Assembly: GCF_004366355.1 (NCBI RefSeq) | Contig: NZ_SODV01000001.1 | Coordinates: 2,728,001-2,792,000 of the forward strand | Length of the DNA: 64,000 nt | DNA from: Dinghuibacter silviterrae | GTDB taxonomy: Bacteria; Bacteroidota; Bacteroidia; Chitinophagales; Chitinophagaceae | Reading direction: 5' to 3' | Part shown: one piece after another, positions 1 through 64,000 of the stretch | How the letters are laid out: each line of letters starts with the position of its first letter | Position numbering within the stretch: position 1 is the first letter of the stretch | Notes under the pieces: generated by a model | Seen by the model: only the letters and a program-made list of their open reading frames with translations | The model's database searches: none | What the model was told of the DNA's origin: nothing | Program-made: the position numbers and the translations under genes

Positions 1-1
1 C

Positions 2-2968
2 CAGTTTTCACACGTCGGGTATAATGCCAAAGAACTAAACGTAAACACCGCGGACGTCCTTATCGTGACCATGGAGGTGAACAACAAAACCATGAACGAC
101 GTCGTGGTCGTCGGGTATGGCACGCAGAAACGCGCCAACGTCCTGGGGTCGATTGCCACGATCCAGGGCAAGGAGCTGGAAGATCTTCCTGCCGCCAACC
201 TGTCCACGGCCCTGATGAACACGATCCCGGGGGTGGGCGTTTCCCAGACCTCGGGGAAACCGGGGGCCACGACAAACCTGACCATCCGGGGCGCGACGAC
301 CTTTGCCTCCGGTGGCAACACCAGCCCGTTGTATGTGATCGATGGGTTGGTACCCTTGTTGTCCGCCTCCGGTAACATCGACCCGACGGGGAAAACCTCG
401 TTTGACAACCTGGACCCGTCCGAGATCGAATCCATCTCTTTCCTAAAAGACGCCTCGGCCACGATCTTTGGGGCCAGGGGGGCGAACGGCGTCGTGATCG
501 TCACGACCAAACGCGGCCGCTCGGGCAAACCGGTGCTGAGCTATTCGGGATCCGTGTCGATGGAGGATGCCTCCAAACTCCCGAAAATGATCGATCCGTA
601 TAACCAGGCGTTGCTCCTGAACAACTGGGTGGAGAATTACAAACCCAGCAGCCTGGTGCCGACCGAAGTCTATACACAGGCGGAACTGGATACGATCCAG
701 TCGCACAATTACGATTGGTTGAGGAATGAGTGGAAAAAAGGCTATATCCAAAAACACGCCCTGAACATCAGCGGCGGGAATGACCGGATTACCTTTTTTG
801 CCGGGGGGAACTACTATAGCGAGGACGGCAACCTGCCGGGTGTTACGGACAACAAATACGGTTTCCAGATCGGCGCGACGGCCAAGCTCTTTACGGGTCT
901 TACCGCGGACTTCACGGCCAACGTGAACACGGCCATCTCGAACCGGCCGGCGCCAAAGGGCACCAGCTCCTCGGAGCAGGCGGACCAGATGAACGTGACC
1001 GTGGGTACGCTGGAGAGCGTCCCGGGTTGGGTACCGGAATACATCAACGGCACGCCGGTCTATTATCAGCCGATCAACTGGCATCCGGCTGCCCTGGCCT
1101 CTTCGGGTTCTTACAACAAGGACAACCAGGACGCCAACGCGGTCAATATCGGCCTGACCTACCAGGTCCCCGTTATTAAGGGGCTTACCGTGCGGGCGCT
1201 CTACGGACGAAACACCTTTAACGATTTTTCCAAACAATACTATGTACCCTACGTGTTGGATGTTTTCAATACGGATGGAGTCCATACGAACAAAACATCG
1301 GGAGGCGCCAACATTCCGACCAGCACCCAGAACGTGATCTATACCGACCAGGTGAGCGGCACCAAGACGATCGCCAACGGGAACTCGTTGAACGAATTTT
1401 ACAGCAAGTCCACAAACTGGCAGGCTTCGGAGCAAATCCAGTACGCCAATATTTTTGGTGAGCATTCGATCGACGTTTTGCTGGGAACGGAACAAAGCCA
1501 GCTGACCGGCGACTACCTGCAAACAGGTATGCAGACCCAACTGATCCCGGGATACGACCAGTACTTCGCATATAGCGGCAACCAGACGGGCTGGAGCCTA
1601 GCCGGTCAAAGTACGTCTACGGGCAGGGTGAGCTATTTCGGCCGGTTGAACTATGCGTATAAGGACCGGTACCTGCTTCAGGCCGCCTTTAGGGACGATG
1701 CTTCGCCGAACTTCCCGACGTATGCCCAATGGGGTTTTTTCCCCTCGGTATCGGGCGGGTGGAAGATATCCCAGGAACGCTGGTTTTCGGATAACGTGCA
1801 TTTCCTGAATGACCTGAAGATCCGGTTGAACGTGGGGCTGACCGGGAACGACGCGACCTCCAGCTTTGGGTATGTCACCCGGTACACGGCCACGGGGAAC
1901 AACTATGGATACCTTTTTGGGAACACCCTGGCCAACGGTCTCCAGACGACACAGGTGCCGAATTCACAGATCACCTGGGAAAGGGCGCTGTTCAAGGACC
2001 TGGGTTTTGACGGGTCGTTGTGGAACTACCGCTTCAACTTCGCGATGGATTTCTGGTACAAGCACCAGTATGACATGCTGGAAACCCCGACCGCCACAGT
2101 TCCCACGACCTTCGGGGGCACGATTGCCAACGAGAACCACGGTATCCTGAACTCCTGGGGCATGGAACTCCAACTGAACTATACCCAAAACCTCAGCCGG
2201 GACTGGAAGGTATTTGCCACGGTCAACTTTGGCATCAGCGACAACCGCGTCATCCAGAAATACTACAGCGCCGGTACCGATACGGGGTATAAGTATCCCA
2301 TCGGCAAACGCGAGGACCTGGGGATTTCGGGCTACGAATCCACGGGCATCGTGCGGACCCAGGACCAGGTCAACGCCTGGTATGCCAAACACCCGGGTTG
2401 GACCATCAACGGGGACTCCCTGCGCGTGGGTGACCTGAACTATGTGGACCTGGACGGGGACGGCAAAATCACGTCCAACGATCAGACGCAGATTGCCAAG
2501 CGCTCGGGGAACATCTTCGGGATGGGCTTCAATTTGGGTGCCCAGTGGCGGGATTTCCGGATCAGCACCAATATTGCGCTCGGGGTAGGGGGCAAGACCC
2601 TCCCGAACAAGGTGGACATCGCGCCGCCGACAAAAGACGCGCGGGGGCTGGCGATGTGGAGCAACTCCTATACGGCCGCGAACCCGAATGCTTCCTTACC
2701 CGCCATCTACGCGCCCTTTGTCAACCAGGGGTCGACGTACTGGTTGCGCAGCGCGACCCAGATGTATGTCCAAAACCTGCAGATGTCCTGGGCGGCACCG
2801 TCCAGTTTTGTCAACCGGTACCACCTGCCCGGTTTCCGGGTGTACCTGACGGGTTTCAACCTTTGGAACATCATCAACCCCACGCCCTATAAGGACGTCC
2901 GGTCAAACGAGATCACCGATTACCCCATCCTGAGGACCTGGACCTTTGGTGTGAACATGACCTTATAA
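2..2968 (+). CDS. SusC/RagA-like TonB-dependent outer-membrane receptor, 5' end outside window
   Basis: This is the outer-membrane importer of the PUL, which takes up oligosaccharides with TonB energy. The frame is open to the left edge, and the codons before the first internal ATG (65) read as the end of the carboxypeptidase-D-like domain. The true start therefore lies upstream, and 988 residues are visible. After that domain come the linker VVVVGYGTQKR typical of SusC and the plug (IPGVGVSQTSGKPG, TIRGATTF, PLYVIDGL, LKDASATIFGARGANGVV). A long beta-barrel follows, ending in the aromatic motif TWTFGVNMTL. SusD starts 11 bases downstream, the standard pair order. The family call is very secure. 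The substrate is inferred only from the pectinase neighbours. Confidence 0.96.
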   Translation, partial: QFSHVGYNAKELNVNTADVLIVTMEVNNKTMNDVVVVGYGTQKRANVLGSIATIQGKELEDLPAANLSTALMNTIPGVGVSQTSGKPGATTNLTIRGATTFASGGNTSPLYVIDGLVPLLSASGNIDPTGKTSFDNLDPSEIESISFLKDASATIFGARGANGVVIVTTKRGRSGKPVLSYSGSVSMEDASKLPKMIDPYNQALLLNNWVENYKPSSLVPTEVYTQAELDTIQSHNYDWLRNEWKKGYIQKHALNISGGNDRITFFAGGNYYSEDGNLPGVTDNKYGFQIGATAKLFTGLTADFTANVNTAISNRPAPKGTSSSEQADQMNVTVGTLESVPGWVPEYINGTPVYYQPINWHPAALASSGSYNKDNQDANAVNIGLTYQVPVIKGLTVRALYGRNTFNDFSKQYYVPYVLDVFNTDGVHTNKTSGGANIPTSTQNVIYTDQVSGTKTIANGNSLNEFYSKSTNWQASEQIQYANIFGEHSIDVLLGTEQSQLTGDYLQTGMQTQLIPGYDQYFAYSGNQTGWSLAGQSTSTGRVSYFGRLNYAYKDRYLLQAAFRDDASPNFPTYAQWGFFPSVSGGWKISQERWFSDNVHFLNDLKIRLNVGLTGNDATSSFGYVTRYTATGNNYGYLFGNTLANGLQTTQVPNSQITWERALFKDLGFDGSLWNYRFNFAMDFWYKHQYDMLETPTATVPTTFGGTIANENHGILNSWGMELQLNYTQNLSRDWKVFATVNFGISDNRVIQKYYSAGTDTGYKYPIGKREDLGISGYESTGIVRTQDQVNAWYAKHPGWTINGDSLRVGDLNYVDLDGDGKITSNDQTQIAKRSGNIFGMGFNLGAQWRDFRISTNIALGVGGKTLPNKVDIAPPTKDARGLAMWSNSYTAANPNASLPAIYAPFVNQGSTYWLRSATQMYVQNLQMSWAAPSSFVNRYHLPGFRVYLTGFNLWNIINPTPYKDVRSNEITDYPILRTWTFGVNMTL

Positions 2969-2979
2969 AACGAACGACA

Positions 2980-4779
2980 ATGAAGAAGTATCTGCTCTAT
3001 ATAGTCTTGTTGGTTTGCTTCGCGGCGCCCATCTCCTGCAAAAAGATCCTGAACAAGGTAGACTTTAACGGGGTGCCTAACGCCGAAGTCTGGTCAAGCG
3101 CCAGCACGGCCAACCTTTACCTGAACGGTTTGTACAACATCATCATGCCTTACTGGCCCTGCGACTGGGGGAACTCGACGCTGCCGATCGCCATGCACAA
3201 CACCTCCGACGACCAGAATGGAGGGAACACGTCCATCCTGCAAGGGACGCTCACCGTGGACCAGGTCACCGACTTTTATACGTCGAACACCAACTCGGTG
3301 TATCCGTATATCCGCCGGATCAACATCCTTTTTGCCAACATCGATAACTACGGGCTGGATTCCAATACCACTGCCCCCATCAAGGCCCAGGCTTACTTCC
3401 TCCGGGCATTTGCCTACTTCCAACTGGTCAAGCTCTATGGCGGGGTACCTTATATCACCAAGCCCCAGGACTGGATCACGGACAGCCTGAACGTCTACCG
3501 GAATTCGACGTCCCAGTGTGTCGACAGCATGCTGGCGGACCTGAACCACTGCACGGTCCTGCCCTCTTCCTGGACGGGCGCGGACTTCGGACGCATCACG
3601 AGCGTGGCCGCCCTGGCGCTGAAGGCGCGGATCCTGTTGTACTGGGCCAGCCCCCAGTTCAACCCCACGGGCGACATGACGCGCTGGCAACAAGCCTACA
3701 CCGCCAACGAAGCGGCGTACGACTCCCTCGTCAATGCCGGGTACGGGCTGTATACCAATTTTTCCAGGATCGCACTGGATGCCATCAGCACTACCAGCGA
3801 CAGGGAACCCATACTTTTCCGTTCCTTCAATGGAAGCAATGTCGCCGGATTATACAATGGCTATGACAACGTGACCCGGCCGTACTCCCAAGGTACGGGG
3901 AGCGGGGGGACGACCAACAACCCGACCTGGAACCTCGTCACTGCTTTTCCAATGGCCGACGGGGAGCCCATCACGGCTTCATCTGCGAAGTATCCCTACA
4001 ACCAGCAATTCTATTGGCAAAACCGGGACCCCCGTTTTTATGCCACCATCGTCTATAACGGTGCCGTCTGGGGCCTCAGCGGAACGGCAGGCCGCAAACA
4101 ATGGATGTACCCCAACATGACCGACGACAAGGGACACATCACCTCCACCGGCTTTTATTGCCGCAAAAACATCGACACGACCGTCCAGGCCGCCGTCGCC
4201 AACTTAGGCAAAACGACCTGGGTCGAGTTGCGGATGGGTGAAGTGATGCTCAACCTTGCCGAGTGCGCCAATATGGTGGGCAACCAGTCCGAGGCCATAA
4301 CGCTGTTGACAGCCATCCGCAAAAGAGCGGGGATCGTGGCAGGCACCAATTACGGCATTCCCAGCGGGCTCACCGCCGCGCAGATGGAGACCTTTATCTT
4401 AAACGAAAGAAGGGTGGAACTGGCCTTCGAAGGGAAGCGCTACGACGACCTGCGCCGCACGCGTACCTTCGACCAGTTGAACGGGTCCTACAGGGATCAA
4501 CTGGTGATCACCCTCAAAAAAGGCGTGACGGTTTCCCTTCTCGAAACGCTGAATACACTGACGAATACACGGCTCAGGGACACGATCGATGTCAACTACG
4601 ACACGGCGTACTTTTCGTATAACGTGGCGCCGATCACCAACGACCTGCCGATCAATTTCCTGACCACCTATTATGCCTACGGCATCCCGTCTTCGGACAT
4701 TGGGAAAGACCTCAACCTCCAGCAGACCCTTGGCTGGACGTATGGGGGAGCCGCAGGGACTTTTGACCCGACGAAATAA
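2980..4779 (+). CDS. SusD/RagB-like surface glycan-binding lipoprotein
   Basis: This is the partner of the SusC-like receptor: an alpha-helical TPR-fold lipoprotein that lids the barrel and binds glycan at the cell surface. The 599-residue length is normal. The N-terminus is a lipoprotein leader with the lipobox ending AAPISC, so Cys20 is the likely lipidated residue. Family signatures include the AEVWSSASTANLYLNGLYN start, KAQAYFLRAFAYFQLVKLYGG with the usual Arg-Ala-Phe-Ala-Tyr helix, and the C-terminal ERRVELAFEGKRYDDLRRT block. The gene follows susC by 11 bases and precedes the pectate lyase by 6 bases, so co-transcription is expected. Confidence 0.95.
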   Translation: MKKYLLYIVLLVCFAAPISCKKILNKVDFNGVPNAEVWSSASTANLYLNGLYNIIMPYWPCDWGNSTLPIAMHNTSDDQNGGNTSILQGTLTVDQVTDFYTSNTNSVYPYIRRINILFANIDNYGLDSNTTAPIKAQAYFLRAFAYFQLVKLYGGVPYITKPQDWITDSLNVYRNSTSQCVDSMLADLNHCTVLPSSWTGADFGRITSVAALALKARILLYWASPQFNPTGDMTRWQQAYTANEAAYDSLVNAGYGLYTNFSRIALDAISTTSDREPILFRSFNGSNVAGLYNGYDNVTRPYSQGTGSGGTTNNPTWNLVTAFPMADGEPITASSAKYPYNQQFYWQNRDPRFYATIVYNGAVWGLSGTAGRKQWMYPNMTDDKGHITSTGFYCRKNIDTTVQAAVANLGKTTWVELRMGEVMLNLAECANMVGNQSEAITLLTAIRKRAGIVAGTNYGIPSGLTAAQMETFILNERRVELAFEGKRYDDLRRTRTFDQLNGSYRDQLVITLKKGVTVSLLETLNTLTNTRLRDTIDVNYDTAYFSYNVAPITNDLPINFLTTYYAYGIPSSDIGKDLNLQQTLGWTYGGAAGTFDPTK

Positions 4780-4785
4780 TAACAC

Positions 4786-6426
4786 ATGAATAAGAAATGG
4801 ATTTTACTGGTTGGCCTGACCGCGTCGCTTGGCATCGCCAGGGCCCAGTACCCGACGGTACCGGAAGACATAAAGGCCCAAAGCGAGGCGATGTTGAAAG
4901 CGGCTTACGCCCACTCGGATTCCGCCTGGCAGGTGGCCTTGCCCATCATCCAGGACGAAGCCGCCCATGGTAAACCCTATGTCCCCTGGGCTACCCGGCC
5001 AACGGATTTGCCACAGGCGCCCATCCTTGCTTTTCCGGGAGCAGAAGGGGGCGGTGCCCACAGTTTTGGCGGTCGCGGCGGCAAGGTGTATGTCGTGACC
5101 AGCCTGGACGACAGCGGACCGGGGACCTTGCGCTGGGCGTGTGAGCAGGGCGGCGCCCGTATCGTCGTGTTTAACGTGGCCGGGATCATCCGGATTCATA
5201 CACCTATCATCGTCCGTGCGCCCTATATTAGCATCGAAGGCCAGACGGCGCCCGGGGACGGGGTTTGCGTGGCCGGCGAGTCCTTCTGGGTCAACACCCA
5301 CGACGTGATCATCCGCTACATGCGGTTCCGCCGGGGCGAAACCAACGTCGGCCGCCGGGACGACGCCCTGGGCGGCGACCCTGTGGGGAACGTGATCGTG
5401 GACCACTGCTCGACAAGCTGGGGGCTCGACGAGAACTTTTCCATGTACCGGCACATGTACAACGACGGGGAGCCTGGCAAAATCGACGAGAAGCTGGGGA
5501 CCGTCAACATCACCATCTCCAACTGTATCTCCGCAGAATCCCTGGATACCTGGAACCACGCCTTCGGGTCCACCATGGGCGGCGAAAATTGTCTCCTCAT
5601 CCGCAACCTCTGGGCCGACAATACCGGCCGGAATCCGTCGATCGGTTGGAACGGGGTGTTTAACTTTGTCAACAACGTCGTCTTCAACTGGCACCACCGG
5701 TCCATGGACGGCGGCGACTATACCTGTCTGTACAACATCATCAATAACTATTTCAAACCGGGGCCGGTCACGCCAAAGAACGAGAACGTAGGGCATCGTA
5801 TCCTGAAACCGGAATCCGGGCGCAGCAAACTAGGGTATCGTGCGTACGGGCGCTGTTATGTCAATGGCAACGTGATGGAAGGGAATCCCGAGGTAACGGC
5901 GGACAACTGGAATGGAGGCGTGCAGATCGAGGAACAAAAAGACGCCGGGAGTTATAAGGATGACATGAAGGTGTCTGTTCCGTTCCCGATCAACGCACCG
6001 ATCTTTATCCTGCCTGCTTCTCAGGCTTACTCGTATGTGCTGGCCAACGCGGGCGCCACGCTGCCTGACCGCGACCCGGTAGACAAGCGCGTCATCGAAC
6101 AGGTCCGCACCGGCAAGATCACCTACCAGGAGGTCAATACCGATACCATGTTCCAGTTCAAGGTGCGCAAGCTCCCCAAGGATTCGTACAAACTGGGGAT
6201 CGTGACCAACATCGTGGAGGTTGGTGGTTATCCCGACTACCAGGGGACGCCCTACAAGGATTCGGACAACGACGGCATACCGGACGCTTGGGAAATCGCC
6301 CACGGGCTCAACCCCCACGACGCCTCGGATGCTTCCAAACCCGCCAAAAACGGGGGCGGTTATACCAATATTGAAGTGTACCTGAATACCGTGGCCGCCA
6401 AAGGCGAAAAACCATTGAAGGCTTGA
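4786..6426 (+). CDS. PL1-type pectate lyase, secreted
   Basis: Probable endo-acting polygalacturonate or pectate lyase that cuts the homogalacturonan backbone by beta-elimination. Residues 1-20 form a Sec signal peptide (WILLVGLTASLGIARA). The right-handed beta-helix begins near residue 81 with FPGAEGGGAHSFGGRGG. Family blocks follow: VTSLDDSGPGTLRWA, NVIVDHCSTSWGLDEN and RNPSIGWNGVFNFVNN. The C-terminus near residue 492 carries a thrombospondin-3-like calcium loop (DSDNDGIPDAWE), often seen at the ends of Bacteroidota pectate lyases. It sits directly behind susCD, which suggests it performs the first cut at the surface. The cleavage type is inferred from the family. Catalytic and calcium ligands were not checked against a structure. 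Confidence 0.88.
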   Translation: MNKKWILLVGLTASLGIARAQYPTVPEDIKAQSEAMLKAAYAHSDSAWQVALPIIQDEAAHGKPYVPWATRPTDLPQAPILAFPGAEGGGAHSFGGRGGKVYVVTSLDDSGPGTLRWACEQGGARIVVFNVAGIIRIHTPIIVRAPYISIEGQTAPGDGVCVAGESFWVNTHDVIIRYMRFRRGETNVGRRDDALGGDPVGNVIVDHCSTSWGLDENFSMYRHMYNDGEPGKIDEKLGTVNITISNCISAESLDTWNHAFGSTMGGENCLLIRNLWADNTGRNPSIGWNGVFNFVNNVVFNWHHRSMDGGDYTCLYNIINNYFKPGPVTPKNENVGHRILKPESGRSKLGYRAYGRCYVNGNVMEGNPEVTADNWNGGVQIEEQKDAGSYKDDMKVSVPFPINAPIFILPASQAYSYVLANAGATLPDRDPVDKRVIEQVRTGKITYQEVNTDTMFQFKVRKLPKDSYKLGIVTNIVEVGGYPDYQGTPYKDSDNDGIPDAWEIAHGLNPHDASDASKPAKNGGGYTNIEVYLNTVAAKGEKPLKA

Positions 6427-6427
6427 C

Positions 6428-9400
6428 ATGATGTCTGACCATATACACTTTTGCAAACGCATACTGGTGGGCTTGGTGCCCGCCTTTATGCATGTCGGGG
6501 GGTGGGCGCAGCAGGGGCCCGGGCCTTCGCACGCGGGGGCTTCCGCGCGGCCGGGCGCAGCGGCCCCGGCGAACCCCCGCGCAGCGGCCCCGGCGCGCCC
6601 GCGCGTTGAGCCCCCGGCGTTGCCCGTGACCTTCACCGGCGGCCGGCTAACTTATGCGCCCGACGAGCTCGGCAACCGCGTCCCCGATTTCTCCTACTGC
6701 GGCTATGCGCAGGGTGACGCTCCCCTCCCGGAGGTGCCCGTCCGCGCCGTGGTGGCGCTTTCTACCGGTGACGCCACCGCGCAGATACAGGCGGCGATCG
6801 ACTATGTGTCGGCGTTGCCGCTGGATGCCTCGGGGTTTCGGGGGGCGGTGTTGCTGGAGAAAGGGACTTATCGTGTTTCCGGATCGTTGGTTCTTGCGCA
6901 CTCGGGTGTGGTACTCCGGGGTGCAGGTCGCGAGACCGTCCTGGAGGCAACCGGCCCCGACCGGCGGACGCTGATCCGCATCCTGGGGCGGGACGATAGG
7001 GTGGTGGAGCCGTATGTTGCTGTTGCCGCTGGTTATGTGCCCGTCGGGGAGGCGTCTTTGGCCGTGGCCGGGTCCTTTGCCCCCGGTGACGAGGTGCTCG
7101 TGTGCCGGCCGTCTTCTTCCTCCTGGATACAAGCCCTGGGCACCGATCACTTCGGGGGCGGCGTCACTGCCTTGGCGTGGAAACCGGGTCAGCGCGATAT
7201 ATATTGGGACCGCCGTGTCGTCTCCGCTTCGGGTGGCCGCGTGACGTTGGACGTCCCCCTGACTACGGCCCTGGATACCGCCTTCGGTGGCGGCTTTATC
7301 GCGCGTTATCGCTGGCCCGGCCGGATCACCCACGTTGGCGTCGAGAACCTTCGTTGTGTTAGCGATGTCGATGCGATTAATAATAAAGACGAAGCCCACA
7401 GCTGGACTGGAATTTCCCTGGAGAATGTCCGCGACGCCTGGGTCCGCCGGATCGACTTCGAACACTTTGCCGGATCTGCGGTGGAAGTCTTGAGTACGGC
7501 TTCCCGCGTCACTGTGGAGGACTGCAAGTCCCTGGATCCGATCGGCGAGATCGGCGGACAGCGGCGCAATACATTTTTTACCGAGGGCGGACAAACGCTT
7601 TTCCACCGGTTGTATGCCGAACATGGGTACCACGATTTCGGGACGGGCTTTTGTGCGCCCGGACCCAATGCCTTTGTCGACTGCGACGACGTCCGTCCTT
7701 ATAGCTTTAGCGGTGGCCTGGACAGTTGGGCCTCCGGGGTGCTTTTTGATGTCCTGCGGATCGATGGGCAAACCTTGGGTTTCTTCAACCGCGAACAGGA
7801 TGGACAGGGTGCGGGGTGGAACGCCGCCAACAGTGTGTTGTGGAATTGCTCCGCTTCTATGATCGACTGTTATCAGCCCCCTACCGCAGAGAATTGGTCG
7901 TTTGGCTCCTGGGGGCAGTTCCGGGGAGACGGCTTTTGGGCTGAATCCAACAGCACCATTCCGCCCCGTAGTTTATATTATGCGCAGTTGTCCCAACGCC
8001 TGGGTCATCCCATCGATGGCGGCCTGTTACCCATCATGGGGGATGCCAGCAGCAGCCCGACGCCGGAGGAGGCGGCAAGGCTTATGTCGGAGTCCACGCG
8101 ACCGGCGGTGGTGATGCCGCAGTGGATCGATTCGCTGGAGGCGATGCATCCGCTCGCGGTGGCCGCCGCCGGGGCGCGGGTGTTTGAGGTGGCTTCGGCC
8201 GCGCGCGCTGGCGTTTCGGGCGGTACCGGGGCAGCCGGCGCAACCGGCGCAACCGGCGCAGTGCCCGGCGGGGTGTCGTCGCCAGCGGCGCCCGGCGGGG
8301 TGTCGTTGCCGCCGGCGGCGCCCCCCATGCACATCGCCGGCGGCTGGCTCCTACGCGGCGACGCCGTCCTCGTCGGCAAGCGCTATTATGAACCCTGGTG
8401 GGAAGGTTCCATCCGGCCTTACGGCGTAGCCGATGCCAAACCCGCCATCACCCGTTTTGTACCCGGGCGCACCGGCCGTGGTTTTACCGACGACCTTTCC
8501 GCCCTTACGGACACTATGGCGATGACCCACGTCGTGGCCCTGGACCATAACTACGGTCTTTGGTACGACCGGCGCAGGGACGACCACGAACGCATCCGTC
8601 GTATGGACGGTGACGTCTGGCCCCCCTTTTACGAGCTCCCCTTTATGCGCAGCGGTCGCGACTCCGCCTGGGACGGGCTCAGCAAGTACGACCTGACCCG
8701 CTATAACCCCTGGTATTGGAGCCGTCTTCGCCAGTTTGCGGACCTCGCCGACCGGAAAGGCCTCGTCCTTATCCATCAAAATTATTTTCAGCACAACATC
8801 ATCGAGGCCGGCGCCCACTACGCCGACTTCCCCTGGCGCACCGCCAACAACATCAACCACACCGGTTTCCCTGAGCCCCCTCCTTTTGCCGGGGATAAGC
8901 GGATCTTTATGGCGGAACAATTCTATGACACGACCCAGCCCCAGCGCCGGGCCTTGCACGCCGCGTTTATCCGCCAATGCCTGAACAACTTCAAAGACAA
9001 CAACGGCGTGATCCAACTCCTCGCCGCAGAATACACCGGGCCCCTCCACTTCGCCCGGTTCTGGGTGGACCAGATCGCATCCTGGGAGGCGTCCACCGGT
9101 ATACACGAATGCATCGGTCTCAGCACCACAAAGGACGTCCAGGACAGCATCCTGGCCGACCCCGTGCGTTCCGGGACCATCGACCTCATCGACATCCGTT
9201 ATTGGTACTATGAATCCGGTGGCCGTTTGTACGCCCCGCCGGGCGGTCAAAATATGGCGCCCCGTCAACACGAACGCGTGCTGAAACCGAAGCGCCCCGA
9301 CTTTGAAGCCGTCTATCGTTCGGTCCGCGCGTACCGCGACCGCTACCCTGGCAAGGCGGTGATGTATTCGGCCGAGGGCTGTGATACGTTTGGGTGGGCT

Positions 9401-9850
9401 GTGTTTATGGCGGGCGGGTCGCTCGCGAACATACCGGTGGTTGCGGATCCGCAGTTTCTTCGCGCCGCCGCTTTGATGCGGCCGCTGGATGCGGTCGCGG
9501 CCGGCGCCCCCCGTTCGTGCGCCGCCGATTCGAGCGCCCCCGGTTCAGCCGCCCCCGGTTCGAGCGCCCCCGGTTCAGCCGCCCCCGGTTCGGGCGCCCC
9601 TGGTTCGGGCGCCCCTGGTTCAGCCGCCCCCGGTTCGGGCGCCCCTTCGGTGGGCCCCCACGTGCTGGGTAACCCCGCCGTGGGCTACATCGTCTACGGC
9701 GCCGGTTCCGTCGACCTCGCACCGGGGCGGTACCGTCTGCACCGGATCGACCCGCGGAGCGGCGCCTTCACCGGCGAGGCTTCCAAGGTCTCCGGCGGCA
9801 AGGCGTTTGCGCTCTCCGGTGAGTATGTTTTTTGGTTGGAAAAATATTGA
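6428..9850 (+). CDS. Large secreted beta-helix + DUF6298-like protein (1140 aa) with GC-rich repeat inserts
   Basis: The N-terminal half (roughly residues 90-480) looks like a pectate-lyase-3-type beta-helix. It has the start ATAQIQAAIDYVSALP, a GTYRVSGSLVL strand and repeated short strands around VGVENLRC. The C-terminal half (about 640-1035) resembles the Bacteroidota DUF6298 domain, probably a TIM-barrel-like glycan-active fold, from MHIAGGWLLRGDAV through NPWYWSRLRQFADLADRKG. No reaction can be assigned. Three low-complexity inserts interrupt it: Ala/Pro-rich after the signal peptide, Gly/Ala/Thr-rich at about 600-635, and eight GSxAP units at about 1035-1074. It starts 1 base after the pectate lyase stop. 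A second ATG lies one codon in (6431). DUF6298 was recognised by eye only. Confidence 0.75.
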   Translation: MMSDHIHFCKRILVGLVPAFMHVGGWAQQGPGPSHAGASARPGAAAPANPRAAAPARPRVEPPALPVTFTGGRLTYAPDELGNRVPDFSYCGYAQGDAPLPEVPVRAVVALSTGDATAQIQAAIDYVSALPLDASGFRGAVLLEKGTYRVSGSLVLAHSGVVLRGAGRETVLEATGPDRRTLIRILGRDDRVVEPYVAVAAGYVPVGEASLAVAGSFAPGDEVLVCRPSSSSWIQALGTDHFGGGVTALAWKPGQRDIYWDRRVVSASGGRVTLDVPLTTALDTAFGGGFIARYRWPGRITHVGVENLRCVSDVDAINNKDEAHSWTGISLENVRDAWVRRIDFEHFAGSAVEVLSTASRVTVEDCKSLDPIGEIGGQRRNTFFTEGGQTLFHRLYAEHGYHDFGTGFCAPGPNAFVDCDDVRPYSFSGGLDSWASGVLFDVLRIDGQTLGFFNREQDGQGAGWNAANSVLWNCSASMIDCYQPPTAENWSFGSWGQFRGDGFWAESNSTIPPRSLYYAQLSQRLGHPIDGGLLPIMGDASSSPTPEEAARLMSESTRPAVVMPQWIDSLEAMHPLAVAAAGARVFEVASAARAGVSGGTGAAGATGATGAVPGGVSSPAAPGGVSLPPAAPPMHIAGGWLLRGDAVLVGKRYYEPWWEGSIRPYGVADAKPAITRFVPGRTGRGFTDDLSALTDTMAMTHVVALDHNYGLWYDRRRDDHERIRRMDGDVWPPFYELPFMRSGRDSAWDGLSKYDLTRYNPWYWSRLRQFADLADRKGLVLIHQNYFQHNIIEAGAHYADFPWRTANNINHTGFPEPPPFAGDKRIFMAEQFYDTTQPQRRALHAAFIRQCLNNFKDNNGVIQLLAAEYTGPLHFARFWVDQIASWEASTGIHECIGLSTTKDVQDSILADPVRSGTIDLIDIRYWYYESGGRLYAPPGGQNMAPRQHERVLKPKRPDFEAVYRSVRAYRDRYPGKAVMYSAEGCDTFGWAVFMAGGSLANIPVVADPQFLRAAALMRPLDAVAAGAPRSCAADSSAPGSAAPGSSAPGSAAPGSGAPGSGAPGSAAPGSGAPSVGPHVLGNPAVGYIVYGAGSVDLAPGRYRLHRIDPRSGAFTGEASKVSGGKAFALSGEYVFWLEKY
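9530..9648 (+). repeat. 15-bp tandem repeat, eight units, in the DUF6298-like gene
   Basis: Eight near-identical 15-base units encode GSxAP with x mostly Ala, Gly or Ser. The array is in frame and lies in the C-terminal part of the protein at 6428-9850. Units differ only at the second Ser/Gly/Ala codon and a few third positions. Confidence 0.92.
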
Positions 9851-9856
9851 CATCGC

Positions 9857-11371
9857 ATGTTGCAAGTATTGCTCATAGGCCTTTCCGCATGCTGGCTGCG
9901 TCTTGCACCGCCGGACGCCGCGCTGTTGCGCGCCGGCGTTCCTCTCTTGCGCGTCGCACCGGGCGGCCACTACCTGGAGACGCCGGACGGCGCTCCCTTC
10001 TTCTGGCTGGGGGACACCGGCTGGCTGTTGCTCACCAAGCTCAAACACGAGGACGCGTTGCGCTACCTCGACGAGCGGAAGCGGCAGGGGTATAACGTGG
10101 TGCAGGTGATGGTGCTGCACGGGCTGCGCGATAAGGATGCGTATGGGCACGCGGCTTTGGTCGACGGTGATCTGGCGCGGCCGGATACGGCGGGGGCGGC
10201 CAGCGGGCCTGCCTCGGTCGCCCCGGCGGGTGCGCTCGATGCGGCCGCGCCGTCGACGGCCGGGCCCGCGGCGGACGGCAGCTTCTGGTCGAACCTCGAC
10301 TTCCTTGTGGCCGCCGCCGCCGACCGCGGCATCTACCTCGCGCTGGTGCCCCTCTGGGGCAACAACATCAAAGCCGGGCACGTCACCCCCGCCCAGGCCA
10401 CGGCCTACGCCCGTTTCCTTGGCGCCCGTTACGCAGGGAGTCCGAACGTCATTTGGATGAACGGGGGCGACATCAGGGGAGCGGACGCACCCGGGGTATG
10501 GAATGCCCTGGGCAATACCCTTCATGGCTACGGCCACCTCGTGACCTTTCATCCCAGGGGGCGCCACTCTTCCTCCGACTGGTTTGCGGACCAGCCCTGG
10601 CTGGACTTTAACAGCGTTCAGTCGGGCCACCGGCGGTATGAACAGGACACGTCCGCCGGAGACCCGCACTTTGGCGAAGACAACTGGCGCTATATACAGG
10701 CCGACTATGACCGGAGCCCCGCCAAACCGGTCCTCGACGCCGAGCCTTCTTATGAAGGTATCCCCCAGGGGTTGCACGATACCCACCAGCCGCGCTGGAA
10801 AGCCGCGGACATACGCCGCTATGCCTACTGGTCCGTGTTCGCCGGGGCGTGTGGGTTTACCTACGGCAACAATTCCGTCATGCAGTTCCACGAGGCTACC
10901 GAAAAGACCGGAGCCTACGGTGCCACGGACCCCTGGGAAAAGGCTGTCGGTGACCCCGGCGCGACGCAAATGCAGTACCTCAAGGAACTGATGCTATCGC
11001 GGGGGTATTTTGAGCGGGTGCCCGACACCGGTATGGTGGTGCAAACGCGTGGCGCCGCGACCGCCGAAGGCGCCGCCGCCGCGCACACCAGCACCGCCGC
11101 TCCGCGCGGCGATGCCCGCTACGACTATATCGCCGCGACGCGGGGCCGCGCCTACGCATTCTTATACACCTATACCGGGAAGCCCTTTCGGGCGCGCCTG
11201 GGACGAATAGAAGGAAACTATATCAGCGCCGCCTGGTTCAACCCCCGGGACGGCCGCCGGACGGCCATCGGGTCCTTTCCCAACAGGGGAGAGCGGACCT
11301 TTGATCCGCCCGGGGCGCCGGCTCCCGGGAATGATTGGGTGTTGATGCTGGACGGAAAAAAGACACTATGA
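9857..11371 (+). CDS. GH140 (DUF4038) apiosidase-like glycoside hydrolase
   Basis: GH140 enzymes release D-apiose side chains from rhamnogalacturonan II; the characterised Bacteroides member is an endo-apiosidase. This protein has the DUF4038 TIM barrel (GAPFFWLGDTGWLLLTKL, LDFLVAAAADRGIYLALVPLW, NVIWMNGGDI) and a C-terminal collagen-binding-like beta domain with TYTGKPF and AWFNPRDGR. Candidate catalytic acids are Asp205 in NGGD and Glu296 in LDAEPSYEG, which sit where the two family acids are expected. The N-terminus is a short hydrophobic leader. An Ala-rich insert (about residues 112-135) interrupts the barrel after strand 2, and another lies near 400. GH140 also includes enzymes of unproven specificity, so apiose is an inference. 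Confidence 0.85.
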   Translation: MLQVLLIGLSACWLRLAPPDAALLRAGVPLLRVAPGGHYLETPDGAPFFWLGDTGWLLLTKLKHEDALRYLDERKRQGYNVVQVMVLHGLRDKDAYGHAALVDGDLARPDTAGAASGPASVAPAGALDAAAPSTAGPAADGSFWSNLDFLVAAAADRGIYLALVPLWGNNIKAGHVTPAQATAYARFLGARYAGSPNVIWMNGGDIRGADAPGVWNALGNTLHGYGHLVTFHPRGRHSSSDWFADQPWLDFNSVQSGHRRYEQDTSAGDPHFGEDNWRYIQADYDRSPAKPVLDAEPSYEGIPQGLHDTHQPRWKAADIRRYAYWSVFAGACGFTYGNNSVMQFHEATEKTGAYGATDPWEKAVGDPGATQMQYLKELMLSRGYFERVPDTGMVVQTRGAATAEGAAAAHTSTAAPRGDARYDYIAATRGRAYAFLYTYTGKPFRARLGRIEGNYISAAWFNPRDGRRTAIGSFPNRGERTFDPPGAPAPGNDWVLMLDGKKTL

Positions 11372-12321
11372 ACGTGAGACCCTTTTTTGGACTATTGGCC
11401 CTTTGCCTGCTGGGCGCCTGCCGCGAAAGCCGGTCCGTGTACCTGTTCACGTCTTTCCGGGAGCCGGCCACCGCCGGTTTGTACTTCCTGTATAGCCGGG
11501 ACGGGTATCATTGGAAGGATTTGGGCGGACCGTGGCTGCCCCCGGACGTGGGTCCCCGGAAATTGATGCGCGACCCCTCCATCGTTCAGGGGCCGGACGG
11601 GGTGTTTCACCTCGTTTGGACCACGAACTGGTCGGGGGACAAGGGTTTTGGCTATGCGTTCTCCACGGACCTCATCCACTGGAGTCCGCAACAATTCATC
11701 CCGGTCATGGAAGACGAACCGTCCACCGTCAATGTCTGGGCGCCGGACCTGTTTTATGACAAGGACAGCAGCCGGTTTGTGATCGTATGGGCGTCCACGA
11801 TTCCCTTCCGTTTCCCCAAGGGACAGGAGCCGGAAAACGACAACCAGCGGCTGTACTATGCCACCACAAAGGATTTCAAAACTTTTACCCCGGAGCGCCT
11901 TTTCCTGGACCCTGGGTTTAGCTCGATCGACGCCACCATCGTCCAACCCGGCCCGGGACAGTACGTCCTGGTCTTCAAGGACAATACCCGGCCCGAAAGG
12001 GACATCAAGGTGGCCTTTGCCTCCTCGGTCCTGGGGCCGTATACAAACGTGTCCCCTTCGTTGACGGCGGAGTTTACCGAAGGGCCCACCGCAACAAGGG
12101 TCGGTAAGGACTGGCTCATCTACTATGACGCTTACCGAAAAAAGATGTTTGGGGCCGCACGCACCCGGGACTTCCATACGTTTACGGACATCACGGCGCA
12201 GGTAAGCGTGCCCAAAGGACACAAACACGGAACGATATTCATGGTCACCCGCAAGACCCTGAGGGGTCTGCAGGAGGCGAGTACACACCTTCAAATCGAT
12301 ACGACGCATGCAACACACTGA
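11368..12321 (+). CDS. GH43-like five-bladed propeller glycosidase, lipoprotein
   Basis: The start at 11368 gives an ATGA overlap with the GH140 stop and a proper lipoprotein leader (lipobox LLGAC, Cys near residue 15). An ATG at 11335 would add an unlikely hydrophilic prefix. The protein is a single propeller of 317 residues. The three acids expected in GH43 can be seen: Asp69 in MRDPSI, Asp188 in SSIDATIV and Glu238 in TEGPTA. GH43 members mostly remove alpha-L-arabinofuranose or beta-xylose; the neighbours favour arabinose or galactose side chains of pectin. Subfamily cannot be judged by eye. Confidence 0.85.
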   Translation: MNVRPFFGLLALCLLGACRESRSVYLFTSFREPATAGLYFLYSRDGYHWKDLGGPWLPPDVGPRKLMRDPSIVQGPDGVFHLVWTTNWSGDKGFGYAFSTDLIHWSPQQFIPVMEDEPSTVNVWAPDLFYDKDSSRFVIVWASTIPFRFPKGQEPENDNQRLYYATTKDFKTFTPERLFLDPGFSSIDATIVQPGPGQYVLVFKDNTRPERDIKVAFASSVLGPYTNVSPSLTAEFTEGPTATRVGKDWLIYYDAYRKKMFGAARTRDFHTFTDITAQVSVPKGHKHGTIFMVTRKTLRGLQEASTHLQIDTTHATH

Positions 12322-13141
12322 GGAGAGCCGCAGGCACTTTATCCGTAAGATCGGGCTGGCGGCCCTGGCGGGGCCCGCCATTGGGAGGGCGCTCGCAGGC
12401 ACGGGTCGCGCAGCGGCGCCGGCCATGGGCCGCGATGCGGCCGCCGCGGCGTACGGCGGAGCAGTGCCCGCCGGCGCTTCCGCCCACCCGCACCGTGTCT
12501 CCCTTGCCAAAGGCGACGTCATCCTCTTTCAGGGCGACTCCATCACCGACGCGAAGCGGAAAAAAACCAACCTGGAGGCGAACGCCACCTCGGCGTTTGG
12601 GACGGGATATATGTTGCTGGCGGCCTCGGCCCTGATGTATAAGTACCCGGACCTTGGGCTTCAGATGTACAACAGGGGCGTGAGCGGGAACAAGGTGTTT
12701 CAACTGGCGGACCGCTGGCAGACGGACTGTCTGGACCTGAAGCCGAACGTCTTGAGCATCCTGGTGGGGGTGAATGACTTTTGGCATACGCTGGTGAACG
12801 GGTATACGGGCACGATCCAAACGTACAGGGACGACTATAAGGCTTTGCTGGACCGGACCCGGAAGGCGTTGCCGGATGTAAAGCTGATCATCGGCGAGCC
12901 CTACGCGATACCGGGTGTAAAGTCGGTGGACGAGAAGTGGTTTCCTGCCTTCTACGACTACCAGGCGGCGGCAAAAGAAATCGCCGCGGAATTCGGGGCG
13001 GTCTTTATACCGTACCAGGAGGTGTATAACAAGGCGCTGCGCTCGGCCCCGGGCGGGTATTGGACGGAGGACGGTGTGCATCCGTCGCTCGCGGGGGCGC
13101 AACTGATGGCGGACGCGTGGATGGAAACGGTGGAAGCATGA
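12308..13141 (+). CDS. SGNH/GDSL esterase, rhamnogalacturonan-acetylesterase-like, with Tat-type leader
   Basis: Probably removes acetyl groups from pectin or its oligosaccharides. The SGNH fold is clear: block I FQGDSIT with Ser78, Gly in NRGVSGNKV, Asn in ILVGVNDFWH, and the C-terminal DGVHPS with Asp255 and His258. The N-terminus carries SRRHFIRK followed by an Ala/Gly-rich hydrophobic stretch, a fair match to a twin-arginine signal, then an Ala-rich linker. The start overlaps the GH43 gene by 14 bases, and the stop overlaps the next start (ATGA). The exact substrate is not determined by the motifs. Confidence 0.87.
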   Translation: MQHTEESRRHFIRKIGLAALAGPAIGRALAGTGRAAAPAMGRDAAAAAYGGAVPAGASAHPHRVSLAKGDVILFQGDSITDAKRKKTNLEANATSAFGTGYMLLAASALMYKYPDLGLQMYNRGVSGNKVFQLADRWQTDCLDLKPNVLSILVGVNDFWHTLVNGYTGTIQTYRDDYKALLDRTRKALPDVKLIIGEPYAIPGVKSVDEKWFPAFYDYQAAAKEIAAEFGAVFIPYQEVYNKALRSAPGGYWTEDGVHPSLAGAQLMADAWMETVEA

Positions 13142-15072
13142 AAAAGTCGCTGACGATAGTATCGATGGGGCTGGCGCTGGGCACTGGGGCGATAGCCCAG
13201 ACGGCCGCGCCTGCCGGCGGCACGGCCCGGACACCGGCACCCGGCGGCACGGTGCAAGACACGGTCCATACGGCGTTGCCGAGCGGAGCCATGCAAGACA
13301 CGGTCCACTATTCCGGCCATACGATGGCTAACGTGGACTACCACCACGGTCAACTGGCCCCTGCCATGGGTGTCCACAACATCCAGGTATTCCGGGCGAA
13401 CCGGGAACACCCGGTGATCCCGGGCGGTCCGGGGTGGACGTATAACCATGCGCCGATGCTGGCCTACTGGAATCATCGTTTTTACCTGGAATACCTGAGC
13501 GACCTGGTGGGGGAAAGCGTGCCCCCGGGGCGGACCTTATTATGCACGTCGGAAGATGGAGAAAAATGGTCGGAACCGAAAGTACTTTTTCCTCCCTATA
13601 AAATCCCTGATGGAACGACCAAGGAGGGACATCCGGGCGTCGCCAAAAACCTTTTTGCAGTGATGCACCAGCGGATGGGATTTTACGTGTCGAAGAGGGG
13701 GCACCTGCTGGCGCTGGCTTTTTATGGGATCTGTCTGGATCCGAAGGATGATCCGAACGACGGGTTTGGGATCGGGCGTGTCGTTCGGGAAATCCATGAA
13801 GACGGCTCGTGGGGGCCGGTTTATTTTGTTCACTATAACCCGGCCTGGAATGAGCGGAATACGACTTGCCCATACTATACGAAAAGCCCGGACAAGGGTT
13901 TTGTGGCGGATTGCGACGAGCTGATGGCCAACCCCCTGATGATGATGCAATGGGTGGAGGAGACGGACCGGAAGGACCCGCTGATCCCGTTGCATAAGGA
14001 TTATAAGGCGTTCTGCTTTTACCACCTCGACGACGGAAGGGTCGTGGGGCTTTGGAAAAATGCGCTCACGGGGATCAGCCGGGATGGCGGCCGGACGTGG
14101 GGTCCGGTGACGCGGGCGCCGCATTTTGTCAACAGCAATGCCAAAATATGGGGGCAAAAAACATCGGACGGCCGTTTTGTGACGGTGTATAATCCTTCAG
14201 AATTTCGCTGGCCGCTGGCGCTATCGGTGAGCGCGGACGGACTGGACTATACCAACCTCCTGCTGGTGGGTGGCAATATCACGACCATGCGGTACGGGGG
14301 CAACTATAAGTCGTACGGCCCGCAGTATGTGCGGGGCATCGAGGAGGGGAACGGTGTGCCACCGGATGGGAAGGTCTGGGTGACGTACAGCATGAACAAG
14401 GAAGACATCTGGGTCGCTTCCATCCCGGTCCCCATCACGGACACCGCGCGGACGGATGTGGACGAGGACTTCGGCCGGATGGACAGCAGCCGGGCGCTGG
14501 AACGGTGGAATACGTACAGCCCCCTGTGGGCGCCCGTCGGGATCGTTCGGATGGCAGATGGTCGAAGGGCCCTCCGGCTGGAAGATCGTGATCCTTTTGA
14601 CGTGGCCGAAGCGGAACGGGTGTTCCCGCCGGCGCGTAGGGTAGAAGCGGACTTCACGGTGATCCCCGCCCAGAACGATACAGGGATGCTGGCGGTGGAA
14701 TTCCGCAATGCCCGGGGGGACATCGCCGTTCGGCTTACGTTTGACAAGGACGGCGTGCTCAAGACAAAGGCCGGGCCTCACGAAAAAAATATTTTGAACT
14801 ACGAACCAGGCCGCGCTTATGATTGCAAGGTGACGCTCTCCGCGGACAACCGCTTTTATACGGTGACGGTCAATGGCAAGTCGGTGAACCAGCTTTTCTT
14901 TACCCCGGTGGAGAACCTGGAGCGTATCGTGTTCCGCACGGGCCCGGTGAACCGGTTTCCCGATGCGGACACGCCATCCGACCAGGACTTTGATGTACCC
15001 AACGCGGGGCGTCAGGATGGCCCGGCGGTTTTTTATATCACACACTTGCAAACGCACACGATGGAGCCATGA
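13138..15072 (+). CDS. BNR/sialidase-like beta-propeller with C-terminal LamG-like domain
   Basis: The start at 13138 follows the ATGA rule and yields the signal peptide MKKSLTIVSMGLALGTGAIAQ; an upstream in-frame ATG at 13060 would lack one. Residues about 65-430 form a six-bladed-type propeller with a recognisable Asp-box (SRDGGRTWGP), and about 437-640 look like a concanavalin/LamG sandwich (VDEDFGRMDSS to NLERIVFRTG). Such proteins are annotated exo-alpha-sialidase, but sialic acid is not expected in a pectin PUL. It more likely acts on another acidic sugar, or is non-catalytic. A short linker repeat (QDTVH twice, residues about 38-57) lies after the signal peptide. Confidence 0.78.
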   Translation: MKKSLTIVSMGLALGTGAIAQTAAPAGGTARTPAPGGTVQDTVHTALPSGAMQDTVHYSGHTMANVDYHHGQLAPAMGVHNIQVFRANREHPVIPGGPGWTYNHAPMLAYWNHRFYLEYLSDLVGESVPPGRTLLCTSEDGEKWSEPKVLFPPYKIPDGTTKEGHPGVAKNLFAVMHQRMGFYVSKRGHLLALAFYGICLDPKDDPNDGFGIGRVVREIHEDGSWGPVYFVHYNPAWNERNTTCPYYTKSPDKGFVADCDELMANPLMMMQWVEETDRKDPLIPLHKDYKAFCFYHLDDGRVVGLWKNALTGISRDGGRTWGPVTRAPHFVNSNAKIWGQKTSDGRFVTVYNPSEFRWPLALSVSADGLDYTNLLLVGGNITTMRYGGNYKSYGPQYVRGIEEGNGVPPDGKVWVTYSMNKEDIWVASIPVPITDTARTDVDEDFGRMDSSRALERWNTYSPLWAPVGIVRMADGRRALRLEDRDPFDVAEAERVFPPARRVEADFTVIPAQNDTGMLAVEFRNARGDIAVRLTFDKDGVLKTKAGPHEKNILNYEPGRAYDCKVTLSADNRFYTVTVNGKSVNQLFFTPVENLERIVFRTGPVNRFPDADTPSDQDFDVPNAGRQDGPAVFYITHLQTHTMEP

Positions 15073-18000
15073 GGATAGGGAAAAAAATAAACGAGCCTGG
15101 ACGCAGCTACCCCGCGGGAGCGTGGGCTCGCTGTGGGACGCCGGTCGGGGGCCACGCGGCGACATGGCCATGGATGCGCGGCGCAGCCGCGGCGCTGTTG
15201 GCCGCCTTCGCCCTTGACGGCTCGCAGGCCCAGGGTACCGGCCCCGACACCCGTGTCAAGGCCGCGCCCGCGGTGCAACGCGTGGAAACGGAGGTCCCCC
15301 TGAAGGACATCACCGCCATCGGCGGCTTCGCGGGTGACCGCATCCGAAAAAACGAAGCGCATTACCTCGATACTTTTTCCATAGAAAAATATGTCGCGTT
15401 GATCCAGAACCCGGCGACGACGGCCTGGGACTGGCGCCCGGGCGAACAGCCGGGAAAATGGCTGGAGGCTTCCATCCTGGCGACGCAACGGGTTAAGGAT
15501 AAAGCCCTGGAGGAAAAAGCAAAAACCATGTATGAACGCATCCTGAATGCCCAGGGCAAAGATGGGTATGTGGGCGTGACCAGTCCTTCCATACGGACCC
15601 CGGACAATCCCCTGAGGGGCATGGATGCGTATGAATTGCACTTCCTGCTCCACGCCTTGCTGACGGGATACGAAGACTGGCAGGACGTCCGGGGATTGAC
15701 GGCAGCGGAGCGTCTCGGTGATTATTTTCTGCGCTTTATCGGACCGGGGAAGGCGGGTTTCTGGCCGGGAGCTCAGCGGCCCCCGGAAAATAAGGGGGTG
15801 ACGTTTAAAGGGACGCAACACTCGGCCATGGCAGGGCATAGCGTCCATTACGGTTGGGAAGGGACGCTTTTGGTCGACCCGATGATGCGGTTATACGAAG
15901 TGAGCGGAGACCGGCGTTACCTGGATTGGTGCCGCTGGGTGGTGCGCCAGATCGATACCTGGAGCGGATGGGATGCGTTTTCAAAGTTGGGCCGGATGCC
16001 GGTGAACGAGGTGCAGCCTTATGCGCATGCGCATACTTTTCAGATGAATTTTCTGGGTTTTCTGCGGCTGTACCGCGCCACGGGGGATACGGCACTTTTG
16101 CATAAGGTAGAGGCGGTATGGGACGACGTGGCTTCCCGCCAGATGTACCTCACCGGCGGGGTGAGCGTGGGCGAACATTATGAGAAAGACTTTGTCAAAC
16201 CCCTGACGGGGAAAATGATGGAGACTTGCGCCACTATGTCGTGGATGCAGTTGTCTCAGGCACTGTTGGAGCTCACCGGGGAAACAAAGTACGCGGACGT
16301 CATCGAGCGTGCACTATGGAACCAGGTGTTTGCCGCCCAGGCCATAGACGGGAACGCCCACCGCTACAATACGCCCCCCGATGGTGTGGTGCCTGAGGGC
16401 TTTTTCCGGGACCCGGACTGTTGTTCGGGGAGCGGGGAACGTCTGGAGACCATGCTACCGGCCTTCATCTACGCCGTCGGGGCGCGGCATACGGTTTTCA
16501 TCAACCAATTTGTCGCCTCTACGGTGACCCTTACCGTTGGGCAGGCGGTGCGTTTGACACAAACGACGGACTACCCCTCTTCGGGCCGGGACGAGATCGA
16601 CGTGCGGCCCGCAAAGGCCGCAACCTTTACACTGGAGGTCCGTATCCCTTCCTGGTGTACCGGTGCCAGCGTATCGGTGAACGGTGTGCCCATACCTGGT
16701 GTGCACCCGGGGCACTACCTCCCACTGACCCGGCAGTGGGCGCCGGGGGACAAGGTGGTGCTGGACTTTCCGATGCAGTTGTCCTGGGTGCGGCATGAAC
16801 ACTACATGAAGACCGCAGACAAAAAGCCGTATAAGACCGAGCCGGATGCGGATGCGCCTTATGCGCTCGTGCGGGGGCCGTTGGTGTATGCGGCGGATGA
16901 TATGTGGTATGCGCGGCCCGGCGATAGCGCTGCACAGAGTGCGGCCGGGACGCCCGGGCCGTTTGGCAAGGATCTTTTCAGCTCCGTGAAGTACGTCCTG
17001 GTGGACCCCGCTACGTTCGCGCCGGTAGCACACCCGGAGCCGGATCTTTTGGGTCCGGGCTTCATGGTACCTTTTGAAACAGCGAATGGACAACGGTTTA
17101 CCATGCCGGTGTACCCGTTTGCCAATATCGGGAAGTGGTACAAGGACCCGGCGCAAGCCCCCGGCCGGGACTCGGCGGCGTATGCCTACGCAGTCTGGCT
17201 AAAAGGAACGGCCAAACCGGACGTCGTGCTCCCGAATGTATTGGGCAGCGATATGGTTCTTCAAAGAAGGCGGCCGGTACCGGTATGGGGTCGGGCGACG
17301 CCCGGCGAAACCGTGACGGTGTCCTTTGGCGGGCAGCAAAAGACGGCACCGGTGGCTTCCGATGGCCGGTGGATGGTTTACCTGGACCCGATGGAGGCCT
17401 CGGCCCAACCGCGGCAGATGGTCATCCGGGGCAGGGACAGCATTGTTCTGGACGACGTGCTGGTGGGCGAGGTCTGGCTGTGCTCCGGACAGTCGAATAT
17501 GGAGTTCACCATGATGAAAAGCGCGAAGTTTGAAAACACCCTGCGCTACCCGGCGCCCCGGCATGCGCTCGACAGCGCGGACAACGCAGCCATCCGTATT
17601 TTCCTCGTCCACCGCGGTTTTTCGAAGGCCGGCACGAAGGCGCCATGGGACACCGCCGAAGGAAGGGCGCTGCGGACCTTTTCTGCGGTGGGGTACTTTT
17701 TTGCGCAATCCCTGTACGACCACCTGCACGTACCCATCGGGATGATTGACGCCTCCGTAAGCGGCAGCCATATAGAGCCCTGGTTACCGGGGAACGGGAC
17801 CTACGATACCAGCTCTTCCGCCCCGGGGAAGTTTTATGACGATATGATCGAGCCGCTGGCGCCCTTTGCCCTCAAGGGGTTTTTATGGTACCAGGGTGAA
17901 ACCAACTGTTTTCTGGGGGAGACGGAGCAATACACGGACAAGATGGTCCGGCTGGTGACCAGCTGGCGTGCGCTTTGGAAGGACACCGGCGCGTCCTTTT

Positions 18001-18527
18001 ATTACGTGCAACTCCCCCCTTATGAATATTCGAAGACCAAAGGCCTGACTACGACATCGCTGCCTGCCTTCAGAGAAGCTCAGACGCGGGTGCTGGCCTT
18101 GCCGCACACGGGCATGATCGTCACCACCGACCTGGTGGACGACCTGTCGCAGCTACATCCTTCCTACAAGTGGATTGTGGGCAGGCGGCTGGCCCGTTGG
18201 GCGCTGGCAAAGGACTATGGACAGGACATCGTGTACTCGGGACCGTTATACACGGTGATGGAATTGAGGAAAAGGTCGGTGGCGTTGACGTTTACCCACG
18301 GGCCGTTGGACGCCGGGGACGGCAAGCCCCTGACCTGTTTTAGCATAGCGGGAAGGGACGGTCAGTTTGTCCCGGCGCAGGCGGAGATCCGCGGGGACAA
18401 GGTGATCGTTTCCGGTGTGCGCCACCCTACGGCCGTCCGTTTTGCATGGAGCGAGGACGCACAACCGAATTTATTCAACGAGGCAGGGCTCCCGGCGGCG
18501 CCCTTCCGTACAGATGAGGCACCATGA
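15069..18527 (+). CDS. Fusion of GH127 beta-L-arabinofuranosidase-like enzyme and sialate O-acetylesterase-like esterase
   Basis: Two complete enzyme domains are in one reading frame. Residues about 70-700 are GH127, and the zinc-thiolate catalytic centre known for this family is intact: Glu385 and Cys387 in METCA, Cys451 and Cys452 in DPDCCSGSG. Residues about 715-1150 are an SGNH esterase of the sialate O-acetylesterase type: VLGSDMVLQRRRPVPVWG start, Ser809 in CSGQSNME, and LWYQGETN further on. A sialate substrate is unlikely here; deacetylation of pectic sugars is more plausible. The N-terminus has an unusually long Arg-rich prefix before a hydrophobic stretch near residue 35-55, so export is uncertain. 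It overlaps both neighbours by ATGA. Confidence 0.9.
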   Translation: MRIGKKINEPGRSYPAGAWARCGTPVGGHAATWPWMRGAAAALLAAFALDGSQAQGTGPDTRVKAAPAVQRVETEVPLKDITAIGGFAGDRIRKNEAHYLDTFSIEKYVALIQNPATTAWDWRPGEQPGKWLEASILATQRVKDKALEEKAKTMYERILNAQGKDGYVGVTSPSIRTPDNPLRGMDAYELHFLLHALLTGYEDWQDVRGLTAAERLGDYFLRFIGPGKAGFWPGAQRPPENKGVTFKGTQHSAMAGHSVHYGWEGTLLVDPMMRLYEVSGDRRYLDWCRWVVRQIDTWSGWDAFSKLGRMPVNEVQPYAHAHTFQMNFLGFLRLYRATGDTALLHKVEAVWDDVASRQMYLTGGVSVGEHYEKDFVKPLTGKMMETCATMSWMQLSQALLELTGETKYADVIERALWNQVFAAQAIDGNAHRYNTPPDGVVPEGFFRDPDCCSGSGERLETMLPAFIYAVGARHTVFINQFVASTVTLTVGQAVRLTQTTDYPSSGRDEIDVRPAKAATFTLEVRIPSWCTGASVSVNGVPIPGVHPGHYLPLTRQWAPGDKVVLDFPMQLSWVRHEHYMKTADKKPYKTEPDADAPYALVRGPLVYAADDMWYARPGDSAAQSAAGTPGPFGKDLFSSVKYVLVDPATFAPVAHPEPDLLGPGFMVPFETANGQRFTMPVYPFANIGKWYKDPAQAPGRDSAAYAYAVWLKGTAKPDVVLPNVLGSDMVLQRRRPVPVWGRATPGETVTVSFGGQQKTAPVASDGRWMVYLDPMEASAQPRQMVIRGRDSIVLDDVLVGEVWLCSGQSNMEFTMMKSAKFENTLRYPAPRHALDSADNAAIRIFLVHRGFSKAGTKAPWDTAEGRALRTFSAVGYFFAQSLYDHLHVPIGMIDASVSGSHIEPWLPGNGTYDTSSSAPGKFYDDMIEPLAPFALKGFLWYQGETNCFLGETEQYTDKMVRLVTSWRALWKDTGASFYYVQLPPYEYSKTKGLTTTSLPAFREAQTRVLALPHTGMIVTTDLVDDLSQLHPSYKWIVGRRLARWALAKDYGQDIVYSGPLYTVMELRKRSVALTFTHGPLDAGDGKPLTCFSIAGRDGQFVPAQAEIRGDKVIVSGVRHPTAVRFAWSEDAQPNLFNEAGLPAAPFRTDEAP

Positions 18528-21500
18528 AACGAATTGTATATATAACGATCCTTGCGGGACTTTGGCTACGGGGCCACGCGCAGACGCTGTACCTGTCCGG
18601 CACCGGTAGCGATCATACCGTGAACTGGGATTTCTTGTGCACGGGTGGACAGAACGCCGGCAAATGGACGACCATACCCGTTCCCGGCAACTGGGAGCTG
18701 CAAGGCTTCGGCGCCTACAACTATGGCCTGGATAAGGATACGCTGAAGGCGCGGGAACAAGGCTTATACCGGTACCGCTTCATCGTACCCGAAGACTGGA
18801 ATGGGAAAACCGTAAAGATCGTTTTCGAAGGGTCCATGACCGATACCAGGGTCAGCATCAACGGCCGCGTCGCCGGGCCCATCCACCAGGGGGCCTTTTA
18901 CCGCTTTTCCTACGACATTACCCCGCTCTTGCGCTATGGCCGGCAAAACCTCCTGGAGGTGACGGTGTCCAAGGTGTCGGCCAACCGCTCGGTCAACCAG
19001 GCGGAACGGCATGGGGATTTCTGGGTGTTTGGCGGGATCTACCGGCCGGTGTACTTGCAGGCGTTCCCCGTGCAACACATCGATCACGTTGCCATAGATG
19101 CGGGGGGCGATGGTGCGCTGCGCGCGGAGCTTCGGCTCGCGGGCCTCCGTCTCGCCGGTCCCGGGGGGCGCGAGGGCGCGACGGGCGCCCCGGGCGCAGA
19201 CTCGGTGCGGGCGCAGGTATTTACGTTGGACGGACGACCCGTTGGCGGCTCCTTCACCGCGCGTGTTACAAACGACACACTGGTGCGCCTGCAAACCGTG
19301 GTGCCGGGCATCCTGCCCTGGTCGCCCGAAGCGCCCCAGCTCTATCAGCTTCGCTGCACTTTGCTCGGACATGGCCAAACACTCCACGTCACCGAACGCC
19401 GTTTCGGCTTCAGAACGATCGAATTGCGACCGGAGGACGGCATCTACGTAAATGGCGTAAAAATCAAGTTCAAAGGAATCTGCCGTCACTCCTTCTGGCC
19501 CACCACCGGCAGGGCGACGAGTAAGGCCCTGAGCATCGAGGATGTGGAATTGATGAAGGAGATGAACATGAACGCCGTCCGTATGTCCCACTATCCCCCC
19601 GACGACCACTTCCTGGATGTGTGCGATTCCCTGGGTCTTTTTGTTCTGGACGAGCTCACCGGCTGGCACCACGCCTACGACACCGAGGTCGGGTCCAGGC
19701 TGGTGCGCGAAATGATCGACCGGGACGTCAACCACCCTTCGGTCGTACTCTGGGACAACGGGAACGAAGGCGGGTTCAACTTCGACCTCGATCCCTTGTT
19801 TGACCGCCTCGACATCCAGCACCGCCCGCTGATCCACCCGTGGGCCGTGTTCCGGCACACCGATACCCAACACTACATTAATTACGACTACGGGAGCGGG
19901 ACGGGGCTGCATGGACACGACGTAACTTTCCCGACGGAATTCCTGCACGCCTTGTATGACGGAGGCGGGGGCGCGGGCCTCCAGGACTACTGGGAATGGA
20001 TGTGGAACGATCCCCTGAGCGCGGGTGGTTTTATCTGGGATTTCTCAGACGAGGCCGTGGTCCGGACCGACCGGAACGGGGAGCTCGACACCGACGGGGA
20101 CCACGCACCCGACGGCGTGTTGGGTCCCTACCGCGAAAAAGAAGGGAGCTTTTACGCGATCAAAGCCGTCTGGACACCGGTCGTGATGGGCCGCAAGGAG
20201 GTCACGCCTTCATTTGACGGGCGCTTGACAGTGGAGAATCGGTATTTCTATACGAATTTGAACAGGTGCAGTTATCGCTGGACTTTGAAACGCCTGGGGG
20301 GGCCGTGGGCCGTGCCGGCCGCGCAAGGCCCGTCCACGGCGCCAGCCGCCGCCCCGCCCGCGGGCGCCGCCGACAGCCTCTCCGGCGTCGCCCCCGCCCC
20401 GCCCACGGGCGCCGCCGACAGCCTCTCCGGCGTCGCCCCCGCCCCGCCCACGGGCGCCGCCGCCGATAGCCTCTCCGGCGTCGTCCCCGCCCCGCCCGCG
20501 GGCGCCGCCACCGATAGCCTCTCCGGCGTCGCCGCGGCGCCCGACGTACGGCCCGGCGACAAGGGCGTGCTCGATCTGGGGTTGCCCGCCAACTGGAATC
20601 AATACGATGTGCTCTATCTGACGATACGGGATGCTTTTGGCCGGGAGCTGTATACATGGAGCTGGCCGCTTCGGTTGCCGGAGGCGATAGCGGAACGGGT
20701 GGCCTCCATGCCCGTGGGTGCGCCGCAAGCGGCGGCACGACAAGCGGCTGCGCCGCAAGCGGTAGCGCGACAAGCAGCGTCGCCGGTCGCGACCCAGGCG
20801 AACGCCGCCACGGCTGCCACAAACGCGGCCGTTCGCCTGGCGACGACAGACACCACCTACGAAGTAACCACCGGCCCCCTCCACCTCACCTTCAACCGCG
20901 CCAGCGCCCGCCTCACGGGTGTGCGCAACGCGCAAGGCACCATCCCCTTTGGACAAGGCCCCCTGCTGTGCGACACCACAGACGTGGGCTTTAAAGGTAT
21001 GGACACGCACTACACCGGCGACAGCCTCGTCCTGGAAGCGACCTTTGAAAAGAAAAGCGATTGTCAAACCCTGCGCTGGACCGTGTGTCCGTCGGGCTGG
21101 GTAAAGCTGGACGTGGCGTACTTCCCGGAGGCCTATACAACGGACTATATGGGCATCAGTTTTTCCTACCCGGAGGCTAAAGTAAAAGGCGTGCGTTGGA
21201 TGGGGGAGGGCCCTTACCGTGTATGGAAAAACAGGATGAAGGGCACCACCCTGGGCCTTTGGGACAAGGCCTATAACAATACGGTCACGGGGCAGGGAAA
21301 CCCGGTCTACCCTGAATTCAAGGGGTATTACGCGAACCTTTATTGGGTAAGGCTTTTGACGGACGGACAGCCGGTGACGATCGTGTGTGCTTCGCGGGAC
21401 GTCTTTTTACGGTTGTATACCCCGGCCTGGCCGGCGCATGCATATAATACGGCTCCGCCTTTCCCGGTGGGGGACATCTCGTTTATGCACGCGATTCCGC

Positions 21501-21631
21501 CGATCGGGACCAAGTCGCAAAAAGCAGAGAACATGGGCCCTTCGGGGCATCAGAATATGTATTATGACTATGGCAAGTCCCCGGCTTATGCAAAACGGGT
21601 GACGTTGTTTTTTAATTTCTCAGGAGAATGA
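18524..21631 (+). CDS. GH2 beta-galactosidase-like glycoside hydrolase with tandem-repeat insert
   Basis: The order is signal peptide, GH2 jelly roll (GLYRYRFIVPEDWNG, GDFWVFGGIYRPVYL), Ig-like domain, TIM barrel (FKGICRHSFWP, MNAVRMSHYPPDDHF) and a C-terminal beta-galactosidase small-chain-like domain. The acid/base is probably Glu415 in WDNGNE and the nucleophile Glu472 in FPTEFLHA, which aligns with the CEYAH block of LacZ. Likely activity is exo-beta-galactosidase or a related GH2 activity on pectin side chains. Two repeat inserts of about 60 and 40 residues split the region after the TIM barrel: four copies of a 15-residue AADSLSGV unit, then an Ala/Gln/Arg-rich block. Confidence 0.88.
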   Translation: MKRIVYITILAGLWLRGHAQTLYLSGTGSDHTVNWDFLCTGGQNAGKWTTIPVPGNWELQGFGAYNYGLDKDTLKAREQGLYRYRFIVPEDWNGKTVKIVFEGSMTDTRVSINGRVAGPIHQGAFYRFSYDITPLLRYGRQNLLEVTVSKVSANRSVNQAERHGDFWVFGGIYRPVYLQAFPVQHIDHVAIDAGGDGALRAELRLAGLRLAGPGGREGATGAPGADSVRAQVFTLDGRPVGGSFTARVTNDTLVRLQTVVPGILPWSPEAPQLYQLRCTLLGHGQTLHVTERRFGFRTIELRPEDGIYVNGVKIKFKGICRHSFWPTTGRATSKALSIEDVELMKEMNMNAVRMSHYPPDDHFLDVCDSLGLFVLDELTGWHHAYDTEVGSRLVREMIDRDVNHPSVVLWDNGNEGGFNFDLDPLFDRLDIQHRPLIHPWAVFRHTDTQHYINYDYGSGTGLHGHDVTFPTEFLHALYDGGGGAGLQDYWEWMWNDPLSAGGFIWDFSDEAVVRTDRNGELDTDGDHAPDGVLGPYREKEGSFYAIKAVWTPVVMGRKEVTPSFDGRLTVENRYFYTNLNRCSYRWTLKRLGGPWAVPAAQGPSTAPAAAPPAGAADSLSGVAPAPPTGAADSLSGVAPAPPTGAAADSLSGVVPAPPAGAATDSLSGVAAAPDVRPGDKGVLDLGLPANWNQYDVLYLTIRDAFGRELYTWSWPLRLPEAIAERVASMPVGAPQAAARQAAAPQAVARQAASPVATQANAATAATNAAVRLATTDTTYEVTTGPLHLTFNRASARLTGVRNAQGTIPFGQGPLLCDTTDVGFKGMDTHYTGDSLVLEATFEKKSDCQTLRWTVCPSGWVKLDVAYFPEAYTTDYMGISFSYPEAKVKGVRWMGEGPYRVWKNRMKGTTLGLWDKAYNNTVTGQGNPVYPEFKGYYANLYWVRLLTDGQPVTIVCASRDVFLRLYTPAWPAHAYNTAPPFPVGDISFMHAIPPIGTKSQKAENMGPSGHQNMYYDYGKSPAYAKRVTLFFNFSGE
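20356..20535 (+). repeat. 45-bp tandem repeat, four units, in the GH2 gene
   Basis: The unit encodes 15 residues around GAADSLSGVAPAPPT. Copies 1 (20356-20400) and 2 (20401-20445) differ at one or two bases. Copies 3 and 4 carry an extra codon (Ala, Thr) before the Asp. The array sits between the TIM barrel and the last domain. Confidence 0.92.
20720..20779 (+). repeat. 30-bp direct repeat, two units, in the GH2 gene
   Basis: Two 30-base units (20720-20749, 20750-20779) encode APQAAARQAA and APQAVARQAA. They lie about 190 bases after the 45-bp array in the same gene. Confidence 0.85.
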
Positions 21632-24159
21632 AGCGGGGGCTGACGATATGGATCCTGTTGCTTCTCGCCGGCGGCGCACAAGCGAGCGGCGGGGTGGACT
21701 CGCTGCGTTGTGAAGGCCGCGTAAATCCCATGGGGATCGACGCGCCCCGGCCGGTGCTGAGCTGGGTCCTCACGGGGAATGAACGGGGTATCCGCCAGGT
21801 CGCCTACCAGGTCATCGTGTCCGGCAAAAAGGGCGAGCGTTGGAACTCGGGTAAGGTCACGAGCAACCGGAGCATCGGTATACCTTATAAAGGCAAAGCC
21901 CTGGAAAGCCGCGAAGCCCTCACCTGGAAAGTGAGGGTATGGACCAATTACGGAGTAAGCGCCTGGAGTGCCCCCGCGCACTGGACGATGGGGCTTCTCC
22001 GGTCTTCGGACTGGACCGCGCAGTGGATCGGGTATGAACACGGTTTTCCCTGGGATAGCGTGTCCAAGTATTCCCGCCTCTCCGCGCGGTATTTCCGGAA
22101 GACCTTTGACAACCCCCAAAAGGTGCGGCGGGCAACCCTTTATATCGTTGGGTTGGGACACTACGAGGCGTACATCAACGGGCAGCGCGTGGGTGACGAC
22201 GTATTGACGCAAATCCCCACGGACTACACAAAAGAAGTGGACTACCGCACCTATGACGTGACGGAGAACATTACAAAGGGCGCCAATGCACTGAGTGTGG
22301 TCCTTGGCAACGGACGCTTCTTTACGATGCGCCCGAAGTATAAGCCGCTTAAGATAAAAGAATTTGGTTTTCCCCGCCTTTTGTATCAACTGGAAATAAC
22401 CCGCGAAGACGGATCTGTTGCGCGCGTCGTGAGCGATGGTTCCTGGTTGTTTGCGGCGGACGGACCCATCCGGAGCAACAACGAATACGACGGGGAGGAA
22501 TATGATGCGACCAAAGAACCGGGAAACTGGTTACGGCCGGAAGTATTGCCCTCCTGGGGCGCCGCGCTCAAGGCCCAGACACAAGATCCGATCCGCGTGG
22601 TGGACGTGGTCCATCCCGCCGGTCTGAAAGAAATAAAGCCCGGAACCTGGATCATGGACATGGGGCGCAATATGGCGGGCTGGGTTCAGCTAAAGGTGCG
22701 CGGGGAAAGGGGAACAAAAGTGACCCTCCGTTTTGCGGAAACGCTTCGCGAAGACGGGTCTTTGGATATGGCCAACCTCCGGGACGCCAGGGCCACGGAT
22801 GTGTATACGTTGAAAGGGGAGGGGTTGGAGGTGTGGCACCCTGTTTTTGTTTACCATGGTTTTCAGTATGTGTCTATAGAGGGATACCCGGGTACGCCCG
22901 CGCTCAGTGACTTCGAGGGCCAGGTGGTGTCGGACGGGCTTGATACGCTGGGCACCTGGACGTCTTCCAATGACCTGTTCAACAGGATCTATGCGAACGC
23001 GTGCCGCAGCATCCAAAGCGATTATAAATACCTGCCGCTGGACTGTCCGCAGCGGAACGAGCGGATGCCCTGGCTGGGGGACCGGGCCGTGGGCTGTCTC
23101 GGGGAAAGCTTTTGGGTGGACAACCACCGCCTGTATGCGCAATGGCTGGACGACATGGAAGCTGCGCAAAAAAAGGACGGTTCACTGCCGGACGTGGCGC
23201 CCGCCTACTGGAATTATTACAGCGACAACATGACCTGGCCGGGAACCTACCTGATGGTGGCGGACATGTTATACCGCCAGTTCGGGGACGCGGCGCCCAT
23301 CCGGAAACACTACGCGTCCATGAAACGGTGGATCCTCTATATGCATGAACGGTATGGCCCTTTGACAAAGGACAAATATGGGGACTGGTGTGCGCCGCCG
23401 GGTGTTGCATCCACCGGTGGGACCCTGATCGCCACGGCGTATGACGCACACCTCCTGGACCTGATGACGGGTTTTGCGCCGCTGGCAGGGTCGCCAGCCG
23501 ACGTACCCCGCTGGAAGAAGATGCGCGCGGTGGCTGCGAGGGCTTTTGACAGTGCGTTTGCGAAGGCCGCTGACAGCACAGCCACGGCGAGCTTGTTGCC
23601 TTTGGTTTTCGACCTGACAAAGGACACGGCGCGCCTCCTGCGGACCCTGGCGCGATACACCCACGTCGCCACCGGCGTCATCGGTACCGGCTGGCTGATG
23701 CGCGGGCTTACGGACAATGGTCTTTCCAACCTGGCGTACCGCGTCGCGAACAACCGGGACTACCCGGGCTGGGGCTACATGGTGGAACAAGGCGCCACCA
23801 CCATCTGGGAACGCTGGAACGGCAACACCGCCGAATCCTCGATGAATTCCCGGAACCACGTCATGTTGTTGGGGGATCTTTTGCCTTGGTTATACGAGGA
23901 CCTGGCGGGGATAAAGGCCGGGACGCCCGGTTTTGGGCTGATCATCATGAAACCGGTGTGCGTGGACAGCCTGGGTTTTGTACGCGCGTCCTACCGAACA
24001 CCTTATGGGTTGGTGTATAGTGCCTGGGAAAACGAGCCAGATAAATGGACCTGGCACCTTCGGATCCCGCCAAACGCCCGCGCCCGGGTGTATCTGCCGG
24101 GCCGGAAGGGAAGCCTGGAATTAGGGTCAGGTGTATATACCTTAGAAGAACGAAAATGA
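21628..24159 (+). CDS. GH78 alpha-L-rhamnosidase, secreted
   Basis: Exo-acting alpha-L-rhamnosidase that would remove rhamnose from rhamnogalacturonan fragments. The protein has a signal peptide and the usual GH78 sequence: Ig-like N-domain (GRVNPMGIDAPRPVLSW), rhamnose-binding-like beta domain (WTAQWIG, YEAYINGQRVGD), then the (alpha/alpha)6 barrel. The general acid is probably Glu478 in DCPQRNERMPWLGD and the base Glu728 in TTIWERWNG. The 843-residue length is normal, and no repeat insert is seen. It overlaps the GH2 gene and the next gene by ATGA. It belongs to the well-characterised GH78 group, unlike the second GH78-like gene at 39596. Confidence 0.93.
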   Translation: MKRGLTIWILLLLAGGAQASGGVDSLRCEGRVNPMGIDAPRPVLSWVLTGNERGIRQVAYQVIVSGKKGERWNSGKVTSNRSIGIPYKGKALESREALTWKVRVWTNYGVSAWSAPAHWTMGLLRSSDWTAQWIGYEHGFPWDSVSKYSRLSARYFRKTFDNPQKVRRATLYIVGLGHYEAYINGQRVGDDVLTQIPTDYTKEVDYRTYDVTENITKGANALSVVLGNGRFFTMRPKYKPLKIKEFGFPRLLYQLEITREDGSVARVVSDGSWLFAADGPIRSNNEYDGEEYDATKEPGNWLRPEVLPSWGAALKAQTQDPIRVVDVVHPAGLKEIKPGTWIMDMGRNMAGWVQLKVRGERGTKVTLRFAETLREDGSLDMANLRDARATDVYTLKGEGLEVWHPVFVYHGFQYVSIEGYPGTPALSDFEGQVVSDGLDTLGTWTSSNDLFNRIYANACRSIQSDYKYLPLDCPQRNERMPWLGDRAVGCLGESFWVDNHRLYAQWLDDMEAAQKKDGSLPDVAPAYWNYYSDNMTWPGTYLMVADMLYRQFGDAAPIRKHYASMKRWILYMHERYGPLTKDKYGDWCAPPGVASTGGTLIATAYDAHLLDLMTGFAPLAGSPADVPRWKKMRAVAARAFDSAFAKAADSTATASLLPLVFDLTKDTARLLRTLARYTHVATGVIGTGWLMRGLTDNGLSNLAYRVANNRDYPGWGYMVEQGATTIWERWNGNTAESSMNSRNHVMLLGDLLPWLYEDLAGIKAGTPGFGLIIMKPVCVDSLGFVRASYRTPYGLVYSAWENEPDKWTWHLRIPPNARARVYLPGRKGSLELGSGVYTLEERK

Positions 24160-27100
24160 GTGTTATGACAAAAATGGGTTGGATTTTCCTCTTGCTGCCG
24201 GTCGCCCTTCATGCCCAGACGTGGAAGAAAGGGATCGTCAAGGACGAATTTATTTTTACAAGCGCTCCCTTTCCTTCTTGTCACGCGGCCACGATCGCGG
24301 CCACGCCGGCGGGGTTGGTGACGGCCTGGTTTGGAGGCAAAAATGAGGGCGCGCCCGACGTGTGTATCTGGGTCAGCCGGATGGTGGGGGGACAGTGGAC
24401 GGCCCCGGCACGTGCGGCCGATGGGATCCAGCACGATAGCACGAATCCCTCGACGGGCCGGCGCGACACGCTCCGCTACGCCTGCTGGAACCCTGTACTC
24501 TACCAGATCCCCGGCGGGCAACTGCTGCTATTTTATAAGGTCGGCCCCAAAGTCGCTGCCTGGAAAGGTTTTCTAAAAACCTCTTCCGATAATGGCGTCA
24601 CCTGGTCCTCCGCCATCGCCCTGCCGGACGGGTTCCTCGGCCCCATCAAAAACAAACCCGTTCTTCTGGACGGTGGACGTTTGTTGTGCCCGAGCAGTAC
24701 GGAAAAAGACGGCTGGAAGGTACATTTCGAGGAGACGGACGATGGGGGGCGAACATGGCGTATGATCGGACCCCTCGAAGGGAAAGCCATCCAACCCAGC
24801 ATCCTCCGCTATCCCGACGGGCGCTTACAGGTCCTTTGCCGTAGCCAGCAGCGCGCCATTATGGAATCGTGGTCGACCGACGGCGGCAGGACCTGGTCCG
24901 CGCTGACCCCCACCGATCTACCCAACAACAATTCCGGCACCGACGCCGTCACCCTCAAAGACGGCCGGCAGCTTCTGGTGTACAACCACGTCCTTCCACC
25001 CGAAGGACAAACCAAGGGAGACCGGACACCCCTGAACGTGGCCGTGTCCCGGGACGGGCGGCAATGGAACGCCTCGCTGGTGCTCGAAGACTCGAAAATC
25101 AGTCAGTATTCCTATCCTTCTGTGATCCAAACCCCCGACGGGATGGTACACATCGTATATACCTGGAGAAGACAACGGATCAAATACGTAGAGGTAGATC
25201 CCGCCAAACTCGAAGAAAAACCCATCGCGGGCGGCATCTGGCCAGGCATCACGGTGGCTTCGGAATCTTCCGACGGCGACTATACCCGCCCGTTAAAAGA
25301 CGTCCTCCAGGACGTGGAGACCCGTTACCACGTCCGTATCAAAATGCCGGACTCGATGATGACGGGTAAGGTCGTCCCGTTTGCCTTCTGGCGTTTCCGG
25401 GCGTCCGCGGACCAAACCCTGGACGACATCCTTACGCCCCTGGACATGAAGGTGAACAAGATCAACGACTCGACCTATAAGCTCAAGGACTACGAATACT
25501 ACCGCTGGTCCGTAGCCGACGGTCAAGCTTACCTGGATGAACTTTCCGCCCGGTACAACGATCGGGCGTCCTGGGAGACGCGGAAGGCGCAACTCCGTAC
25601 GGACTTGTACAAGGCGTTGCGGCTCTCACCCCTGCCGCATTCGCCCGGGAAACCGCCGATCCTGACGGCGGTGCGCCATAAGGATGGGTATACCGTGCAG
25701 AATATTGCGTTGGAGACCCTGCCGGGGTTGTATGTGTGCGGGTCGATCTACCGCCCGGGACGCGCCGCCGGCAAACTCCCCGTCATCCTCTGCCCCGACG
25801 GCCACTGGGACGGCGGCCGCTATCGCCCCGACTGCCAGTACCGGTGTGCGACGCTCGCGCGGCTGGGGTGTATCGCGGTGAGCTACGATCTTTTTGCGTG
25901 GGGCGAATCGCAACTGCAATTCAGGTATGAGGACCACCGGCGCAGCCTGGCGCAGACCATCCAGGTGCTGAACAGCATCCGGCTGCTGGACTACCTGTTG
26001 AGCCTCAAGGAAGCGGATACGGCCCGCGTAGGGATCTGCGGTGGATCGGGTGGGGGGAGCCTGACAACGATGGTGACGGCCCTGGACGACCGGATCAGGG
26101 TGGCGGCCCCCGTCGCCTCGGTCTCCTGCTATATGTTCGGCGGGTGTCCCTGCGAAAGCGGGATGCCGGTGTACGAAAGCGCGGGGGGGACGGACGTGCC
26201 CGAAATCGCGGCCATGGCGGCGCCCCGGCCCTTGCTGGTGGTAAGCGACGGAGGGGACTGGACGGACCATGTGCCCCGGATCGAGTATCCGTATCTCCAA
26301 AAGGTATATGGCTATTTCGGGGCGGAGGGCGACGTTCACGATGTACACCTTCCGCACGAAGTACATGACTTTGGGATCAATAAACGGGAGGCCGTCTACT
26401 ACTTTTTCTCAAAATACTTCCACCTCGATACGACGAAAATCGATGAACATAAAGTAACGATAGAACCGGAAGCCGCTATGTACGCGCTGGGGGGCCAACT
26501 GCCCGCGGACGCGATCCACGGGTTTGACAGCCTGACGGCGGTGTTTGAGCACGCGCACGCGCTCGTGTCGGAACCGGCGTTTGACGCGATGGCGGTGACG
26601 GCGCCCGCAAGACCCGCGGGGCGGGCCGCCCGCGCCAGAGCCTCGCTGCTCGCCGCCCACGCCAAAGCCGCGCTGCTCGCGGCAGAGGGGGCGCCCCCGC
26701 GCTACCGCGTAGCCCTGATCGACCTGATGCTGCTCAAACGCCAGAAGTTAGGCGCCCTGGACCTGGCTAAGCGCCTGGACGCGGATGGCATCGAAGTAGA
26801 CATGGGCGGCCTGGGGACACGGGAGACCTTTGACAACCAGTTGGCGATCGACTCCATCAGAAACCAATACCTCAGCAAGAGCAAGGCGTTAAACCTTGAG
26901 ATCTGCTCCCTGGCCATGACCGGGTTTTATGCGCAGTCTTTTCCCACGAGACCCACGGCTGTGAAAGCGGTAGGCGATTGCATCGCCACCATGCGGCAAA
27001 TGGGCGTGCATACGGGATTTCTACCGCTGGGTGTGGAAGGGGACTTAAAGAAACACCCGGAGCTGCGGCCGGCTATAGTAGAGCGGCTAAAAGCCGTTGG

Positions 27101-27509
27101 CCAAATGGCCAAAGACTCGGGGGTGGTGATTGGGATAGAGACGTCATTGAATGCGAAGCAAGCAATACGACTCCTAAAGGACATCGGCTCCCCAAACATC
27201 AAGATCTGTTTCAACCTCGCGGACCCGATCCAACAAGGGGAAGACCCTTACAAAGAATTGGAGACGCTGGGTAAAAACCGGATCAGCGAGATCCATTGCA
27301 GTAACAAGGACAGCGTGTGGCTGCAGTACGATCCACAGGTGGATCTGCACCAGCTAAAGAAAACGCTGGACCGGATGGGCTGGAGCGGGTGGCTGGTGAT
27401 CGAACGGTCGCGGGACGCGAAGGACCCGCACAATGTCAAAAAGAACTACGGGGCCAACGTGGCCTATGTCAAATCGATATTTCAAAATAGTGTATATGCG
27501 CATCTTTAA
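24156..27509 (+). CDS. Triple fusion: BNR propeller + STN-like/acetylxylan-esterase-type hydrolase + sugar phosphate isomerase/epimerase TIM barrel
   Basis: This 1117-residue protein joins three parts usually encoded separately. A signal peptide (WIFLLLPVALHAQ) is followed by a sialidase-like propeller (residues about 25-360) with Asp-boxes such as SSDNGVTW, TDDGGRTW and STDGGRTW. Residues about 370-440 resemble an STN-like module (DVLQDVETRYHVRIKMPDSM) that, in Bacteroidota, precedes an esterase. The alpha/beta hydrolase (about 455-790) has Ser631 in CGGSGGG and the closing HEVHDFG block. After an Ala/Arg-rich linker (about 805-845), a xylose-isomerase-like TIM barrel (848-1117) begins RYRVALIDLMLLKRQKLGA and contains GIEVDMGGLGTRETFDN. 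The start at 24156 is set by the ATGA overlap. One leader would export the whole chain. Catalytic activity of each part is untested. Confidence 0.85.
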   Translation: MSVMTKMGWIFLLLPVALHAQTWKKGIVKDEFIFTSAPFPSCHAATIAATPAGLVTAWFGGKNEGAPDVCIWVSRMVGGQWTAPARAADGIQHDSTNPSTGRRDTLRYACWNPVLYQIPGGQLLLFYKVGPKVAAWKGFLKTSSDNGVTWSSAIALPDGFLGPIKNKPVLLDGGRLLCPSSTEKDGWKVHFEETDDGGRTWRMIGPLEGKAIQPSILRYPDGRLQVLCRSQQRAIMESWSTDGGRTWSALTPTDLPNNNSGTDAVTLKDGRQLLVYNHVLPPEGQTKGDRTPLNVAVSRDGRQWNASLVLEDSKISQYSYPSVIQTPDGMVHIVYTWRRQRIKYVEVDPAKLEEKPIAGGIWPGITVASESSDGDYTRPLKDVLQDVETRYHVRIKMPDSMMTGKVVPFAFWRFRASADQTLDDILTPLDMKVNKINDSTYKLKDYEYYRWSVADGQAYLDELSARYNDRASWETRKAQLRTDLYKALRLSPLPHSPGKPPILTAVRHKDGYTVQNIALETLPGLYVCGSIYRPGRAAGKLPVILCPDGHWDGGRYRPDCQYRCATLARLGCIAVSYDLFAWGESQLQFRYEDHRRSLAQTIQVLNSIRLLDYLLSLKEADTARVGICGGSGGGSLTTMVTALDDRIRVAAPVASVSCYMFGGCPCESGMPVYESAGGTDVPEIAAMAAPRPLLVVSDGGDWTDHVPRIEYPYLQKVYGYFGAEGDVHDVHLPHEVHDFGINKREAVYYFFSKYFHLDTTKIDEHKVTIEPEAAMYALGGQLPADAIHGFDSLTAVFEHAHALVSEPAFDAMAVTAPARPAGRAARARASLLAAHAKAALLAAEGAPPRYRVALIDLMLLKRQKLGALDLAKRLDADGIEVDMGGLGTRETFDNQLAIDSIRNQYLSKSKALNLEICSLAMTGFYAQSFPTRPTAVKAVGDCIATMRQMGVHTGFLPLGVEGDLKKHPELRPAIVERLKAVGQMAKDSGVVIGIETSLNAKQAIRLLKDIGSPNIKICFNLADPIQQGEDPYKELETLGKNRISEIHCSNKDSVWLQYDPQVDLHQLKKTLDRMGWSGWLVIERSRDAKDPHNVKKNYGANVAYVKSIFQNSVYAHL

Positions 27510-28332
27510 AACAGCCCATACCATCCTGCTGGAACACGAGGGGCACTGTTATGTGTCTCCTGAGAAGGACTGGGATCATTATATTAACCGGGACAACCTG
27601 TATGCGCTCCTGCTGGAAGAAATAAAGCGGTTGACGAGCGTGGGGACGAAGGAGTGGCTGGACACGCAGCCGCTGAGGGCCCCCATCGGGAGCCAGGAGG
27701 TCTGGGCGGCGGGGGTGACCTATCTGCGCAGCAAAACGGCCCGGATGGAAGAAAGCAAGGAAAGCGGGGGCGCGGTGTTTTACGACAAAGTGTATGAAGC
27801 CGAGCGTCCGGAGCTGTTTTTCAAGGCCACGGCCCAGCGGGTATCAGGGCCGGGCGAGCCGGTGCGCATCCGTAAGGACAGTACCTGGGATGTGCCGGAG
27901 CCGGAGCTGGTCTTGGTGATCACCAGCACGGGAAACATCGTGGGCTACAGCATCGGCAACGATATGAGCAGCCGGAGCATCGAAGGGGAGAACCCGCTTT
28001 ACCTGCCGCAGGCCAAGGTATATGAGCGTTGCGCGGGGCTGGGGCCGAGCATCCTGGTCACGGAGACGCCCATAGATCCGGCCACGGGCATCCACATGAC
28101 CATACATCGGGAGCGCAGGCAGGTCTTCGAAGGCAGCGTGACGATCGACCGGATGAAGCGGGCGCATACCGAGCTGGTGGGATATTTATACAGGGAGTGC
28201 GCCTTCCCCAACGGATGTTACCTGATGACGGGGACGTGTATCGTCCCGGAGGCAGGATTTACGCTCCAAAGCGGAGACAAGATAACGATAGGTATAGATA
28301 ATATTGGAATCCTTATAAATACAGTCGAATGA
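27496..28332 (+). CDS. Fumarylacetoacetate-hydrolase-family protein, 2-keto-3-deoxy-sugar-acid dehydratase/hydrolase-like
   Basis: Cytoplasmic enzyme of 278 residues in the FAH fold. The family uses a divalent metal held by two Glu and an Asp, here in VPEPELVLVI and later in NDMSSRSIEGEN. The segments WAAGVTYLRSKTARMEESKE and YLPQAKVYERCAGLGPSI resemble 2-dehydro-3-deoxy-D-arabinonate dehydratase-type proteins. It would act on a 2-keto-3-deoxy acid formed from a pentonate or similar sugar acid. The start at 27496 overlaps the fusion gene by 14 bases; upstream in-frame ATGs lie deeper inside that gene. It is the first of the cytoplasmic catabolic genes. The exact substrate is unknown. Confidence 0.8.
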   Translation: MRIFKTAHTILLEHEGHCYVSPEKDWDHYINRDNLYALLLEEIKRLTSVGTKEWLDTQPLRAPIGSQEVWAAGVTYLRSKTARMEESKESGGAVFYDKVYEAERPELFFKATAQRVSGPGEPVRIRKDSTWDVPEPELVLVITSTGNIVGYSIGNDMSSRSIEGENPLYLPQAKVYERCAGLGPSILVTETPIDPATGIHMTIHRERRQVFEGSVTIDRMKRAHTELVGYLYRECAFPNGCYLMTGTCIVPEAGFTLQSGDKITIGIDNIGILINTVE

Positions 28333-29294
28333 ACAAGTTTGTACCGGTGATGATCACCCCGTTCAACCTCAAGGCGAAAGTCGACCTGGAGGCGGTATCG
28401 GTGTTGGTGGAGTTTTACCTGGCGGCCGGTGTCAGGGGTTTTTTTGCCAATTGTCTGTCGAGCGAGATGTACAGCATCAGCGAGGACGAGAGGCTGGAGC
28501 TGACCCGGCACATCGTTCGCCGGGTGCGGGGCCGGGTGCCGGTGGTCGCCACGGGCTCTTTTGGCCTCACGGTCGAGGACAAGGCGGAATTTACCAGGCG
28601 GATCCACGACACCGGGATCGATGCGGTCATCCTGATCACGGGGCACTATGCCAATGTGGAGGACGACGACGCGGTGCTGATGAAGAATTTTGACAAGATG
28701 TTTCGCCTGACGGGGAACATTCCGCTGGGGTTGTATGAATGCCCGGCGCCCTACAAGCGGATCATCACGCCCGGGGTTTTCCGGGCGTTGCTGGATACGG
28801 GCCGGTTGGTGTACCACAAGGACACCTCGATCGACCTGGAAAAGGTCAAGGCCAAACTGGACGTGGCCAGGGACGTGACAAACTTCGAGTTTTACGACGC
28901 GCACACGCCAAACGCCATGTACTCGCTGCAAATGGGCGCCCGGGGGATGTCCTCGATCTCGGGGAACTTCTACCCGGAGGTCCTGGTGTGGATGGTGAAC
29001 AACGCGACCGACCCCGCCCGGCAGGAAGACGTGAAGTGGCTGCAGGGTGAGCTCAGCCGGGTAGATCCCCTGATCCACGTAGCCTATCCCCTTAGCGCCA
29101 AATACTTCCTCCGGAAACGGGGGTTGCCCATACGCACCATCAGCCGGGCGGTGGCCACGGAACTGACCGTCGCCCAGAAAAGGACATTGGATGAGATCTT
29201 TGACTCCTTCCAGGGTTGGTGTGCACGCCTGGGTATTACCCCCGTTCCGGCGGAGGCATTGAGCACGCCGATTCCTTTAGATCCCCCTATTTAA
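28329..29294 (+). CDS. DapA/NanA-family aldolase or dehydratase, first copy
   Basis: Class I aldolase superfamily TIM barrel of 321 residues. The probable Schiff-base lysine is Lys164 in VYHKDTS, and the family Tyr lies in LGLYECP. The protein differs from lysine-pathway DapA: the usual GTTGE loop is replaced by FANCLSSEMYS, which indicates a different substrate carboxylate or hydroxyl pattern. In this cluster it would cleave or dehydrate a 2-keto-3-deoxy sugar acid. It overlaps the FAH gene by ATGA. The specific reaction cannot be read from the sequence. Confidence 0.82.
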   Translation: MNKFVPVMITPFNLKAKVDLEAVSVLVEFYLAAGVRGFFANCLSSEMYSISEDERLELTRHIVRRVRGRVPVVATGSFGLTVEDKAEFTRRIHDTGIDAVILITGHYANVEDDDAVLMKNFDKMFRLTGNIPLGLYECPAPYKRIITPGVFRALLDTGRLVYHKDTSIDLEKVKAKLDVARDVTNFEFYDAHTPNAMYSLQMGARGMSSISGNFYPEVLVWMVNNATDPARQEDVKWLQGELSRVDPLIHVAYPLSAKYFLRKRGLPIRTISRAVATELTVAQKRTLDEIFDSFQGWCARLGITPVPAEALSTPIPLDPPI

Positions 29295-29311
29295 ACCTCA
29301 CTATGTAATCT

Positions 29312-30457
29312 ATGACAGAACTGAAAATGTATTTCCCCGGTAAGCTGGTGATGGGCAAAGGCGCCCTGGAACGGTTAACCGAAGACATCACCGCCTGGAA
29401 TCCCGAACGGGTCCTGGTGGTGACGATATTTCCTTTGTTGCCCCTGTTAAAGGGGCTGATCGATTCCCTGGAAGCCAGGGGCGTGGTGGTCTCCGTGGAT
29501 ACCGGGATTGTGCAGGAACCTACTTTTGCCGACTTCCGCGAACTGATGAGCCGTGCAGCGCCTTTTAACCCGGACGTCGTGATCGGGGCGGGGGGCGGCA
29601 GCGTGCTGGATATTGCCAAGCTCGTCGCGGCGCAAGTGGGGAATCCCCAACCCCTGGAGGCCTATGTGGGCAACGGCCTGCTCCAGGGCCGGTACCGCAA
29701 GCTGGTGTGTCTGCCGGCTACCGCGGGTACGGGTAGCGAAGCCTCTCCCAACGCCATCCTCGTGGATGATACCGATAACCAGAAAAAAGGCATCATCAGC
29801 CCCTACCTGGTACCGGACGTGGTGTATATAGATCCGCTGCTGACCCTGAGCGTACCGCCCGCTGTCACCGCGGCCACGGGGCTGGACGCGTTTACGCATT
29901 GCCTGGAAGCGTACACCAATATTTACGCCCATCCTTTTATCGATATGTACGCGCTCCAGGGGATGAAGCTGATTGCCGAAAACCTGGTCCGCGCGGTCCG
30001 GGACGGGAACGACGTGGACGCCCGGGCGCAACTGATCCTGGGAAGCCTGCTGGGTGGTTTTTGCCTGGGGCCGGTCAACACGGCTGCGGTACACGCCTTG
30101 TCGTATCCGCTGGGGAGCGCGTTCCACCTGGCCCACGGTTTATCCAACGCCCTGTTGCTCCCGCACGTGATGGAGTTCAACCTGGTGGCGGCCCCCCGGC
30201 GCTATGCGGACGTTGCCCTGGCGCTGGGCTGTTCCCGGGCGGCCACGGACGAGGCCACGGCCCGGGCGGGAGTGGGCAAGGTCCGGGCATTGATCCGGGA
30301 CTGCGGGATTCCTTCCCGGCTGGCGGAGGTGGGCGTATCCTCCGCGTCGGTGCCCGACCTGGCCACGGGGGCGATGGAAGTAAAAAGACTACTCAAAAAC
30401 AATCCGCGTCCTGTCGCGTGGCAGGACGCGGTGGACATCTTTAATGCTGCGTTATGA
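29312..30457 (+). CDS. Iron-containing (group III) alcohol dehydrogenase
   Basis: NAD(P)-dependent dehydrogenase with a Rossmann-like N-domain containing AGGGSVLDIAK and a helical metal-binding C-domain. The four metal ligands of the family are present: Asp192 and His196 in DAFTHCLEAY, His261 in AVHALSYPLG, His275 in HLAHGLSN. Length 381 is typical. It probably interconverts an aldehyde or alcohol made in the acid-sugar pathway, for example lactaldehyde, glycolaldehyde or a semialdehyde. The 17-base gap upstream is one of the few non-overlapping joins in this part of the operon, but it has no convincing promoter. Confidence 0.9.
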   Translation: MTELKMYFPGKLVMGKGALERLTEDITAWNPERVLVVTIFPLLPLLKGLIDSLEARGVVVSVDTGIVQEPTFADFRELMSRAAPFNPDVVIGAGGGSVLDIAKLVAAQVGNPQPLEAYVGNGLLQGRYRKLVCLPATAGTGSEASPNAILVDDTDNQKKGIISPYLVPDVVYIDPLLTLSVPPAVTAATGLDAFTHCLEAYTNIYAHPFIDMYALQGMKLIAENLVRAVRDGNDVDARAQLILGSLLGGFCLGPVNTAAVHALSYPLGSAFHLAHGLSNALLLPHVMEFNLVAAPRRYADVALALGCSRAATDEATARAGVGKVRALIRDCGIPSRLAEVGVSSASVPDLATGAMEVKRLLKNNPRPVAWQDAVDIFNAAL

Positions 30458-31359
30458 ACTATTCTGGTGTTGTTGTTCCGGCCATTACACCGCTGGAGGA
30501 GAACGGTCTCCTGGACGAGGCCGCCGTGGAACGTTTGTGGGAACGATTCGAACAATATGGAGTCGACCCCTTTATCCTGGGGACAACCGGTGAGGGGCCA
30601 AGCCTGAGCCTCGCTTTGAAATCGGCGTACATCCGTCTCGCGGGCCGGTTGCAAACGCCCAGGCAACGGTTGTTTGTTGGGATAGGATCGGCCTGTCTGG
30701 AGGATTCGCTGGCACTGGCCTTTAGCGCCTTCGAGGCGGGTGCGGACGCGGTGGTGTCGACGCTGCCGTCCTACTACGCGCTGGAGGTGGACGACATGCG
30801 GGCGTATTTCCTTGCGCTCGCAGACCGCGTGGGTGGCCCCTTATTTATCTACAACATCCCGTCGACGACGCACATGTCGATTCCACTGTCCCTGGTGGAC
30901 GAACTTTCCGGTCACCCGAATATCGTGGGTATGAAGGATTCCGAACGGGGGGAGGAACGGCTGTTTGAGGCGCTGCGGCGAAAACCCGAAGGCTTTTGCC
31001 ACCTCCTGGGCTGGTCGGCCAGGTCGGCCCTGGCCCTGGAGCTGGGGAGCAACGGGCTCGTGCCCAGCAGCGCCAACCTCAGCCCCCGTTTGTACCGGGC
31101 ATTGTACGAAGCGGCGCGGGCGGGGCAGACAGAAGAGGCGGCGCGGCTCCAAAAGGTATCCGACGCGCTCGGGGAAGTGTATCAGAAGGGACGCAGTCTC
31201 GGAGCGTCGCTCGCGGCGATGAAGGCGATACTGGCCGCCAAAGGCATTTGCGGCCCGCAAATGGCGCCGCCATTGAGAGCGATGGCGCCGCCAGTCGGCG
31301 CGGCTTCGCCGCTGGTGCTCTCACAAAAAGACATAGACCTGATCAACGAATGGATATGA
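30454..31359 (+). CDS. DapA-family aldolase, second copy with classic GTTGE loop
   Basis: A second class I aldolase superfamily member of 301 residues, clearly divergent from the one at 28329. It has ILGTTGEGPSLS, the Tyr in FIYNIPSTTHMS and probable Schiff-base Lys161 in VGMKDSERG. This set is typical of the 2-keto-3-deoxygluconate aldolase/DapA-like group, so pyruvate plus an aldehyde is the likely product pair. The C-terminus has an Ala/Pro-rich insert at about residues 268-286 (PQMAPPLRAMAPPVGAA), another GC-rich insert of the kind found throughout this window. It overlaps both neighbours by ATGA. Confidence 0.85.
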   Translation: MNYSGVVVPAITPLEENGLLDEAAVERLWERFEQYGVDPFILGTTGEGPSLSLALKSAYIRLAGRLQTPRQRLFVGIGSACLEDSLALAFSAFEAGADAVVSTLPSYYALEVDDMRAYFLALADRVGGPLFIYNIPSTTHMSIPLSLVDELSGHPNIVGMKDSERGEERLFEALRRKPEGFCHLLGWSARSALALELGSNGLVPSSANLSPRLYRALYEAARAGQTEEAARLQKVSDALGEVYQKGRSLGASLAAMKAILAAKGICGPQMAPPLRAMAPPVGAASPLVLSQKDIDLINEWI

Positions 31360-32393
31360 ACCCAAGACCAATTCTAGGCATTACGATGGGCGACCCCGCG
31401 GGCATCGGCCCGGAGATCGCCGTCAAGGCCCTGTTACAACCCGGGGTGTATGCGCGCTGCCGGCCCCTGCTGGTGGGCGACGCGGGGGTGATCGAACGCA
31501 TCACCCGCCACCTTCGGCTGCCGGCCACGATCCGGCCGGTCCACGCGGTAAGTGAAGCGCGGTACAACGAAGGCACCATCGACGTTTTGGACATGCAGAC
31601 CGTCCCCAACAAGGACCTCCCCTGGGGTGAGATCAGCGCGGAATCCGGGCACGCCTCTTTCGAAGCAGTGCGCGAGGTGATCGCGCTGGCGATGAAAGGC
31701 GCGGTAGACGCCACCGTGACCGGGCCCATCCACAAAAAAGCCATCAACGAAGCCGGGCATCACTTTGCCGGGCATACGGAAATCTATGCGCACTTTACCC
31801 ACACGGCCAGGTATGGGATGTTGCTGGTGGAGGAACACCTCCGGGTTATCCACGTGTCGACCCATGTATCACTCCGCCAGGCCTGCGACCTTGTCACAAA
31901 GGAGCGGGTGCTGGAAGTGATCGAACTCCTGGATAAGGGGCTTAGAAGCCTGGGGATAGAAGACCGCAGGATCGGCGTGGCGGGGTTGAACCCACACGCG
32001 GGGGACTCCGGGCTTTTTGGAACGGAAGACGACGGAGAGATCCTGCCGGCGGTAAAAACCGCGCAGGAACGAGGTTTTGACGTCGAAGGACCGGTCCCGC
32101 CGGATACCCTGTTTGCCAAAGCCGCTACCGGCTATTACGGTGGCGTCGTCGCCATGTACCACGACCAGGGACATATCCCCTTCAAACTCTCGGGTTTTAC
32201 CTGGAACGCCAAAGCGGGAAGGATGGACAGCGTCAAGGGGGTCAACATCACCCTTGGGTTGCCCATTATCCGGACCTCGGTCGACCACGGCACGGCCTTC
32301 GAGATCGCCGGCAAAGGAATCGCCAGCCCCGACGCGATGTCGCTGGCAATCGATGCCGCCATTCAATTACACGTAAATAAGAACACGATATGA
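31356..32393 (+). CDS. PdxA2-like 4-phospho-D-threonate/D-erythronate dehydrogenase
   Basis: Member of the PdxA family of metal-dependent, NAD-linked oxidative decarboxylases, with GITMGDPAGIGPEI, TGPIHKKAINEAG, FAGHTEIYAHF and AMYHDQGHIPFK, including the metal-binding histidines. When next to a DUF1537 kinase, as here, the established role is catabolic: oxidation of 4-phospho-D-threonate or D-erythronate to dihydroxyacetone phosphate and CO2, rather than vitamin B6 synthesis. The start at 31356 gives the ATGA overlap; an ATG at 31350 would add Met-Asp. The stop overlaps the kinase start (ATGA). Confidence 0.88.
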   Translation: MNPRPILGITMGDPAGIGPEIAVKALLQPGVYARCRPLLVGDAGVIERITRHLRLPATIRPVHAVSEARYNEGTIDVLDMQTVPNKDLPWGEISAESGHASFEAVREVIALAMKGAVDATVTGPIHKKAINEAGHHFAGHTEIYAHFTHTARYGMLLVEEHLRVIHVSTHVSLRQACDLVTKERVLEVIELLDKGLRSLGIEDRRIGVAGLNPHAGDSGLFGTEDDGEILPAVKTAQERGFDVEGPVPPDTLFAKAATGYYGGVVAMYHDQGHIPFKLSGFTWNAKAGRMDSVKGVNITLGLPIIRTSVDHGTAFEIAGKGIASPDAMSLAIDAAIQLHVNKNTI

Positions 32394-33529
32394 TTGCTGT
32401 CATTGCCGACGATTTTACGGGTGCTGCGGAACTGGGAGGGGTTGCCCTCCGGTATGACCTGTCGGTGGAAATCCATACCGAAGTCAATCCCGCCTGCAAG
32501 GCGGACGTCCTGATCATTGCTTCCGATACCCGGGCGATGAACGAAGAGGATGCGATGCACGAGATGAAGCGCATCACCGAGGCCGTGGCTCCCCTGAGAC
32601 CCCAGTTGATCTTTAAAAAAGTAGACTCCGTCCTGAGGGGGCATGTCGCCGCCGAAATGGAGGTGCAGATGAGGGTGCTGGGTTTTTCAAAGGCCCTCCT
32701 GGTGCCGGCGAATCCCGTGCTGGGCAGGACCATCCGGAACGGTTTGTACTACCTGCAGGGACAACCCATCCACCACAGCGGGTTTTCCCAAGACCCCGAA
32801 TACGCCATTACGAGCGCGCGCATCCACGATATGCTGCGTATCCCGGAGGGAAAGATCCCGGTCCGGAAGCTGAGCGACGACCTGCCCCTTACGGGGATTG
32901 TCGTGGGCGAGGCGGAGATCGCTTCCGACCTCCAGGACTGGGCCAGGCGCATCGACGGTGAAACGCTCGTGGCGGGTGCCTCGGGCTTTTTTGCCGCGGT
33001 GCTCGACAGCCTGCATGTCCGGGGCGTGGCGGATACGCATTACCGTGAGCCGGCCGGCAAACCCTGTCTGTTTGTCTGCGGCAGCGCCTACGCCCAAAGC
33101 CTGGAGACCATCCGTACCCTGGAAGAACGGGGCGGCCCCGTGAGCTATATGCCCCTGTCCCTGGCCAGCACGGAGGACCTGGACAGCCTGGAAGACTGGG
33201 TGGAGGAAGTTCGCGAGCTGATTGAAGAATTTGGTGTCGCGATCATCGCCATCCGTGGCGGAGAAACCCACCTGGTATCCCCGTCCGCCCTTCGGGAAAG
33301 GACTGCGCTCCTCGTCCAACAGGTGTGCGCCCGGGAAAGCATCCGTGAATTGTTTATTGAAGGAGGCTCCACCGCCCGGACGATCCTGGAGCGCCTGGAC
33401 CTTCAAACCTTTGTCCCCGTCGAAGAAAAGGCCGCGGGGGTCATCCGCATGCGCATGCCCGAACACCCCGGGCTGCACGTTACCGTAAAGCCGGGCAGCT
33501 ACAGCTGGCCCGCCTTGTCCATGCTCTAA
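32390..33529 (+). CDS. Four-carbon acid sugar kinase family protein (DUF1537)
   Basis: ATP-dependent kinase of the DUF1537 family, 379 residues. N-terminal motif IADDFTGAAELGG, then KKVDSVLRGH, and a C-terminal nucleotide-binding region with IEGGSTARTIL. Known members phosphorylate D-threonate, D-erythronate (partner PdxA2) or 3-oxo-isoapionate from D-apiose. Coupling to the PdxA2-like gene favours threonate or erythronate, while the GH140 gene upstream in the same operon makes an apiose-derived acid a real alternative. It is followed after 12 bases by an SSS symporter, the likely importer. Confidence 0.88.
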   Translation: MIAVIADDFTGAAELGGVALRYDLSVEIHTEVNPACKADVLIIASDTRAMNEEDAMHEMKRITEAVAPLRPQLIFKKVDSVLRGHVAAEMEVQMRVLGFSKALLVPANPVLGRTIRNGLYYLQGQPIHHSGFSQDPEYAITSARIHDMLRIPEGKIPVRKLSDDLPLTGIVVGEAEIASDLQDWARRIDGETLVAGASGFFAAVLDSLHVRGVADTHYREPAGKPCLFVCGSAYAQSLETIRTLEERGGPVSYMPLSLASTEDLDSLEDWVEEVRELIEEFGVAIIAIRGGETHLVSPSALRERTALLVQQVCARESIRELFIEGGSTARTILERLDLQTFVPVEEKAAGVIRMRMPEHPGLHVTVKPGSYSWPALSML

Positions 33530-33541
33530 GTTGCTTGTTTC

Positions 33542-35077
33542 ATGAATCGATTGCACACGCCAGACATATTGATTATTGCCGTTTTTTTATCGGTTACCCT
33601 GTTTTTCGGATTCCGCTTCCTGCGAAAAAAACAGTCTACCGAATCCTATTTCCTTGCCAGGGGCAAGGTGCCCGCCTGGGCCATCGGGATATCCCTCCTC
33701 TCCACCCTGATCTCCAGCGTGACGTTTCTGGCCTATCCGGGCGAGGGGTATTCTTCCAACTGGATCCTCCTGGTACAGGGGCTGATGGGGCCCGTGGTCC
33801 TTTTTGCGATGATCTGGTTTATCGTGCCCCTGTACCGGCGGGTGATCGGGCTGAGCACCTATGAATATTTTGAAAAAAGGTTCGGCCGTTTTGCCCGTTA
33901 TTACAGCTCGCTGGCCTTTGTCTTCCGGCAGTTCTCCGCCATGGGGACCATTTTTTATCTCCTGGCGCTGGCGCTGGCGGGGATGACCGGGCTGAATACA
34001 ACGGTGATGATCCTCGTCATCGGCGTGCTCATCATGGTCATCAACCTGCTGGGCGGTATGGAGGCGGTCATCTGGCTCGACGTCGTCCAGGGATTTTTGT
34101 TGTTTGCCAGCGGAATCGTCTGTCTTTGCCTGGTGCTTTGGTCTGTCGAGGGCGGCCTTCCCGGTGCCTGGAAGATAGCCCACGCCGCGGGGCGTACGGG
34201 TTTCGGACCTTTTGACTGGAACTTTACGCGTCTGACCTTTTGGGTCATGGCCATCAATGGTATCTTTTATGCTGTGCAAAAATACGGCGCCGACCAGACG
34301 GTCGTCCAGCGTTACCTCACGGCCAGGACGGACAAGGCCGCCCTGCGCGCCACCATCCTGGGCATGTGTCTTACGGTGCCCATCTGGACGCTCTTTATGT
34401 TTATCGGTACCGCCCTTTTCGTGTTCTACCAGCAACACCCGGCAGGCGTACCCGCGAAAGCCGATTCGGTTTTTCCTTATTTTATCATGACCCGTTTGCC
34501 CGTGGGCGTCGTAGGCTTTGTCATCAGCGCCATGGTGTCCGCCGGCATCTGCTCGATGAGCGCCGACTTGAATTCCCTGGCCGCCGTGGCGGTGGAAGAC
34601 TATTATAAGGCCGCCCGTCCAGGGCGCACCGACCACCACTACCTCGTGGCAGGGCGGGGGATGATCATCCTTTCCGGTGTGATCTCTATCCTCGTCGCAC
34701 TTTGTTATGTCGGGATGGGGGACAAGGGCGTGCTCGGCATCGTATTTACGCTCTATGCCGTTTTCTCCGGCGGGATCGCGGGAATCTTTCTCCTCGGTTT
34801 GTTTAGCCCCCGCGCCAATGCCCAGGGCATGACGGTCGCCATCATCGCCTGTATCCTGTTTACCGCGTATGCCGTCCTCACGTCCACCCGGATCGGGGCG
34901 GACAACCACCTCCTGCTGGACCTGGGGACGTATAATTTCACCCAACACAAACTTATGCTCGGTGTGTATAGTCACCTGGTCATTCTCGTGGTGGGGTATG
35001 GGGCCAGTTTGTTCTGGCCGTATTCCGTGCCCGACCGGCAACTTCTTTTTTTGAGGAAAAGGAGGGCGCATGCGTAA
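33542..35077 (+). CDS. Sodium:solute symporter family transporter, first copy
   Basis: Inner-membrane SSS/LeuT-fold transporter of 511 residues with about 13 hydrophobic segments. Family marks are SYFLARGKVPAWAIGISLLS near the N-terminus and SAGICSMSADLNSLAAVAVEDYY in the middle. It probably imports a mono- or disaccharide or sugar acid released in the periplasm. The position right after the acid-sugar genes suggests the substrate of that pathway. The last 8 bases overlap the next gene, whose start has an AAAAGGAGGG sequence just upstream. Confidence 0.9.
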   Translation: MNRLHTPDILIIAVFLSVTLFFGFRFLRKKQSTESYFLARGKVPAWAIGISLLSTLISSVTFLAYPGEGYSSNWILLVQGLMGPVVLFAMIWFIVPLYRRVIGLSTYEYFEKRFGRFARYYSSLAFVFRQFSAMGTIFYLLALALAGMTGLNTTVMILVIGVLIMVINLLGGMEAVIWLDVVQGFLLFASGIVCLCLVLWSVEGGLPGAWKIAHAAGRTGFGPFDWNFTRLTFWVMAINGIFYAVQKYGADQTVVQRYLTARTDKAALRATILGMCLTVPIWTLFMFIGTALFVFYQQHPAGVPAKADSVFPYFIMTRLPVGVVGFVISAMVSAGICSMSADLNSLAAVAVEDYYKAARPGRTDHHYLVAGRGMIILSGVISILVALCYVGMGDKGVLGIVFTLYAVFSGGIAGIFLLGLFSPRANAQGMTVAIIACILFTAYAVLTSTRIGADNHLLLDLGTYNFTQHKLMLGVYSHLVILVVGYGASLFWPYSVPDRQLLFLRKRRAHA

Positions 35078-36983
35078 GCTCCTTTTTGCCCTCGCGGTGG
35101 TGCTGCCGCTGTGCGGCGCAGCCGGGTCGCCCGTGGCGCTTCCCCGCGACGGCGCGCCCGGCCCCCTGGTCCTTTGGGTCGCCCCCGGCGGCTCCGACGC
35201 CAACCCCGGTACGGAAGCCGCGCCCCTGGCCACGGTGGCCGCCGCGCTCCGCAAGGCCCGGGAGTGCCGCCGCTTAAACCAGGCCCCGGATGGGGTGGAC
35301 ATCCGCGTAAAAGGCGGCGACTACCCGCTGGACGAACCCCTCTTTATCCGCCCGGAGGACTCGGGTACGCCTTCCGCTCCGACGGTGATCGAGGCTGCGC
35401 CCGGGGAACACCCGGTCATTAGCGGCGGGGTCCGCCTTGAAGGGTGGCGGCCTGCCAACCTAAATGGCTCACCGGTGGCCGACCCAGATGGAGCGCCGGT
35501 GGCCGACCCAAAAGACGCGCCGAAGGCCGCCCGCGGCCACCTATGGGTCGCTGACGCCCCGCTCGATTTCCGCCAGCTCTACGTCAATGGCGTAAAGGCT
35601 GTCCGTGCGCGAACGCCCAACACGGACGATGCAATGCCCCGCATCCTGTCGGTCAATAAGGCATTACGCACCATCCGTATACCGCTTCCCCCCGGGGGGC
35701 TGCCCGCCCAACCGGACGGCATGGAACTGGTCATCCACCAGATGTGGGCCATCGCCAACCTCCGCGTGAAAACCATCACCGTCGACGGTCAGTCTGCCAT
35801 CCTTACGTTTAAAGAGCCCGAGAGCCGCATCGAAATGCAACATCCCTGGCCGGCGCCGGTGATGGATAGCCTGCATAAGGTGAATGGGAACTCGGCGTTT
35901 TACCTCGTCAACAGCGCCGCCTTTTTGGATACCCCGGGGGAGTGGTTTGCGTCGCACGGCAAGGTATACTACTGGCCACGGACGGGCGAGGACATGCGCA
36001 ATGCACAGGTCGTCGCCCCCGCCCTGGAAACGTTGGTACGCATTCTTGGAACCGTAGATCGCCCCGTCTCCTACGTGTATATAAAAGGCCTGCACTTCGT
36101 CTATACCACCTGGATGCGCCCCTCCCGGATGGGCCACGTCCCCCTGCAAGCGGGGATGTACCTCCTGGACGCCTACAAGCTCAAGCCCGCCGGAACCCCG
36201 GAGAAAAAGGGTCTCGAAAACCAGGCCTGGATCGGCCGCCCGCCCGCCGCCGTGTCGGTGGTGTATGCCAACCACGTCGGGTTCGACGGCTGCCGTTTCG
36301 GGGAACTGGCCAGCAGCGGCCTCGACCTGGAACGGGGGACCCACGACAATATCGTCAAGGGCTGTGTGTTTAGCGACATCGGCGGGACCGGTTACCAGGA
36401 GGGCGTATACAGCGACGAAGGGTTTGAAACCCACTTGCCCTACCAGCCCTCGGACGTACGCGACATCTGTACCCGGGATACGGTCATGGATAACCTCGTC
36501 GACAACTGCGGGAACGAAGACTGGGGATGCGTGGGGATCAGCGAGGGGTATGTCCGGGAGGCCTGCATCACACACAACGAGGTCCGGAACGTACCCTATT
36601 CCGGCATCTGTGTGGGCTGGGGCTGGACAAAACTTCCCAACGCGATGTACGGGAACAGGATCATCGCCAACTACGTGCACCACTACGCCACGCACATGTA
36701 CGACGTGGGGGGTATTTATACCTTGTCCGCCCAGCCGGGAACGCTGATCGAAGACAACCGCGTGGACGACATCCTGCACCCGGCGTATGTACACGACCCC
36801 GGGCACTGGTTCTATTTTTACTTTGACGAAGGATCGTCCTTTATCACCATACAACACAACTGGTGTCCCGAGGCGAAGTTTATGCGGAACAGCAACGGAC
36901 CCGGCAATACCTGGGAAGACAACGGCCCGGCAGTGGCCGATACCATCCAACAAAACGCGGGTCTGGAGCCCGCCTATCGATAG
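35070..36983 (+). CDS. Right-handed parallel beta-helix protein, secreted, probably polysaccharide-active
   Basis: Signal peptide at residues 1-19, then a DUF1565-like start (LWVAPGGSDANPGTEAAPLATVAAALRKA cut here in sense) and coils typical of pectate-lyase or inverting-GH beta-helices (VYIKGLHFVYT, NHVGFDGCRFGELASSGLDL, VDNCGNEDWGCVGI, GGIYTLSAQPGTLIEDNRV). Length is 637. It could be a lyase, a GH28/GH141-like hydrolase or a binding protein; no signature decides this. An insert with two near-identical PVADP segments lies around residues 130-150. A strong Shine-Dalgarno-like AAGGAGGG precedes the start, which is unusual for this phylum. Confidence 0.8.
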   Translation: MRKLLFALAVVLPLCGAAGSPVALPRDGAPGPLVLWVAPGGSDANPGTEAAPLATVAAALRKARECRRLNQAPDGVDIRVKGGDYPLDEPLFIRPEDSGTPSAPTVIEAAPGEHPVISGGVRLEGWRPANLNGSPVADPDGAPVADPKDAPKAARGHLWVADAPLDFRQLYVNGVKAVRARTPNTDDAMPRILSVNKALRTIRIPLPPGGLPAQPDGMELVIHQMWAIANLRVKTITVDGQSAILTFKEPESRIEMQHPWPAPVMDSLHKVNGNSAFYLVNSAAFLDTPGEWFASHGKVYYWPRTGEDMRNAQVVAPALETLVRILGTVDRPVSYVYIKGLHFVYTTWMRPSRMGHVPLQAGMYLLDAYKLKPAGTPEKKGLENQAWIGRPPAAVSVVYANHVGFDGCRFGELASSGLDLERGTHDNIVKGCVFSDIGGTGYQEGVYSDEGFETHLPYQPSDVRDICTRDTVMDNLVDNCGNEDWGCVGISEGYVREACITHNEVRNVPYSGICVGWGWTKLPNAMYGNRIIANYVHHYATHMYDVGGIYTLSAQPGTLIEDNRVDDILHPAYVHDPGHWFYFYFDEGSSFITIQHNWCPEAKFMRNSNGPGNTWEDNGPAVADTIQQNAGLEPAYR

Positions 36984-36986
36984 ACT

Positions 36987-38021
36987 ATGTTACGACTTGG
37001 CATTCTTGGTTTGGGAGAGGGCCGCAGCGCCATCTCCGCCGCCCTTCACAGCGATCGCTATCAATTGCGGAACATCTGCGACCGGAACGAGGCGCTTTGC
37101 CGCGAACGCGTGGAAGAGTTCGGTTTTCCGACCTATACCCTGAACTACCAGGACCTCCTGGACGACCCCGGCATCGATGTGATTGCGATCTATACGCCGG
37201 ACCACCTCCATGCGGACCACGTCAAGGCAGCCCTGCTCCACGGCAAACATGTGGTATGTACAAAACCTTTTATTGACGACCTCGGCCGCGGACAGGAACT
37301 CATCGATCTAAGCGAAGCCACAGGACGCAAAGTATTCGTCGGCCAAAGCTCGCGCTTTTTCGAACCCATGCGCCGGCAACGCGCGGACTACGAAGCGGGG
37401 CTCATCGGGGATCTCGTCACGGTAGAAGCGTATTATCACGCCGACCACCGCTGGTTCCTGGCCAAAGGATGGTCATTGGGCGAAAGATTCAAATGGCTCT
37501 ACGGTGGTCTCAGCCATCCCGTCGACCTCGTCCGCTGGTACCTGCCCGACATCGTGGAAGTCATGGGGTATGGCCTGCTCAGCCCCAACGGCCGCAAGGG
37601 CGGTCTGCAACACGAGGACACCATGCACTTTATCTTCAAGGCCGCCGACGGCCGGGTCGCCCGGGTCAGCGGCGCCTATACCGGCCCCGTCCAACCCGTT
37701 ACCCGCGACAGCGAAATGAGCTGTATCCTCCGCGGGTCCGAAGGCTGCAGCCAGGCCGACTATATGGACCTGCGGTATGCCATTACCGACCGGACCGGGG
37801 AGGAGCGCATCGTCACCTGGGAGCACAAGCTCAAACACTATTTCCGTTTTGAAGGCAAAAGCCACCACGCCGGCGAATACCAGAACTACCTGGACTACTT
37901 CGCGGACTGCCTGGCAGAAGGACGCACCGCCTACCCCGACGTCAGGGAAGGCATAGGGACCGTCGCCCTCCTCCAGGCCATGGACCAATCCCTCACCACC
38001 GGTAAACCCGTTTCCCTATGA
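36987..38021 (+). CDS. Gfo/Idh/MocA-family oxidoreductase
   Basis: NAD(P)-dependent sugar oxidoreductase of 344 residues: Rossmann N-domain with LGILGLGEGRSAISAALHS and the DVIAIYTPDHLHADHV segment, then the family lysine in VVCTKPFIDD (usual EKP is TKP here), then the C-terminal alpha/beta domain with GGLSHPVDLVRWY. No signal peptide, so it is cytoplasmic. It may oxidise or epimerise the sugar imported by one of the two flanking SSS transporters. It starts 4 bases after the beta-helix gene stop and overlaps the second SSS gene by ATGA. Confidence 0.9.
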   Translation: MLRLGILGLGEGRSAISAALHSDRYQLRNICDRNEALCRERVEEFGFPTYTLNYQDLLDDPGIDVIAIYTPDHLHADHVKAALLHGKHVVCTKPFIDDLGRGQELIDLSEATGRKVFVGQSSRFFEPMRRQRADYEAGLIGDLVTVEAYYHADHRWFLAKGWSLGERFKWLYGGLSHPVDLVRWYLPDIVEVMGYGLLSPNGRKGGLQHEDTMHFIFKAADGRVARVSGAYTGPVQPVTRDSEMSCILRGSEGCSQADYMDLRYAITDRTGEERIVTWEHKLKHYFRFEGKSHHAGEYQNYLDYFADCLAEGRTAYPDVREGIGTVALLQAMDQSLTTGKPVSL

Positions 38022-39595
38022 AAGGCCTCGCCGCTTCCCTGGGCACACCCGACTTCATCATCATCGGGATCTACTTCGTCGTCCTGATAGGGATTGCCTG
38101 TTACGTCAGCTTCGTCCAGCGCCGCCGGAGCGGCGAAAACCTTTTCCTCGCACAACACTCCCTGGGCTGGGCCAGTATCGGGCTAAACATGTGGGGAACC
38201 AATGTCGGGCCTTCCTTGCTCATCGCGTCCGCCAGCATCGGCTACACCACGGGGATCGTCGCCGGCAATTTCTCCTGGTACGCGTTTGTATTTATCCTGA
38301 TGCTCGGGCTCGTCTTTGCGCCCCGTTACCTCGGTGCCCGCGTATCCACACTCCCCGAATTCATGGGCAAACGCTTTGGCCACACGACGCGCAACCTCCT
38401 GGCCTGGTACACCCTCATCACCATCCTGATCTCCTGGTTGTCGCTGGGCCTTTTTGCCGGTGGTTTGCTCGTCCGCCAGCTCCTGGACGTACCCATGTGG
38501 CTGGCCATCGTCGCCATGATGCTGCTGGCGGGCTTTTTCACCGCAGCCGGCGGTCTCAAGGCCATCGCGTACACCAACGTTTTTCAAATGATCCTGCTCA
38601 TCGCCGTGTCGTTCTACCTCGTCATTATCGGTTTGTCAAAAATCGGTGGCGTGCACGTGTTGTATACCCATACACCCGCGACCTATTGGAACCTTTTCCT
38701 CCCTGCCCACGACCGGCGCTATCCCTGGCCTGCCATCCTCCTCGGCTACCCCATCATGGGCGTCTGGTTCTGGTGCACCGAACAGTCCATGGTTCAGTCC
38801 GTCTTGGGCGCGAAAAACCTCCGCCAGGGCCAGCTCGGCACCAATTTTATCGGGTGGCTGAAGATCCTCGACGTTCCCCTGTTTATCATCCCCGGGGTGA
38901 TCTGTTACTTGTTGTATCCACATTTGAGTAATCCCGACGCCGCCTACCTCACCCTCGTGACGGGGCTTTTCCCCGCGGGCATGAAGGGCCTCATCATCGT
39001 CGTCCTGATCGCCGCGCTGGTGGGCAACATCGGTTCTTCACTCAATTCCGTCAGCACCGTCTTTACGATCGATATTTACGTGGAAAAATATCGCCCTTCC
39101 GCCACCACATCCGAAGTGATCCGCGCCGGGCGGTATGTCACCATTGCCGGGGCAGCGGTCTCCATCGGCATGGCCCTCGCCATCGACCGGATCAAGGGTC
39201 TAAACCTTTTTGACGTCTTCCAGTCCGTCCTTGGTTTTCTCGCCCCGCCCATGAGCGCCGCTTTTCTTTTTGGCATCCTCTGGAAACGCACCACCGCCCT
39301 CGCAGTCAACACCGTCCTTACCTTAGGGACGCTGTTCAGCGTAGGGGTAGGGGTGTTGTACCTCTGGGTTTTCCCTTCGGCATTGTATCCCGCCTGGCCC
39401 CACTTCCTGCTGCTGTCGTTTTATTTATTTTGTGTGATGTCGGCCTTGACGGTCGTCGTCTCCCTTGCGGACAAGACCCATGCGCCGCTCCACGCCGCCC
39501 CCGTTTCCGGCCGGCCCGACCGGCTCGTCGTCGGGCTTTGGGTGGGGTTGTGTGTGGTGATGGTGGGGTTGTATGTTTTCTTTAATGGACACTAA
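38018..39595 (+). CDS. Sodium:solute symporter family transporter, second copy
   Basis: A second SSS transporter, 525 residues, clearly different in sequence from the one at 33542. It has about 14 hydrophobic segments, ENLFLAQHSLGWASIGLNM at the N-terminus and GSSLNSVSTVFTIDIYVE in the middle, like the SGLT-type group (sodium/glucose-like). It is translationally coupled to the Gfo/Idh gene, so the two may handle one sugar. Two importers of one family in a single operon suggest two distinct end products of glycan breakdown. Confidence 0.9.
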   Translation: MKGLAASLGTPDFIIIGIYFVVLIGIACYVSFVQRRRSGENLFLAQHSLGWASIGLNMWGTNVGPSLLIASASIGYTTGIVAGNFSWYAFVFILMLGLVFAPRYLGARVSTLPEFMGKRFGHTTRNLLAWYTLITILISWLSLGLFAGGLLVRQLLDVPMWLAIVAMMLLAGFFTAAGGLKAIAYTNVFQMILLIAVSFYLVIIGLSKIGGVHVLYTHTPATYWNLFLPAHDRRYPWPAILLGYPIMGVWFWCTEQSMVQSVLGAKNLRQGQLGTNFIGWLKILDVPLFIIPGVICYLLYPHLSNPDAAYLTLVTGLFPAGMKGLIIVVLIAALVGNIGSSLNSVSTVFTIDIYVEKYRPSATTSEVIRAGRYVTIAGAAVSIGMALAIDRIKGLNLFDVFQSVLGFLAPPMSAAFLFGILWKRTTALAVNTVLTLGTLFSVGVGVLYLWVFPSALYPAWPHFLLLSFYLFCVMSALTVVVSLADKTHAPLHAAPVSGRPDRLVVGLWVGLCVVMVGLYVFFNGH

Positions 39596-41878
39596 ATGAA
39601 AAAAGGTCTCTTTCTACTGTTTGTCCTGCTGTCCGGCGCGCCCGCCTATGCCCAAACGCCTTCGGCCCATGTCGCCGCCGCCGCGCCCCGCGCCGCCGCC
39701 GGCGGCCCCGCGCCTGCGGCTGCGCCCGTCGCTACTGCGTCCGCTCCTGTCGCCGGGGCTGCGCCCCGCGCTTCCTGGATCTGGTACCCCGGCGACTTCG
39801 CGATCTGGCTCTCCGCCGAAGTCGAAAACCGCCGGGCCGAGCGAGGCGCCTTTTTTCCCCCCTTCTGGAAACTGGACAATCCTTATATCCTCGTGGACTT
39901 CCACAAGTCTTTTGTGCTGCCCTTCGCAGAGGACGTGCACATATTTTCCGAAGGACAGTATAACCTGAAACTGGACGGCCGGATGCAACCGTCATCGTCC
40001 GTCGTTCATATAGACGCCGGTCCCCACGACATCGACCTGAAGGTATTTTGCCGCGACAGGGTGCCCGCGATCTTCGTATCCGCGCCTGACCTTGTCTCCG
40101 ACTCGACCTGGCGGGTCACCTGCGAAGACAAGGAGTGGATCGATGCCACGGGTAAGGTCTCCGACAAATCCGGCACCGTGTGGATGCCCGCGGAATCGTG
40201 GGGTTTCAGCGACCCCGCTGCGACACCTTCGCAATACAAACTGGCTACACAACCTATTTCCCCGGTGTCGGTTGTCCGCCAAAGCAACGGTTGGTTGCTC
40301 GACTTCGGACGCGAGACTTTTGGATACGTCGTTCTTCACGGCGTTCATGGGAACGGGCCGCTCCACCTCTACTACGGCGAGTCGCGGGAGGAAGCCCTGT
40401 CCACCGATAGCTGTGAAACACTCGACCACCTCCAGGTGTCCGCAGGAGAGCGTTGGGTGGCGCCGGTGTCCCGGGCGTTCCGGTATGTCCACCTGCAGAC
40501 GGATCTTGCGATCGATTCGGTGTCCGCCCTTTATGAGTACAACCCGCTTCCCATCCGCGGCGCCTTCCGCTGCTCGGATACGTTGCTTAACCGGATCTGG
40601 GACGTTGCGTCGTATACGCTCCACCTCGCCACCCGGGAGTTTTTCCTCGACGGGATCAAACGCGACCGCTGGATCTGGTCCGGGGATGCCTACCAGAGCG
40701 ACCTGATGAACTACTACCTGTTCTTCGATTCCAGCGAGGTCACCCGCACACTCTACGCCCTGCGCGGGAAGGACCCCGTGACCAGCCACGTCAACACCAT
40801 CCTCGACTATACGTTTTACTGGTTCATGGGGATCTACGACTACTATTTGTATACCGGTGACGCCTCCTTTATCCGCACCTGTTATCCCCGCATGGTCACC
40901 CTGATGGACTATGTCCTGGGCCGGCGTGACGCCAACGGGATGGTACAAGGGCTCCCCGGCGACTGGGTCTTTATAGACTGGGCCGATGGTTTGAGCAAAA
41001 AGGGAGCCCTCAGTTTCGAACAACTTCTTTTTTGCCGGAGCCTGGAGACCATGGATATGTGTGCCCGCCTGGCCGGCGATACGATCTCCTTATACGGGAC
41101 CCTGGCGCGCCGGTTGCGCACCGACGTTCTGTCCCGTTTCTGGGACCCTTCGCGCGGAGCCCTCGTTCACAATATGATGGACGGACACCTCACGGCCACG
41201 GTCAACCGCTATGCCAATATGTTCGGTGTGTTGCTGAATTATTTTTCCCCTGCCCAACGCACGTCCGTATTGCACCGCGTTCTGCTCAACGACAGCATCG
41301 CCCCCATTACGACCCCGTATATGCAGTTCTACGCCCAGGAAGCCCTTTGCGCCCTGGGCCACCAGGACGACGTCCTTCAACAAATCAAGGCCTATTGGGG
41401 TGGCATGCTCCACGAAGGCGCGACGACATTTTGGGAAAAATACGACCCCGCCGAACATGGCGTCCAGGACTACGCGCTCTACGGCCGCCCCTACGGCCGC
41501 AGCCTTTGCCACGCCTGGGGCGCGAGCCCGTTGTACCTGCTCGGCAAATACTACCTGGGCGTCCGCCCCCTGACCCCCGGTTATGCGTCCTACCTCGTTT
41601 GCCCGACGCTCGGTGGGTTGAGCTGGATAACCGGTACCGTGCCCACGCCCCACGGGGACATACAAGTGTATTGCAACCGCTCGGAGCTGCGTGTCACCGC
41701 GGTGCCCGGTCACGGGGTGCTGCGCTTCGCCAGCCGTTCCCTGCCGCGTTGTGCGGAAGGGCCTGTCCGGAAGATGGGGGAGGGGCTTTACGAGGTGGAC
41801 CTTGACAAGGCAGGGACCTATACAGTTTACTACGAGGTGGCGGATAAGGATGTGGTGGCTAAATTGTGGGAACGATGA
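39596..41878 (+). CDS. GH78-like alpha-L-rhamnosidase, second type
   Basis: Secreted six-hairpin enzyme of 760 residues. The signal peptide is followed by an Ala/Pro-rich linker (residues about 22-58). Beta domains then precede an (alpha/alpha)6 barrel with FFLDGIKRDRWIWSGDAYQ; Asp357 in KRDR is the probable acid. A later TTFWEKYDP gives Glu614 as possible base. The acid motif is the DGxKRDRxxWxGD variant rather than the RNERxxW of the GH78 at 21628, so this is a different subgroup and may differ in linkage. Its start follows the upstream stop with no gap, and it overlaps the GH106 gene by ATGA. Confidence 0.85.
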   Translation: MKKGLFLLFVLLSGAPAYAQTPSAHVAAAAPRAAAGGPAPAAAPVATASAPVAGAAPRASWIWYPGDFAIWLSAEVENRRAERGAFFPPFWKLDNPYILVDFHKSFVLPFAEDVHIFSEGQYNLKLDGRMQPSSSVVHIDAGPHDIDLKVFCRDRVPAIFVSAPDLVSDSTWRVTCEDKEWIDATGKVSDKSGTVWMPAESWGFSDPAATPSQYKLATQPISPVSVVRQSNGWLLDFGRETFGYVVLHGVHGNGPLHLYYGESREEALSTDSCETLDHLQVSAGERWVAPVSRAFRYVHLQTDLAIDSVSALYEYNPLPIRGAFRCSDTLLNRIWDVASYTLHLATREFFLDGIKRDRWIWSGDAYQSDLMNYYLFFDSSEVTRTLYALRGKDPVTSHVNTILDYTFYWFMGIYDYYLYTGDASFIRTCYPRMVTLMDYVLGRRDANGMVQGLPGDWVFIDWADGLSKKGALSFEQLLFCRSLETMDMCARLAGDTISLYGTLARRLRTDVLSRFWDPSRGALVHNMMDGHLTATVNRYANMFGVLLNYFSPAQRTSVLHRVLLNDSIAPITTPYMQFYAQEALCALGHQDDVLQQIKAYWGGMLHEGATTFWEKYDPAEHGVQDYALYGRPYGRSLCHAWGASPLYLLGKYYLGVRPLTPGYASYLVCPTLGGLSWITGTVPTPHGDIQVYCNRSELRVTAVPGHGVLRFASRSLPRCAEGPVRKMGEGLYEVDLDKAGTYTVYYEVADKDVVAKLWER

Positions 41879-44800
41879 GATGCACGGTGGTCATAGGATT
41901 GCTCTTGCTGGCGGGCGCCGCGGGGGCGCAGCCGGCGGGGTCGACCGGCGCCGGCTTGCGGCAGGCCGCACCGTCACGGGCCGCACAGCCCGGCTCGCCG
42001 AAGGGCGCGCGTTCCCTGGAGTCCCTGTTTCAACACCCGCCCGCCGCCGCGCGCCCCTGGGTCTTTTGGTACTGGCTGCACGGGGCAGTGTCAAAGGAAG
42101 GCATCCTTGCCGACCTCATCGCCATGCGCGACGAAGGTATCGGCGGCGCCTACCTCATGCCCATACAGGATACCACTTCGAAACTGCCCTTCCAACACTC
42201 TGCTCGGCAGCTCTCGCCCCGCTGGTGGTCGATGGTGCGGTACGCCGTGCAGGTCGCGGACAGCCTCGGCGTGCAACTGGCCTTTCACGACGCAGATGGT
42301 TTTGCGGTGGCCGGCGGGCCCTGGATTACGCCGGAGCTGTCTATGCAAAAGGTCGTATGGACGGAAACCCCTGTGCAGGGGGCCGTCGACGAGGTGCTTG
42401 CGCAACCGGAAACCAACGAGGGGTATTATCGCGATATTCGCGTTTTCGCCTATCGGGCGTATGCCCCGGCGGCTGCGCCACATGTCAGTTCAAGCGAGGG
42501 TGATGTCTCGTTCCTGGTGCAGCCCGGCGATGGATCGGCGCAGCCCGGCGGCGCTTCCGCGCGTCCAGGCGGCAGCAAATCCTTCACCAGCGATACTCCC
42601 TGCTGGATCCAATACGCCTACGATACCGCCGTGACCATCCGGACGATCGTCATCCGCCCCGCCGGCGCCAACTACCAGGCCCAGCGGCTCCTCGTCGAGG
42701 TATCCGATGATGGCGAACACTTCCGGGTGCTGCAACGGCTGGTGCCCCCCCGGAGTGGTTGGCAGGACGCCGAAGCACCCGATACGTATGCGATCCCGCC
42801 CACCCGGGCGCGGTTTTTCCGGTTTGTGTACGACAAGGAAGGCTCGGAACCGGGCGCGGAAGACCTGGACGCCGCGAAGTGGAAACCCACGCTAAAGATC
42901 AAAGGAATCACGCTATCCGCCGAACCCCGTATCGATCAATATGAAGGCAAGTCCGGTCTGGTGTGGCGGGTCAGCCCACCGACAGCCGTTGACCTGCCAG
43001 CCGCGAGCGACCTGCTAGACATCAGCAGTGCGATGGACGCCCACGGACACCTCCGCTGGCAGGCGCCCCCCGGCACCTGGACCATTCTCCGGATGGGCTA
43101 TACCACCACCGGTCACACCAACGCCACCGGTGGCGGCGGGCGCGGCCTGGAGTGCGACAAGTTCAATCCCGCAGCGGCGCGGATCCAGTTTAACCACTGG
43201 TTCGGCGCCATCGAACAAGCGGTGGGCCCGGCGCGCAAAGCCATCAGGATCTTTCACGTCGACAGTTGGGAGTGCGGCGACCAAAACTGGTCCCCTGTGT
43301 TCGCGGCCGAATTCCGCAAAAGGCGCGGGTATGATCTTTTGCCCTACTTACCCGTCATGGCAGGAATTCCCGTGCGAGGTACCGGCTTTTCCGAGCACGT
43401 GCTGTCCGATGTCCGGCAGACTATTTCGGAGCTGGTCAACGATGCTTTTTTCCATACCATGGCGACGCTTGCCCACGCCCACGGCTGCCAGTTCAGCGCC
43501 GAAAGCGTGGCCCCTGTCGTGACCGTCGACAACCTGCTCCACAACAAGACCGTAGACCTTCCCATGGGCGAGTTCTGGCTGCGCAGCCCCACCCACGACA
43601 AACCTCTCGACGTCCTCGACGCCGTTTCGGGGGGACACATCTATGGCAAACCCATCATCCAGTCCGAAGCCTTTACCGAGCTCCGGCTTCAATGGGACGA
43701 ATACCCCGGTATGCTCAAAACCCTCCAGGACCGCAACTACGCCTGGGGTGTCAACCGGCTCGTCTTTCACGTCTTTATGCACAACCCCTGGATGGACCGC
43801 CGCCCCGGTGTGACGCTCGACGGTGTGGGGTTGTTTTTTCAAAGGGACCAGACGTGGTGGAAACCGGGCAAGGCCTGGGTGGACTATACTACCCGCTGTC
43901 AGGCACTCCTGCAATGGGGCAAACCCGTCGTGGATGTCGCGGTGTATACCGGCGACAATGTGCCCTCCCGGTCCGTGTTGCCCGATCGCTTGTGCACCGT
44001 GCTGCCCGGGCTGATCGGGGACAGCCTGGTGGCGTTGAACACGCGTCGTCTTACCAATACAGGCGTACCACTGGTCAAAACGTCGGGCGTGCAACACGTG
44101 GCGAACATCGCTGACGCCGCCGACTGGGTCAATCCTCTGCACGGGTACGCCTATGACTGCTTTAACGCGGACGTGTTGGCCCAGGCCCGGGTGTCGCATG
44201 GACGTGTGGTATTGCCCTCCGGCGCCAGCTACGGCGTGCTGGTGTTTCCCCCGGGGCTACCGTCACAACCCGATACGCTTTCTTCAGCCACACAAGCTGC
44301 GATCACGCGGTTGTCCGGCGCACACATCCTGCAAACGCCCTGGACGGAGGCCTCACTGACCTCTCTCGGCTTGCCCCCGGACGTGACGGTTGTTGACCCG
44401 GCCGGCAGGGTGGCCAACGGCATCGCCTATACGCACCGTACCGGGCCGGGGGCGGATGTTTATTTTATTTCCAATCAGGAAGGACGTACCCGGGACCTGC
44501 GGTTTTCCCTTCGGTCGGTTGCCGGTGGTGCCGAGTGCTGGGACCCCGTTACCGGGCGGATATACTCCTGTCCTTCTGCGTCTGTTGTGCGGGGGCGGAC
44601 AGAGCTGCCGCTTCGCCTTGATGCAGGGGCGTCTGTGTTTGTGGTGCTCCGGGCGGCGCAGCGTGCCCGGCCCCTGCCTCCGCCGCCCGACCCCACCAGG
44701 TCACTTGCAGTTACCGGCCCCTGGACCGTCACCTTCGATACCGCTTTTGGCGGCCCAACCGCGCCCTTGGTATTTCCGGCGCCGATGGATTGGAGCCTGG

Positions 44801-45153
44801 ACCCACGCACCCGGTATTACTCCGGTACCGCGGTGTACAGCGCCAGGTTTAGCTTCCGGCCCGCAGGTGGTCCCGTCTGGCTGGACCTGGGCCGCGTCGC
44901 CGATGTCGCCGGGGTGCGCGTCAACGGCCTGGATTGCGGGGTGGCCTGGACGGCGCCTTTCCGGGTAGATATCACGCGCGCGCTGCGACCCGGAGAGAAC
45001 CACTTGGAGGTCGAGGTGACCAATACCTGGGCGAACCGGATCATCGGGGATCACCTGGACTCCACTCAACATGCCTGGACGAATGCGCCTTACCGGCTCG
45101 ACGGGAAGTTGTTGCCCTCTGGCTTGCTGGGGCCGGTACAATTGCGGTTTTAA
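41875..45153 (+). CDS. GH106 alpha-L-rhamnosidase, secreted
   Basis: Large rhamnosidase of 1092 residues. The start at 41875 gives the ATGA overlap and a clean signal peptide (CTVVIGLLLLAGAAGAQ); a GTG at 41866 is the alternative. Family marks: ARPWVFWYWLHGAVSKEGI, DEGIGGAYLMPIQD, a discoidin-like inserted domain (about residues 230-350), IFHVDSWECGDQNW, SAESVAP, and a C-terminal galactose-binding-like sandwich with VTGPWTVTFDTAFGGP. It would remove alpha-1,2-linked rhamnose in pectin. Low-complexity inserts lie after the signal peptide and near residues 210-235 (SAQPGGASARPGG). This is the last gene of the long + strand operon. Confidence 0.92.
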   Translation: MRCTVVIGLLLLAGAAGAQPAGSTGAGLRQAAPSRAAQPGSPKGARSLESLFQHPPAAARPWVFWYWLHGAVSKEGILADLIAMRDEGIGGAYLMPIQDTTSKLPFQHSARQLSPRWWSMVRYAVQVADSLGVQLAFHDADGFAVAGGPWITPELSMQKVVWTETPVQGAVDEVLAQPETNEGYYRDIRVFAYRAYAPAAAPHVSSSEGDVSFLVQPGDGSAQPGGASARPGGSKSFTSDTPCWIQYAYDTAVTIRTIVIRPAGANYQAQRLLVEVSDDGEHFRVLQRLVPPRSGWQDAEAPDTYAIPPTRARFFRFVYDKEGSEPGAEDLDAAKWKPTLKIKGITLSAEPRIDQYEGKSGLVWRVSPPTAVDLPAASDLLDISSAMDAHGHLRWQAPPGTWTILRMGYTTTGHTNATGGGGRGLECDKFNPAAARIQFNHWFGAIEQAVGPARKAIRIFHVDSWECGDQNWSPVFAAEFRKRRGYDLLPYLPVMAGIPVRGTGFSEHVLSDVRQTISELVNDAFFHTMATLAHAHGCQFSAESVAPVVTVDNLLHNKTVDLPMGEFWLRSPTHDKPLDVLDAVSGGHIYGKPIIQSEAFTELRLQWDEYPGMLKTLQDRNYAWGVNRLVFHVFMHNPWMDRRPGVTLDGVGLFFQRDQTWWKPGKAWVDYTTRCQALLQWGKPVVDVAVYTGDNVPSRSVLPDRLCTVLPGLIGDSLVALNTRRLTNTGVPLVKTSGVQHVANIADAADWVNPLHGYAYDCFNADVLAQARVSHGRVVLPSGASYGVLVFPPGLPSQPDTLSSATQAAITRLSGAHILQTPWTEASLTSLGLPPDVTVVDPAGRVANGIAYTHRTGPGADVYFISNQEGRTRDLRFSLRSVAGGAECWDPVTGRIYSCPSASVVRGRTELPLRLDAGASVFVVLRAAQRARPLPPPPDPTRSLAVTGPWTVTFDTAFGGPTAPLVFPAPMDWSLDPRTRYYSGTAVYSARFSFRPAGGPVWLDLGRVADVAGVRVNGLDCGVAWTAPFRVDITRALRPGENHLEVEVTNTWANRIIGDHLDSTQHAWTNAPYRLDGKLLPSGLLGPVQLRF

Positions 45154-45188
45154 AGGTGTAAATTAAGGGATACAATCAAACCTCTGGC

Positions 45189-45533
45189 ATGGTCTCCTTT
45201 TTAAAAAAATACAGCTGGAACATTGCGGTCGTCGGTATATGGATTGCGCTTACATGGTCACATGACTGGATAGAGCGTTTATATAAACGCGAAGACATCA
45301 TAGCATTCAGACCCATTTTTTATATTCTATTGGGTGCCGCTGCCTTAGCACTTTACATTGTCCTGATCGCTAAAGGTGTGAAAATGGACAAAAAAGAAGA
45401 AACAGGTGCCGTGGCGCAAACCGTGACGTTCGGCTTATTCTATATTGGAGTTCTCTATCTGGCCTTTCGGGAACCGCTTTCCGATGGGGTGCTCCTGTTT
45501 TACCGGTTGTTGATTGTACCGGGGGTGGGTTGA
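45189..45533 (+). CDS. Small membrane protein of unknown function (114 aa)
   Basis: Three hydrophobic segments can be seen: residues about 9-25, 41-62 and 75-95, with a charged loop KMDKKEETG between the last two. The base composition is much lower in GC than the glycosidase genes on either side, which suggests different origin. It starts 36 bases after the GH106 stop. The 3' end overlaps the decayed tail of the VapC-like pseudogene on the other strand. I do not recognise a family. Confidence 0.6.
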   Translation: MVSFLKKYSWNIAVVGIWIALTWSHDWIERLYKREDIIAFRPIFYILLGAAALALYIVLIAKGVKMDKKEETGAVAQTVTFGLFYIGVLYLAFREPLSDGVLLFYRLLIVPGVG

Positions 45534-45539
45534 AGATAA

Positions 45540-45908
45540 GGACCCCCTTGTTGGGCCTTTGGCAGCGGTAGCTATCTGCAAAGCGTCCGGCGTCCGTAGA
45601 TTATACTTCGCCCTTAATTCAGCGGCTTTCACTGCAATAATATTGTCTATCTCCTAAATCTCAATATGCGAAGCAGACGACAAAATACCTTTGTATTGGC
45701 TGACAAGTTGAAGCTTTCCATCTTTTAACGGGTTTACCAATACTTCCAGCAAGGTAATAGATGAAGTTACAAAGATAAAATCTCCATTGTCGTTGGCCTC
45801 AAAAAGCGGCTTTAGAAATGACTGATAAACAGAATGCCCCTCGATAAAATAAATTAAAGGCGCTGTATCCAGGAATACAATTTTCGATGTAAAATCAGAA
45901 ATTACCAT
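45540..45908 (-). pseudogene. Broken VapC-like PIN-domain toxin
   Basis: Reading from 45908, the first 84 codons encode a PIN domain: IVFLDTAPLIYFIEGH with the first acidic residue and SSITLLEVLVNPLKDG with the second. A TAG at 45654-45656 then interrupts it. The same frame continues without a shift as EIDNIIAVKAAELRAKYNL then RTPDALQIATA, which carries the third acidic residue. After that the normal LTND-type ending is missing and the sequence runs into unrelated codons, so the C-terminus is also lost. A functional RNase is unlikely. The start overlaps the antitoxin stop (ATGGTAA), as in intact pairs. Confidence 0.8.
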
Positions 45909-46116
45909 TGCCTTTCCCCATCAACATATTCGTCGATATTTGTACCGGACCATACGGAGGACCCTATGCCTGAAATAGAAGATAGTTTTACAGATTCATT
46001 TTGCTCTTTGTCCTCCTGATAAGCAAAGCAATCTTTTCAAGGAGGGTCAACTGATCTTCCTTGTCCATACGTTTCACTTGGGACAAAATATCATCCATAT
46101 TCAAAGCCGATGGCAT
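45902..46116 (-). pseudogene. Frameshifted VapB-like antitoxin
   Basis: From 46116 the first frame reads MPSALNMDDILSQVKRMDKE, then LLEKIALLIRR, and stops at 45988. The frame two bases on continues KEQNESVKLSSISGIGSS and VWSGTNIDEYVDGERQW, ending at 45902. This is the classical antitoxin C-terminus (L-x-G-x-G-x-x-x-W, then D-x-x-E-Y-V-x-x-x-R-x-W). A single-base change around 46015 joins the halves. It ends by overlapping the toxin start. Both genes of the pair are therefore damaged. It is too short and broken to be called by ORF finding. Confidence 0.72.
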
Positions 46117-46171
46117 ATAAGCAGATTTAGGCGAAATTGCGAATTTATTTTATAGGATTGGCATATCTGCC

Positions 46172-46270
46172 GCCTCTACCAGGTCGCTTATGGTTACCGG
46201 ACCCTGGAAAGTCGTTTTCGATACTCCCGGCGTCGTATTTTCCACGCTGGCCGACTAGAGCCTCCCCATT
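46172..46270 (+). pseudogene. Fragment of a second GH106 rhamnosidase C-terminal domain
   Basis: On the + strand the codons read SAASTRSLMVTGPWKVVFD then TPGVVFSTLAD, a TAG at 46256, and Ser-Leu-Pro. This matches the intact GH106 at 44690-44800, which reads TRSLAVTGPWTVTFDT and then PMDWSLD. The stop replaces the conserved Trp of the DWS motif (TGG to TAG), and a few residues are deleted before VVF. Only about 30 codons are recognisable and there is no start signal. It looks like a leftover of a deleted or truncated paralogue. Confidence 0.6.
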
Positions 46271-46277
46271 TTATGTC

Positions 46278-46448
46278 TTACGCCCCTCTCTTTATCTTCT
46301 TAATGGGTCTGCCTTTAAAAAAGGCCTTTTCTTTTGCTCTGCGAATAATGGATTCGGCTGCTTTTTTTATTTCTTGCTGATTCATTTCAGCGAAAGACTT
46401 ATCAGCCCCTCCAAAACGAAGATATATGGGAGAAAAATTGACTGCCAT
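46278..46448 (-). CDS. Small basic ORF, 56 aa, unknown
   Basis: An ATG at 46448 opens a frame of 56 codons with Lys/Arg-rich helical content (MNQQEIKKAAESIIRRAKEK then KGRPIKKIKRGA). The shape loosely resembles small Bacteroidota proteins with a KAKEKAxxxGxPI segment, some of which sit near toxin-antitoxin genes; this is only a resemblance. It lies 24 bases downstream of the GH127 stop on the same strand and could be co-transcribed. It may equally be another gene remnant, since everything between 45540 and 46270 is decayed. Confidence 0.35.
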   Translation of the reverse strand: MAVNFSPIYLRFGGADKSFAEMNQQEIKKAAESIIRRAKEKAFFKGRPIKKIKRGA

Positions 46449-46472
46449 AGACCCCAAGATAAGAGAATTCCG

Positions 46473-48455
46473 TCAGGGGTTGTCCATCTGCCGGATCCAC
46501 ACCGTCATATCCGACGCTCCCCTATTCCCCCAGGCAAAATAAGGAATCAACCGAAAGTTCGTCCCGGTGGACACACCAAGAACCACGGTTTGATACAACC
46601 CATTCCACGTCCTTTCGGGATACAACCGCCCGGTACCTTCCAGCTTAATCATGTATGTGCCTCCGACGGCAAAGGGCACCTCCTTCCACTCGACACCGAC
46701 GGCAACATCAAGAATATTGTGTACATCCGGCACATCTGTAGATTCGAGGCAATAGACAATGGGCCCCCGCTTAACAGCGACCTGCCCCAAGTCCGACTCC
46801 ACCTGCGGATTGGCTTGCAAAAGCGTAACAGGCATGGATAAGGACAGCACGACGGAGTCCCCGGGACGCCAGTGGCGGCGAACCTCAGCATAGGAGCCAG
46901 GCATGACCGGGACAGCAGCGCCGTCGACCGTGAGGGTGGCACCGACGTCAGCAGCATCCGCGAACGAGCACCACCCGGGTATGCGCAAGTAAAGCGACAT
47001 TGAATCCGCCGGCGCTTCGTCTATGGAAAGAACGATGCGACCGTTCCAAGGATAATCGGTAGTTTGTTCCATGCGGAGCCCCGGCAATGACAAGGTGCTA
47101 CCACCGTAGAGATTGACCCATACCCCCCGATCGTCCCGGGAATAGGCATACCCGGAGGCCTCGGCAATGGTCCGCGCCGCATTAGGCGGACAGCAATCGG
47201 ACAGGGTGATATAAGGTTGGCGTGTCCCGGCCCATCGTAGTGTGTCGGGCGCGGAGCGCAGCACGCGCAGCGGGTTGGTATAAAAAAAGCGGTTGCCGTC
47301 GAGGCTGACCCCGGACAAGATCCCGTTGTAGAGTTCAAGCTCCACGAGGTCCATATAGCGCGCGGCGCCGGTGACCTGGAACATCCGCCAGTTCCACAAG
47401 AGGGCGCCGACAGCGGCGCAGGTCTCGTTGTGGGCGGTACGATTGGGGAGCTGGTAGTCGGCACCGTAGGCTTGGTGGACGGTTTGGATCTGGGCGGGGT
47501 CGTAGGCGGTGCCCATGGGGGATATGCCGTCGTAGAGGGCGCCGCAGCCGCCGGTGACGTAGAGTTTGTGGGACGTGACGTCGGTCCAGATGGGGAGTAG
47601 CGGACGCCATAGGGCACTGTCGCCGTTTTCGGAGAACACATCGGCGGCGCCGGCATAGAGATAATTGGCGCGGACGGCGTGGCCGACGGCGGTGGTTTGG
47701 CGGGTGAAAGGTATTCGATCTTGGTTTTGATCGGTGCCTTTGCCCGCGGCGCCGTGCTCGCGGATGAGGCGGTCGGCGAGTTCCAGGTAGGCGCGCACAC
47801 CTGTTGTACGATAGAGTTCGACCAGGCCCATATAGTGGGAGGGGCAGATGTTGTTGAGGGCCATTGCCCCGGGGTGCGCACTGTCGTAGTGAATGAGGTA
47901 GCCGGCCGCGCGTTCGGCCACGACGAGCAGCGTTTTTTTGCCGGTGGCCCGGTAGTGGACACAGGCAGCGGTCATGAGATGGCCGAAGTTGTAGGCTTCG
48001 AAGTCGAGCCGGTGAGTGGCGGCGGAGTGAGCGCCATGCTCAATGAGTACCGGTGTATGCAGGTAGCCATCGGCGCGCTGGGCCTTTGCGATGATCGCGA
48101 TGGCGTGGTCCATGGTACTGTCCAGACGCGGATCGTGGGTCGACGCGTATACGGCGGCCATCGCTTCGATGAGTTTGTAAAAGTCACCGTCTTGAAAAGG
48201 TGGACCGATATGGATTCCCGCGGCGATGTCAAAGTTTTGGAGGGCGTGTCCCTGGCGGGGATCGGTGTATACGGACCAAAGATGGGGTATAGTGGAGTCC
48301 TTGCAGACTTTAAAGCGGTCGGCCCAGAAACCTTGCGTCCAGCGGACGGAGCCCAGGGGCAACTGTTGCAGGTGTGCCGGGGGAGGCGGCGCCTCGGCCG
48401 TTTGCGCCTGCACGCGCAACGCCGTCAAACATAGCAAGCAAATAATTCGTGTCAT
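46473..48455 (-). CDS. GH127 beta-L-arabinofuranosidase-like enzyme, secreted
   Basis: Signal peptide (IICLLCLTALRVQAQ), then a 640-residue (alpha/alpha)6 barrel with C-terminal beta domains. The GH127 zinc-thiolate centre is complete: Glu344 and Cys346 in HNETCAAVG, Cys421 and Cys422 in SDCCPPN. Substrate is likely beta-L-arabinofuranose or a related residue in pectin side chains. It is the single-domain relative of the N-terminal half of the fusion at 15069, but the sequences are clearly different. The DUF5703 gene lies 18 bases upstream on the same strand. Confidence 0.92.
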   Translation of the reverse strand: MTRIICLLCLTALRVQAQTAEAPPPPAHLQQLPLGSVRWTQGFWADRFKVCKDSTIPHLWSVYTDPRQGHALQNFDIAAGIHIGPPFQDGDFYKLIEAMAAVYASTHDPRLDSTMDHAIAIIAKAQRADGYLHTPVLIEHGAHSAATHRLDFEAYNFGHLMTAACVHYRATGKKTLLVVAERAAGYLIHYDSAHPGAMALNNICPSHYMGLVELYRTTGVRAYLELADRLIREHGAAGKGTDQNQDRIPFTRQTTAVGHAVRANYLYAGAADVFSENGDSALWRPLLPIWTDVTSHKLYVTGGCGALYDGISPMGTAYDPAQIQTVHQAYGADYQLPNRTAHNETCAAVGALLWNWRMFQVTGAARYMDLVELELYNGILSGVSLDGNRFFYTNPLRVLRSAPDTLRWAGTRQPYITLSDCCPPNAARTIAEASGYAYSRDDRGVWVNLYGGSTLSLPGLRMEQTTDYPWNGRIVLSIDEAPADSMSLYLRIPGWCSFADAADVGATLTVDGAAVPVMPGSYAEVRRHWRPGDSVVLSLSMPVTLLQANPQVESDLGQVAVKRGPIVYCLESTDVPDVHNILDVAVGVEWKEVPFAVGGTYMIKLEGTGRLYPERTWNGLYQTVVLGVSTGTNFRLIPYFAWGNRGASDMTVWIRQMDNP

Positions 48456-48473
48456 ACAGACACGTAATTTACA

Positions 48474-50819
48474 CTATTGCCCATACATATTAACAATATC
48501 CTTTCGCCGGTTTTCGGGGGTGACGCTGATGATGTCCGCGACGCCGTGGCGTACGCGCGCTTCGACCGTGGTGTTGTAGGGCGCATGGAGCCGGAAGTGG
48601 ACGTCCTCCCCCAAGGGCCAGGCGGGAAAAAGATAGATCGCCCGGCCATTGGATTGTAGCAACATCTCCTGCAGGCCGATCATACCGCTCCCGCCCCAGT
48701 TGTGGTCGGGGGCCCAGTCGTAGCCGGGGCCCCAGAAGGCGGGGAAGATCGGGCCGGCGCCGCCTGATGCGGGAACGGTCGGGTCGGCGTCGCGCGATGC
48801 GGCGAAGCGCCGGCCGTCACCCCGTGGCGCGGGCCGCCCCGCGTCACGAAGTTTCGCCACCGTCAGCCGAAAGGCCTCCCCCGCCAGCCCCAGCCGCGCA
48901 GCGAAGATGTTGTCCTGCTTCCAACCAACATACCCGCTGAATCGCACCGCGTCGGTGTCGTAACGGTAGGTATTCAGCGCCGTGTCGAATCCCGGCCGCC
49001 CAATCCCAAAAAGCCCCCAGGGAAATACAGGATACAATTGCGGCGTCTCGGTATTGTTGACCCGTTCCCATACCTTGGCAGGCGCGATGGTGGTATGCCC
49101 GTCAAAACTCCGGAATGAGAGCGGCGGAAGTTCCCGGAGCATGGCGGCCCAGGCGTCGCGGCGCGCGTAGGGGATGGCTTGTAGCCGTGCCAAAATCACG
49201 CGCAGCCCCGCGATCGTCGAGGAGGCGTCGTAGGCCATCTTGTAGGTTTCTCCGGCGGACCCTGGATAAAGGATCAGGTGTCCTTCTCCATCCAACGCTT
49301 TTCGACCCCTCTGTTGCGCGAGCAGCCGGTAGTGCTGGTCGAAAAAGGTGAGACAGGATTCGATCAGGGGGAGGTAGCGATGGATGTCTATCCCGGTATA
49401 GCGTTCTTCCTCCAGGATCATAAAACAGAATTCGAGGACGGTGTCCCATTCATATTCGAGCCAGGCGTTGTACTCCAGGCCGGGGTCAAACCCGGCAGGG
49501 CGTTTTGTTCCGTATTCGGCATAGTTGGGCAGGCCAAAATTTTCCAATTGTTCGGTAAAACACGCGCCTTCGTGTCCCCAGTAGGCCCGTGTCCTGTAGG
49601 AGGCATTTCCCAGGAGCCGTTGGTAAAAGGCGAATTGAGAAAGGAGCAAATCGGTGTCCCCGTTGGCCAGCATGGGATAATAGACCAGGCGCTGGTTCTG
49701 GGCGGTGAACGTGCCTCCGCCCCATTTGCGGAAGTCGGGGGTAAAGGGTAGGGTGCTGTCTACGTATACGGGGTCGTAAGTGAAGAGTCCCCCGTTAAAC
49801 TTGGTGGGATAGCTGCCAAAGGCATTGCAACCCAGCATATAACGGAAGAGCTGGTAGTTGCGGCCCGCCTGCCAGTCGGCGGAGTCGGCGGCGTGTTCGC
49901 CGGGGCGTATGAAGATAAAGCTACGGTCCCAGAAGGCGTGCCACCAGTCGAGGGTGGCCTGGCGACCGGCGGCAGGCGCCGCGGCAAGGCTGTCCTGCCA
50001 AGCCCCGATGGTGGGTGCCTGCGCGGTATAACACGCGAGCGTAATCTCGGTCGCGCGCAAAGGCCGCCGCGCGGCAAGCGTCCACCGCTTAAAATCCGTC
50101 GACGCATACGTCCCCGTATCCGTCCCGGAAGGATAAAGCCCCACACCGCGCAAGACCCCTCCAAACGTGAGGTCTTTCAGGGGATTATAGAGTGAGTCCG
50201 CGGAGAGCCCCTGCTGCCGCACCGTCTGATCAAACACCGAAGGCGTATCGCGGTTGCGGTGCCAGAACAGAACACCGCCCGCGGCAAAGGCGATCGAATC
50301 GCGGAAGGTGACCACGGGGAAGGGGGGCGCCCACCGGTAGCTGTCCTGGTTGTTCTCGGAGCCGCGGACCGGCCGGTCGCGGTAACGCCAGCTTTCCCAG
50401 GATGCCTGGACCTGAACAGGCCGGAGCGCATGAACGGCGATATGCACCACCGGGCGAAAAACATCGACCCAGACCAGCACGGAAACGGAACGTCCTTCCA
50501 CGCGTACACACCCCTCCCGGAGGTCCAGTGTCTGCCGGAAGGTACCGGTGTCGAAAGGTGTCAAATGGACACGAATCCGGCCGAGCTTCAGGAGGCTGTT
50601 GTTTTCGTCAAAGGTGCCGCTCCGGGCCACATAACACAGCAAGTCGCCCTTTTCCACCCATACATTGAGGCCGATGTCCCCGCCCCCACAGGGCATGGAG
50701 GCATCGGACCGGCCGCCGGGCCTTGTCCAAACGATGTTGTCATAAGACAATTCAGTCCTTTGTGCCTTGAGCCCCAGCGCCGTCAGGAGTACCGCCCCGC
50801 ATATTAATAGCCGCAACAT
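48474..50819 (-). CDS. DUF5703-type GH95-like six-hairpin protein, secreted
   Basis: Signal peptide, then an N-terminal beta domain with the DUF5703 look (LSYDNIVWTRPGGRSDASMP and GGGDIGLNVWVEKGDLLCYV), then a helical toroid (ATLDWWHAFWDRSFIFI, YWGHEGACFTEQLENFGLP, LEYEWDTVLEFCFMILEEE, YPGSAGETYKMAYDASS). This arrangement resembles GH95 alpha-fucosidases and alpha-galactosidases, but no activity is known for the DUF5703 group. An Ala/Arg/Pro-rich insert of about 30 residues lies near residues 660-690. It is divergent from the AraC regulator, separated by 61 bases, so it may be its direct target. Confidence 0.82.
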   Translation of the reverse strand: MLRLLICGAVLLTALGLKAQRTELSYDNIVWTRPGGRSDASMPCGGGDIGLNVWVEKGDLLCYVARSGTFDENNSLLKLGRIRVHLTPFDTGTFRQTLDLREGCVRVEGRSVSVLVWVDVFRPVVHIAVHALRPVQVQASWESWRYRDRPVRGSENNQDSYRWAPPFPVVTFRDSIAFAAGGVLFWHRNRDTPSVFDQTVRQQGLSADSLYNPLKDLTFGGVLRGVGLYPSGTDTGTYASTDFKRWTLAARRPLRATEITLACYTAQAPTIGAWQDSLAAAPAAGRQATLDWWHAFWDRSFIFIRPGEHAADSADWQAGRNYQLFRYMLGCNAFGSYPTKFNGGLFTYDPVYVDSTLPFTPDFRKWGGGTFTAQNQRLVYYPMLANGDTDLLLSQFAFYQRLLGNASYRTRAYWGHEGACFTEQLENFGLPNYAEYGTKRPAGFDPGLEYNAWLEYEWDTVLEFCFMILEEERYTGIDIHRYLPLIESCLTFFDQHYRLLAQQRGRKALDGEGHLILYPGSAGETYKMAYDASSTIAGLRVILARLQAIPYARRDAWAAMLRELPPLSFRSFDGHTTIAPAKVWERVNNTETPQLYPVFPWGLFGIGRPGFDTALNTYRYDTDAVRFSGYVGWKQDNIFAARLGLAGEAFRLTVAKLRDAGRPAPRGDGRRFAASRDADPTVPASGGAGPIFPAFWGPGYDWAPDHNWGGSGMIGLQEMLLQSNGRAIYLFPAWPLGEDVHFRLHAPYNTTVEARVRHGVADIISVTPENRRKDIVNMYGQ

Positions 50820-50843
50820 GGCGGTAAGTTAAGCCCGCCTGCT

Positions 50844-50851
50844 TATATTTG
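50844..50851 (+). promoter_or_regulatory. Bacteroidota -7 promoter element for the AraC gene
   Basis: TATATTTG matches the TAnnTTTG consensus exactly and lies 29 bases before the AraC-family start at 50881, in the 61-base gap to the divergent DUF5703 gene. A matching -33 TTG element is not clear. Assignment rests on the motif and position only. Confidence 0.5.
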
Positions 50852-50880
50852 AAGGGCGCAAGCGTCCAAAATTTCCGGTC

Positions 50881-51789
50881 ATGGATGTAGAAGTAAAGGT
50901 GGGGTCGAGGAAAAACGTCTGGCATGGTTTGGGCCGCCAGCGGATCGAAATACCCAAGTCCGTTCTGAAATCGAGGGTACTCCAGGATGAATGGCTGAAA
51001 CAGCTGTACATCTGCGGTCTTGGGTACTATCCCAAGGCAAAGGGACACTACACCTTCCGGAAAAATGGCCTTCCCGAAAACTTCCTTTTCTATTGCGTCG
51101 ACGGTTCCGGCTGGTATTCTATCGGGGACAAGCGGTTCGAGGTCAAACCCAACGAATATTTTATACTGCCCGCGGGTGTGGAGCATGCGTATGGGAGCGA
51201 GGACAACAATCCGTGGAGCATCTACTGGGTCCATTATGGGGGCACGAGCCTGGCGAACATCAACAAGATGCACACGGTCCAGGAACATTTTTCCCCTGCT
51301 TATGTGAAGGGGGGCGAGGAGATCTTTTCACTTTTTGCGAAGATGTACCGCACGCTGGAGCTGGGGTATTCGAACGACAACCTGGTGTTTGCGAATATGT
51401 GTCTGCCGTACTTTCTCTCGCTGTTTTTATACAGCCAGCGGCACTTTTCGGGAGAATCCAGCGGGAAGATGGACGTGATCGACAACGCGATCATGTACAT
51501 GCGGGAGCACCTTCACGAGAACCTCACGCTCCATGACCTGAGCAGCCGGTACAACTATTCGGCCTCTCGTTTTTCCAGCCTTTTCAAACAAAAGACGGGG
51601 TATGCGCCCATCGACTACTTCATCCAGATGAAGATGCAAAAGGCGAGCCAGCACCTGGACTTCACGGACAAACTGGTCAAGGACATCGCCATTTCCATGG
51701 GGTTTGACGACCCGTATTATTTTTCCAAAAGATTTACAAAGGTGATCGGGATGCCGCCGACGAAGTATCGCACGATCAAAAAGGATTGA
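50881..51789 (+). CDS. AraC-family transcriptional regulator
   Basis: 302 residues. The N-terminal cupin sensor (about 40-150) contains FLFYCVDGSGWYSIGDKRFE and NEYFILPAGVEHAYG. The C-terminal double helix-turn-helix (about 200-300) contains LHDLSSRYNYSASRFSSLFK and IAISMGFDDPYYFSKRFTKV. Such proteins usually bind a sugar and activate nearby genes. It is the only dedicated regulator seen in either glycan cluster; no hybrid two-component sensor or anti-sigma partner of SusC is present in the window. It probably controls the divergent DUF5703-GH127 genes and perhaps the whole PUL. Confidence 0.92.
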   Translation: MDVEVKVGSRKNVWHGLGRQRIEIPKSVLKSRVLQDEWLKQLYICGLGYYPKAKGHYTFRKNGLPENFLFYCVDGSGWYSIGDKRFEVKPNEYFILPAGVEHAYGSEDNNPWSIYWVHYGGTSLANINKMHTVQEHFSPAYVKGGEEIFSLFAKMYRTLELGYSNDNLVFANMCLPYFLSLFLYSQRHFSGESSGKMDVIDNAIMYMREHLHENLTLHDLSSRYNYSASRFSSLFKQKTGYAPIDYFIQMKMQKASQHLDFTDKLVKDIAISMGFDDPYYFSKRFTKVIGMPPTKYRTIKKD

Positions 51790-51790
51790 G

Positions 51791-51960
51791 CTATTTGCAA
51801 TAGGTCTCCAGGTATTTTTTTGCGTACGGCGATCCAAGGGTATAGGCCTTTTGAATATCGGGACAGCCTTCCTTTTTTTGATCACGCCCCGGTCGTTGAG
51901 CGCGCCCCTGAAGTAGGGGTTTAGTTTAATGGCCTTGTTTTCGCCGGCGATGGCCTTTTG
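51791..51960 (-). pseudogene. Frameshifted C-terminal fragment of a TPR protein
   Basis: On the - strand, in a frame different from the GH88 gene, codons read AIKLNPYFRGALNDRGVIK, a typical TPR helix pair. After a run of seven A (51871-51877) the frame changes, and the sequence continues GCPDIQKAYTLGSPYAKKYL then ETYCK and a stop at 51791. Adding one A restores a continuous reading (GVIKKKEGCPDI). The ending with LGxxxAxxYLxxYC is common in Bacteroidota TPR proteins. It overlaps the 3' end of the GH88 gene and no N-terminal part is present. Confidence 0.55.
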
Positions 51961-53327
51961 CTGCCCCCGGCGGAAAGCGTTTTGCCATAAAAAGGCCGGA
52001 CGCCCGCCATTTCCCGCTTCACGGTGAGGGCGATGGTGTCGATTTTTACGTCTTGTATACTGGAGTAGGGTTTGATCCCATCAAAGGCATCCGCATAGGT
52101 GTCCTTTACAAAACCATCCATGAATTTGTTGCAGATCAGGATCATTTCTTCCTTGGATTGGGGACGGTGGACCTGGGCGAGCGCGCGGTAGCGCAGCATT
52201 GCCTCGACGTAGTAGTAGTCCGCGTACGTCAACGGCACGTCGATTTCGCTATGCGCCGGCATATTCCCCACACTGTGCATCAATAAAAAACCGCCGTTGG
52301 TACCAAAAGCCGCCCGGTAGACCGGTGAGGAGAGCGTGCGCAGCATGGTTTCGGCGGCCAAACGATAGCGGCGGGAGAGCGACGCGGGCACATACCCGGA
52401 CAATTCGATAAAAGCGGACGCCATCACCGCCGCCGCAGAGGCGTCGCGGTAGGTATGCGCGGGGTCGTCATAGTCCCAATAGGGTACGCCATCCGCGGGG
52501 AGACGGCGCAACAGGTACCCGGCGATGTGGTTGGCCTGGTCCAGGTAGCGCGGGTCCCGGGTGCCCCGGTACATCATGGTATATCCGTACAAACCCCAGG
52601 CCTGGCCGCGGGCCCAGGCGGAGGAGTCTGCAAAGCCCTGGGCGGTCTCGCGGCCGATGACGGCGCCGGTGACGGTATCGTAGTCGACGACGTGAAAGGA
52701 GCTGTAGTCGGGCCGGTAGTGGTTGCGCATCGTCGTGTTGGCGTGGGTCATCGCGATGTGGCGGAAGCTGGTGTCGCCGCTGTGCCGGGACGCCCACAGC
52801 AACAATTCGAGGTTCATCATGTTGTCGATGATGACGGGGTATTCCCATTTATCGTGGTCCCAGGAACGGATACAGCCGACCTTGGGGCGGAAACGGGTCG
52901 CCAGGGAGCGGGCACTGTTCATCAGGACGGTATCAAAGGCTTTACCCCCAAGAACGCGCAGCGCGGTTCCATAGCTGCAATACATCATAAACCCAAGGTC
53001 GTGCGTGCCTTTATTGTACTGCTGGGTATACAACAGATCCAGCAGGCGAAGCGCGTCCCCGCGGAGCGCGGTGTCGGGACAGGCACTATACAATTGGAGC
53101 ATGGTACCCGCGACAAAGCCACTGGTCCACCAGCCGGGTCCGCTGGTAACCCAGTGGCCGCCCGCGTAGCTGCGCGGCAGCACACCGGCGGGGGTGTGGT
53201 CCGCAAGGAATTTATACTGGGTGCAGGCGAGCTGGAGGTTGGTGTCGATCGTCCGCAAAAGAACCGGGTCGGGTTTCCACTGGGCGGAGGCGGAAAGGGA
53301 CAGCAAAAGCAGGAGGAGGGTGCGCAT
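51921..53327 (-). CDS. GH88 unsaturated glucuronyl hydrolase-like enzyme with aberrant C-terminal tail
   Basis: Removes 4,5-unsaturated uronic acid from the non-reducing end of lyase products. A signal peptide is followed by the (alpha/alpha)6 barrel with Asp110 in THDLGFMMYCSYG, Asp168 in PVIIDNMMNLELL and DSSAWARGQAWGLYGY, matching the two catalytic Asp regions. Family homology appears to end around residue 385 (YYYVEAMLRYRALAQ). The last about 80 residues (KEEMILICNKFMDGFVKDTY onward) do not look like GH88; they resemble a small secreted protein ending YGKTLS, followed by codons that read as a TPR fragment in another frame. It starts 3 bases after the DUF2264 stop. Confidence 0.88.
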   Translation of the reverse strand: MRTLLLLLLSLSASAQWKPDPVLLRTIDTNLQLACTQYKFLADHTPAGVLPRSYAGGHWVTSGPGWWTSGFVAGTMLQLYSACPDTALRGDALRLLDLLYTQQYNKGTHDLGFMMYCSYGTALRVLGGKAFDTVLMNSARSLATRFRPKVGCIRSWDHDKWEYPVIIDNMMNLELLLWASRHSGDTSFRHIAMTHANTTMRNHYRPDYSSFHVVDYDTVTGAVIGRETAQGFADSSAWARGQAWGLYGYTMMYRGTRDPRYLDQANHIAGYLLRRLPADGVPYWDYDDPAHTYRDASAAAVMASAFIELSGYVPASLSRRYRLAAETMLRTLSSPVYRAAFGTNGGFLLMHSVGNMPAHSEIDVPLTYADYYYVEAMLRYRALAQVHRPQSKEEMILICNKFMDGFVKDTYADAFDGIKPYSSIQDVKIDTIALTVKREMAGVRPFYGKTLSAGGSKRPSPAKTRPLN

Positions 53328-53330
53328 AAG

Positions 53331-54530
53331 TTAATCAATAGCGTGATCAGGAGTAATATCTTGCCCGCTCCATATTTTTTGGGCGGTCCAGGGCATAGGT
53401 GCCCCGGCCCAAAAGGGATCGGTCTCGGGCAGCCCCAGGGGGAGGAAAATATTGGCGCAGAGATAGCCGCTGCCGGTGGTAATATACCAGTCGGCGAGGT
53501 CGGGTTGGCTACCGGCCAGGCCCATCTGGAGCCAGCCGTCGGCGCTGAATGTGCCGGGGGCGTCGAGGGTTTTGTGGAGGACGGCGGTGAGGGCGCAACG
53601 GACCTGGGCCGGGACAAGGGCGGAGGGGAGCGCCTGCCGCCAGGCCATGTCGGCTAAGTGGTGAAAGGCACCGCCGCGGTAAACGATGGACCGGCCGGTG
53701 GCGGGATAGCTGCCGTCGGTATTGATGAGCCGTTCCTGGATTTCGGCATAGCGTTCGTTCCTTTGCCGGACGGTGGCGAGCATCCCATGATAGCGGTCGC
53801 CGGCGATGGTCAGGATTTCAAAAAGATAGGGGTGGATGACGTAGCTGTTGTAATAATCCCAGTGGTATTCGGGCCCGTCGGAGTAAACGCCGTCGCCGAT
53901 GTACCATTGCTCCATCTGGCGGAGGGCGTAGTCGATGCGGACCTTGTCCCAGGGGAGGCCGTAGTGGCAAAAAAAGGCCTCGATCATTCCCTGGAAAAGC
54001 AGCCAGTTGTTAAAGGCGGGCACAATAGAACGGGTCCGTATAAACGCGTCGGCGACCTGGCGGCGGGTGGTGGTGTCGAGGTGTTCCCAAAGCCAGGGGC
54101 AGCGCAGAAAAGCAAGGGCGAGGTAGGAGGCGTCTACGAGGGGCTGGCCGCCGGCGTCCCAGGCCATGTAGTCTTTGGCGGCGGGGTTGACGGCGTTGCC
54201 GATGGCCTTGAGGGCCCACGCACGGTATTGGGTGCGAAGGGCCACTTCTTTGGCGGACCCGCCTTCGCCGCCCAGCCAGGGAGCGATCCCGCTCATCAGG
54301 CGTCCAAAGGCTTCGAGGTAGGCGTCCTGGCTGCGCAGCGCAGCGTTATCGATCTTGGGGGAAAGTTTGACCGGCATGGCCTGGCGGAGGTTGTCCTTGG
54401 CCAGGTTGGAAAGGACGGGCCGGGCGAGTTTGTCCATCGTTTCGAGCCAGTAGGCACGGTCGGCGGTTTGGGAAAAAACCGCGACCGGTGCGCACAAGAA
54501 GAGTAGCAACGCGAATCGTCTAAAAGTCAT
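53331..54530 (-). CDS. DUF2264 family protein, secreted
   Basis: The start at 54530 gives the signal peptide FALLLFLCAPVAVFSQ; an upstream ATG at 54572 would add 14 residues without leader character. The 399-residue protein has family segments YMAWDAGGQPLVDASYLALA, FNNWLLFQGMIEAFF, DGVYSDGPEYHWDYYNSYVI and DGSYPATGRSIVYRGGAFHH. DUF2264 is a helical toroid of unknown activity, frequent in PULs for pectin and other uronic-acid glycans. It is the first gene of a two-gene unit with GH88. Confidence 0.88.
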   Translation of the reverse strand: MTFRRFALLLFLCAPVAVFSQTADRAYWLETMDKLARPVLSNLAKDNLRQAMPVKLSPKIDNAALRSQDAYLEAFGRLMSGIAPWLGGEGGSAKEVALRTQYRAWALKAIGNAVNPAAKDYMAWDAGGQPLVDASYLALAFLRCPWLWEHLDTTTRRQVADAFIRTRSIVPAFNNWLLFQGMIEAFFCHYGLPWDKVRIDYALRQMEQWYIGDGVYSDGPEYHWDYYNSYVIHPYLFEILTIAGDRYHGMLATVRQRNERYAEIQERLINTDGSYPATGRSIVYRGGAFHHLADMAWRQALPSALVPAQVRCALTAVLHKTLDAPGTFSADGWLQMGLAGSQPDLADWYITTGSGYLCANIFLPLGLPETDPFWAGAPMPWTAQKIWSGQDITPDHAID

Positions 54531-54597
54531 AGGCTCAAAGGTATCCAATAGACCGATCGCGGCACTCCGCATTTACGACAACGTTGTAGTGCCCACC

Positions 54598-54993
54598 TTA
54601 TTTTTCCTTGTCCAATAACTCCTTCTTCTCAATCCTATAGGAAACAATAAGCCCCAGCCCTCCGCCGATGGCGATCAGCGCAAAATAGATAGGCACGTTC
54701 TCGCCGTTGGGATGATGGCCCCAGGTCTCCTGGACATGGCCGACGTTGTAAAGGACAAAGTTGTCAAGGAAGTAGGCGATGAAGAGTCCCAGACCGGCGC
54801 CGGTCAGCAGAAGACCCCATTTGAGGTTGCGGAAGGGCGCCGGGCGCGGACGCAAAGGTCTTTGCCGGGGATCCAGGCCCTTGTCGATCATGGCCATATT
54901 CTCTTTATTGGCCATATAGCGCAACCCGTAAATCGTTGCAAAAACAGTTAAGGTGCTGATAATCAACCAAAAAACAACCATTTCCGGTCCCAT
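54598..54993 (-). CDS. Small membrane protein, DUF6249-like
   Basis: 131 residues with three hydrophobic segments: about 5-25, 58-80 and 100-118. A basic Pro/Arg-rich loop (DPRQRPLRPRPAPFRN) follows the first. The layout resembles the small DUF6249-type membrane proteins that often sit beside ECF sigma factors in Bacteroidota. It is divergent from the sigma factor gene with 105 bases between. Function is unknown; the family name is a tentative eye match. Confidence 0.6.
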   Translation of the reverse strand: MGPEMVVFWLIISTLTVFATIYGLRYMANKENMAMIDKGLDPRQRPLRPRPAPFRNLKWGLLLTGAGLGLFIAYFLDNFVLYNVGHVQETWGHHPNGENVPIYFALIAIGGGLGLIVSYRIEKKELLDKEK

Positions 54994-55030
54994 AATATAC
55001 GTTTTGTACTGAGACGCGGAAGGAAAGAAG

Positions 55031-55078
55031 GAGGTTACCGGCGGAAGAAACTATTTTTACAAAGAACCGTGTAACCTC
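55031..55078. promoter_or_regulatory. Perfect 8-bp inverted repeat in the divergent promoter region
   Basis: GAGGTTAC (55031-55038) and GTAACCTC (55071-55078) form a perfect inverted pair 32 bases apart, between the small membrane protein and the sigma factor. The spacer holds an AT-rich ACTATTTTTAC, a possible core promoter. The arms could be an operator, hairpin legs in the 5' leader, or ends of an invertible segment. Confidence 0.3.
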
Positions 55079-55098
55079 TGCGGCAGAAGGGTAGTCTC

Positions 55099-55659
55099 AT
55101 GGGATCGATGCAGACAGGACAAACCGACGCGGAATTGATCCACCGGATACGGAAGGGGGAACACACTCTTTTTGCGTGTCTCGTGGAGCGGTACCAGTCG
55201 TATGTGTTTACGCTGGTGTTGCGGCAGATGGGGAACCGGGAGGACGCGGAGGAAGTGGCGCAAGACGTCTTTGTAAAGGCGTACCGCTCGCTGGCGGATT
55301 TTCGGGGGGACGCGCGGTTCAGTACGTGGTTGTATACCATCGTGAAGACGAGCTGTGCGACCTTTCTAAGAAGGAAGCGACCTGTCATCAATTCTTTGGA
55401 CAAGGTAGAGCTCGCGGCGGATACGCAAAACCCTGCGGAAACCCGCTCCCGGCACGACGCGCTGAACCGGGCGATCCGGTTGCTGAGTCCGGAGGATGCA
55501 CAGGTCCTGACGTTGTTTTACCAGGGGGAACAAACCCTGGAGGAGATCGGACGGATCATGGGGCTGGAGACGAATACCGTCAAGGTGCGGTTGCACCGTG
55601 CGCGGCACCGCCTGAGGGAGGTGATCGAAAAACACTATCGAAGGGAAAGCATAAATTGA
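55099..55659 (+). CDS. ECF RNA polymerase sigma factor (sigma-70 family)
   Basis: 186 residues. Region 2 is FACLVERYQSYVFTLVLRQM followed by NREDAEEVAQDVFVKAYRSL. Region 4 is QTLEEIGRIMGLETNTVKVR then LHRARHRLREVIE. It directs transcription of a small regulon, and the anti-sigma-like membrane protein follows after 6 bases. A second ATG at 55108 is an alternative start. It is not next to a SusC gene, so it is probably a stress or envelope sigma factor rather than a PUL regulator. Confidence 0.93.
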   Translation: MGSMQTGQTDAELIHRIRKGEHTLFACLVERYQSYVFTLVLRQMGNREDAEEVAQDVFVKAYRSLADFRGDARFSTWLYTIVKTSCATFLRRKRPVINSLDKVELAADTQNPAETRSRHDALNRAIRLLSPEDAQVLTLFYQGEQTLEEIGRIMGLETNTVKVRLHRARHRLREVIEKHYRRESIN

Positions 55660-55665
55660 ACCATT

Positions 55666-56115
55666 ATGGAAGAGCGTTTGTGGGACTTTATCGATGGGAG
55701 GGCGGACGCCTCGGAAAGGGCGGCCGTGGAGGCGTTGCTGGCGACGGATGGAGCCGCCCGCGAAAAATACGCGGAGCTGCTGGAGCTCCATGAGGCGTTG
55801 CACGCCTCGGGTTTGGAAGAGCCCGGTGTCCGTTTTACCAAGAACGTGATGGAAGCCATTGCACCGGTGCCTTATGTCAACAAGCGCGTGATCCGCGGGA
55901 TTGCCGTGTTGTTGCTGTCCTTGATCGGCGTCGTATTGGTCTATATACTCCTTCAAATCCCGAGCTTTCCCAAAGGGAAAAACCTGCCCATGCCGGTCAT
56001 TAGTATACCTGACATACAATTGAATCCTTACGTCAGCATCGTTTGCGTTTTTGTGGCAGTGGTATCCGGGTTCATTGCCTTGGACGCCCTTTTGCACAAA
56101 AAGAAAACCGCCTAA
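55666..56115 (+). CDS. Anti-sigma-factor-like membrane protein
   Basis: 149 residues. The N-terminal 65 resemble a zinc-less anti-sigma domain (LWDFIDGRADASERAAVEAL). Two hydrophobic segments follow, at about 79-97 (GIAVLLLSLIGVVLVYILL) and 122-140. It starts 6 bases after the sigma gene, so it is almost certainly co-expressed and probably binds the sigma factor at the inner membrane. No His-x3-Cys-x2-Cys motif is present. The last bases overlap the stop of the convergent ABC permease by 4. Confidence 0.8.
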   Translation: MEERLWDFIDGRADASERAAVEALLATDGAAREKYAELLELHEALHASGLEEPGVRFTKNVMEAIAPVPYVNKRVIRGIAVLLLSLIGVVLVYILLQIPSFPKGKNLPMPVISIPDIQLNPYVSIVCVFVAVVSGFIALDALLHKKKTA

Positions 56116-58469
56116 TCTACACGCATATTTTTCGCCGGGTTCATCATCGCCGCCCTTAGCCCCTGACCGCTGACGGTGACCAGGGCCAGCAACACCATGC
56201 CCGCACCGGCAATGGCAAAAATCCACCAATGTAAGGCCGTATGGAGGGGAAAGCGTTCCAGCCACCAGTGCATACCGGCATACGCCAGGGGAAAAGCAAC
56301 GAGCAGCGCGATGGCGGACAGGCGTACAAAGTCGCGGGACAACAACCCCCACAGGTGTAGTACGCTTGCACCGAGGACCTTCCGGATGCTGATTTCGCGG
56401 GTGCGTTGCTCCGCCATAAACGCGGCAAGACCAAAAAGCCCCAGACAGGAAATAAAGATCGCCAGACCGGCAAAGATAGCGGCGAGCTGGCCGGTGCGCT
56501 GGAGCTCGGCCAGCTTGTGCGCGTCCTCGTCGTCGTTGATGTGATAGATAAAAGGGCTTGACGGGTTGTATTTTTTGCAGGCGGCCGACAGGGCGTCGAG
56601 CGCTTTTTGCATGGCTACGCCGGTTTTGATCCGGAGGGTGATCACGTCGGTGTAACCGCGCTCGATAAAAAGGGCGGGTTCGATCGGTGCATAAGGTTCG
56701 TTGGTCAGCATATCCCCGACGATGCCGATGACCTTATAAGGGTGTCCGAAGAATTTGACGGTCTCGCCGATGAGGTGGGGATGGCCGATGGTCCTGGCCG
56801 CTGTTTCATTGAGGACCATGGCGTCGGAGTCGCTGGGGAAGGTCCGGGAAAAGTCCCGTCCCGCGGTCACTTTCCAGTCTATGGTGGGCCCGAATTCGGG
56901 CGTCACCGTGACGTTCCGGAAATCGATGGAACGCTGGCCGGGGTCCATGCCCGTCCATTCCAGGCTGTTGTTACTCCCAAAAAGGGTCATGGATTGGGAC
57001 GCGCGCGCCGCGTTTTCAAAAAGACCGGTAGCCAGCAGGTCCGTGCGGAATGCTGGGTAGTGTTGATCGAAGTCCGGGGTATTGATGGGCACGGTCACCA
57101 GGCCCGCGCGGTCATAACCGAGCGGCCGGTTCTGTGCAAACTGAATTTGATTATAGACGATAAGGGTGCCGATGATCAGGGTGAGCGATACGGTGAACTG
57201 GAGCACGACAAGCACTTTCCGTGGCAACGACGCATAACGCCCTGCACGGAAGACGCCTTTCAACACCTTGATGGGTTTGAAGGACGAGAGGTAGAAGGCG
57301 GGATAACTGCCTGCTACCAGGCCGGTCAGCAGGGTAAAGCCCAGCAGCATCCCCCAGAAGGGAAGACTACGCCACGGCAGTTCCATGGCTTTGTCTGCAA
57401 TACTATTGAAAAAGGGGAGTGTGAGCTGGACGAGGAGGATCGAGAGCACACTGCCGATCATGGCCACCAGAACGGATTCCACCAGGAACTGGGCCACCAG
57501 CTGCCGGTGAAGCGTACCCACCGTTTTGCGGATACCCACCTCACGGGCGCGTTTTTCGCTCCGGGCCGTGGACAGGTTCATAAAGTTGATACACGCCAGC
57601 AAAAGCACGAAAAAACCGATGACCCCCATGAGCCACACGATCTGCCGGTGCATGTCGGTGGGTTGCCCGTCGATGATTTCGTTGGTGAAGTGGAGCTTGT
57701 CGAGGGGCTGAAGATACACGCCTTCCGTATCCTCCTTTACAAACGGGGTGGGGACATTCCTGACCCTCGCCGTGGCTTGCCCATCCGTCACGCCCTCCCT
57801 GAGCTGGACAAATTGTTTGGTGCCGTGGTTGTTCCACTCGGTGACCGTGTTCAGGTAGTTGTTTTTGCTGTTCCAGGACAAAAGGACCTGCACCGTGTTG
57901 AAGGTGGTATTCCGGGGCAGGTCTTCGTATACACCGCCCACGCGCATGTCGAGTGCGTTAAAGACCCGGACGGTTTTGTTGACGGGATCGGCGTTCCCAA
58001 AAAGTGCTTTGGCCATGGACGCAGACAACAGGAGGGTAGTGGGGTCGGCCAGCGCCGCTGTCGTACCTCGGATCATCTGGAACGTAAACATCTCCGGTAA
58101 TTCCGGCTGTGCCCAGACCGTGGTCGCGGTCAGGTGTTTGTCATTGACGCCGAGGAGGGGATCGAATGGCCAGGACACCAGCGCCGTGCGTTCGAAAAGG
58201 TCTTTATAGTTGTCGTGCAGGGCATTGCCCATAGGGGTGGCAATGGTGGGGCCGATATAGAGGTGTCCTTGTCCCTGCTGGGACAGGAGCACTTCGGCGA
58301 TCTTCCCGTGGTTGGGATGGTAGTGGTCAAACGTCAGCTCGTCGTTGATCCAAAGACCGATGAGCAGGGCAATGGCCATCCCCAGGGCGAGACCGGAAAT
58401 ATTGATCACAGACTGGACCTGGCTACGGGACAGGCGGCGCAGGGCGATCTTGCAGTAGTTGAGCAGCAT
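56112..58469 (-). CDS. MacB/FtsX-type ABC transporter permease, first copy
   Basis: 785 residues in the Bacteroidota double layout: TM helix, periplasmic MacB domain, FtsX block of three TM, then a second periplasmic domain and FtsX block. Examples are VINISGLALGMAIALLIGLW at the start and FGLAAFMAEQRTREISIRKV in the last block, ending NPAKNMRVD. The start at 58469 (ATG) is preferred over a TTG at 58478. These permeases export peptides, lipids or drugs with a separate ATPase, which is not in the window. It is divergent from a paralogue at 58598. Confidence 0.9.
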   Translation of the reverse strand: MLLNYCKIALRRLSRSQVQSVINISGLALGMAIALLIGLWINDELTFDHYHPNHGKIAEVLLSQQGQGHLYIGPTIATPMGNALHDNYKDLFERTALVSWPFDPLLGVNDKHLTATTVWAQPELPEMFTFQMIRGTTAALADPTTLLLSASMAKALFGNADPVNKTVRVFNALDMRVGGVYEDLPRNTTFNTVQVLLSWNSKNNYLNTVTEWNNHGTKQFVQLREGVTDGQATARVRNVPTPFVKEDTEGVYLQPLDKLHFTNEIIDGQPTDMHRQIVWLMGVIGFFVLLLACINFMNLSTARSEKRAREVGIRKTVGTLHRQLVAQFLVESVLVAMIGSVLSILLVQLTLPFFNSIADKAMELPWRSLPFWGMLLGFTLLTGLVAGSYPAFYLSSFKPIKVLKGVFRAGRYASLPRKVLVVLQFTVSLTLIIGTLIVYNQIQFAQNRPLGYDRAGLVTVPINTPDFDQHYPAFRTDLLATGLFENAARASQSMTLFGSNNSLEWTGMDPGQRSIDFRNVTVTPEFGPTIDWKVTAGRDFSRTFPSDSDAMVLNETAARTIGHPHLIGETVKFFGHPYKVIGIVGDMLTNEPYAPIEPALFIERGYTDVITLRIKTGVAMQKALDALSAACKKYNPSSPFIYHINDDEDAHKLAELQRTGQLAAIFAGLAIFISCLGLFGLAAFMAEQRTREISIRKVLGASVLHLWGLLSRDFVRLSAIALLVAFPLAYAGMHWWLERFPLHTALHWWIFAIAGAGMVLLALVTVSGQGLRAAMMNPAKNMRVD

Positions 58470-58501
58470 GTATCCCAAGACACCAAAACGATGCCGGTGT
58501 A

Positions 58502-58526
58502 CAAATGATTGATTGTGATCATTTTG
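58502..58526. promoter_or_regulatory. Inverted repeat between the divergent ABC permease genes
   Basis: CAAATGAT (58502-58509) and ATCATTTTG (58518-58526) are inverted copies with one extra base, 8 bases apart, in the gap between the two permease starts. This is a plausible operator for a dimeric repressor or activator. No regulator gene is adjacent. Confidence 0.35.
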
Positions 58527-58597
58527 GCATTGAGGTGGCGTTCGTTTTCGATACAGCCCGCTATCCGGACCGTACGAAAAATTGGCTAACTTGGCAC

Positions 58598-60994
58598 ATG
58601 CTCCGGCATTACCTCCATATCGCCTGGCGTCAGCTGGTCAAACACCGGGGCGCCAATGTCGTCAAACTTGTCGGTCTGTCCATCGGGATGGCCTGTTGTA
58701 TGCTGATCCTTGTCTATTTGTCGGACGAACTCAGCTATAATACCTTCCATCGGCACTACGCGGATATTTACCGGGTCAACTTCAACAACGCAACGGACCG
58801 GCGCAAGATGTCTAGCGCCCCCGTATCGGCAGGGCCGGCCATTGCGCAGGATGTGCCGGGTATTGTGGCCGTGGGGCGTTTGTACAACCGGAGCGGGATC
58901 ATGGAAGCAGGCTCCCTGAAGTACCAGGAGACAGGCGTCGTCTTTGCGGATCGAAGCATCTTTGACATCTTTTCGTTTCATTTCCTCGAAGGCGCGCCGG
59001 GAGGGCTGGTGCTGACCAGGGATATGGCCCGTAAGTATTTCGGTCAGGCCTCCGCGGTAGGGCGGACATTGGTGTATGAGCACAAGGCGCCCTTGCAGGT
59101 GACCGGGGTGGTGGACAATTGGCCTGCCACGTCAGACATACATTTCGACTTCCTGATCCCCTTTGAAACCCTTTATTCAGTGGAAAACCAGGCGACGGGG
59201 GACTTTCTGCGCACCAACTGGCTTTTCAACCCTGCGGACACCTACGTCCTGCTCCACCCGGGTCAGGATGCGGCGGCGCTCGCCCCTGCGGTGCGCGGGT
59301 TGACCCGCAAGTACGGAGACGAGCGCGTGGCGAAATTCTGGTCCCTGTCGCTCCAGCCTTTGCGCGACATCCACCTGTACGCATCGGATGTCGAAGGCAA
59401 TCCGAGCACCAACAGCATCACCTACATCTACATCTTTGTGGCCATCGCATTTCTCATCCTGGTGATCGCCAACATCAACTTTATCAACCTTTCCAACGCC
59501 CAGGCCCTGACGCGTATCGCCGAGATCGGAGTACGCAAGGTGGCCGGCGCGGGGCATACGCAGCTGATCCTGCAATTTCTGGGTGAAGGTCTTCTATTGT
59601 GCTTTATCGCCTTTTTGTTGGGGCTTGGGCTCGCCTTTCCGGCGCTCCCCCTCGTCCGGGAGGTGACGGGGGAGGCGCTCCACCCGGCCGTCCTGGGACA
59701 GGGGCGTGTCGTGGGTGGGTTGCTCCTCCTTTTCCTTTGTACCGGTTTGATGGCCGGTCTCTACCCCGCGCTTTTTATCACGCGGTTTGGGGCCGGGGCC
59801 TTGATCAAGGGGCGCACAAAAATCGGCGGCCGGTTGATCCGGCAGGTCCTGATCGTCACCCAGTTCACCATCGCCGTGGCCCTGATCATCGGGGCGGTGG
59901 TCATCCACCGTCAGTTATCCTACCTACGGGAAAAGCCCCTGGGCTTCCGCAAGGACCAGGTCCTGGTGTTACCCTTGTTTGGGAAAGCCTCTTCCCCCAT
60001 CAGCAACAGCGTGGACGGCCCCCTCCGCGCCCGGATGAACGCCTTTGAAGACGATCTCCGCGCCTACAGCGGCATACAGGGCGTCACCCTCGCGTCCGTC
60101 CTCCCCGGTACGCCTTTTGTCGAGGGGTTGGTGATCCCCCAGGGGTTCACCGAACGCGACAATATTTTCCTCCCCTGGGCCTCCGTCGACTATGATTTTA
60201 TAGAAACGATGGGTATTCAGGTCGTCGCCGGCCGCGGCTTTTCCAAGGCCGCCGGTACCGACAACACCCAGGCGTTTATCCTCAACGAGTCCGCGGTCCG
60301 CCGTTTCGGCTGGGCAAGCCCCCGGGACGCCATCGGCAAAACAATGATCAGGGGTAATATGATTAATGGAAAAAGAGGGTTTGTGATCGGCGTCGTCAAG
60401 GATTTTAATTTCGCCAAGCTGGACCAGCCGCTTCAGCCGATGATTATGGACGTGAATGTACCCCGGTTTACCACTTTTGCGGTGCGCGTCAGCGCGCCTT
60501 CTGCATTGGCGTATATCCGCTCTGCCTGGTCCTCACACTTCCCCGACCTCGTTTTTGACTACAGCTTTCTCGACGAAGACATCAACGCGCTGTATAAAGC
60601 CCAGGAAAACCTCTCCAGGCTCGTCGGTTATTTTGCCGCGCTGGCCATCTTTATTTCGGGGATCGGGATCTTTAGCCTCGCCTCTTTTGTGGCCACCCGC
60701 CGGACCAAGGAAATCGGCATCCGCAAGGTACTAGGCGCAGGAACAAGGACCATCGTCGTTCTCCTGCTCCGCGACTTCCAGGTGCAGGTCGTCCTGGCCC
60801 TCCTCTTAGCGTCGCCCCTTGCCTGGTTTGCCATGAACCGCTGGCTGCACGACTTCGCCTACCGCACATCCATCGGCTGGGGCATCTTTGCCTTTGCCGC
60901 CGCGGGGACGCTCGCCGTGACGATCCTCACCGTGGGGTTCCACGGGGTGCGGGCTTCGCTGGTGAATCCGGTGGAGAGTTTGCGGGTGGACTAG
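58598..60994 (+). CDS. MacB/FtsX-type ABC transporter permease, second copy
   Basis: 798 residues with the same two-block layout: MLRHYLHIAWRQLVKHRGAN, VKLVGLSIGMACCMLILVYL, a periplasmic domain, an FtsX block around IRKVAGAGHTQLILQFLGEG-type sequence, and a second block with FVATRRTKEIGIRKVLGAGT, ending NPVESLRVD. The start at 58598 gives the family N-terminus; an ATG at 58505 would add 31 unrelated residues. It is related to but clearly divergent from the neighbour at 56112, so the pair may form two halves of one exporter or serve separate substrates. Confidence 0.9.
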   Translation: MLRHYLHIAWRQLVKHRGANVVKLVGLSIGMACCMLILVYLSDELSYNTFHRHYADIYRVNFNNATDRRKMSSAPVSAGPAIAQDVPGIVAVGRLYNRSGIMEAGSLKYQETGVVFADRSIFDIFSFHFLEGAPGGLVLTRDMARKYFGQASAVGRTLVYEHKAPLQVTGVVDNWPATSDIHFDFLIPFETLYSVENQATGDFLRTNWLFNPADTYVLLHPGQDAAALAPAVRGLTRKYGDERVAKFWSLSLQPLRDIHLYASDVEGNPSTNSITYIYIFVAIAFLILVIANINFINLSNAQALTRIAEIGVRKVAGAGHTQLILQFLGEGLLLCFIAFLLGLGLAFPALPLVREVTGEALHPAVLGQGRVVGGLLLLFLCTGLMAGLYPALFITRFGAGALIKGRTKIGGRLIRQVLIVTQFTIAVALIIGAVVIHRQLSYLREKPLGFRKDQVLVLPLFGKASSPISNSVDGPLRARMNAFEDDLRAYSGIQGVTLASVLPGTPFVEGLVIPQGFTERDNIFLPWASVDYDFIETMGIQVVAGRGFSKAAGTDNTQAFILNESAVRRFGWASPRDAIGKTMIRGNMINGKRGFVIGVVKDFNFAKLDQPLQPMIMDVNVPRFTTFAVRVSAPSALAYIRSAWSSHFPDLVFDYSFLDEDINALYKAQENLSRLVGYFAALAIFISGIGIFSLASFVATRRTKEIGIRKVLGAGTRTIVVLLLRDFQVQVVLALLLASPLAWFAMNRWLHDFAYRTSIGWGIFAFAAAGTLAVTILTVGFHGVRASLVNPVESLRVD

Positions 60995-61089
60995 CGCCAC
61001 TCTGGCGCCCGGACGCGCCGCTACGGCGTGCCGCTCTGGGGCGCGCATCCCACTATCGCTCGGGCGTGCACCGGCTTGGCGCTCGCGTG

Positions 61090-61127
61090 CGTCACGCTAA
61101 CGCTCGCCCGCGTCACGCTAACGCTCG
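61090..61127. repeat. Two 17-bp direct repeats across a stop codon
   Basis: CGTCACGCTAACGCTCG occurs at 61090-61106 and 61111-61127. The second copy contains the TAG stop (61118-61120, - strand) of the membrane protein gene, and the first copy repeats that TAG in the downstream region. The surrounding 60995-61130 is GC-rich and has no other gene. Confidence 0.8.
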
Positions 61128-62311
61128 GGGACCGTGCGGTCCCGGTCCCTGGCCCGTTCTTCGAGCTCCTGCTCGCGTTCTTTCTGCTCCCTAGCGACCT
61201 CTTCCTGTAGCACCTTGTCGCTGGCTGCGGCGACGTCCTTTTGCGGGTCATGGTTTCCCGTCAGGCGGAGCCACCGGAACCCTTTGTCGAGGAAGACGTC
61301 CCCCCGGTCTTCGATCAGGCCGGTGACGTAGTCGCCGATCGGGCCGTTGACGAGGCTTTGCAACCCCAGGACCTGGCCGAAGATCAGTTTTGTGCCTTCG
61401 AGCGTGGCGTTGTATTCGCGCGCGCTGGCGCGGGATTGGGCGTCGAGGTCGCCGAGGCGCGGGGCGGCGGCGGTCCCCACCGGCGCTGTCGCTGCACCGG
61501 GTGGCGCGTCCACGGGCGACCTCTCGGTTGCAGTCGGCGCTGTCGCTTCGCTGGGCTGCGCCGTCGCCAGCGCTGGTGCGGCGCCCTCCACCTGCCGCTC
61601 CGCGACCGCCTCCGCCACCCCCTCCCCGGAGATGCGCGGATCCTGGAACAACACCTGGTAGTAGGTTTTGGTCGCCTCGTCCATCGCAGCCACGTGCGCT
61701 TGAAGCGCCTGCGCCGCGAGGGTTTTGCGCTGGTTGTCGTGGGTGTTTCGTTGAAGGGCGAGCCCATGCCCGCGGACGGTCTTTGCAATCGGGTCCGCGG
61801 TGAAAAAGGTATACCCGGCGACGACGGACAACACCAACGCTACCCGCGAGAACCAGTCACGAAGCGTGGCAAACCGGCCGAGTAATTGCCAGCGGGGCAG
61901 CAGGCGGGTGAGCAACACCAGCGCGATGACGACAACGCAAATGATCAGCGTGGGTTTCCAGCCGCTGAGCGCTTCTGCTTTTTCCGACGCTTCTGAAATA
62001 AAGTTCTCCGCGGACCGGAGCGCCGGGGTCAGGTCCCGGGTGGAGAACCACGCCAGGCAAAGCGCGACGAGTCCGTAGCAGAATAATACAATGCCCAAAC
62101 CGGTGGTCACACACCACAGGAATTCCCGGGTGAGCGCAGCGAGGGGATGCTTGTTGCGGTGGAGCAGGTAGAGCAGACCCACACTGCCCAACAGCGGTGG
62201 GGCAACGGGTTCCGCGTAGGTCAGCAAAAGAACGGCGGCCACGGCGATTGCCAGCCACAACATAGTCACGAGGAATTCCCGGGTATCGTAGTCAAGAGGT
62301 TTTTTTCCCAT
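61118..62311 (-). CDS. Four-TM membrane protein with Ala/Pro-rich insert and charged C-terminus, unknown
   Basis: 397 residues from 62311; an ATG at 62359 would add 16 residues. Hydrophobic segments lie near 12-30, 60-85, 118-137 and 150-170. A long soluble part follows with DEATKTYYQVLFQDPRISGE, an Ala/Pro/Thr insert of about 45 residues (around 255-300), and GQVLGLQSLVNGPIGDYVTG. The end is a highly charged helix (EEVAREQKEREQELEERARD) that could be coiled coil. No family was recognised. It is divergent from the EACC1-like gene 100 bases away. Confidence 0.7.
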   Translation of the reverse strand: MGKKPLDYDTREFLVTMLWLAIAVAAVLLLTYAEPVAPPLLGSVGLLYLLHRNKHPLAALTREFLWCVTTGLGIVLFCYGLVALCLAWFSTRDLTPALRSAENFISEASEKAEALSGWKPTLIICVVVIALVLLTRLLPRWQLLGRFATLRDWFSRVALVLSVVAGYTFFTADPIAKTVRGHGLALQRNTHDNQRKTLAAQALQAHVAAMDEATKTYYQVLFQDPRISGEGVAEAVAERQVEGAAPALATAQPSEATAPTATERSPVDAPPGAATAPVGTAAAPRLGDLDAQSRASAREYNATLEGTKLIFGQVLGLQSLVNGPIGDYVTGLIEDRGDVFLDKGFRWLRLTGNHDPQKDVAAASDKVLQEEVAREQKEREQELEERARDRDRTVPER

Positions 62312-62411
62312 CGCCGTCAAGATAATACGGGGACAGGGTCGCGCACACCGTAAAAACACCCGGTGTCCTTATGAAGAAATTTGCCTAATTTATGAGAAAT
62401 ACCCCTCGGCT

Positions 62412-62735
62412 ATGGAATTATCCGTTACACTAAATGGGAACAATCATCCCAACGAGTTGCTTACGCTAAAGACTTTTATCAAAAGAGCCGGCATCGAGGG
62501 TCTCGAAGGCGTGGACCTGGCCCGTGGCGTCGGCCCCCTCGACGCCCTCAAGGCAAATCTGAAAAAAGCCGAAAAACCCCTCTTCGAATTGGTGAAGTGT
62601 CTTCAAAAATACGCGGACAACTACCGCACCCGGGTGGTTGTCAAAACGCCCGGAGGGAAGGACTATACCCTGGAAAACGGGAAAGACCTGCGACCGGACC
62701 AGATCCAGGCGGTAGTGGACGGTCTCCTCAAGTGA
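62412..62735 (+). CDS. Small EACC1-like protein (107 aa)
   Basis: No signal peptide or membrane segment. The pattern beta-strand (ELSVTLNG), helix (LLTLKTFIKRAGI), helix pair (PLDALKANLKKAEKPLFELV) and beta hairpin (RTRVVVKTPGGKDYTLENGK) followed by a last helix (PDQIQAVVDGLL) resembles the effector-associated constant component 1 domain described in NTP-dependent conflict systems. That is a fold-level resemblance judged by eye. No typical effector gene (caspase, trypsin, STAND ATPase) is next to it. The amidohydrolase starts 14 bases downstream. Confidence 0.6.
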   Translation: MELSVTLNGNNHPNELLTLKTFIKRAGIEGLEGVDLARGVGPLDALKANLKKAEKPLFELVKCLQKYADNYRTRVVVKTPGGKDYTLENGKDLRPDQIQAVVDGLLK

Positions 62736-62749
62736 GCTATCTTTAGCCC

Positions 62750-63805
62750 ATGCGTATCGTCACCCTGGAAGAGCACGTTTGCTTCCCTGATCTTGTACGG
62801 CAATACCTGCCTGGCGCCGGCCGGCATTCTACAGATCCTCTCGCGCCGCAGCAGGCAAACCCGCTCGCGCCGCCGCAGGCAGACCCCCTCGCGCCGCCGC
62901 AGGCGGACCCGCTTGGGTCGCTGCTCACGGGCCCGCTTGCGCCCCTGCTGGCCGACGTTGACGGCGCCCGTCTCGACGCCATGGACCAGCACGGGATCAC
63001 GTACCAGGTTCTGTCCGTCGTAGGGCCCGGGGCTGAAGCCCTGGAAGGCCCGGAGGGTGTCAACATGGCGCGGGCCTACAACGATAGGCTGGCCGCAGAG
63101 ATCCAGCACCACCCCGACCGTTTCGGCGCCTTTGCACACCTCCCCATGGCGTTGCCCTGGGCGGCGGCGGACGAGCTCGACCGGACCGTCAGCGAATACG
63201 ATTTCAAAGGAGCGTTGATCAAAGGCATGACGCAGGGTGTTTTTCTGGACGACCCCGCCTATGCACCCCTGCTCGAAAGGGCGGCGCGCCTGGACGTACC
63301 CTTGTACCTGCACCCCGGTCCGCCGCCCCCGGCGGTCGATAAGGCCTATTTCAGCGGTCTCCCCAAGGGCGCGGGGCTCCAGCTCTCCCTGTCCGGCTGG
63401 GGCTGGCACGCGGAAACCGCGCTTCACGTGTTGCGGCTGATCGTGTCCGGTACGTTCGACAAGTTTCCCGACCTCCGGATCATCATCGGCCACAACGGCG
63501 AGATGTTGCCCATGATGATGGCGCGTATCGACGAGAAGTTCAAGGTGGGTGCCACGGGTCTTCAACAAAGAAGCGTCAGCCGTACGCTCCGGGACCAGGT
63601 TTTTGTCACCACCAGCGGTATGTTTACGCTGACGCCCCTCCAGGCGGCCATCGACACCTTTGGCATCGAGCGCGTGCTTTTTTCCGTGGATTATCCGTTT
63701 AGTACCCTGGAAGAGGGGAGGCGGTTCCTGGATGGATTGCCGCTGGATAAGGAGGCCAAGATGTTGCTCGCGCATGCGAATGCGGAGCGGGTGCTCGCGA
63801 TCTAA
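62750..63805 (+). CDS. Amidohydrolase 2 family, gamma-resorcylate decarboxylase-like
   Basis: Metal-dependent TIM barrel of 351 residues. Candidate ligands: Glu7 and His9 in TLEEHVCFP, His188 in YLHPGP, Asp314 in FSVDYPF; His248 in IGHNGE is the likely catalytic His. This EEH rather than HxH start matches aromatic-acid decarboxylases of the gamma-resorcylate/dihydroxybenzoate type. Substrate is unknown. Residues about 30-60 contain an insert of three 8-residue units (PLAPPQAD), placed just after the first strand. It may be co-transcribed with the EACC1-like gene. Confidence 0.85.
   Translation: MRIVTLEEHVCFPDLVRQYLPGAGRHSTDPLAPQQANPLAPPQADPLAPPQADPLGSLLTGPLAPLLADVDGARLDAMDQHGITYQVLSVVGPGAEALEGPEGVNMARAYNDRLAAEIQHHPDRFGAFAHLPMALPWAAADELDRTVSEYDFKGALIKGMTQGVFLDDPAYAPLLERAARLDVPLYLHPGPPPPAVDKAYFSGLPKGAGLQLSLSGWGWHAETALHVLRLIVSGTFDKFPDLRIIIGHNGEMLPMMMARIDEKFKVGATGLQQRSVSRTLRDQVFVTTSGMFTLTPLQAAIDTFGIERVLFSVDYPFSTLEEGRRFLDGLPLDKEAKMLLAHANAERVLAI
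62837..62908 (+). repeat. 24-bp tandem repeat, three units, in the amidohydrolase gene
   Basis: Three 24-base units encode PLAPQQAN, PLAPPQAD, PLAPPQAD and are followed by a degenerate fourth (PLGSLLTG). They are in frame near the N-terminus of the enzyme. Confidence 0.9.
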
Positions 63806-63825
63806 GGGGGCGGCGCGCAGTAGCG

Positions 63826-63889
63826 CCCCGTGAGCCGCGCCCCCGTGCCCCCGTGCCCCCGTGCCCCCGTGCCCCGTGAGCCGCGCCCC
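63826..63889. repeat. Non-coding GC repeat between amidohydrolase and amidase genes
   Basis: Two copies of CCCCGTGAGCCGCGCCCC (63826-63843 and 63872-63889) flank four units of an 8-base GCCCCCGT repeat. No ORF explains it. It resembles the coding repeats of the window in composition. Confidence 0.85.
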
Positions 63890-63910
63890 CGCGGTTCGGG
63901 GCCGCGCCCC

Positions 63911-64000
63911 TCAGGGAATAAACGCCTTCGCAAACCCCGGCACCGCCCGCTTCGGCCTCGCCTGCTCAAAGCTATACGCCATATCCAAAAGAACGGGCTC
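63911..64000 (-). CDS. C-terminal end of an amidase-like gene, cut by the window edge
   Basis: From the right edge the - strand reads 29 codons, EPVLLDMAYSFEQARPKRAV then PGFAKAFIP and a TGA at 63911. The LLxxAYxFEQAxxxRxxP pattern is the usual C-terminus of amidase-signature enzymes. The rest of the gene lies outside the window. Confidence 0.5.
   Translation of the reverse strand, partial: EPVLLDMAYSFEQARPKRAVPGFAKAFIP

Follow-up and report, generated by a model that had tools for sequence, protein, structure and literature searches.

A propeller, a predicted CE19 methylesterase and a TIM barrel in one reading frame of a putative rhamnogalacturonan II locus of Dinghuibacter silviterrae

In the window analysed here, a stretch of 64,000 nucleotides of Dinghuibacter silviterrae, one gene encodes a product of 1117 amino acids in which a signal peptide is followed by a BNR propeller, a BT1017-type (CE19) module and a xylose-isomerase-like TIM barrel (Table 1). 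Its neighbours include genes for GH140, a BT_1020-like propeller, GH78, GH141, GH106, a GFO/IDH/MocA protein and others, and the window is, as judged from its sequence, a rhamnogalacturonan II (RG-II) utilisation locus. The start of the fused gene (24156) overlaps the stop codon of the upstream GH78 gene (ATGA), and the leader resulting from this start was recognised by eye as a signal peptide. In Pfam, the whole protein matches BNR_2 at residues 54-333 (E 1.7e-91) and AP_endonuc_2 at residues 868-1098 (E 1.6e-22, 80.8 bits compared to a gathering cut-off of 31.1); the alpha/beta-hydrolase matches between these two, at residues 583-656, are all weak.

Table 1. Positions in the window of the fused gene, its parts and its direct neighbours
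Feature	Positions	Strand	Evidence
GH78 alpha-L-rhamnosidase gene, directly upstream	21628..24159	+	Pfam; fused to propeller in several relatives
Whole fused gene, 1117 aa + stop	24156..27509	+	ORF reading, translation
Signal peptide, residues 1-21	24156..24218	+	Read by eye
BNR propeller, sialidase (GH33) fold, residues 22-360	24219..25235	+	Pfam BNR_2; predicted structure; fold matches
Cap domain 1 of CE19/BT1017 module, about residues 366-465	25251..25550	+	6goc alignment; domain description in PMC7939467
Alpha/beta-hydrolase domain of CE19/BT1017 module, about residues 466-800	25551..26555	+	6goc alignment
CE19 triad (putative)	Ser631 (26046), Asp701 (26256), His737 (26364)	+	Alignment to BT1017
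CE19 zinc ligands (putative)	His550 (25803), His594 (25935), Cys664 (26145), Cys666 (26151)	+	Alignment to BT1017
Linker, residues 801-848, Ala/Arg-rich, including Met812	26556..26699	+	Translation and junction scan
TIM barrel, residues 849-1112	26700..27491	+	Pfam, alignment, conservation, model, fold matches
Putative metal site	Glu995 (27138), Asn1020 (27213), His1047 (27294), Glu1083 (27402)	+	Conservation and alignment
FAA-hydrolase family gene, directly downstream (start 27496 more likely)	27433..28332	+	ORF list, Pfam

The reading frame is uninterrupted from 24045 to 27509, and no hydrophobic leader was found in the other two forward frames over 25140-25330 and 26480-26740. Because no leader is hidden in another frame at either junction, a frameshift or assembly error is unlikely, and the single frame 24156-27509 appears to be genuine. 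The third-position GC content (0.57-0.85) is continuous over both junctions, every domain is complete and relatives repeatedly show two-part fusions of these genes, all of which speak against an artefact of sequencing or assembly; the genome itself comprises 6,497,175 bases on 4 contigs and is 99.98% complete. Although the three-part form was found in its own genome only (394 genomes searched) and Met812 in the linker is conceivable as a start, we regard it as very improbable that the frame is such an artefact or that an internal start additionally yields a cytoplasmic form of the barrel. Pfam, the alignment to PDB 6goc and the reading of the frame thus bear out the sequence-only reading in its outline of three domains behind one signal peptide, with an Ala/Arg-rich linker between the last two and with a CE19 module and a barrel that have lost their own leaders.

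Residues 370-799 align with 6goc, the structure of BT1017, at E-values of 2.4e-137 and 6.9e-137, with 219 of the 427 aligned residues identical and both domains of the catalytic module covered. BT1017 of Bacteroides thetaiotaomicron is the founding pectin methylesterase of CE19. Its Ser282, Asp352 and His388 correspond in the alignment to Ser631, Asp701 and His737, so the catalytic-looking motifs pointed out earlier are indeed retained, Ser631 being the counterpart of the BT1017 nucleophile and HEVHDFG containing the triad histidine. Of the zinc ligands of BT1017 (His201, His244, Cys315 and Cys317), the numbering offset of the triad leads to His594, Cys664 and Cys666, whereas His550 takes the place of His201 only if the offset is reduced by one, which assumes a one-residue shift in the published numbering. 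The middle module is on this basis a predicted pectin methylesterase of the BT1017/CE19 type. The 6goc homology replaces the acetylxylan esterase first proposed for it by this type, and the triad and zinc ligands likewise assign it to CE19; the stretch once called STN-like corresponds to cap domain 1 of BT1017. Both proteins share the cap domain and alpha/beta-hydrolase, the Ser-Asp-His triad, the zinc ligands and an RG-II locus; BT1017, however, carries a C-terminal DUF3826 and lacks a propeller, whereas the module in the window is flanked by a propeller and a TIM barrel.

The predicted structure of the propeller (pLDDT 90) is matched by GH33 sialidases at a Z of about 36 (1wcq: Z 36.2 over 310 residues, rmsd 2.3, 20% identity). 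It resembles these enzymes in its six blades and Asp-box repeats, but differs from them in sequence (about 20% identity) and in having SCHAAT at the place of the sialidase RIP motif. Its target would most likely be an ulosonic acid, Kdo foremost, although the best Foldseek match by E-value is 5hx0, a protein of unknown function. NCBIfam gave no match to the propeller at E <= 0.001. A PL42-type lyase (PMC8377490) was considered as well, and no PL42 entry is named among the 50 structural matches listed for the propeller.

AP_endonuc_2 was matched in all 21 aligned copies of the barrel, and the predicted structure (pLDDT 91.6) has its closest folds in Art22, UlaE and ketose 3-epimerases (Z 25-26). 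Among 101 copies, Glu995 and His1047 occur in every one and Asn1020 and Glu1083 in 100, giving Glu-Asn-His-Glu at the putative metal site in nearly all; Lys861, Arg862, Lys864, Arg1084 and Arg1086 are invariant and about 60 further positions near-invariant. We take the metal tetrad of ketose and sugar-phosphate 3-epimerases, IolE and hydroxypyruvate isomerase to be Glu-Asp-His-Glu, and 3tva indeed carries Asp at the position of Asn1020. With UlaE (L-xylulose-5-phosphate 3-epimerase) and the ketose 3-epimerases, the barrel has in common the fold and Glu, His and Glu where the metal ligands are expected; it differs from them by an identity of 12-16% among the matches listed, by Asn for Asp, by its predicted export and by scores far below the curated NCBIfam cut-offs (23 bits compared to 290 for IolE, 16.8 to 317 for L-ribulose-5-phosphate 3-epimerase and 14 to 353 for hydroxypyruvate isomerase). 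A PDB search with the barrel profile returned no chain at E <= 0.1. The branch that leads to the barrel in the window is long (0.5), and in place of its Glu1029 an Arg is present in 99 of the 101 copies; this copy could therefore have drifted. Our best guess is a periplasmic, metal-dependent enzyme of the isomerase/epimerase type that would act on an acidic RG-II sugar.

Other roles for the barrel can be weighed against the isomerase/epimerase type. AtHYD (Z 24.3), YcjR (Z 23.8) and DgpB-DgpC (Z 23.4) lie at most about 3 Z below the best fold matches and, together with the GFO/IDH/MocA gene in the locus, point to a role in which the barrel, as a 3-keto-sugar lyase or hydratase comparable to DgpB-DgpC or AtHYD, would cleave or hydrate an oxidised RG-II sugar. 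However, no export signal was seen on the MocA protein and its relatives, and in several lineages the gene does not occur in the surroundings of the barrel that were covered, so that no oxidase would be at hand in the periplasm, and we consider such a role rather unlikely. OiaC presumably belongs to the same superfamily as the barrel, and a decarboxylase acting in its manner, with a beta-keto acid derived from apiose or aceric acid as substrate, would suit the GH140 apiosidase in the locus and the invariant basic residues, which fit an acid substrate; no preceding oxidation step that carries an export signal was seen, and we hold this role to be decidedly improbable.

The sequence-only reading had taken the barrel for a normally cytoplasmic fold that is exported by way of the fusion. 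This is not supported, since stand-alone copies carry export-like leaders of their own: in 80 related loci, a scripted heuristic combined with inspection by eye assigned Sec-, lipoprotein- or Tat-like N termini to 77 of 77. By these N termini, the barrel family looks to be exported by relatives as a stand-alone protein. That many stand-alone copies have Tat-like leaders, and that so many positions hardly vary, Glu, His and Glu of the putative metal site among them, also argues against a non-catalytic binding or scaffold domain; such a domain would agree with Asn for Asp at that site and with DUF3826, the counterpart of the barrel behind CE19 in BT1017, which showed neither esterase activity nor binding to RG-II (PMC7939467), but is in our opinion improbable.

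The same 19 of 395 Bacteroidota genomes possess both the barrel and full-length CE19 (cut placed at a score gap), and the barrel for this reason looks like a part of the RG-II gene set with a role so far unassigned, although this pattern would fit any RG-II gene. Strains of Niastella and Mucilaginibacter are among the carriers of the barrel gene. Since the barrel adjoins different genes in different lineages, its context does not name a substrate. CE19 and the barrel are joined in one chain in 7 of 20 chosen and 3 of 80 scanned loci, the propeller is fused to GH78 in 11 of the 20 chosen loci, and the fusions recur (at least five changes of label across 108 rows, 10 of them fused). The search for the same three-domain order in related genomes thus gave a divided outcome, two-part CE19-TIM fusions recurring and the complete order being confined to its own genome. 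Three-part candidates in G015, G067, G106 and G160 were rejected upon stop-to-stop reading, which gave no frame with all three parts, and scanning genome contigs with the whole fused protein as query found no relatives. A fusion of CE19 with a xylose isomerase-like TIM barrel, in the same order but without the N-terminal propeller, is already mentioned for relatives of BT1017 (PMC7939467, Fig. 7C), in a passage that gives no function for the barrel; only the three-part form was unique in our searches. Beyond this BT1017 passage, literature searches for isomerase-like barrels with export, or for 3-keto routes, in Bacteroidota yielded nothing usable.

The activities that we infer, including Kdo as target of the propeller and the reaction and substrate of the barrel, can be combined in an explanation to which we give an even chance as a whole: a true fusion of three neighbouring RG-II genes, the product of which would act in the periplasm. 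GH78 would first take off rhamnose, after which the sialidase-fold propeller would free the ulosonic acid beneath it, the CE19 module would strip methyl esters from backbone galacturonic acid and the barrel, as a metal-dependent enolising enzyme, would convert an acidic RG-II sugar ahead of import. Through the fusion, a single signal peptide would export all parts together and in a fixed ratio, leaving the compartment of the barrel unchanged. More tentatively, the barrel could possibly found an exported metal-dependent (E-N-H-E) family that would transform an acidic RG-II sugar (a uronic acid, aceric acid or Kdo) in the periplasm ahead of uptake, as a conserved but so far unrecognised part of how Bacteroidota degrade RG-II; here it is chained to a methylesterase and a propeller that would help to free its substrate.

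Few plant polysaccharides rival RG-II in complexity. Of the 22 linkages in RG-II, 21 are reported to be cleaved by B. thetaiotaomicron (PMC7939467). Shared by the same genomes as CE19, apparently exported alone and joined to CE19 more than once, the barrel is a candidate for a so far unassigned step of RG-II utilisation, and may as such supply a step so far missing from pectin breakdown.

The fused gene lies in a frame open from 24045 to 27509, and its start at 24156 overlaps, in the sequence ATGA, the stop codon of the GH78 (alpha-L-rhamnosidase) gene just upstream. Its product of 1117 residues begins with MSVMTKMGWIFLLLPVALHAQ, read by eye as a signal peptide, and contains Pfam BNR_2 at residues 54-333 and AP_endonuc_2 at 868-1098, which bears out the sequence-only reading of a three-domain gene in one frame behind a signal peptide. 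A frameshift artefact appears unlikely, because inspection of the other two forward frames revealed no hidden hydrophobic leader at either junction and because of the third-position GC there (two blocks of 40 residues per junction, with 0.57 and 0.75 for the first junction and 0.85 and 0.82 for the second). The genome of D. silviterrae comprises 4 contigs and is 99.98% complete, and the fused frame is genuine.

The middle part, residues 370-799, matches 6goc, the structure of the CE19 pectin methylesterase BT1017, with an E-value of 6.9e-137 and 219 identities over 427 aligned residues. What had been called an STN-like stretch corresponds to cap domain 1 of BT1017. In the alignment, the catalytic Ser, Asp and His given in PMC7939467 fall on Ser631 (previously described as catalytic-looking), Asp701 and His737, and the zinc ligands, in the numbering of that paper, on His594, Cys664 and Cys666, with a fourth ligand on His550 provided that its number there is off by one relative to the others. 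The basic Arg245 of BT1017 is conserved as Arg595; Arg101, in the same numbering, aligns with Trp451 and may not be conserved.

The propeller model (pLDDT 90) matches GH33 sialidases at a Z of about 36, with 310 residues compared to 1wcq at an rmsd of 2.3 and 20% identity, and its top Foldseek match by E-value is 5hx0, a structure of unknown function. By analogy, Kdo is the favoured target, since BT1013 of Bacteroides thetaiotaomicron joins a GH78 to a GH33 and is active on Rha-Kdo.

The xylose-isomerase-like TIM barrel had been regarded as a normally cytoplasmic fold. Its relatives do not support this: in the 80 loci retained from 456 confirmed relatives (genome contig scan), the N termini of all 77 stand-alone barrels look export-like, as judged with a heuristic and visually rather than with SignalP, which indicates that the barrel is natively exported. 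A simple script assigned 31 of these N termini to Sec, 4 to lipoprotein and 35 to Tat-like leaders, and the 7 it left unclear were read by eye as 6 Tat-like and 1 lipoprotein-like. Leader-like N termini were also seen by eye in the 13 stand-alone barrels of 20 chosen loci and in 10 further copies, those of loci L039 and L148 being the least clear. Inspection of N termini found no leader in the neighbouring GFO/IDH/MocA oxidoreductase (MocA).

The 20 loci were hand-picked, not drawn at random, from 105 genomes with matches. A single frame encodes esterase and barrel in 7 of them and GH78 and propeller in 11, but in none does it encode the complete trio of the window gene. GH78 rhamnosidase-propeller fusions, seen in the relatives' loci L033, L034, L035, L036, L037, L042, L043, L044, L046, L048 and L049, join two neighbours that are separate genes in the window. 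Across the 80 loci the barrel is fused in 3 (two with CE19, one with symporter and CE19), and a symporter-CE19 fusion without barrel occurs in 4 further loci. These sodium:solute symporter (SSS1)-CE19 fusions (L075, L084, L104, L110 and L121, of which L104 also carries the barrel) retain a leader-like hydrophobic stretch immediately before CE19. The sequence-only reading had proposed searching related genomes for the same three-domain order; a junction-spanning query matched 67 of 394 family genomes at E <= 1e-150, and the full-length, stop-free match in one frame came from the own genome only. The only further genome from the genus, 91% complete, gave a propeller-like match and nothing else (E <= 1e-10). 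In a quick tree built from 108 barrels (3 identical rows removed), the 10 fused ones imply no fewer than 5 label changes, of which at least 4 are forced by well-supported branches; this tree cannot separate gain from loss, and the long branch of the window barrel makes its placement unsure. PMC7939467 already reports that BT1017-type modules can be accompanied by a solute symporter or by a xylose isomerase-like TIM barrel, and the open-access literature searched yielded neither the three-part form elsewhere nor a paper on barrel function.

The barrel was found in 19 of 395 genomes of the phylum (E <= 1e-60), and full-length CE19 (E <= 2.0e-116, a cut chosen after the score gap was seen) in the same 19 and no other, weaker CE19 matches in 11 further genomes (1.1e-93 to 5.7e-63) starting no earlier than query residue 69. 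The nearest propellers (E <= 1e-150) occur in 17 genomes, all within these 19; those of the remaining barrel genomes (6.2e-82 and 1.7e-129; G524, G674) score below the propellers of three barrel-less genomes (G535, G448, G310). All 9 barrel genomes searched individually, 4 of which overlap with the 395, contain a propeller. By genus, the 19 become 10 of 171, many coming from one genus and hence not being independent; chance figures computed for the co-occurrence disregard this and are given no weight here. The pattern indicates that the barrel belongs to the rhamnogalacturonan-II (RG-II) gene set; as any gene of that set would give this co-occurrence, it speaks for membership and not for a reaction. 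The locus of G524, Bacteroidaceae-like by judgement, holds CE19-DUF3826 (790 bits to 6goc), GH140, GH141 and a GH78-propeller frame, and its barrel, which has a leader of its own, is encoded upstream of the SusC/D genes; in G606 the gene row is GH78, propeller, barrel and alpha-D-galacturonidase (above its NCBIfam cut-off). Two barrel loci are labelled Williamsia (MAG; L058) and Verrucomicrobiota (MAG; L130), the former, whose barrel is placed among Mucilaginibacter copies on the tree, probably being a mislabelled bin.

With genes for a TonB-dependent receptor plug, SusD, GH140 apiosidase, a BT_1020-like propeller, GH127/SASA, GH2, GH78, GH141, GH106 and others, the window resembles a locus for RG-II utilisation.

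Further features of the window locus
Feature	Position	Strand
GH127 catalytic half and SASA esterase half, second fusion in the window	15069-18527	+
Two DHDPS-family aldolases, Fe-ADH, PdxA and DUF1537 kinase in a row	28329-33529	+
GFO/IDH/MocA oxidoreductase, without export signal	36987-38021	+

The aldolase-to-kinase set co-occurs in several relatives (L043, L044, L047, L050) and could degrade Dha from RG-II: aldol cleavage would give pyruvate and a C4 aldehyde acid, which would be reduced to D-threonate and passed to the kinase and then a PdxA-type dehydrogenase. The top NCBIfam match of the kinase is D-threonate kinase, far below cut-off (117.6 vs 450), and the PdxA passes the general PdxA model only. 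The GH127/SASA gene seems to be a fusion of separate genes, because among the relatives listed all 20 matches above 150 bits (3 cut by a locus end) cover the SASA half alone, from about residue 700. MocA, present in 16 of the 20 chosen loci at 66-78% identity, probably acts in the cytoplasm, oxidising an RG-II sugar after its import.

Structural comparison of the barrel model (pLDDT 91.6) gives Z 25-26 for Art22, UlaE and ketose 3-epimerases, and Z 23-24 for AtHYD, YcjR and DgpB-DgpC. Glu995 and His1047 are conserved in all 101 barrels, Asn1020 and Glu1083 in 100. Lys861, Arg862, Lys864, Arg1084 and Arg1086 never vary, and 100 of 101 copies retain Arg889; judged from the order of strands in the model (secondary structure, not coordinates), these lie in loops after strands, the usual active-site side of such barrels, and would suit an acidic sugar. 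We therefore favour, as an inference, an enolising isomerase/epimerase-type enzyme acting on an acidic RG-II sugar, and the Tat-like leaders would fit metal loading before export. Counting against such an enzyme are the low scores to named epimerases, Asn1020, which is aligned against an Asp of 3tva, the long branch of the window barrel, and its Glu1029, at a position occupied by Arg in 99 of 101 copies. Within the fused gene the barrel represents an uncharacterised family, and this conserved, exported domain merits testing more than the fusion does.
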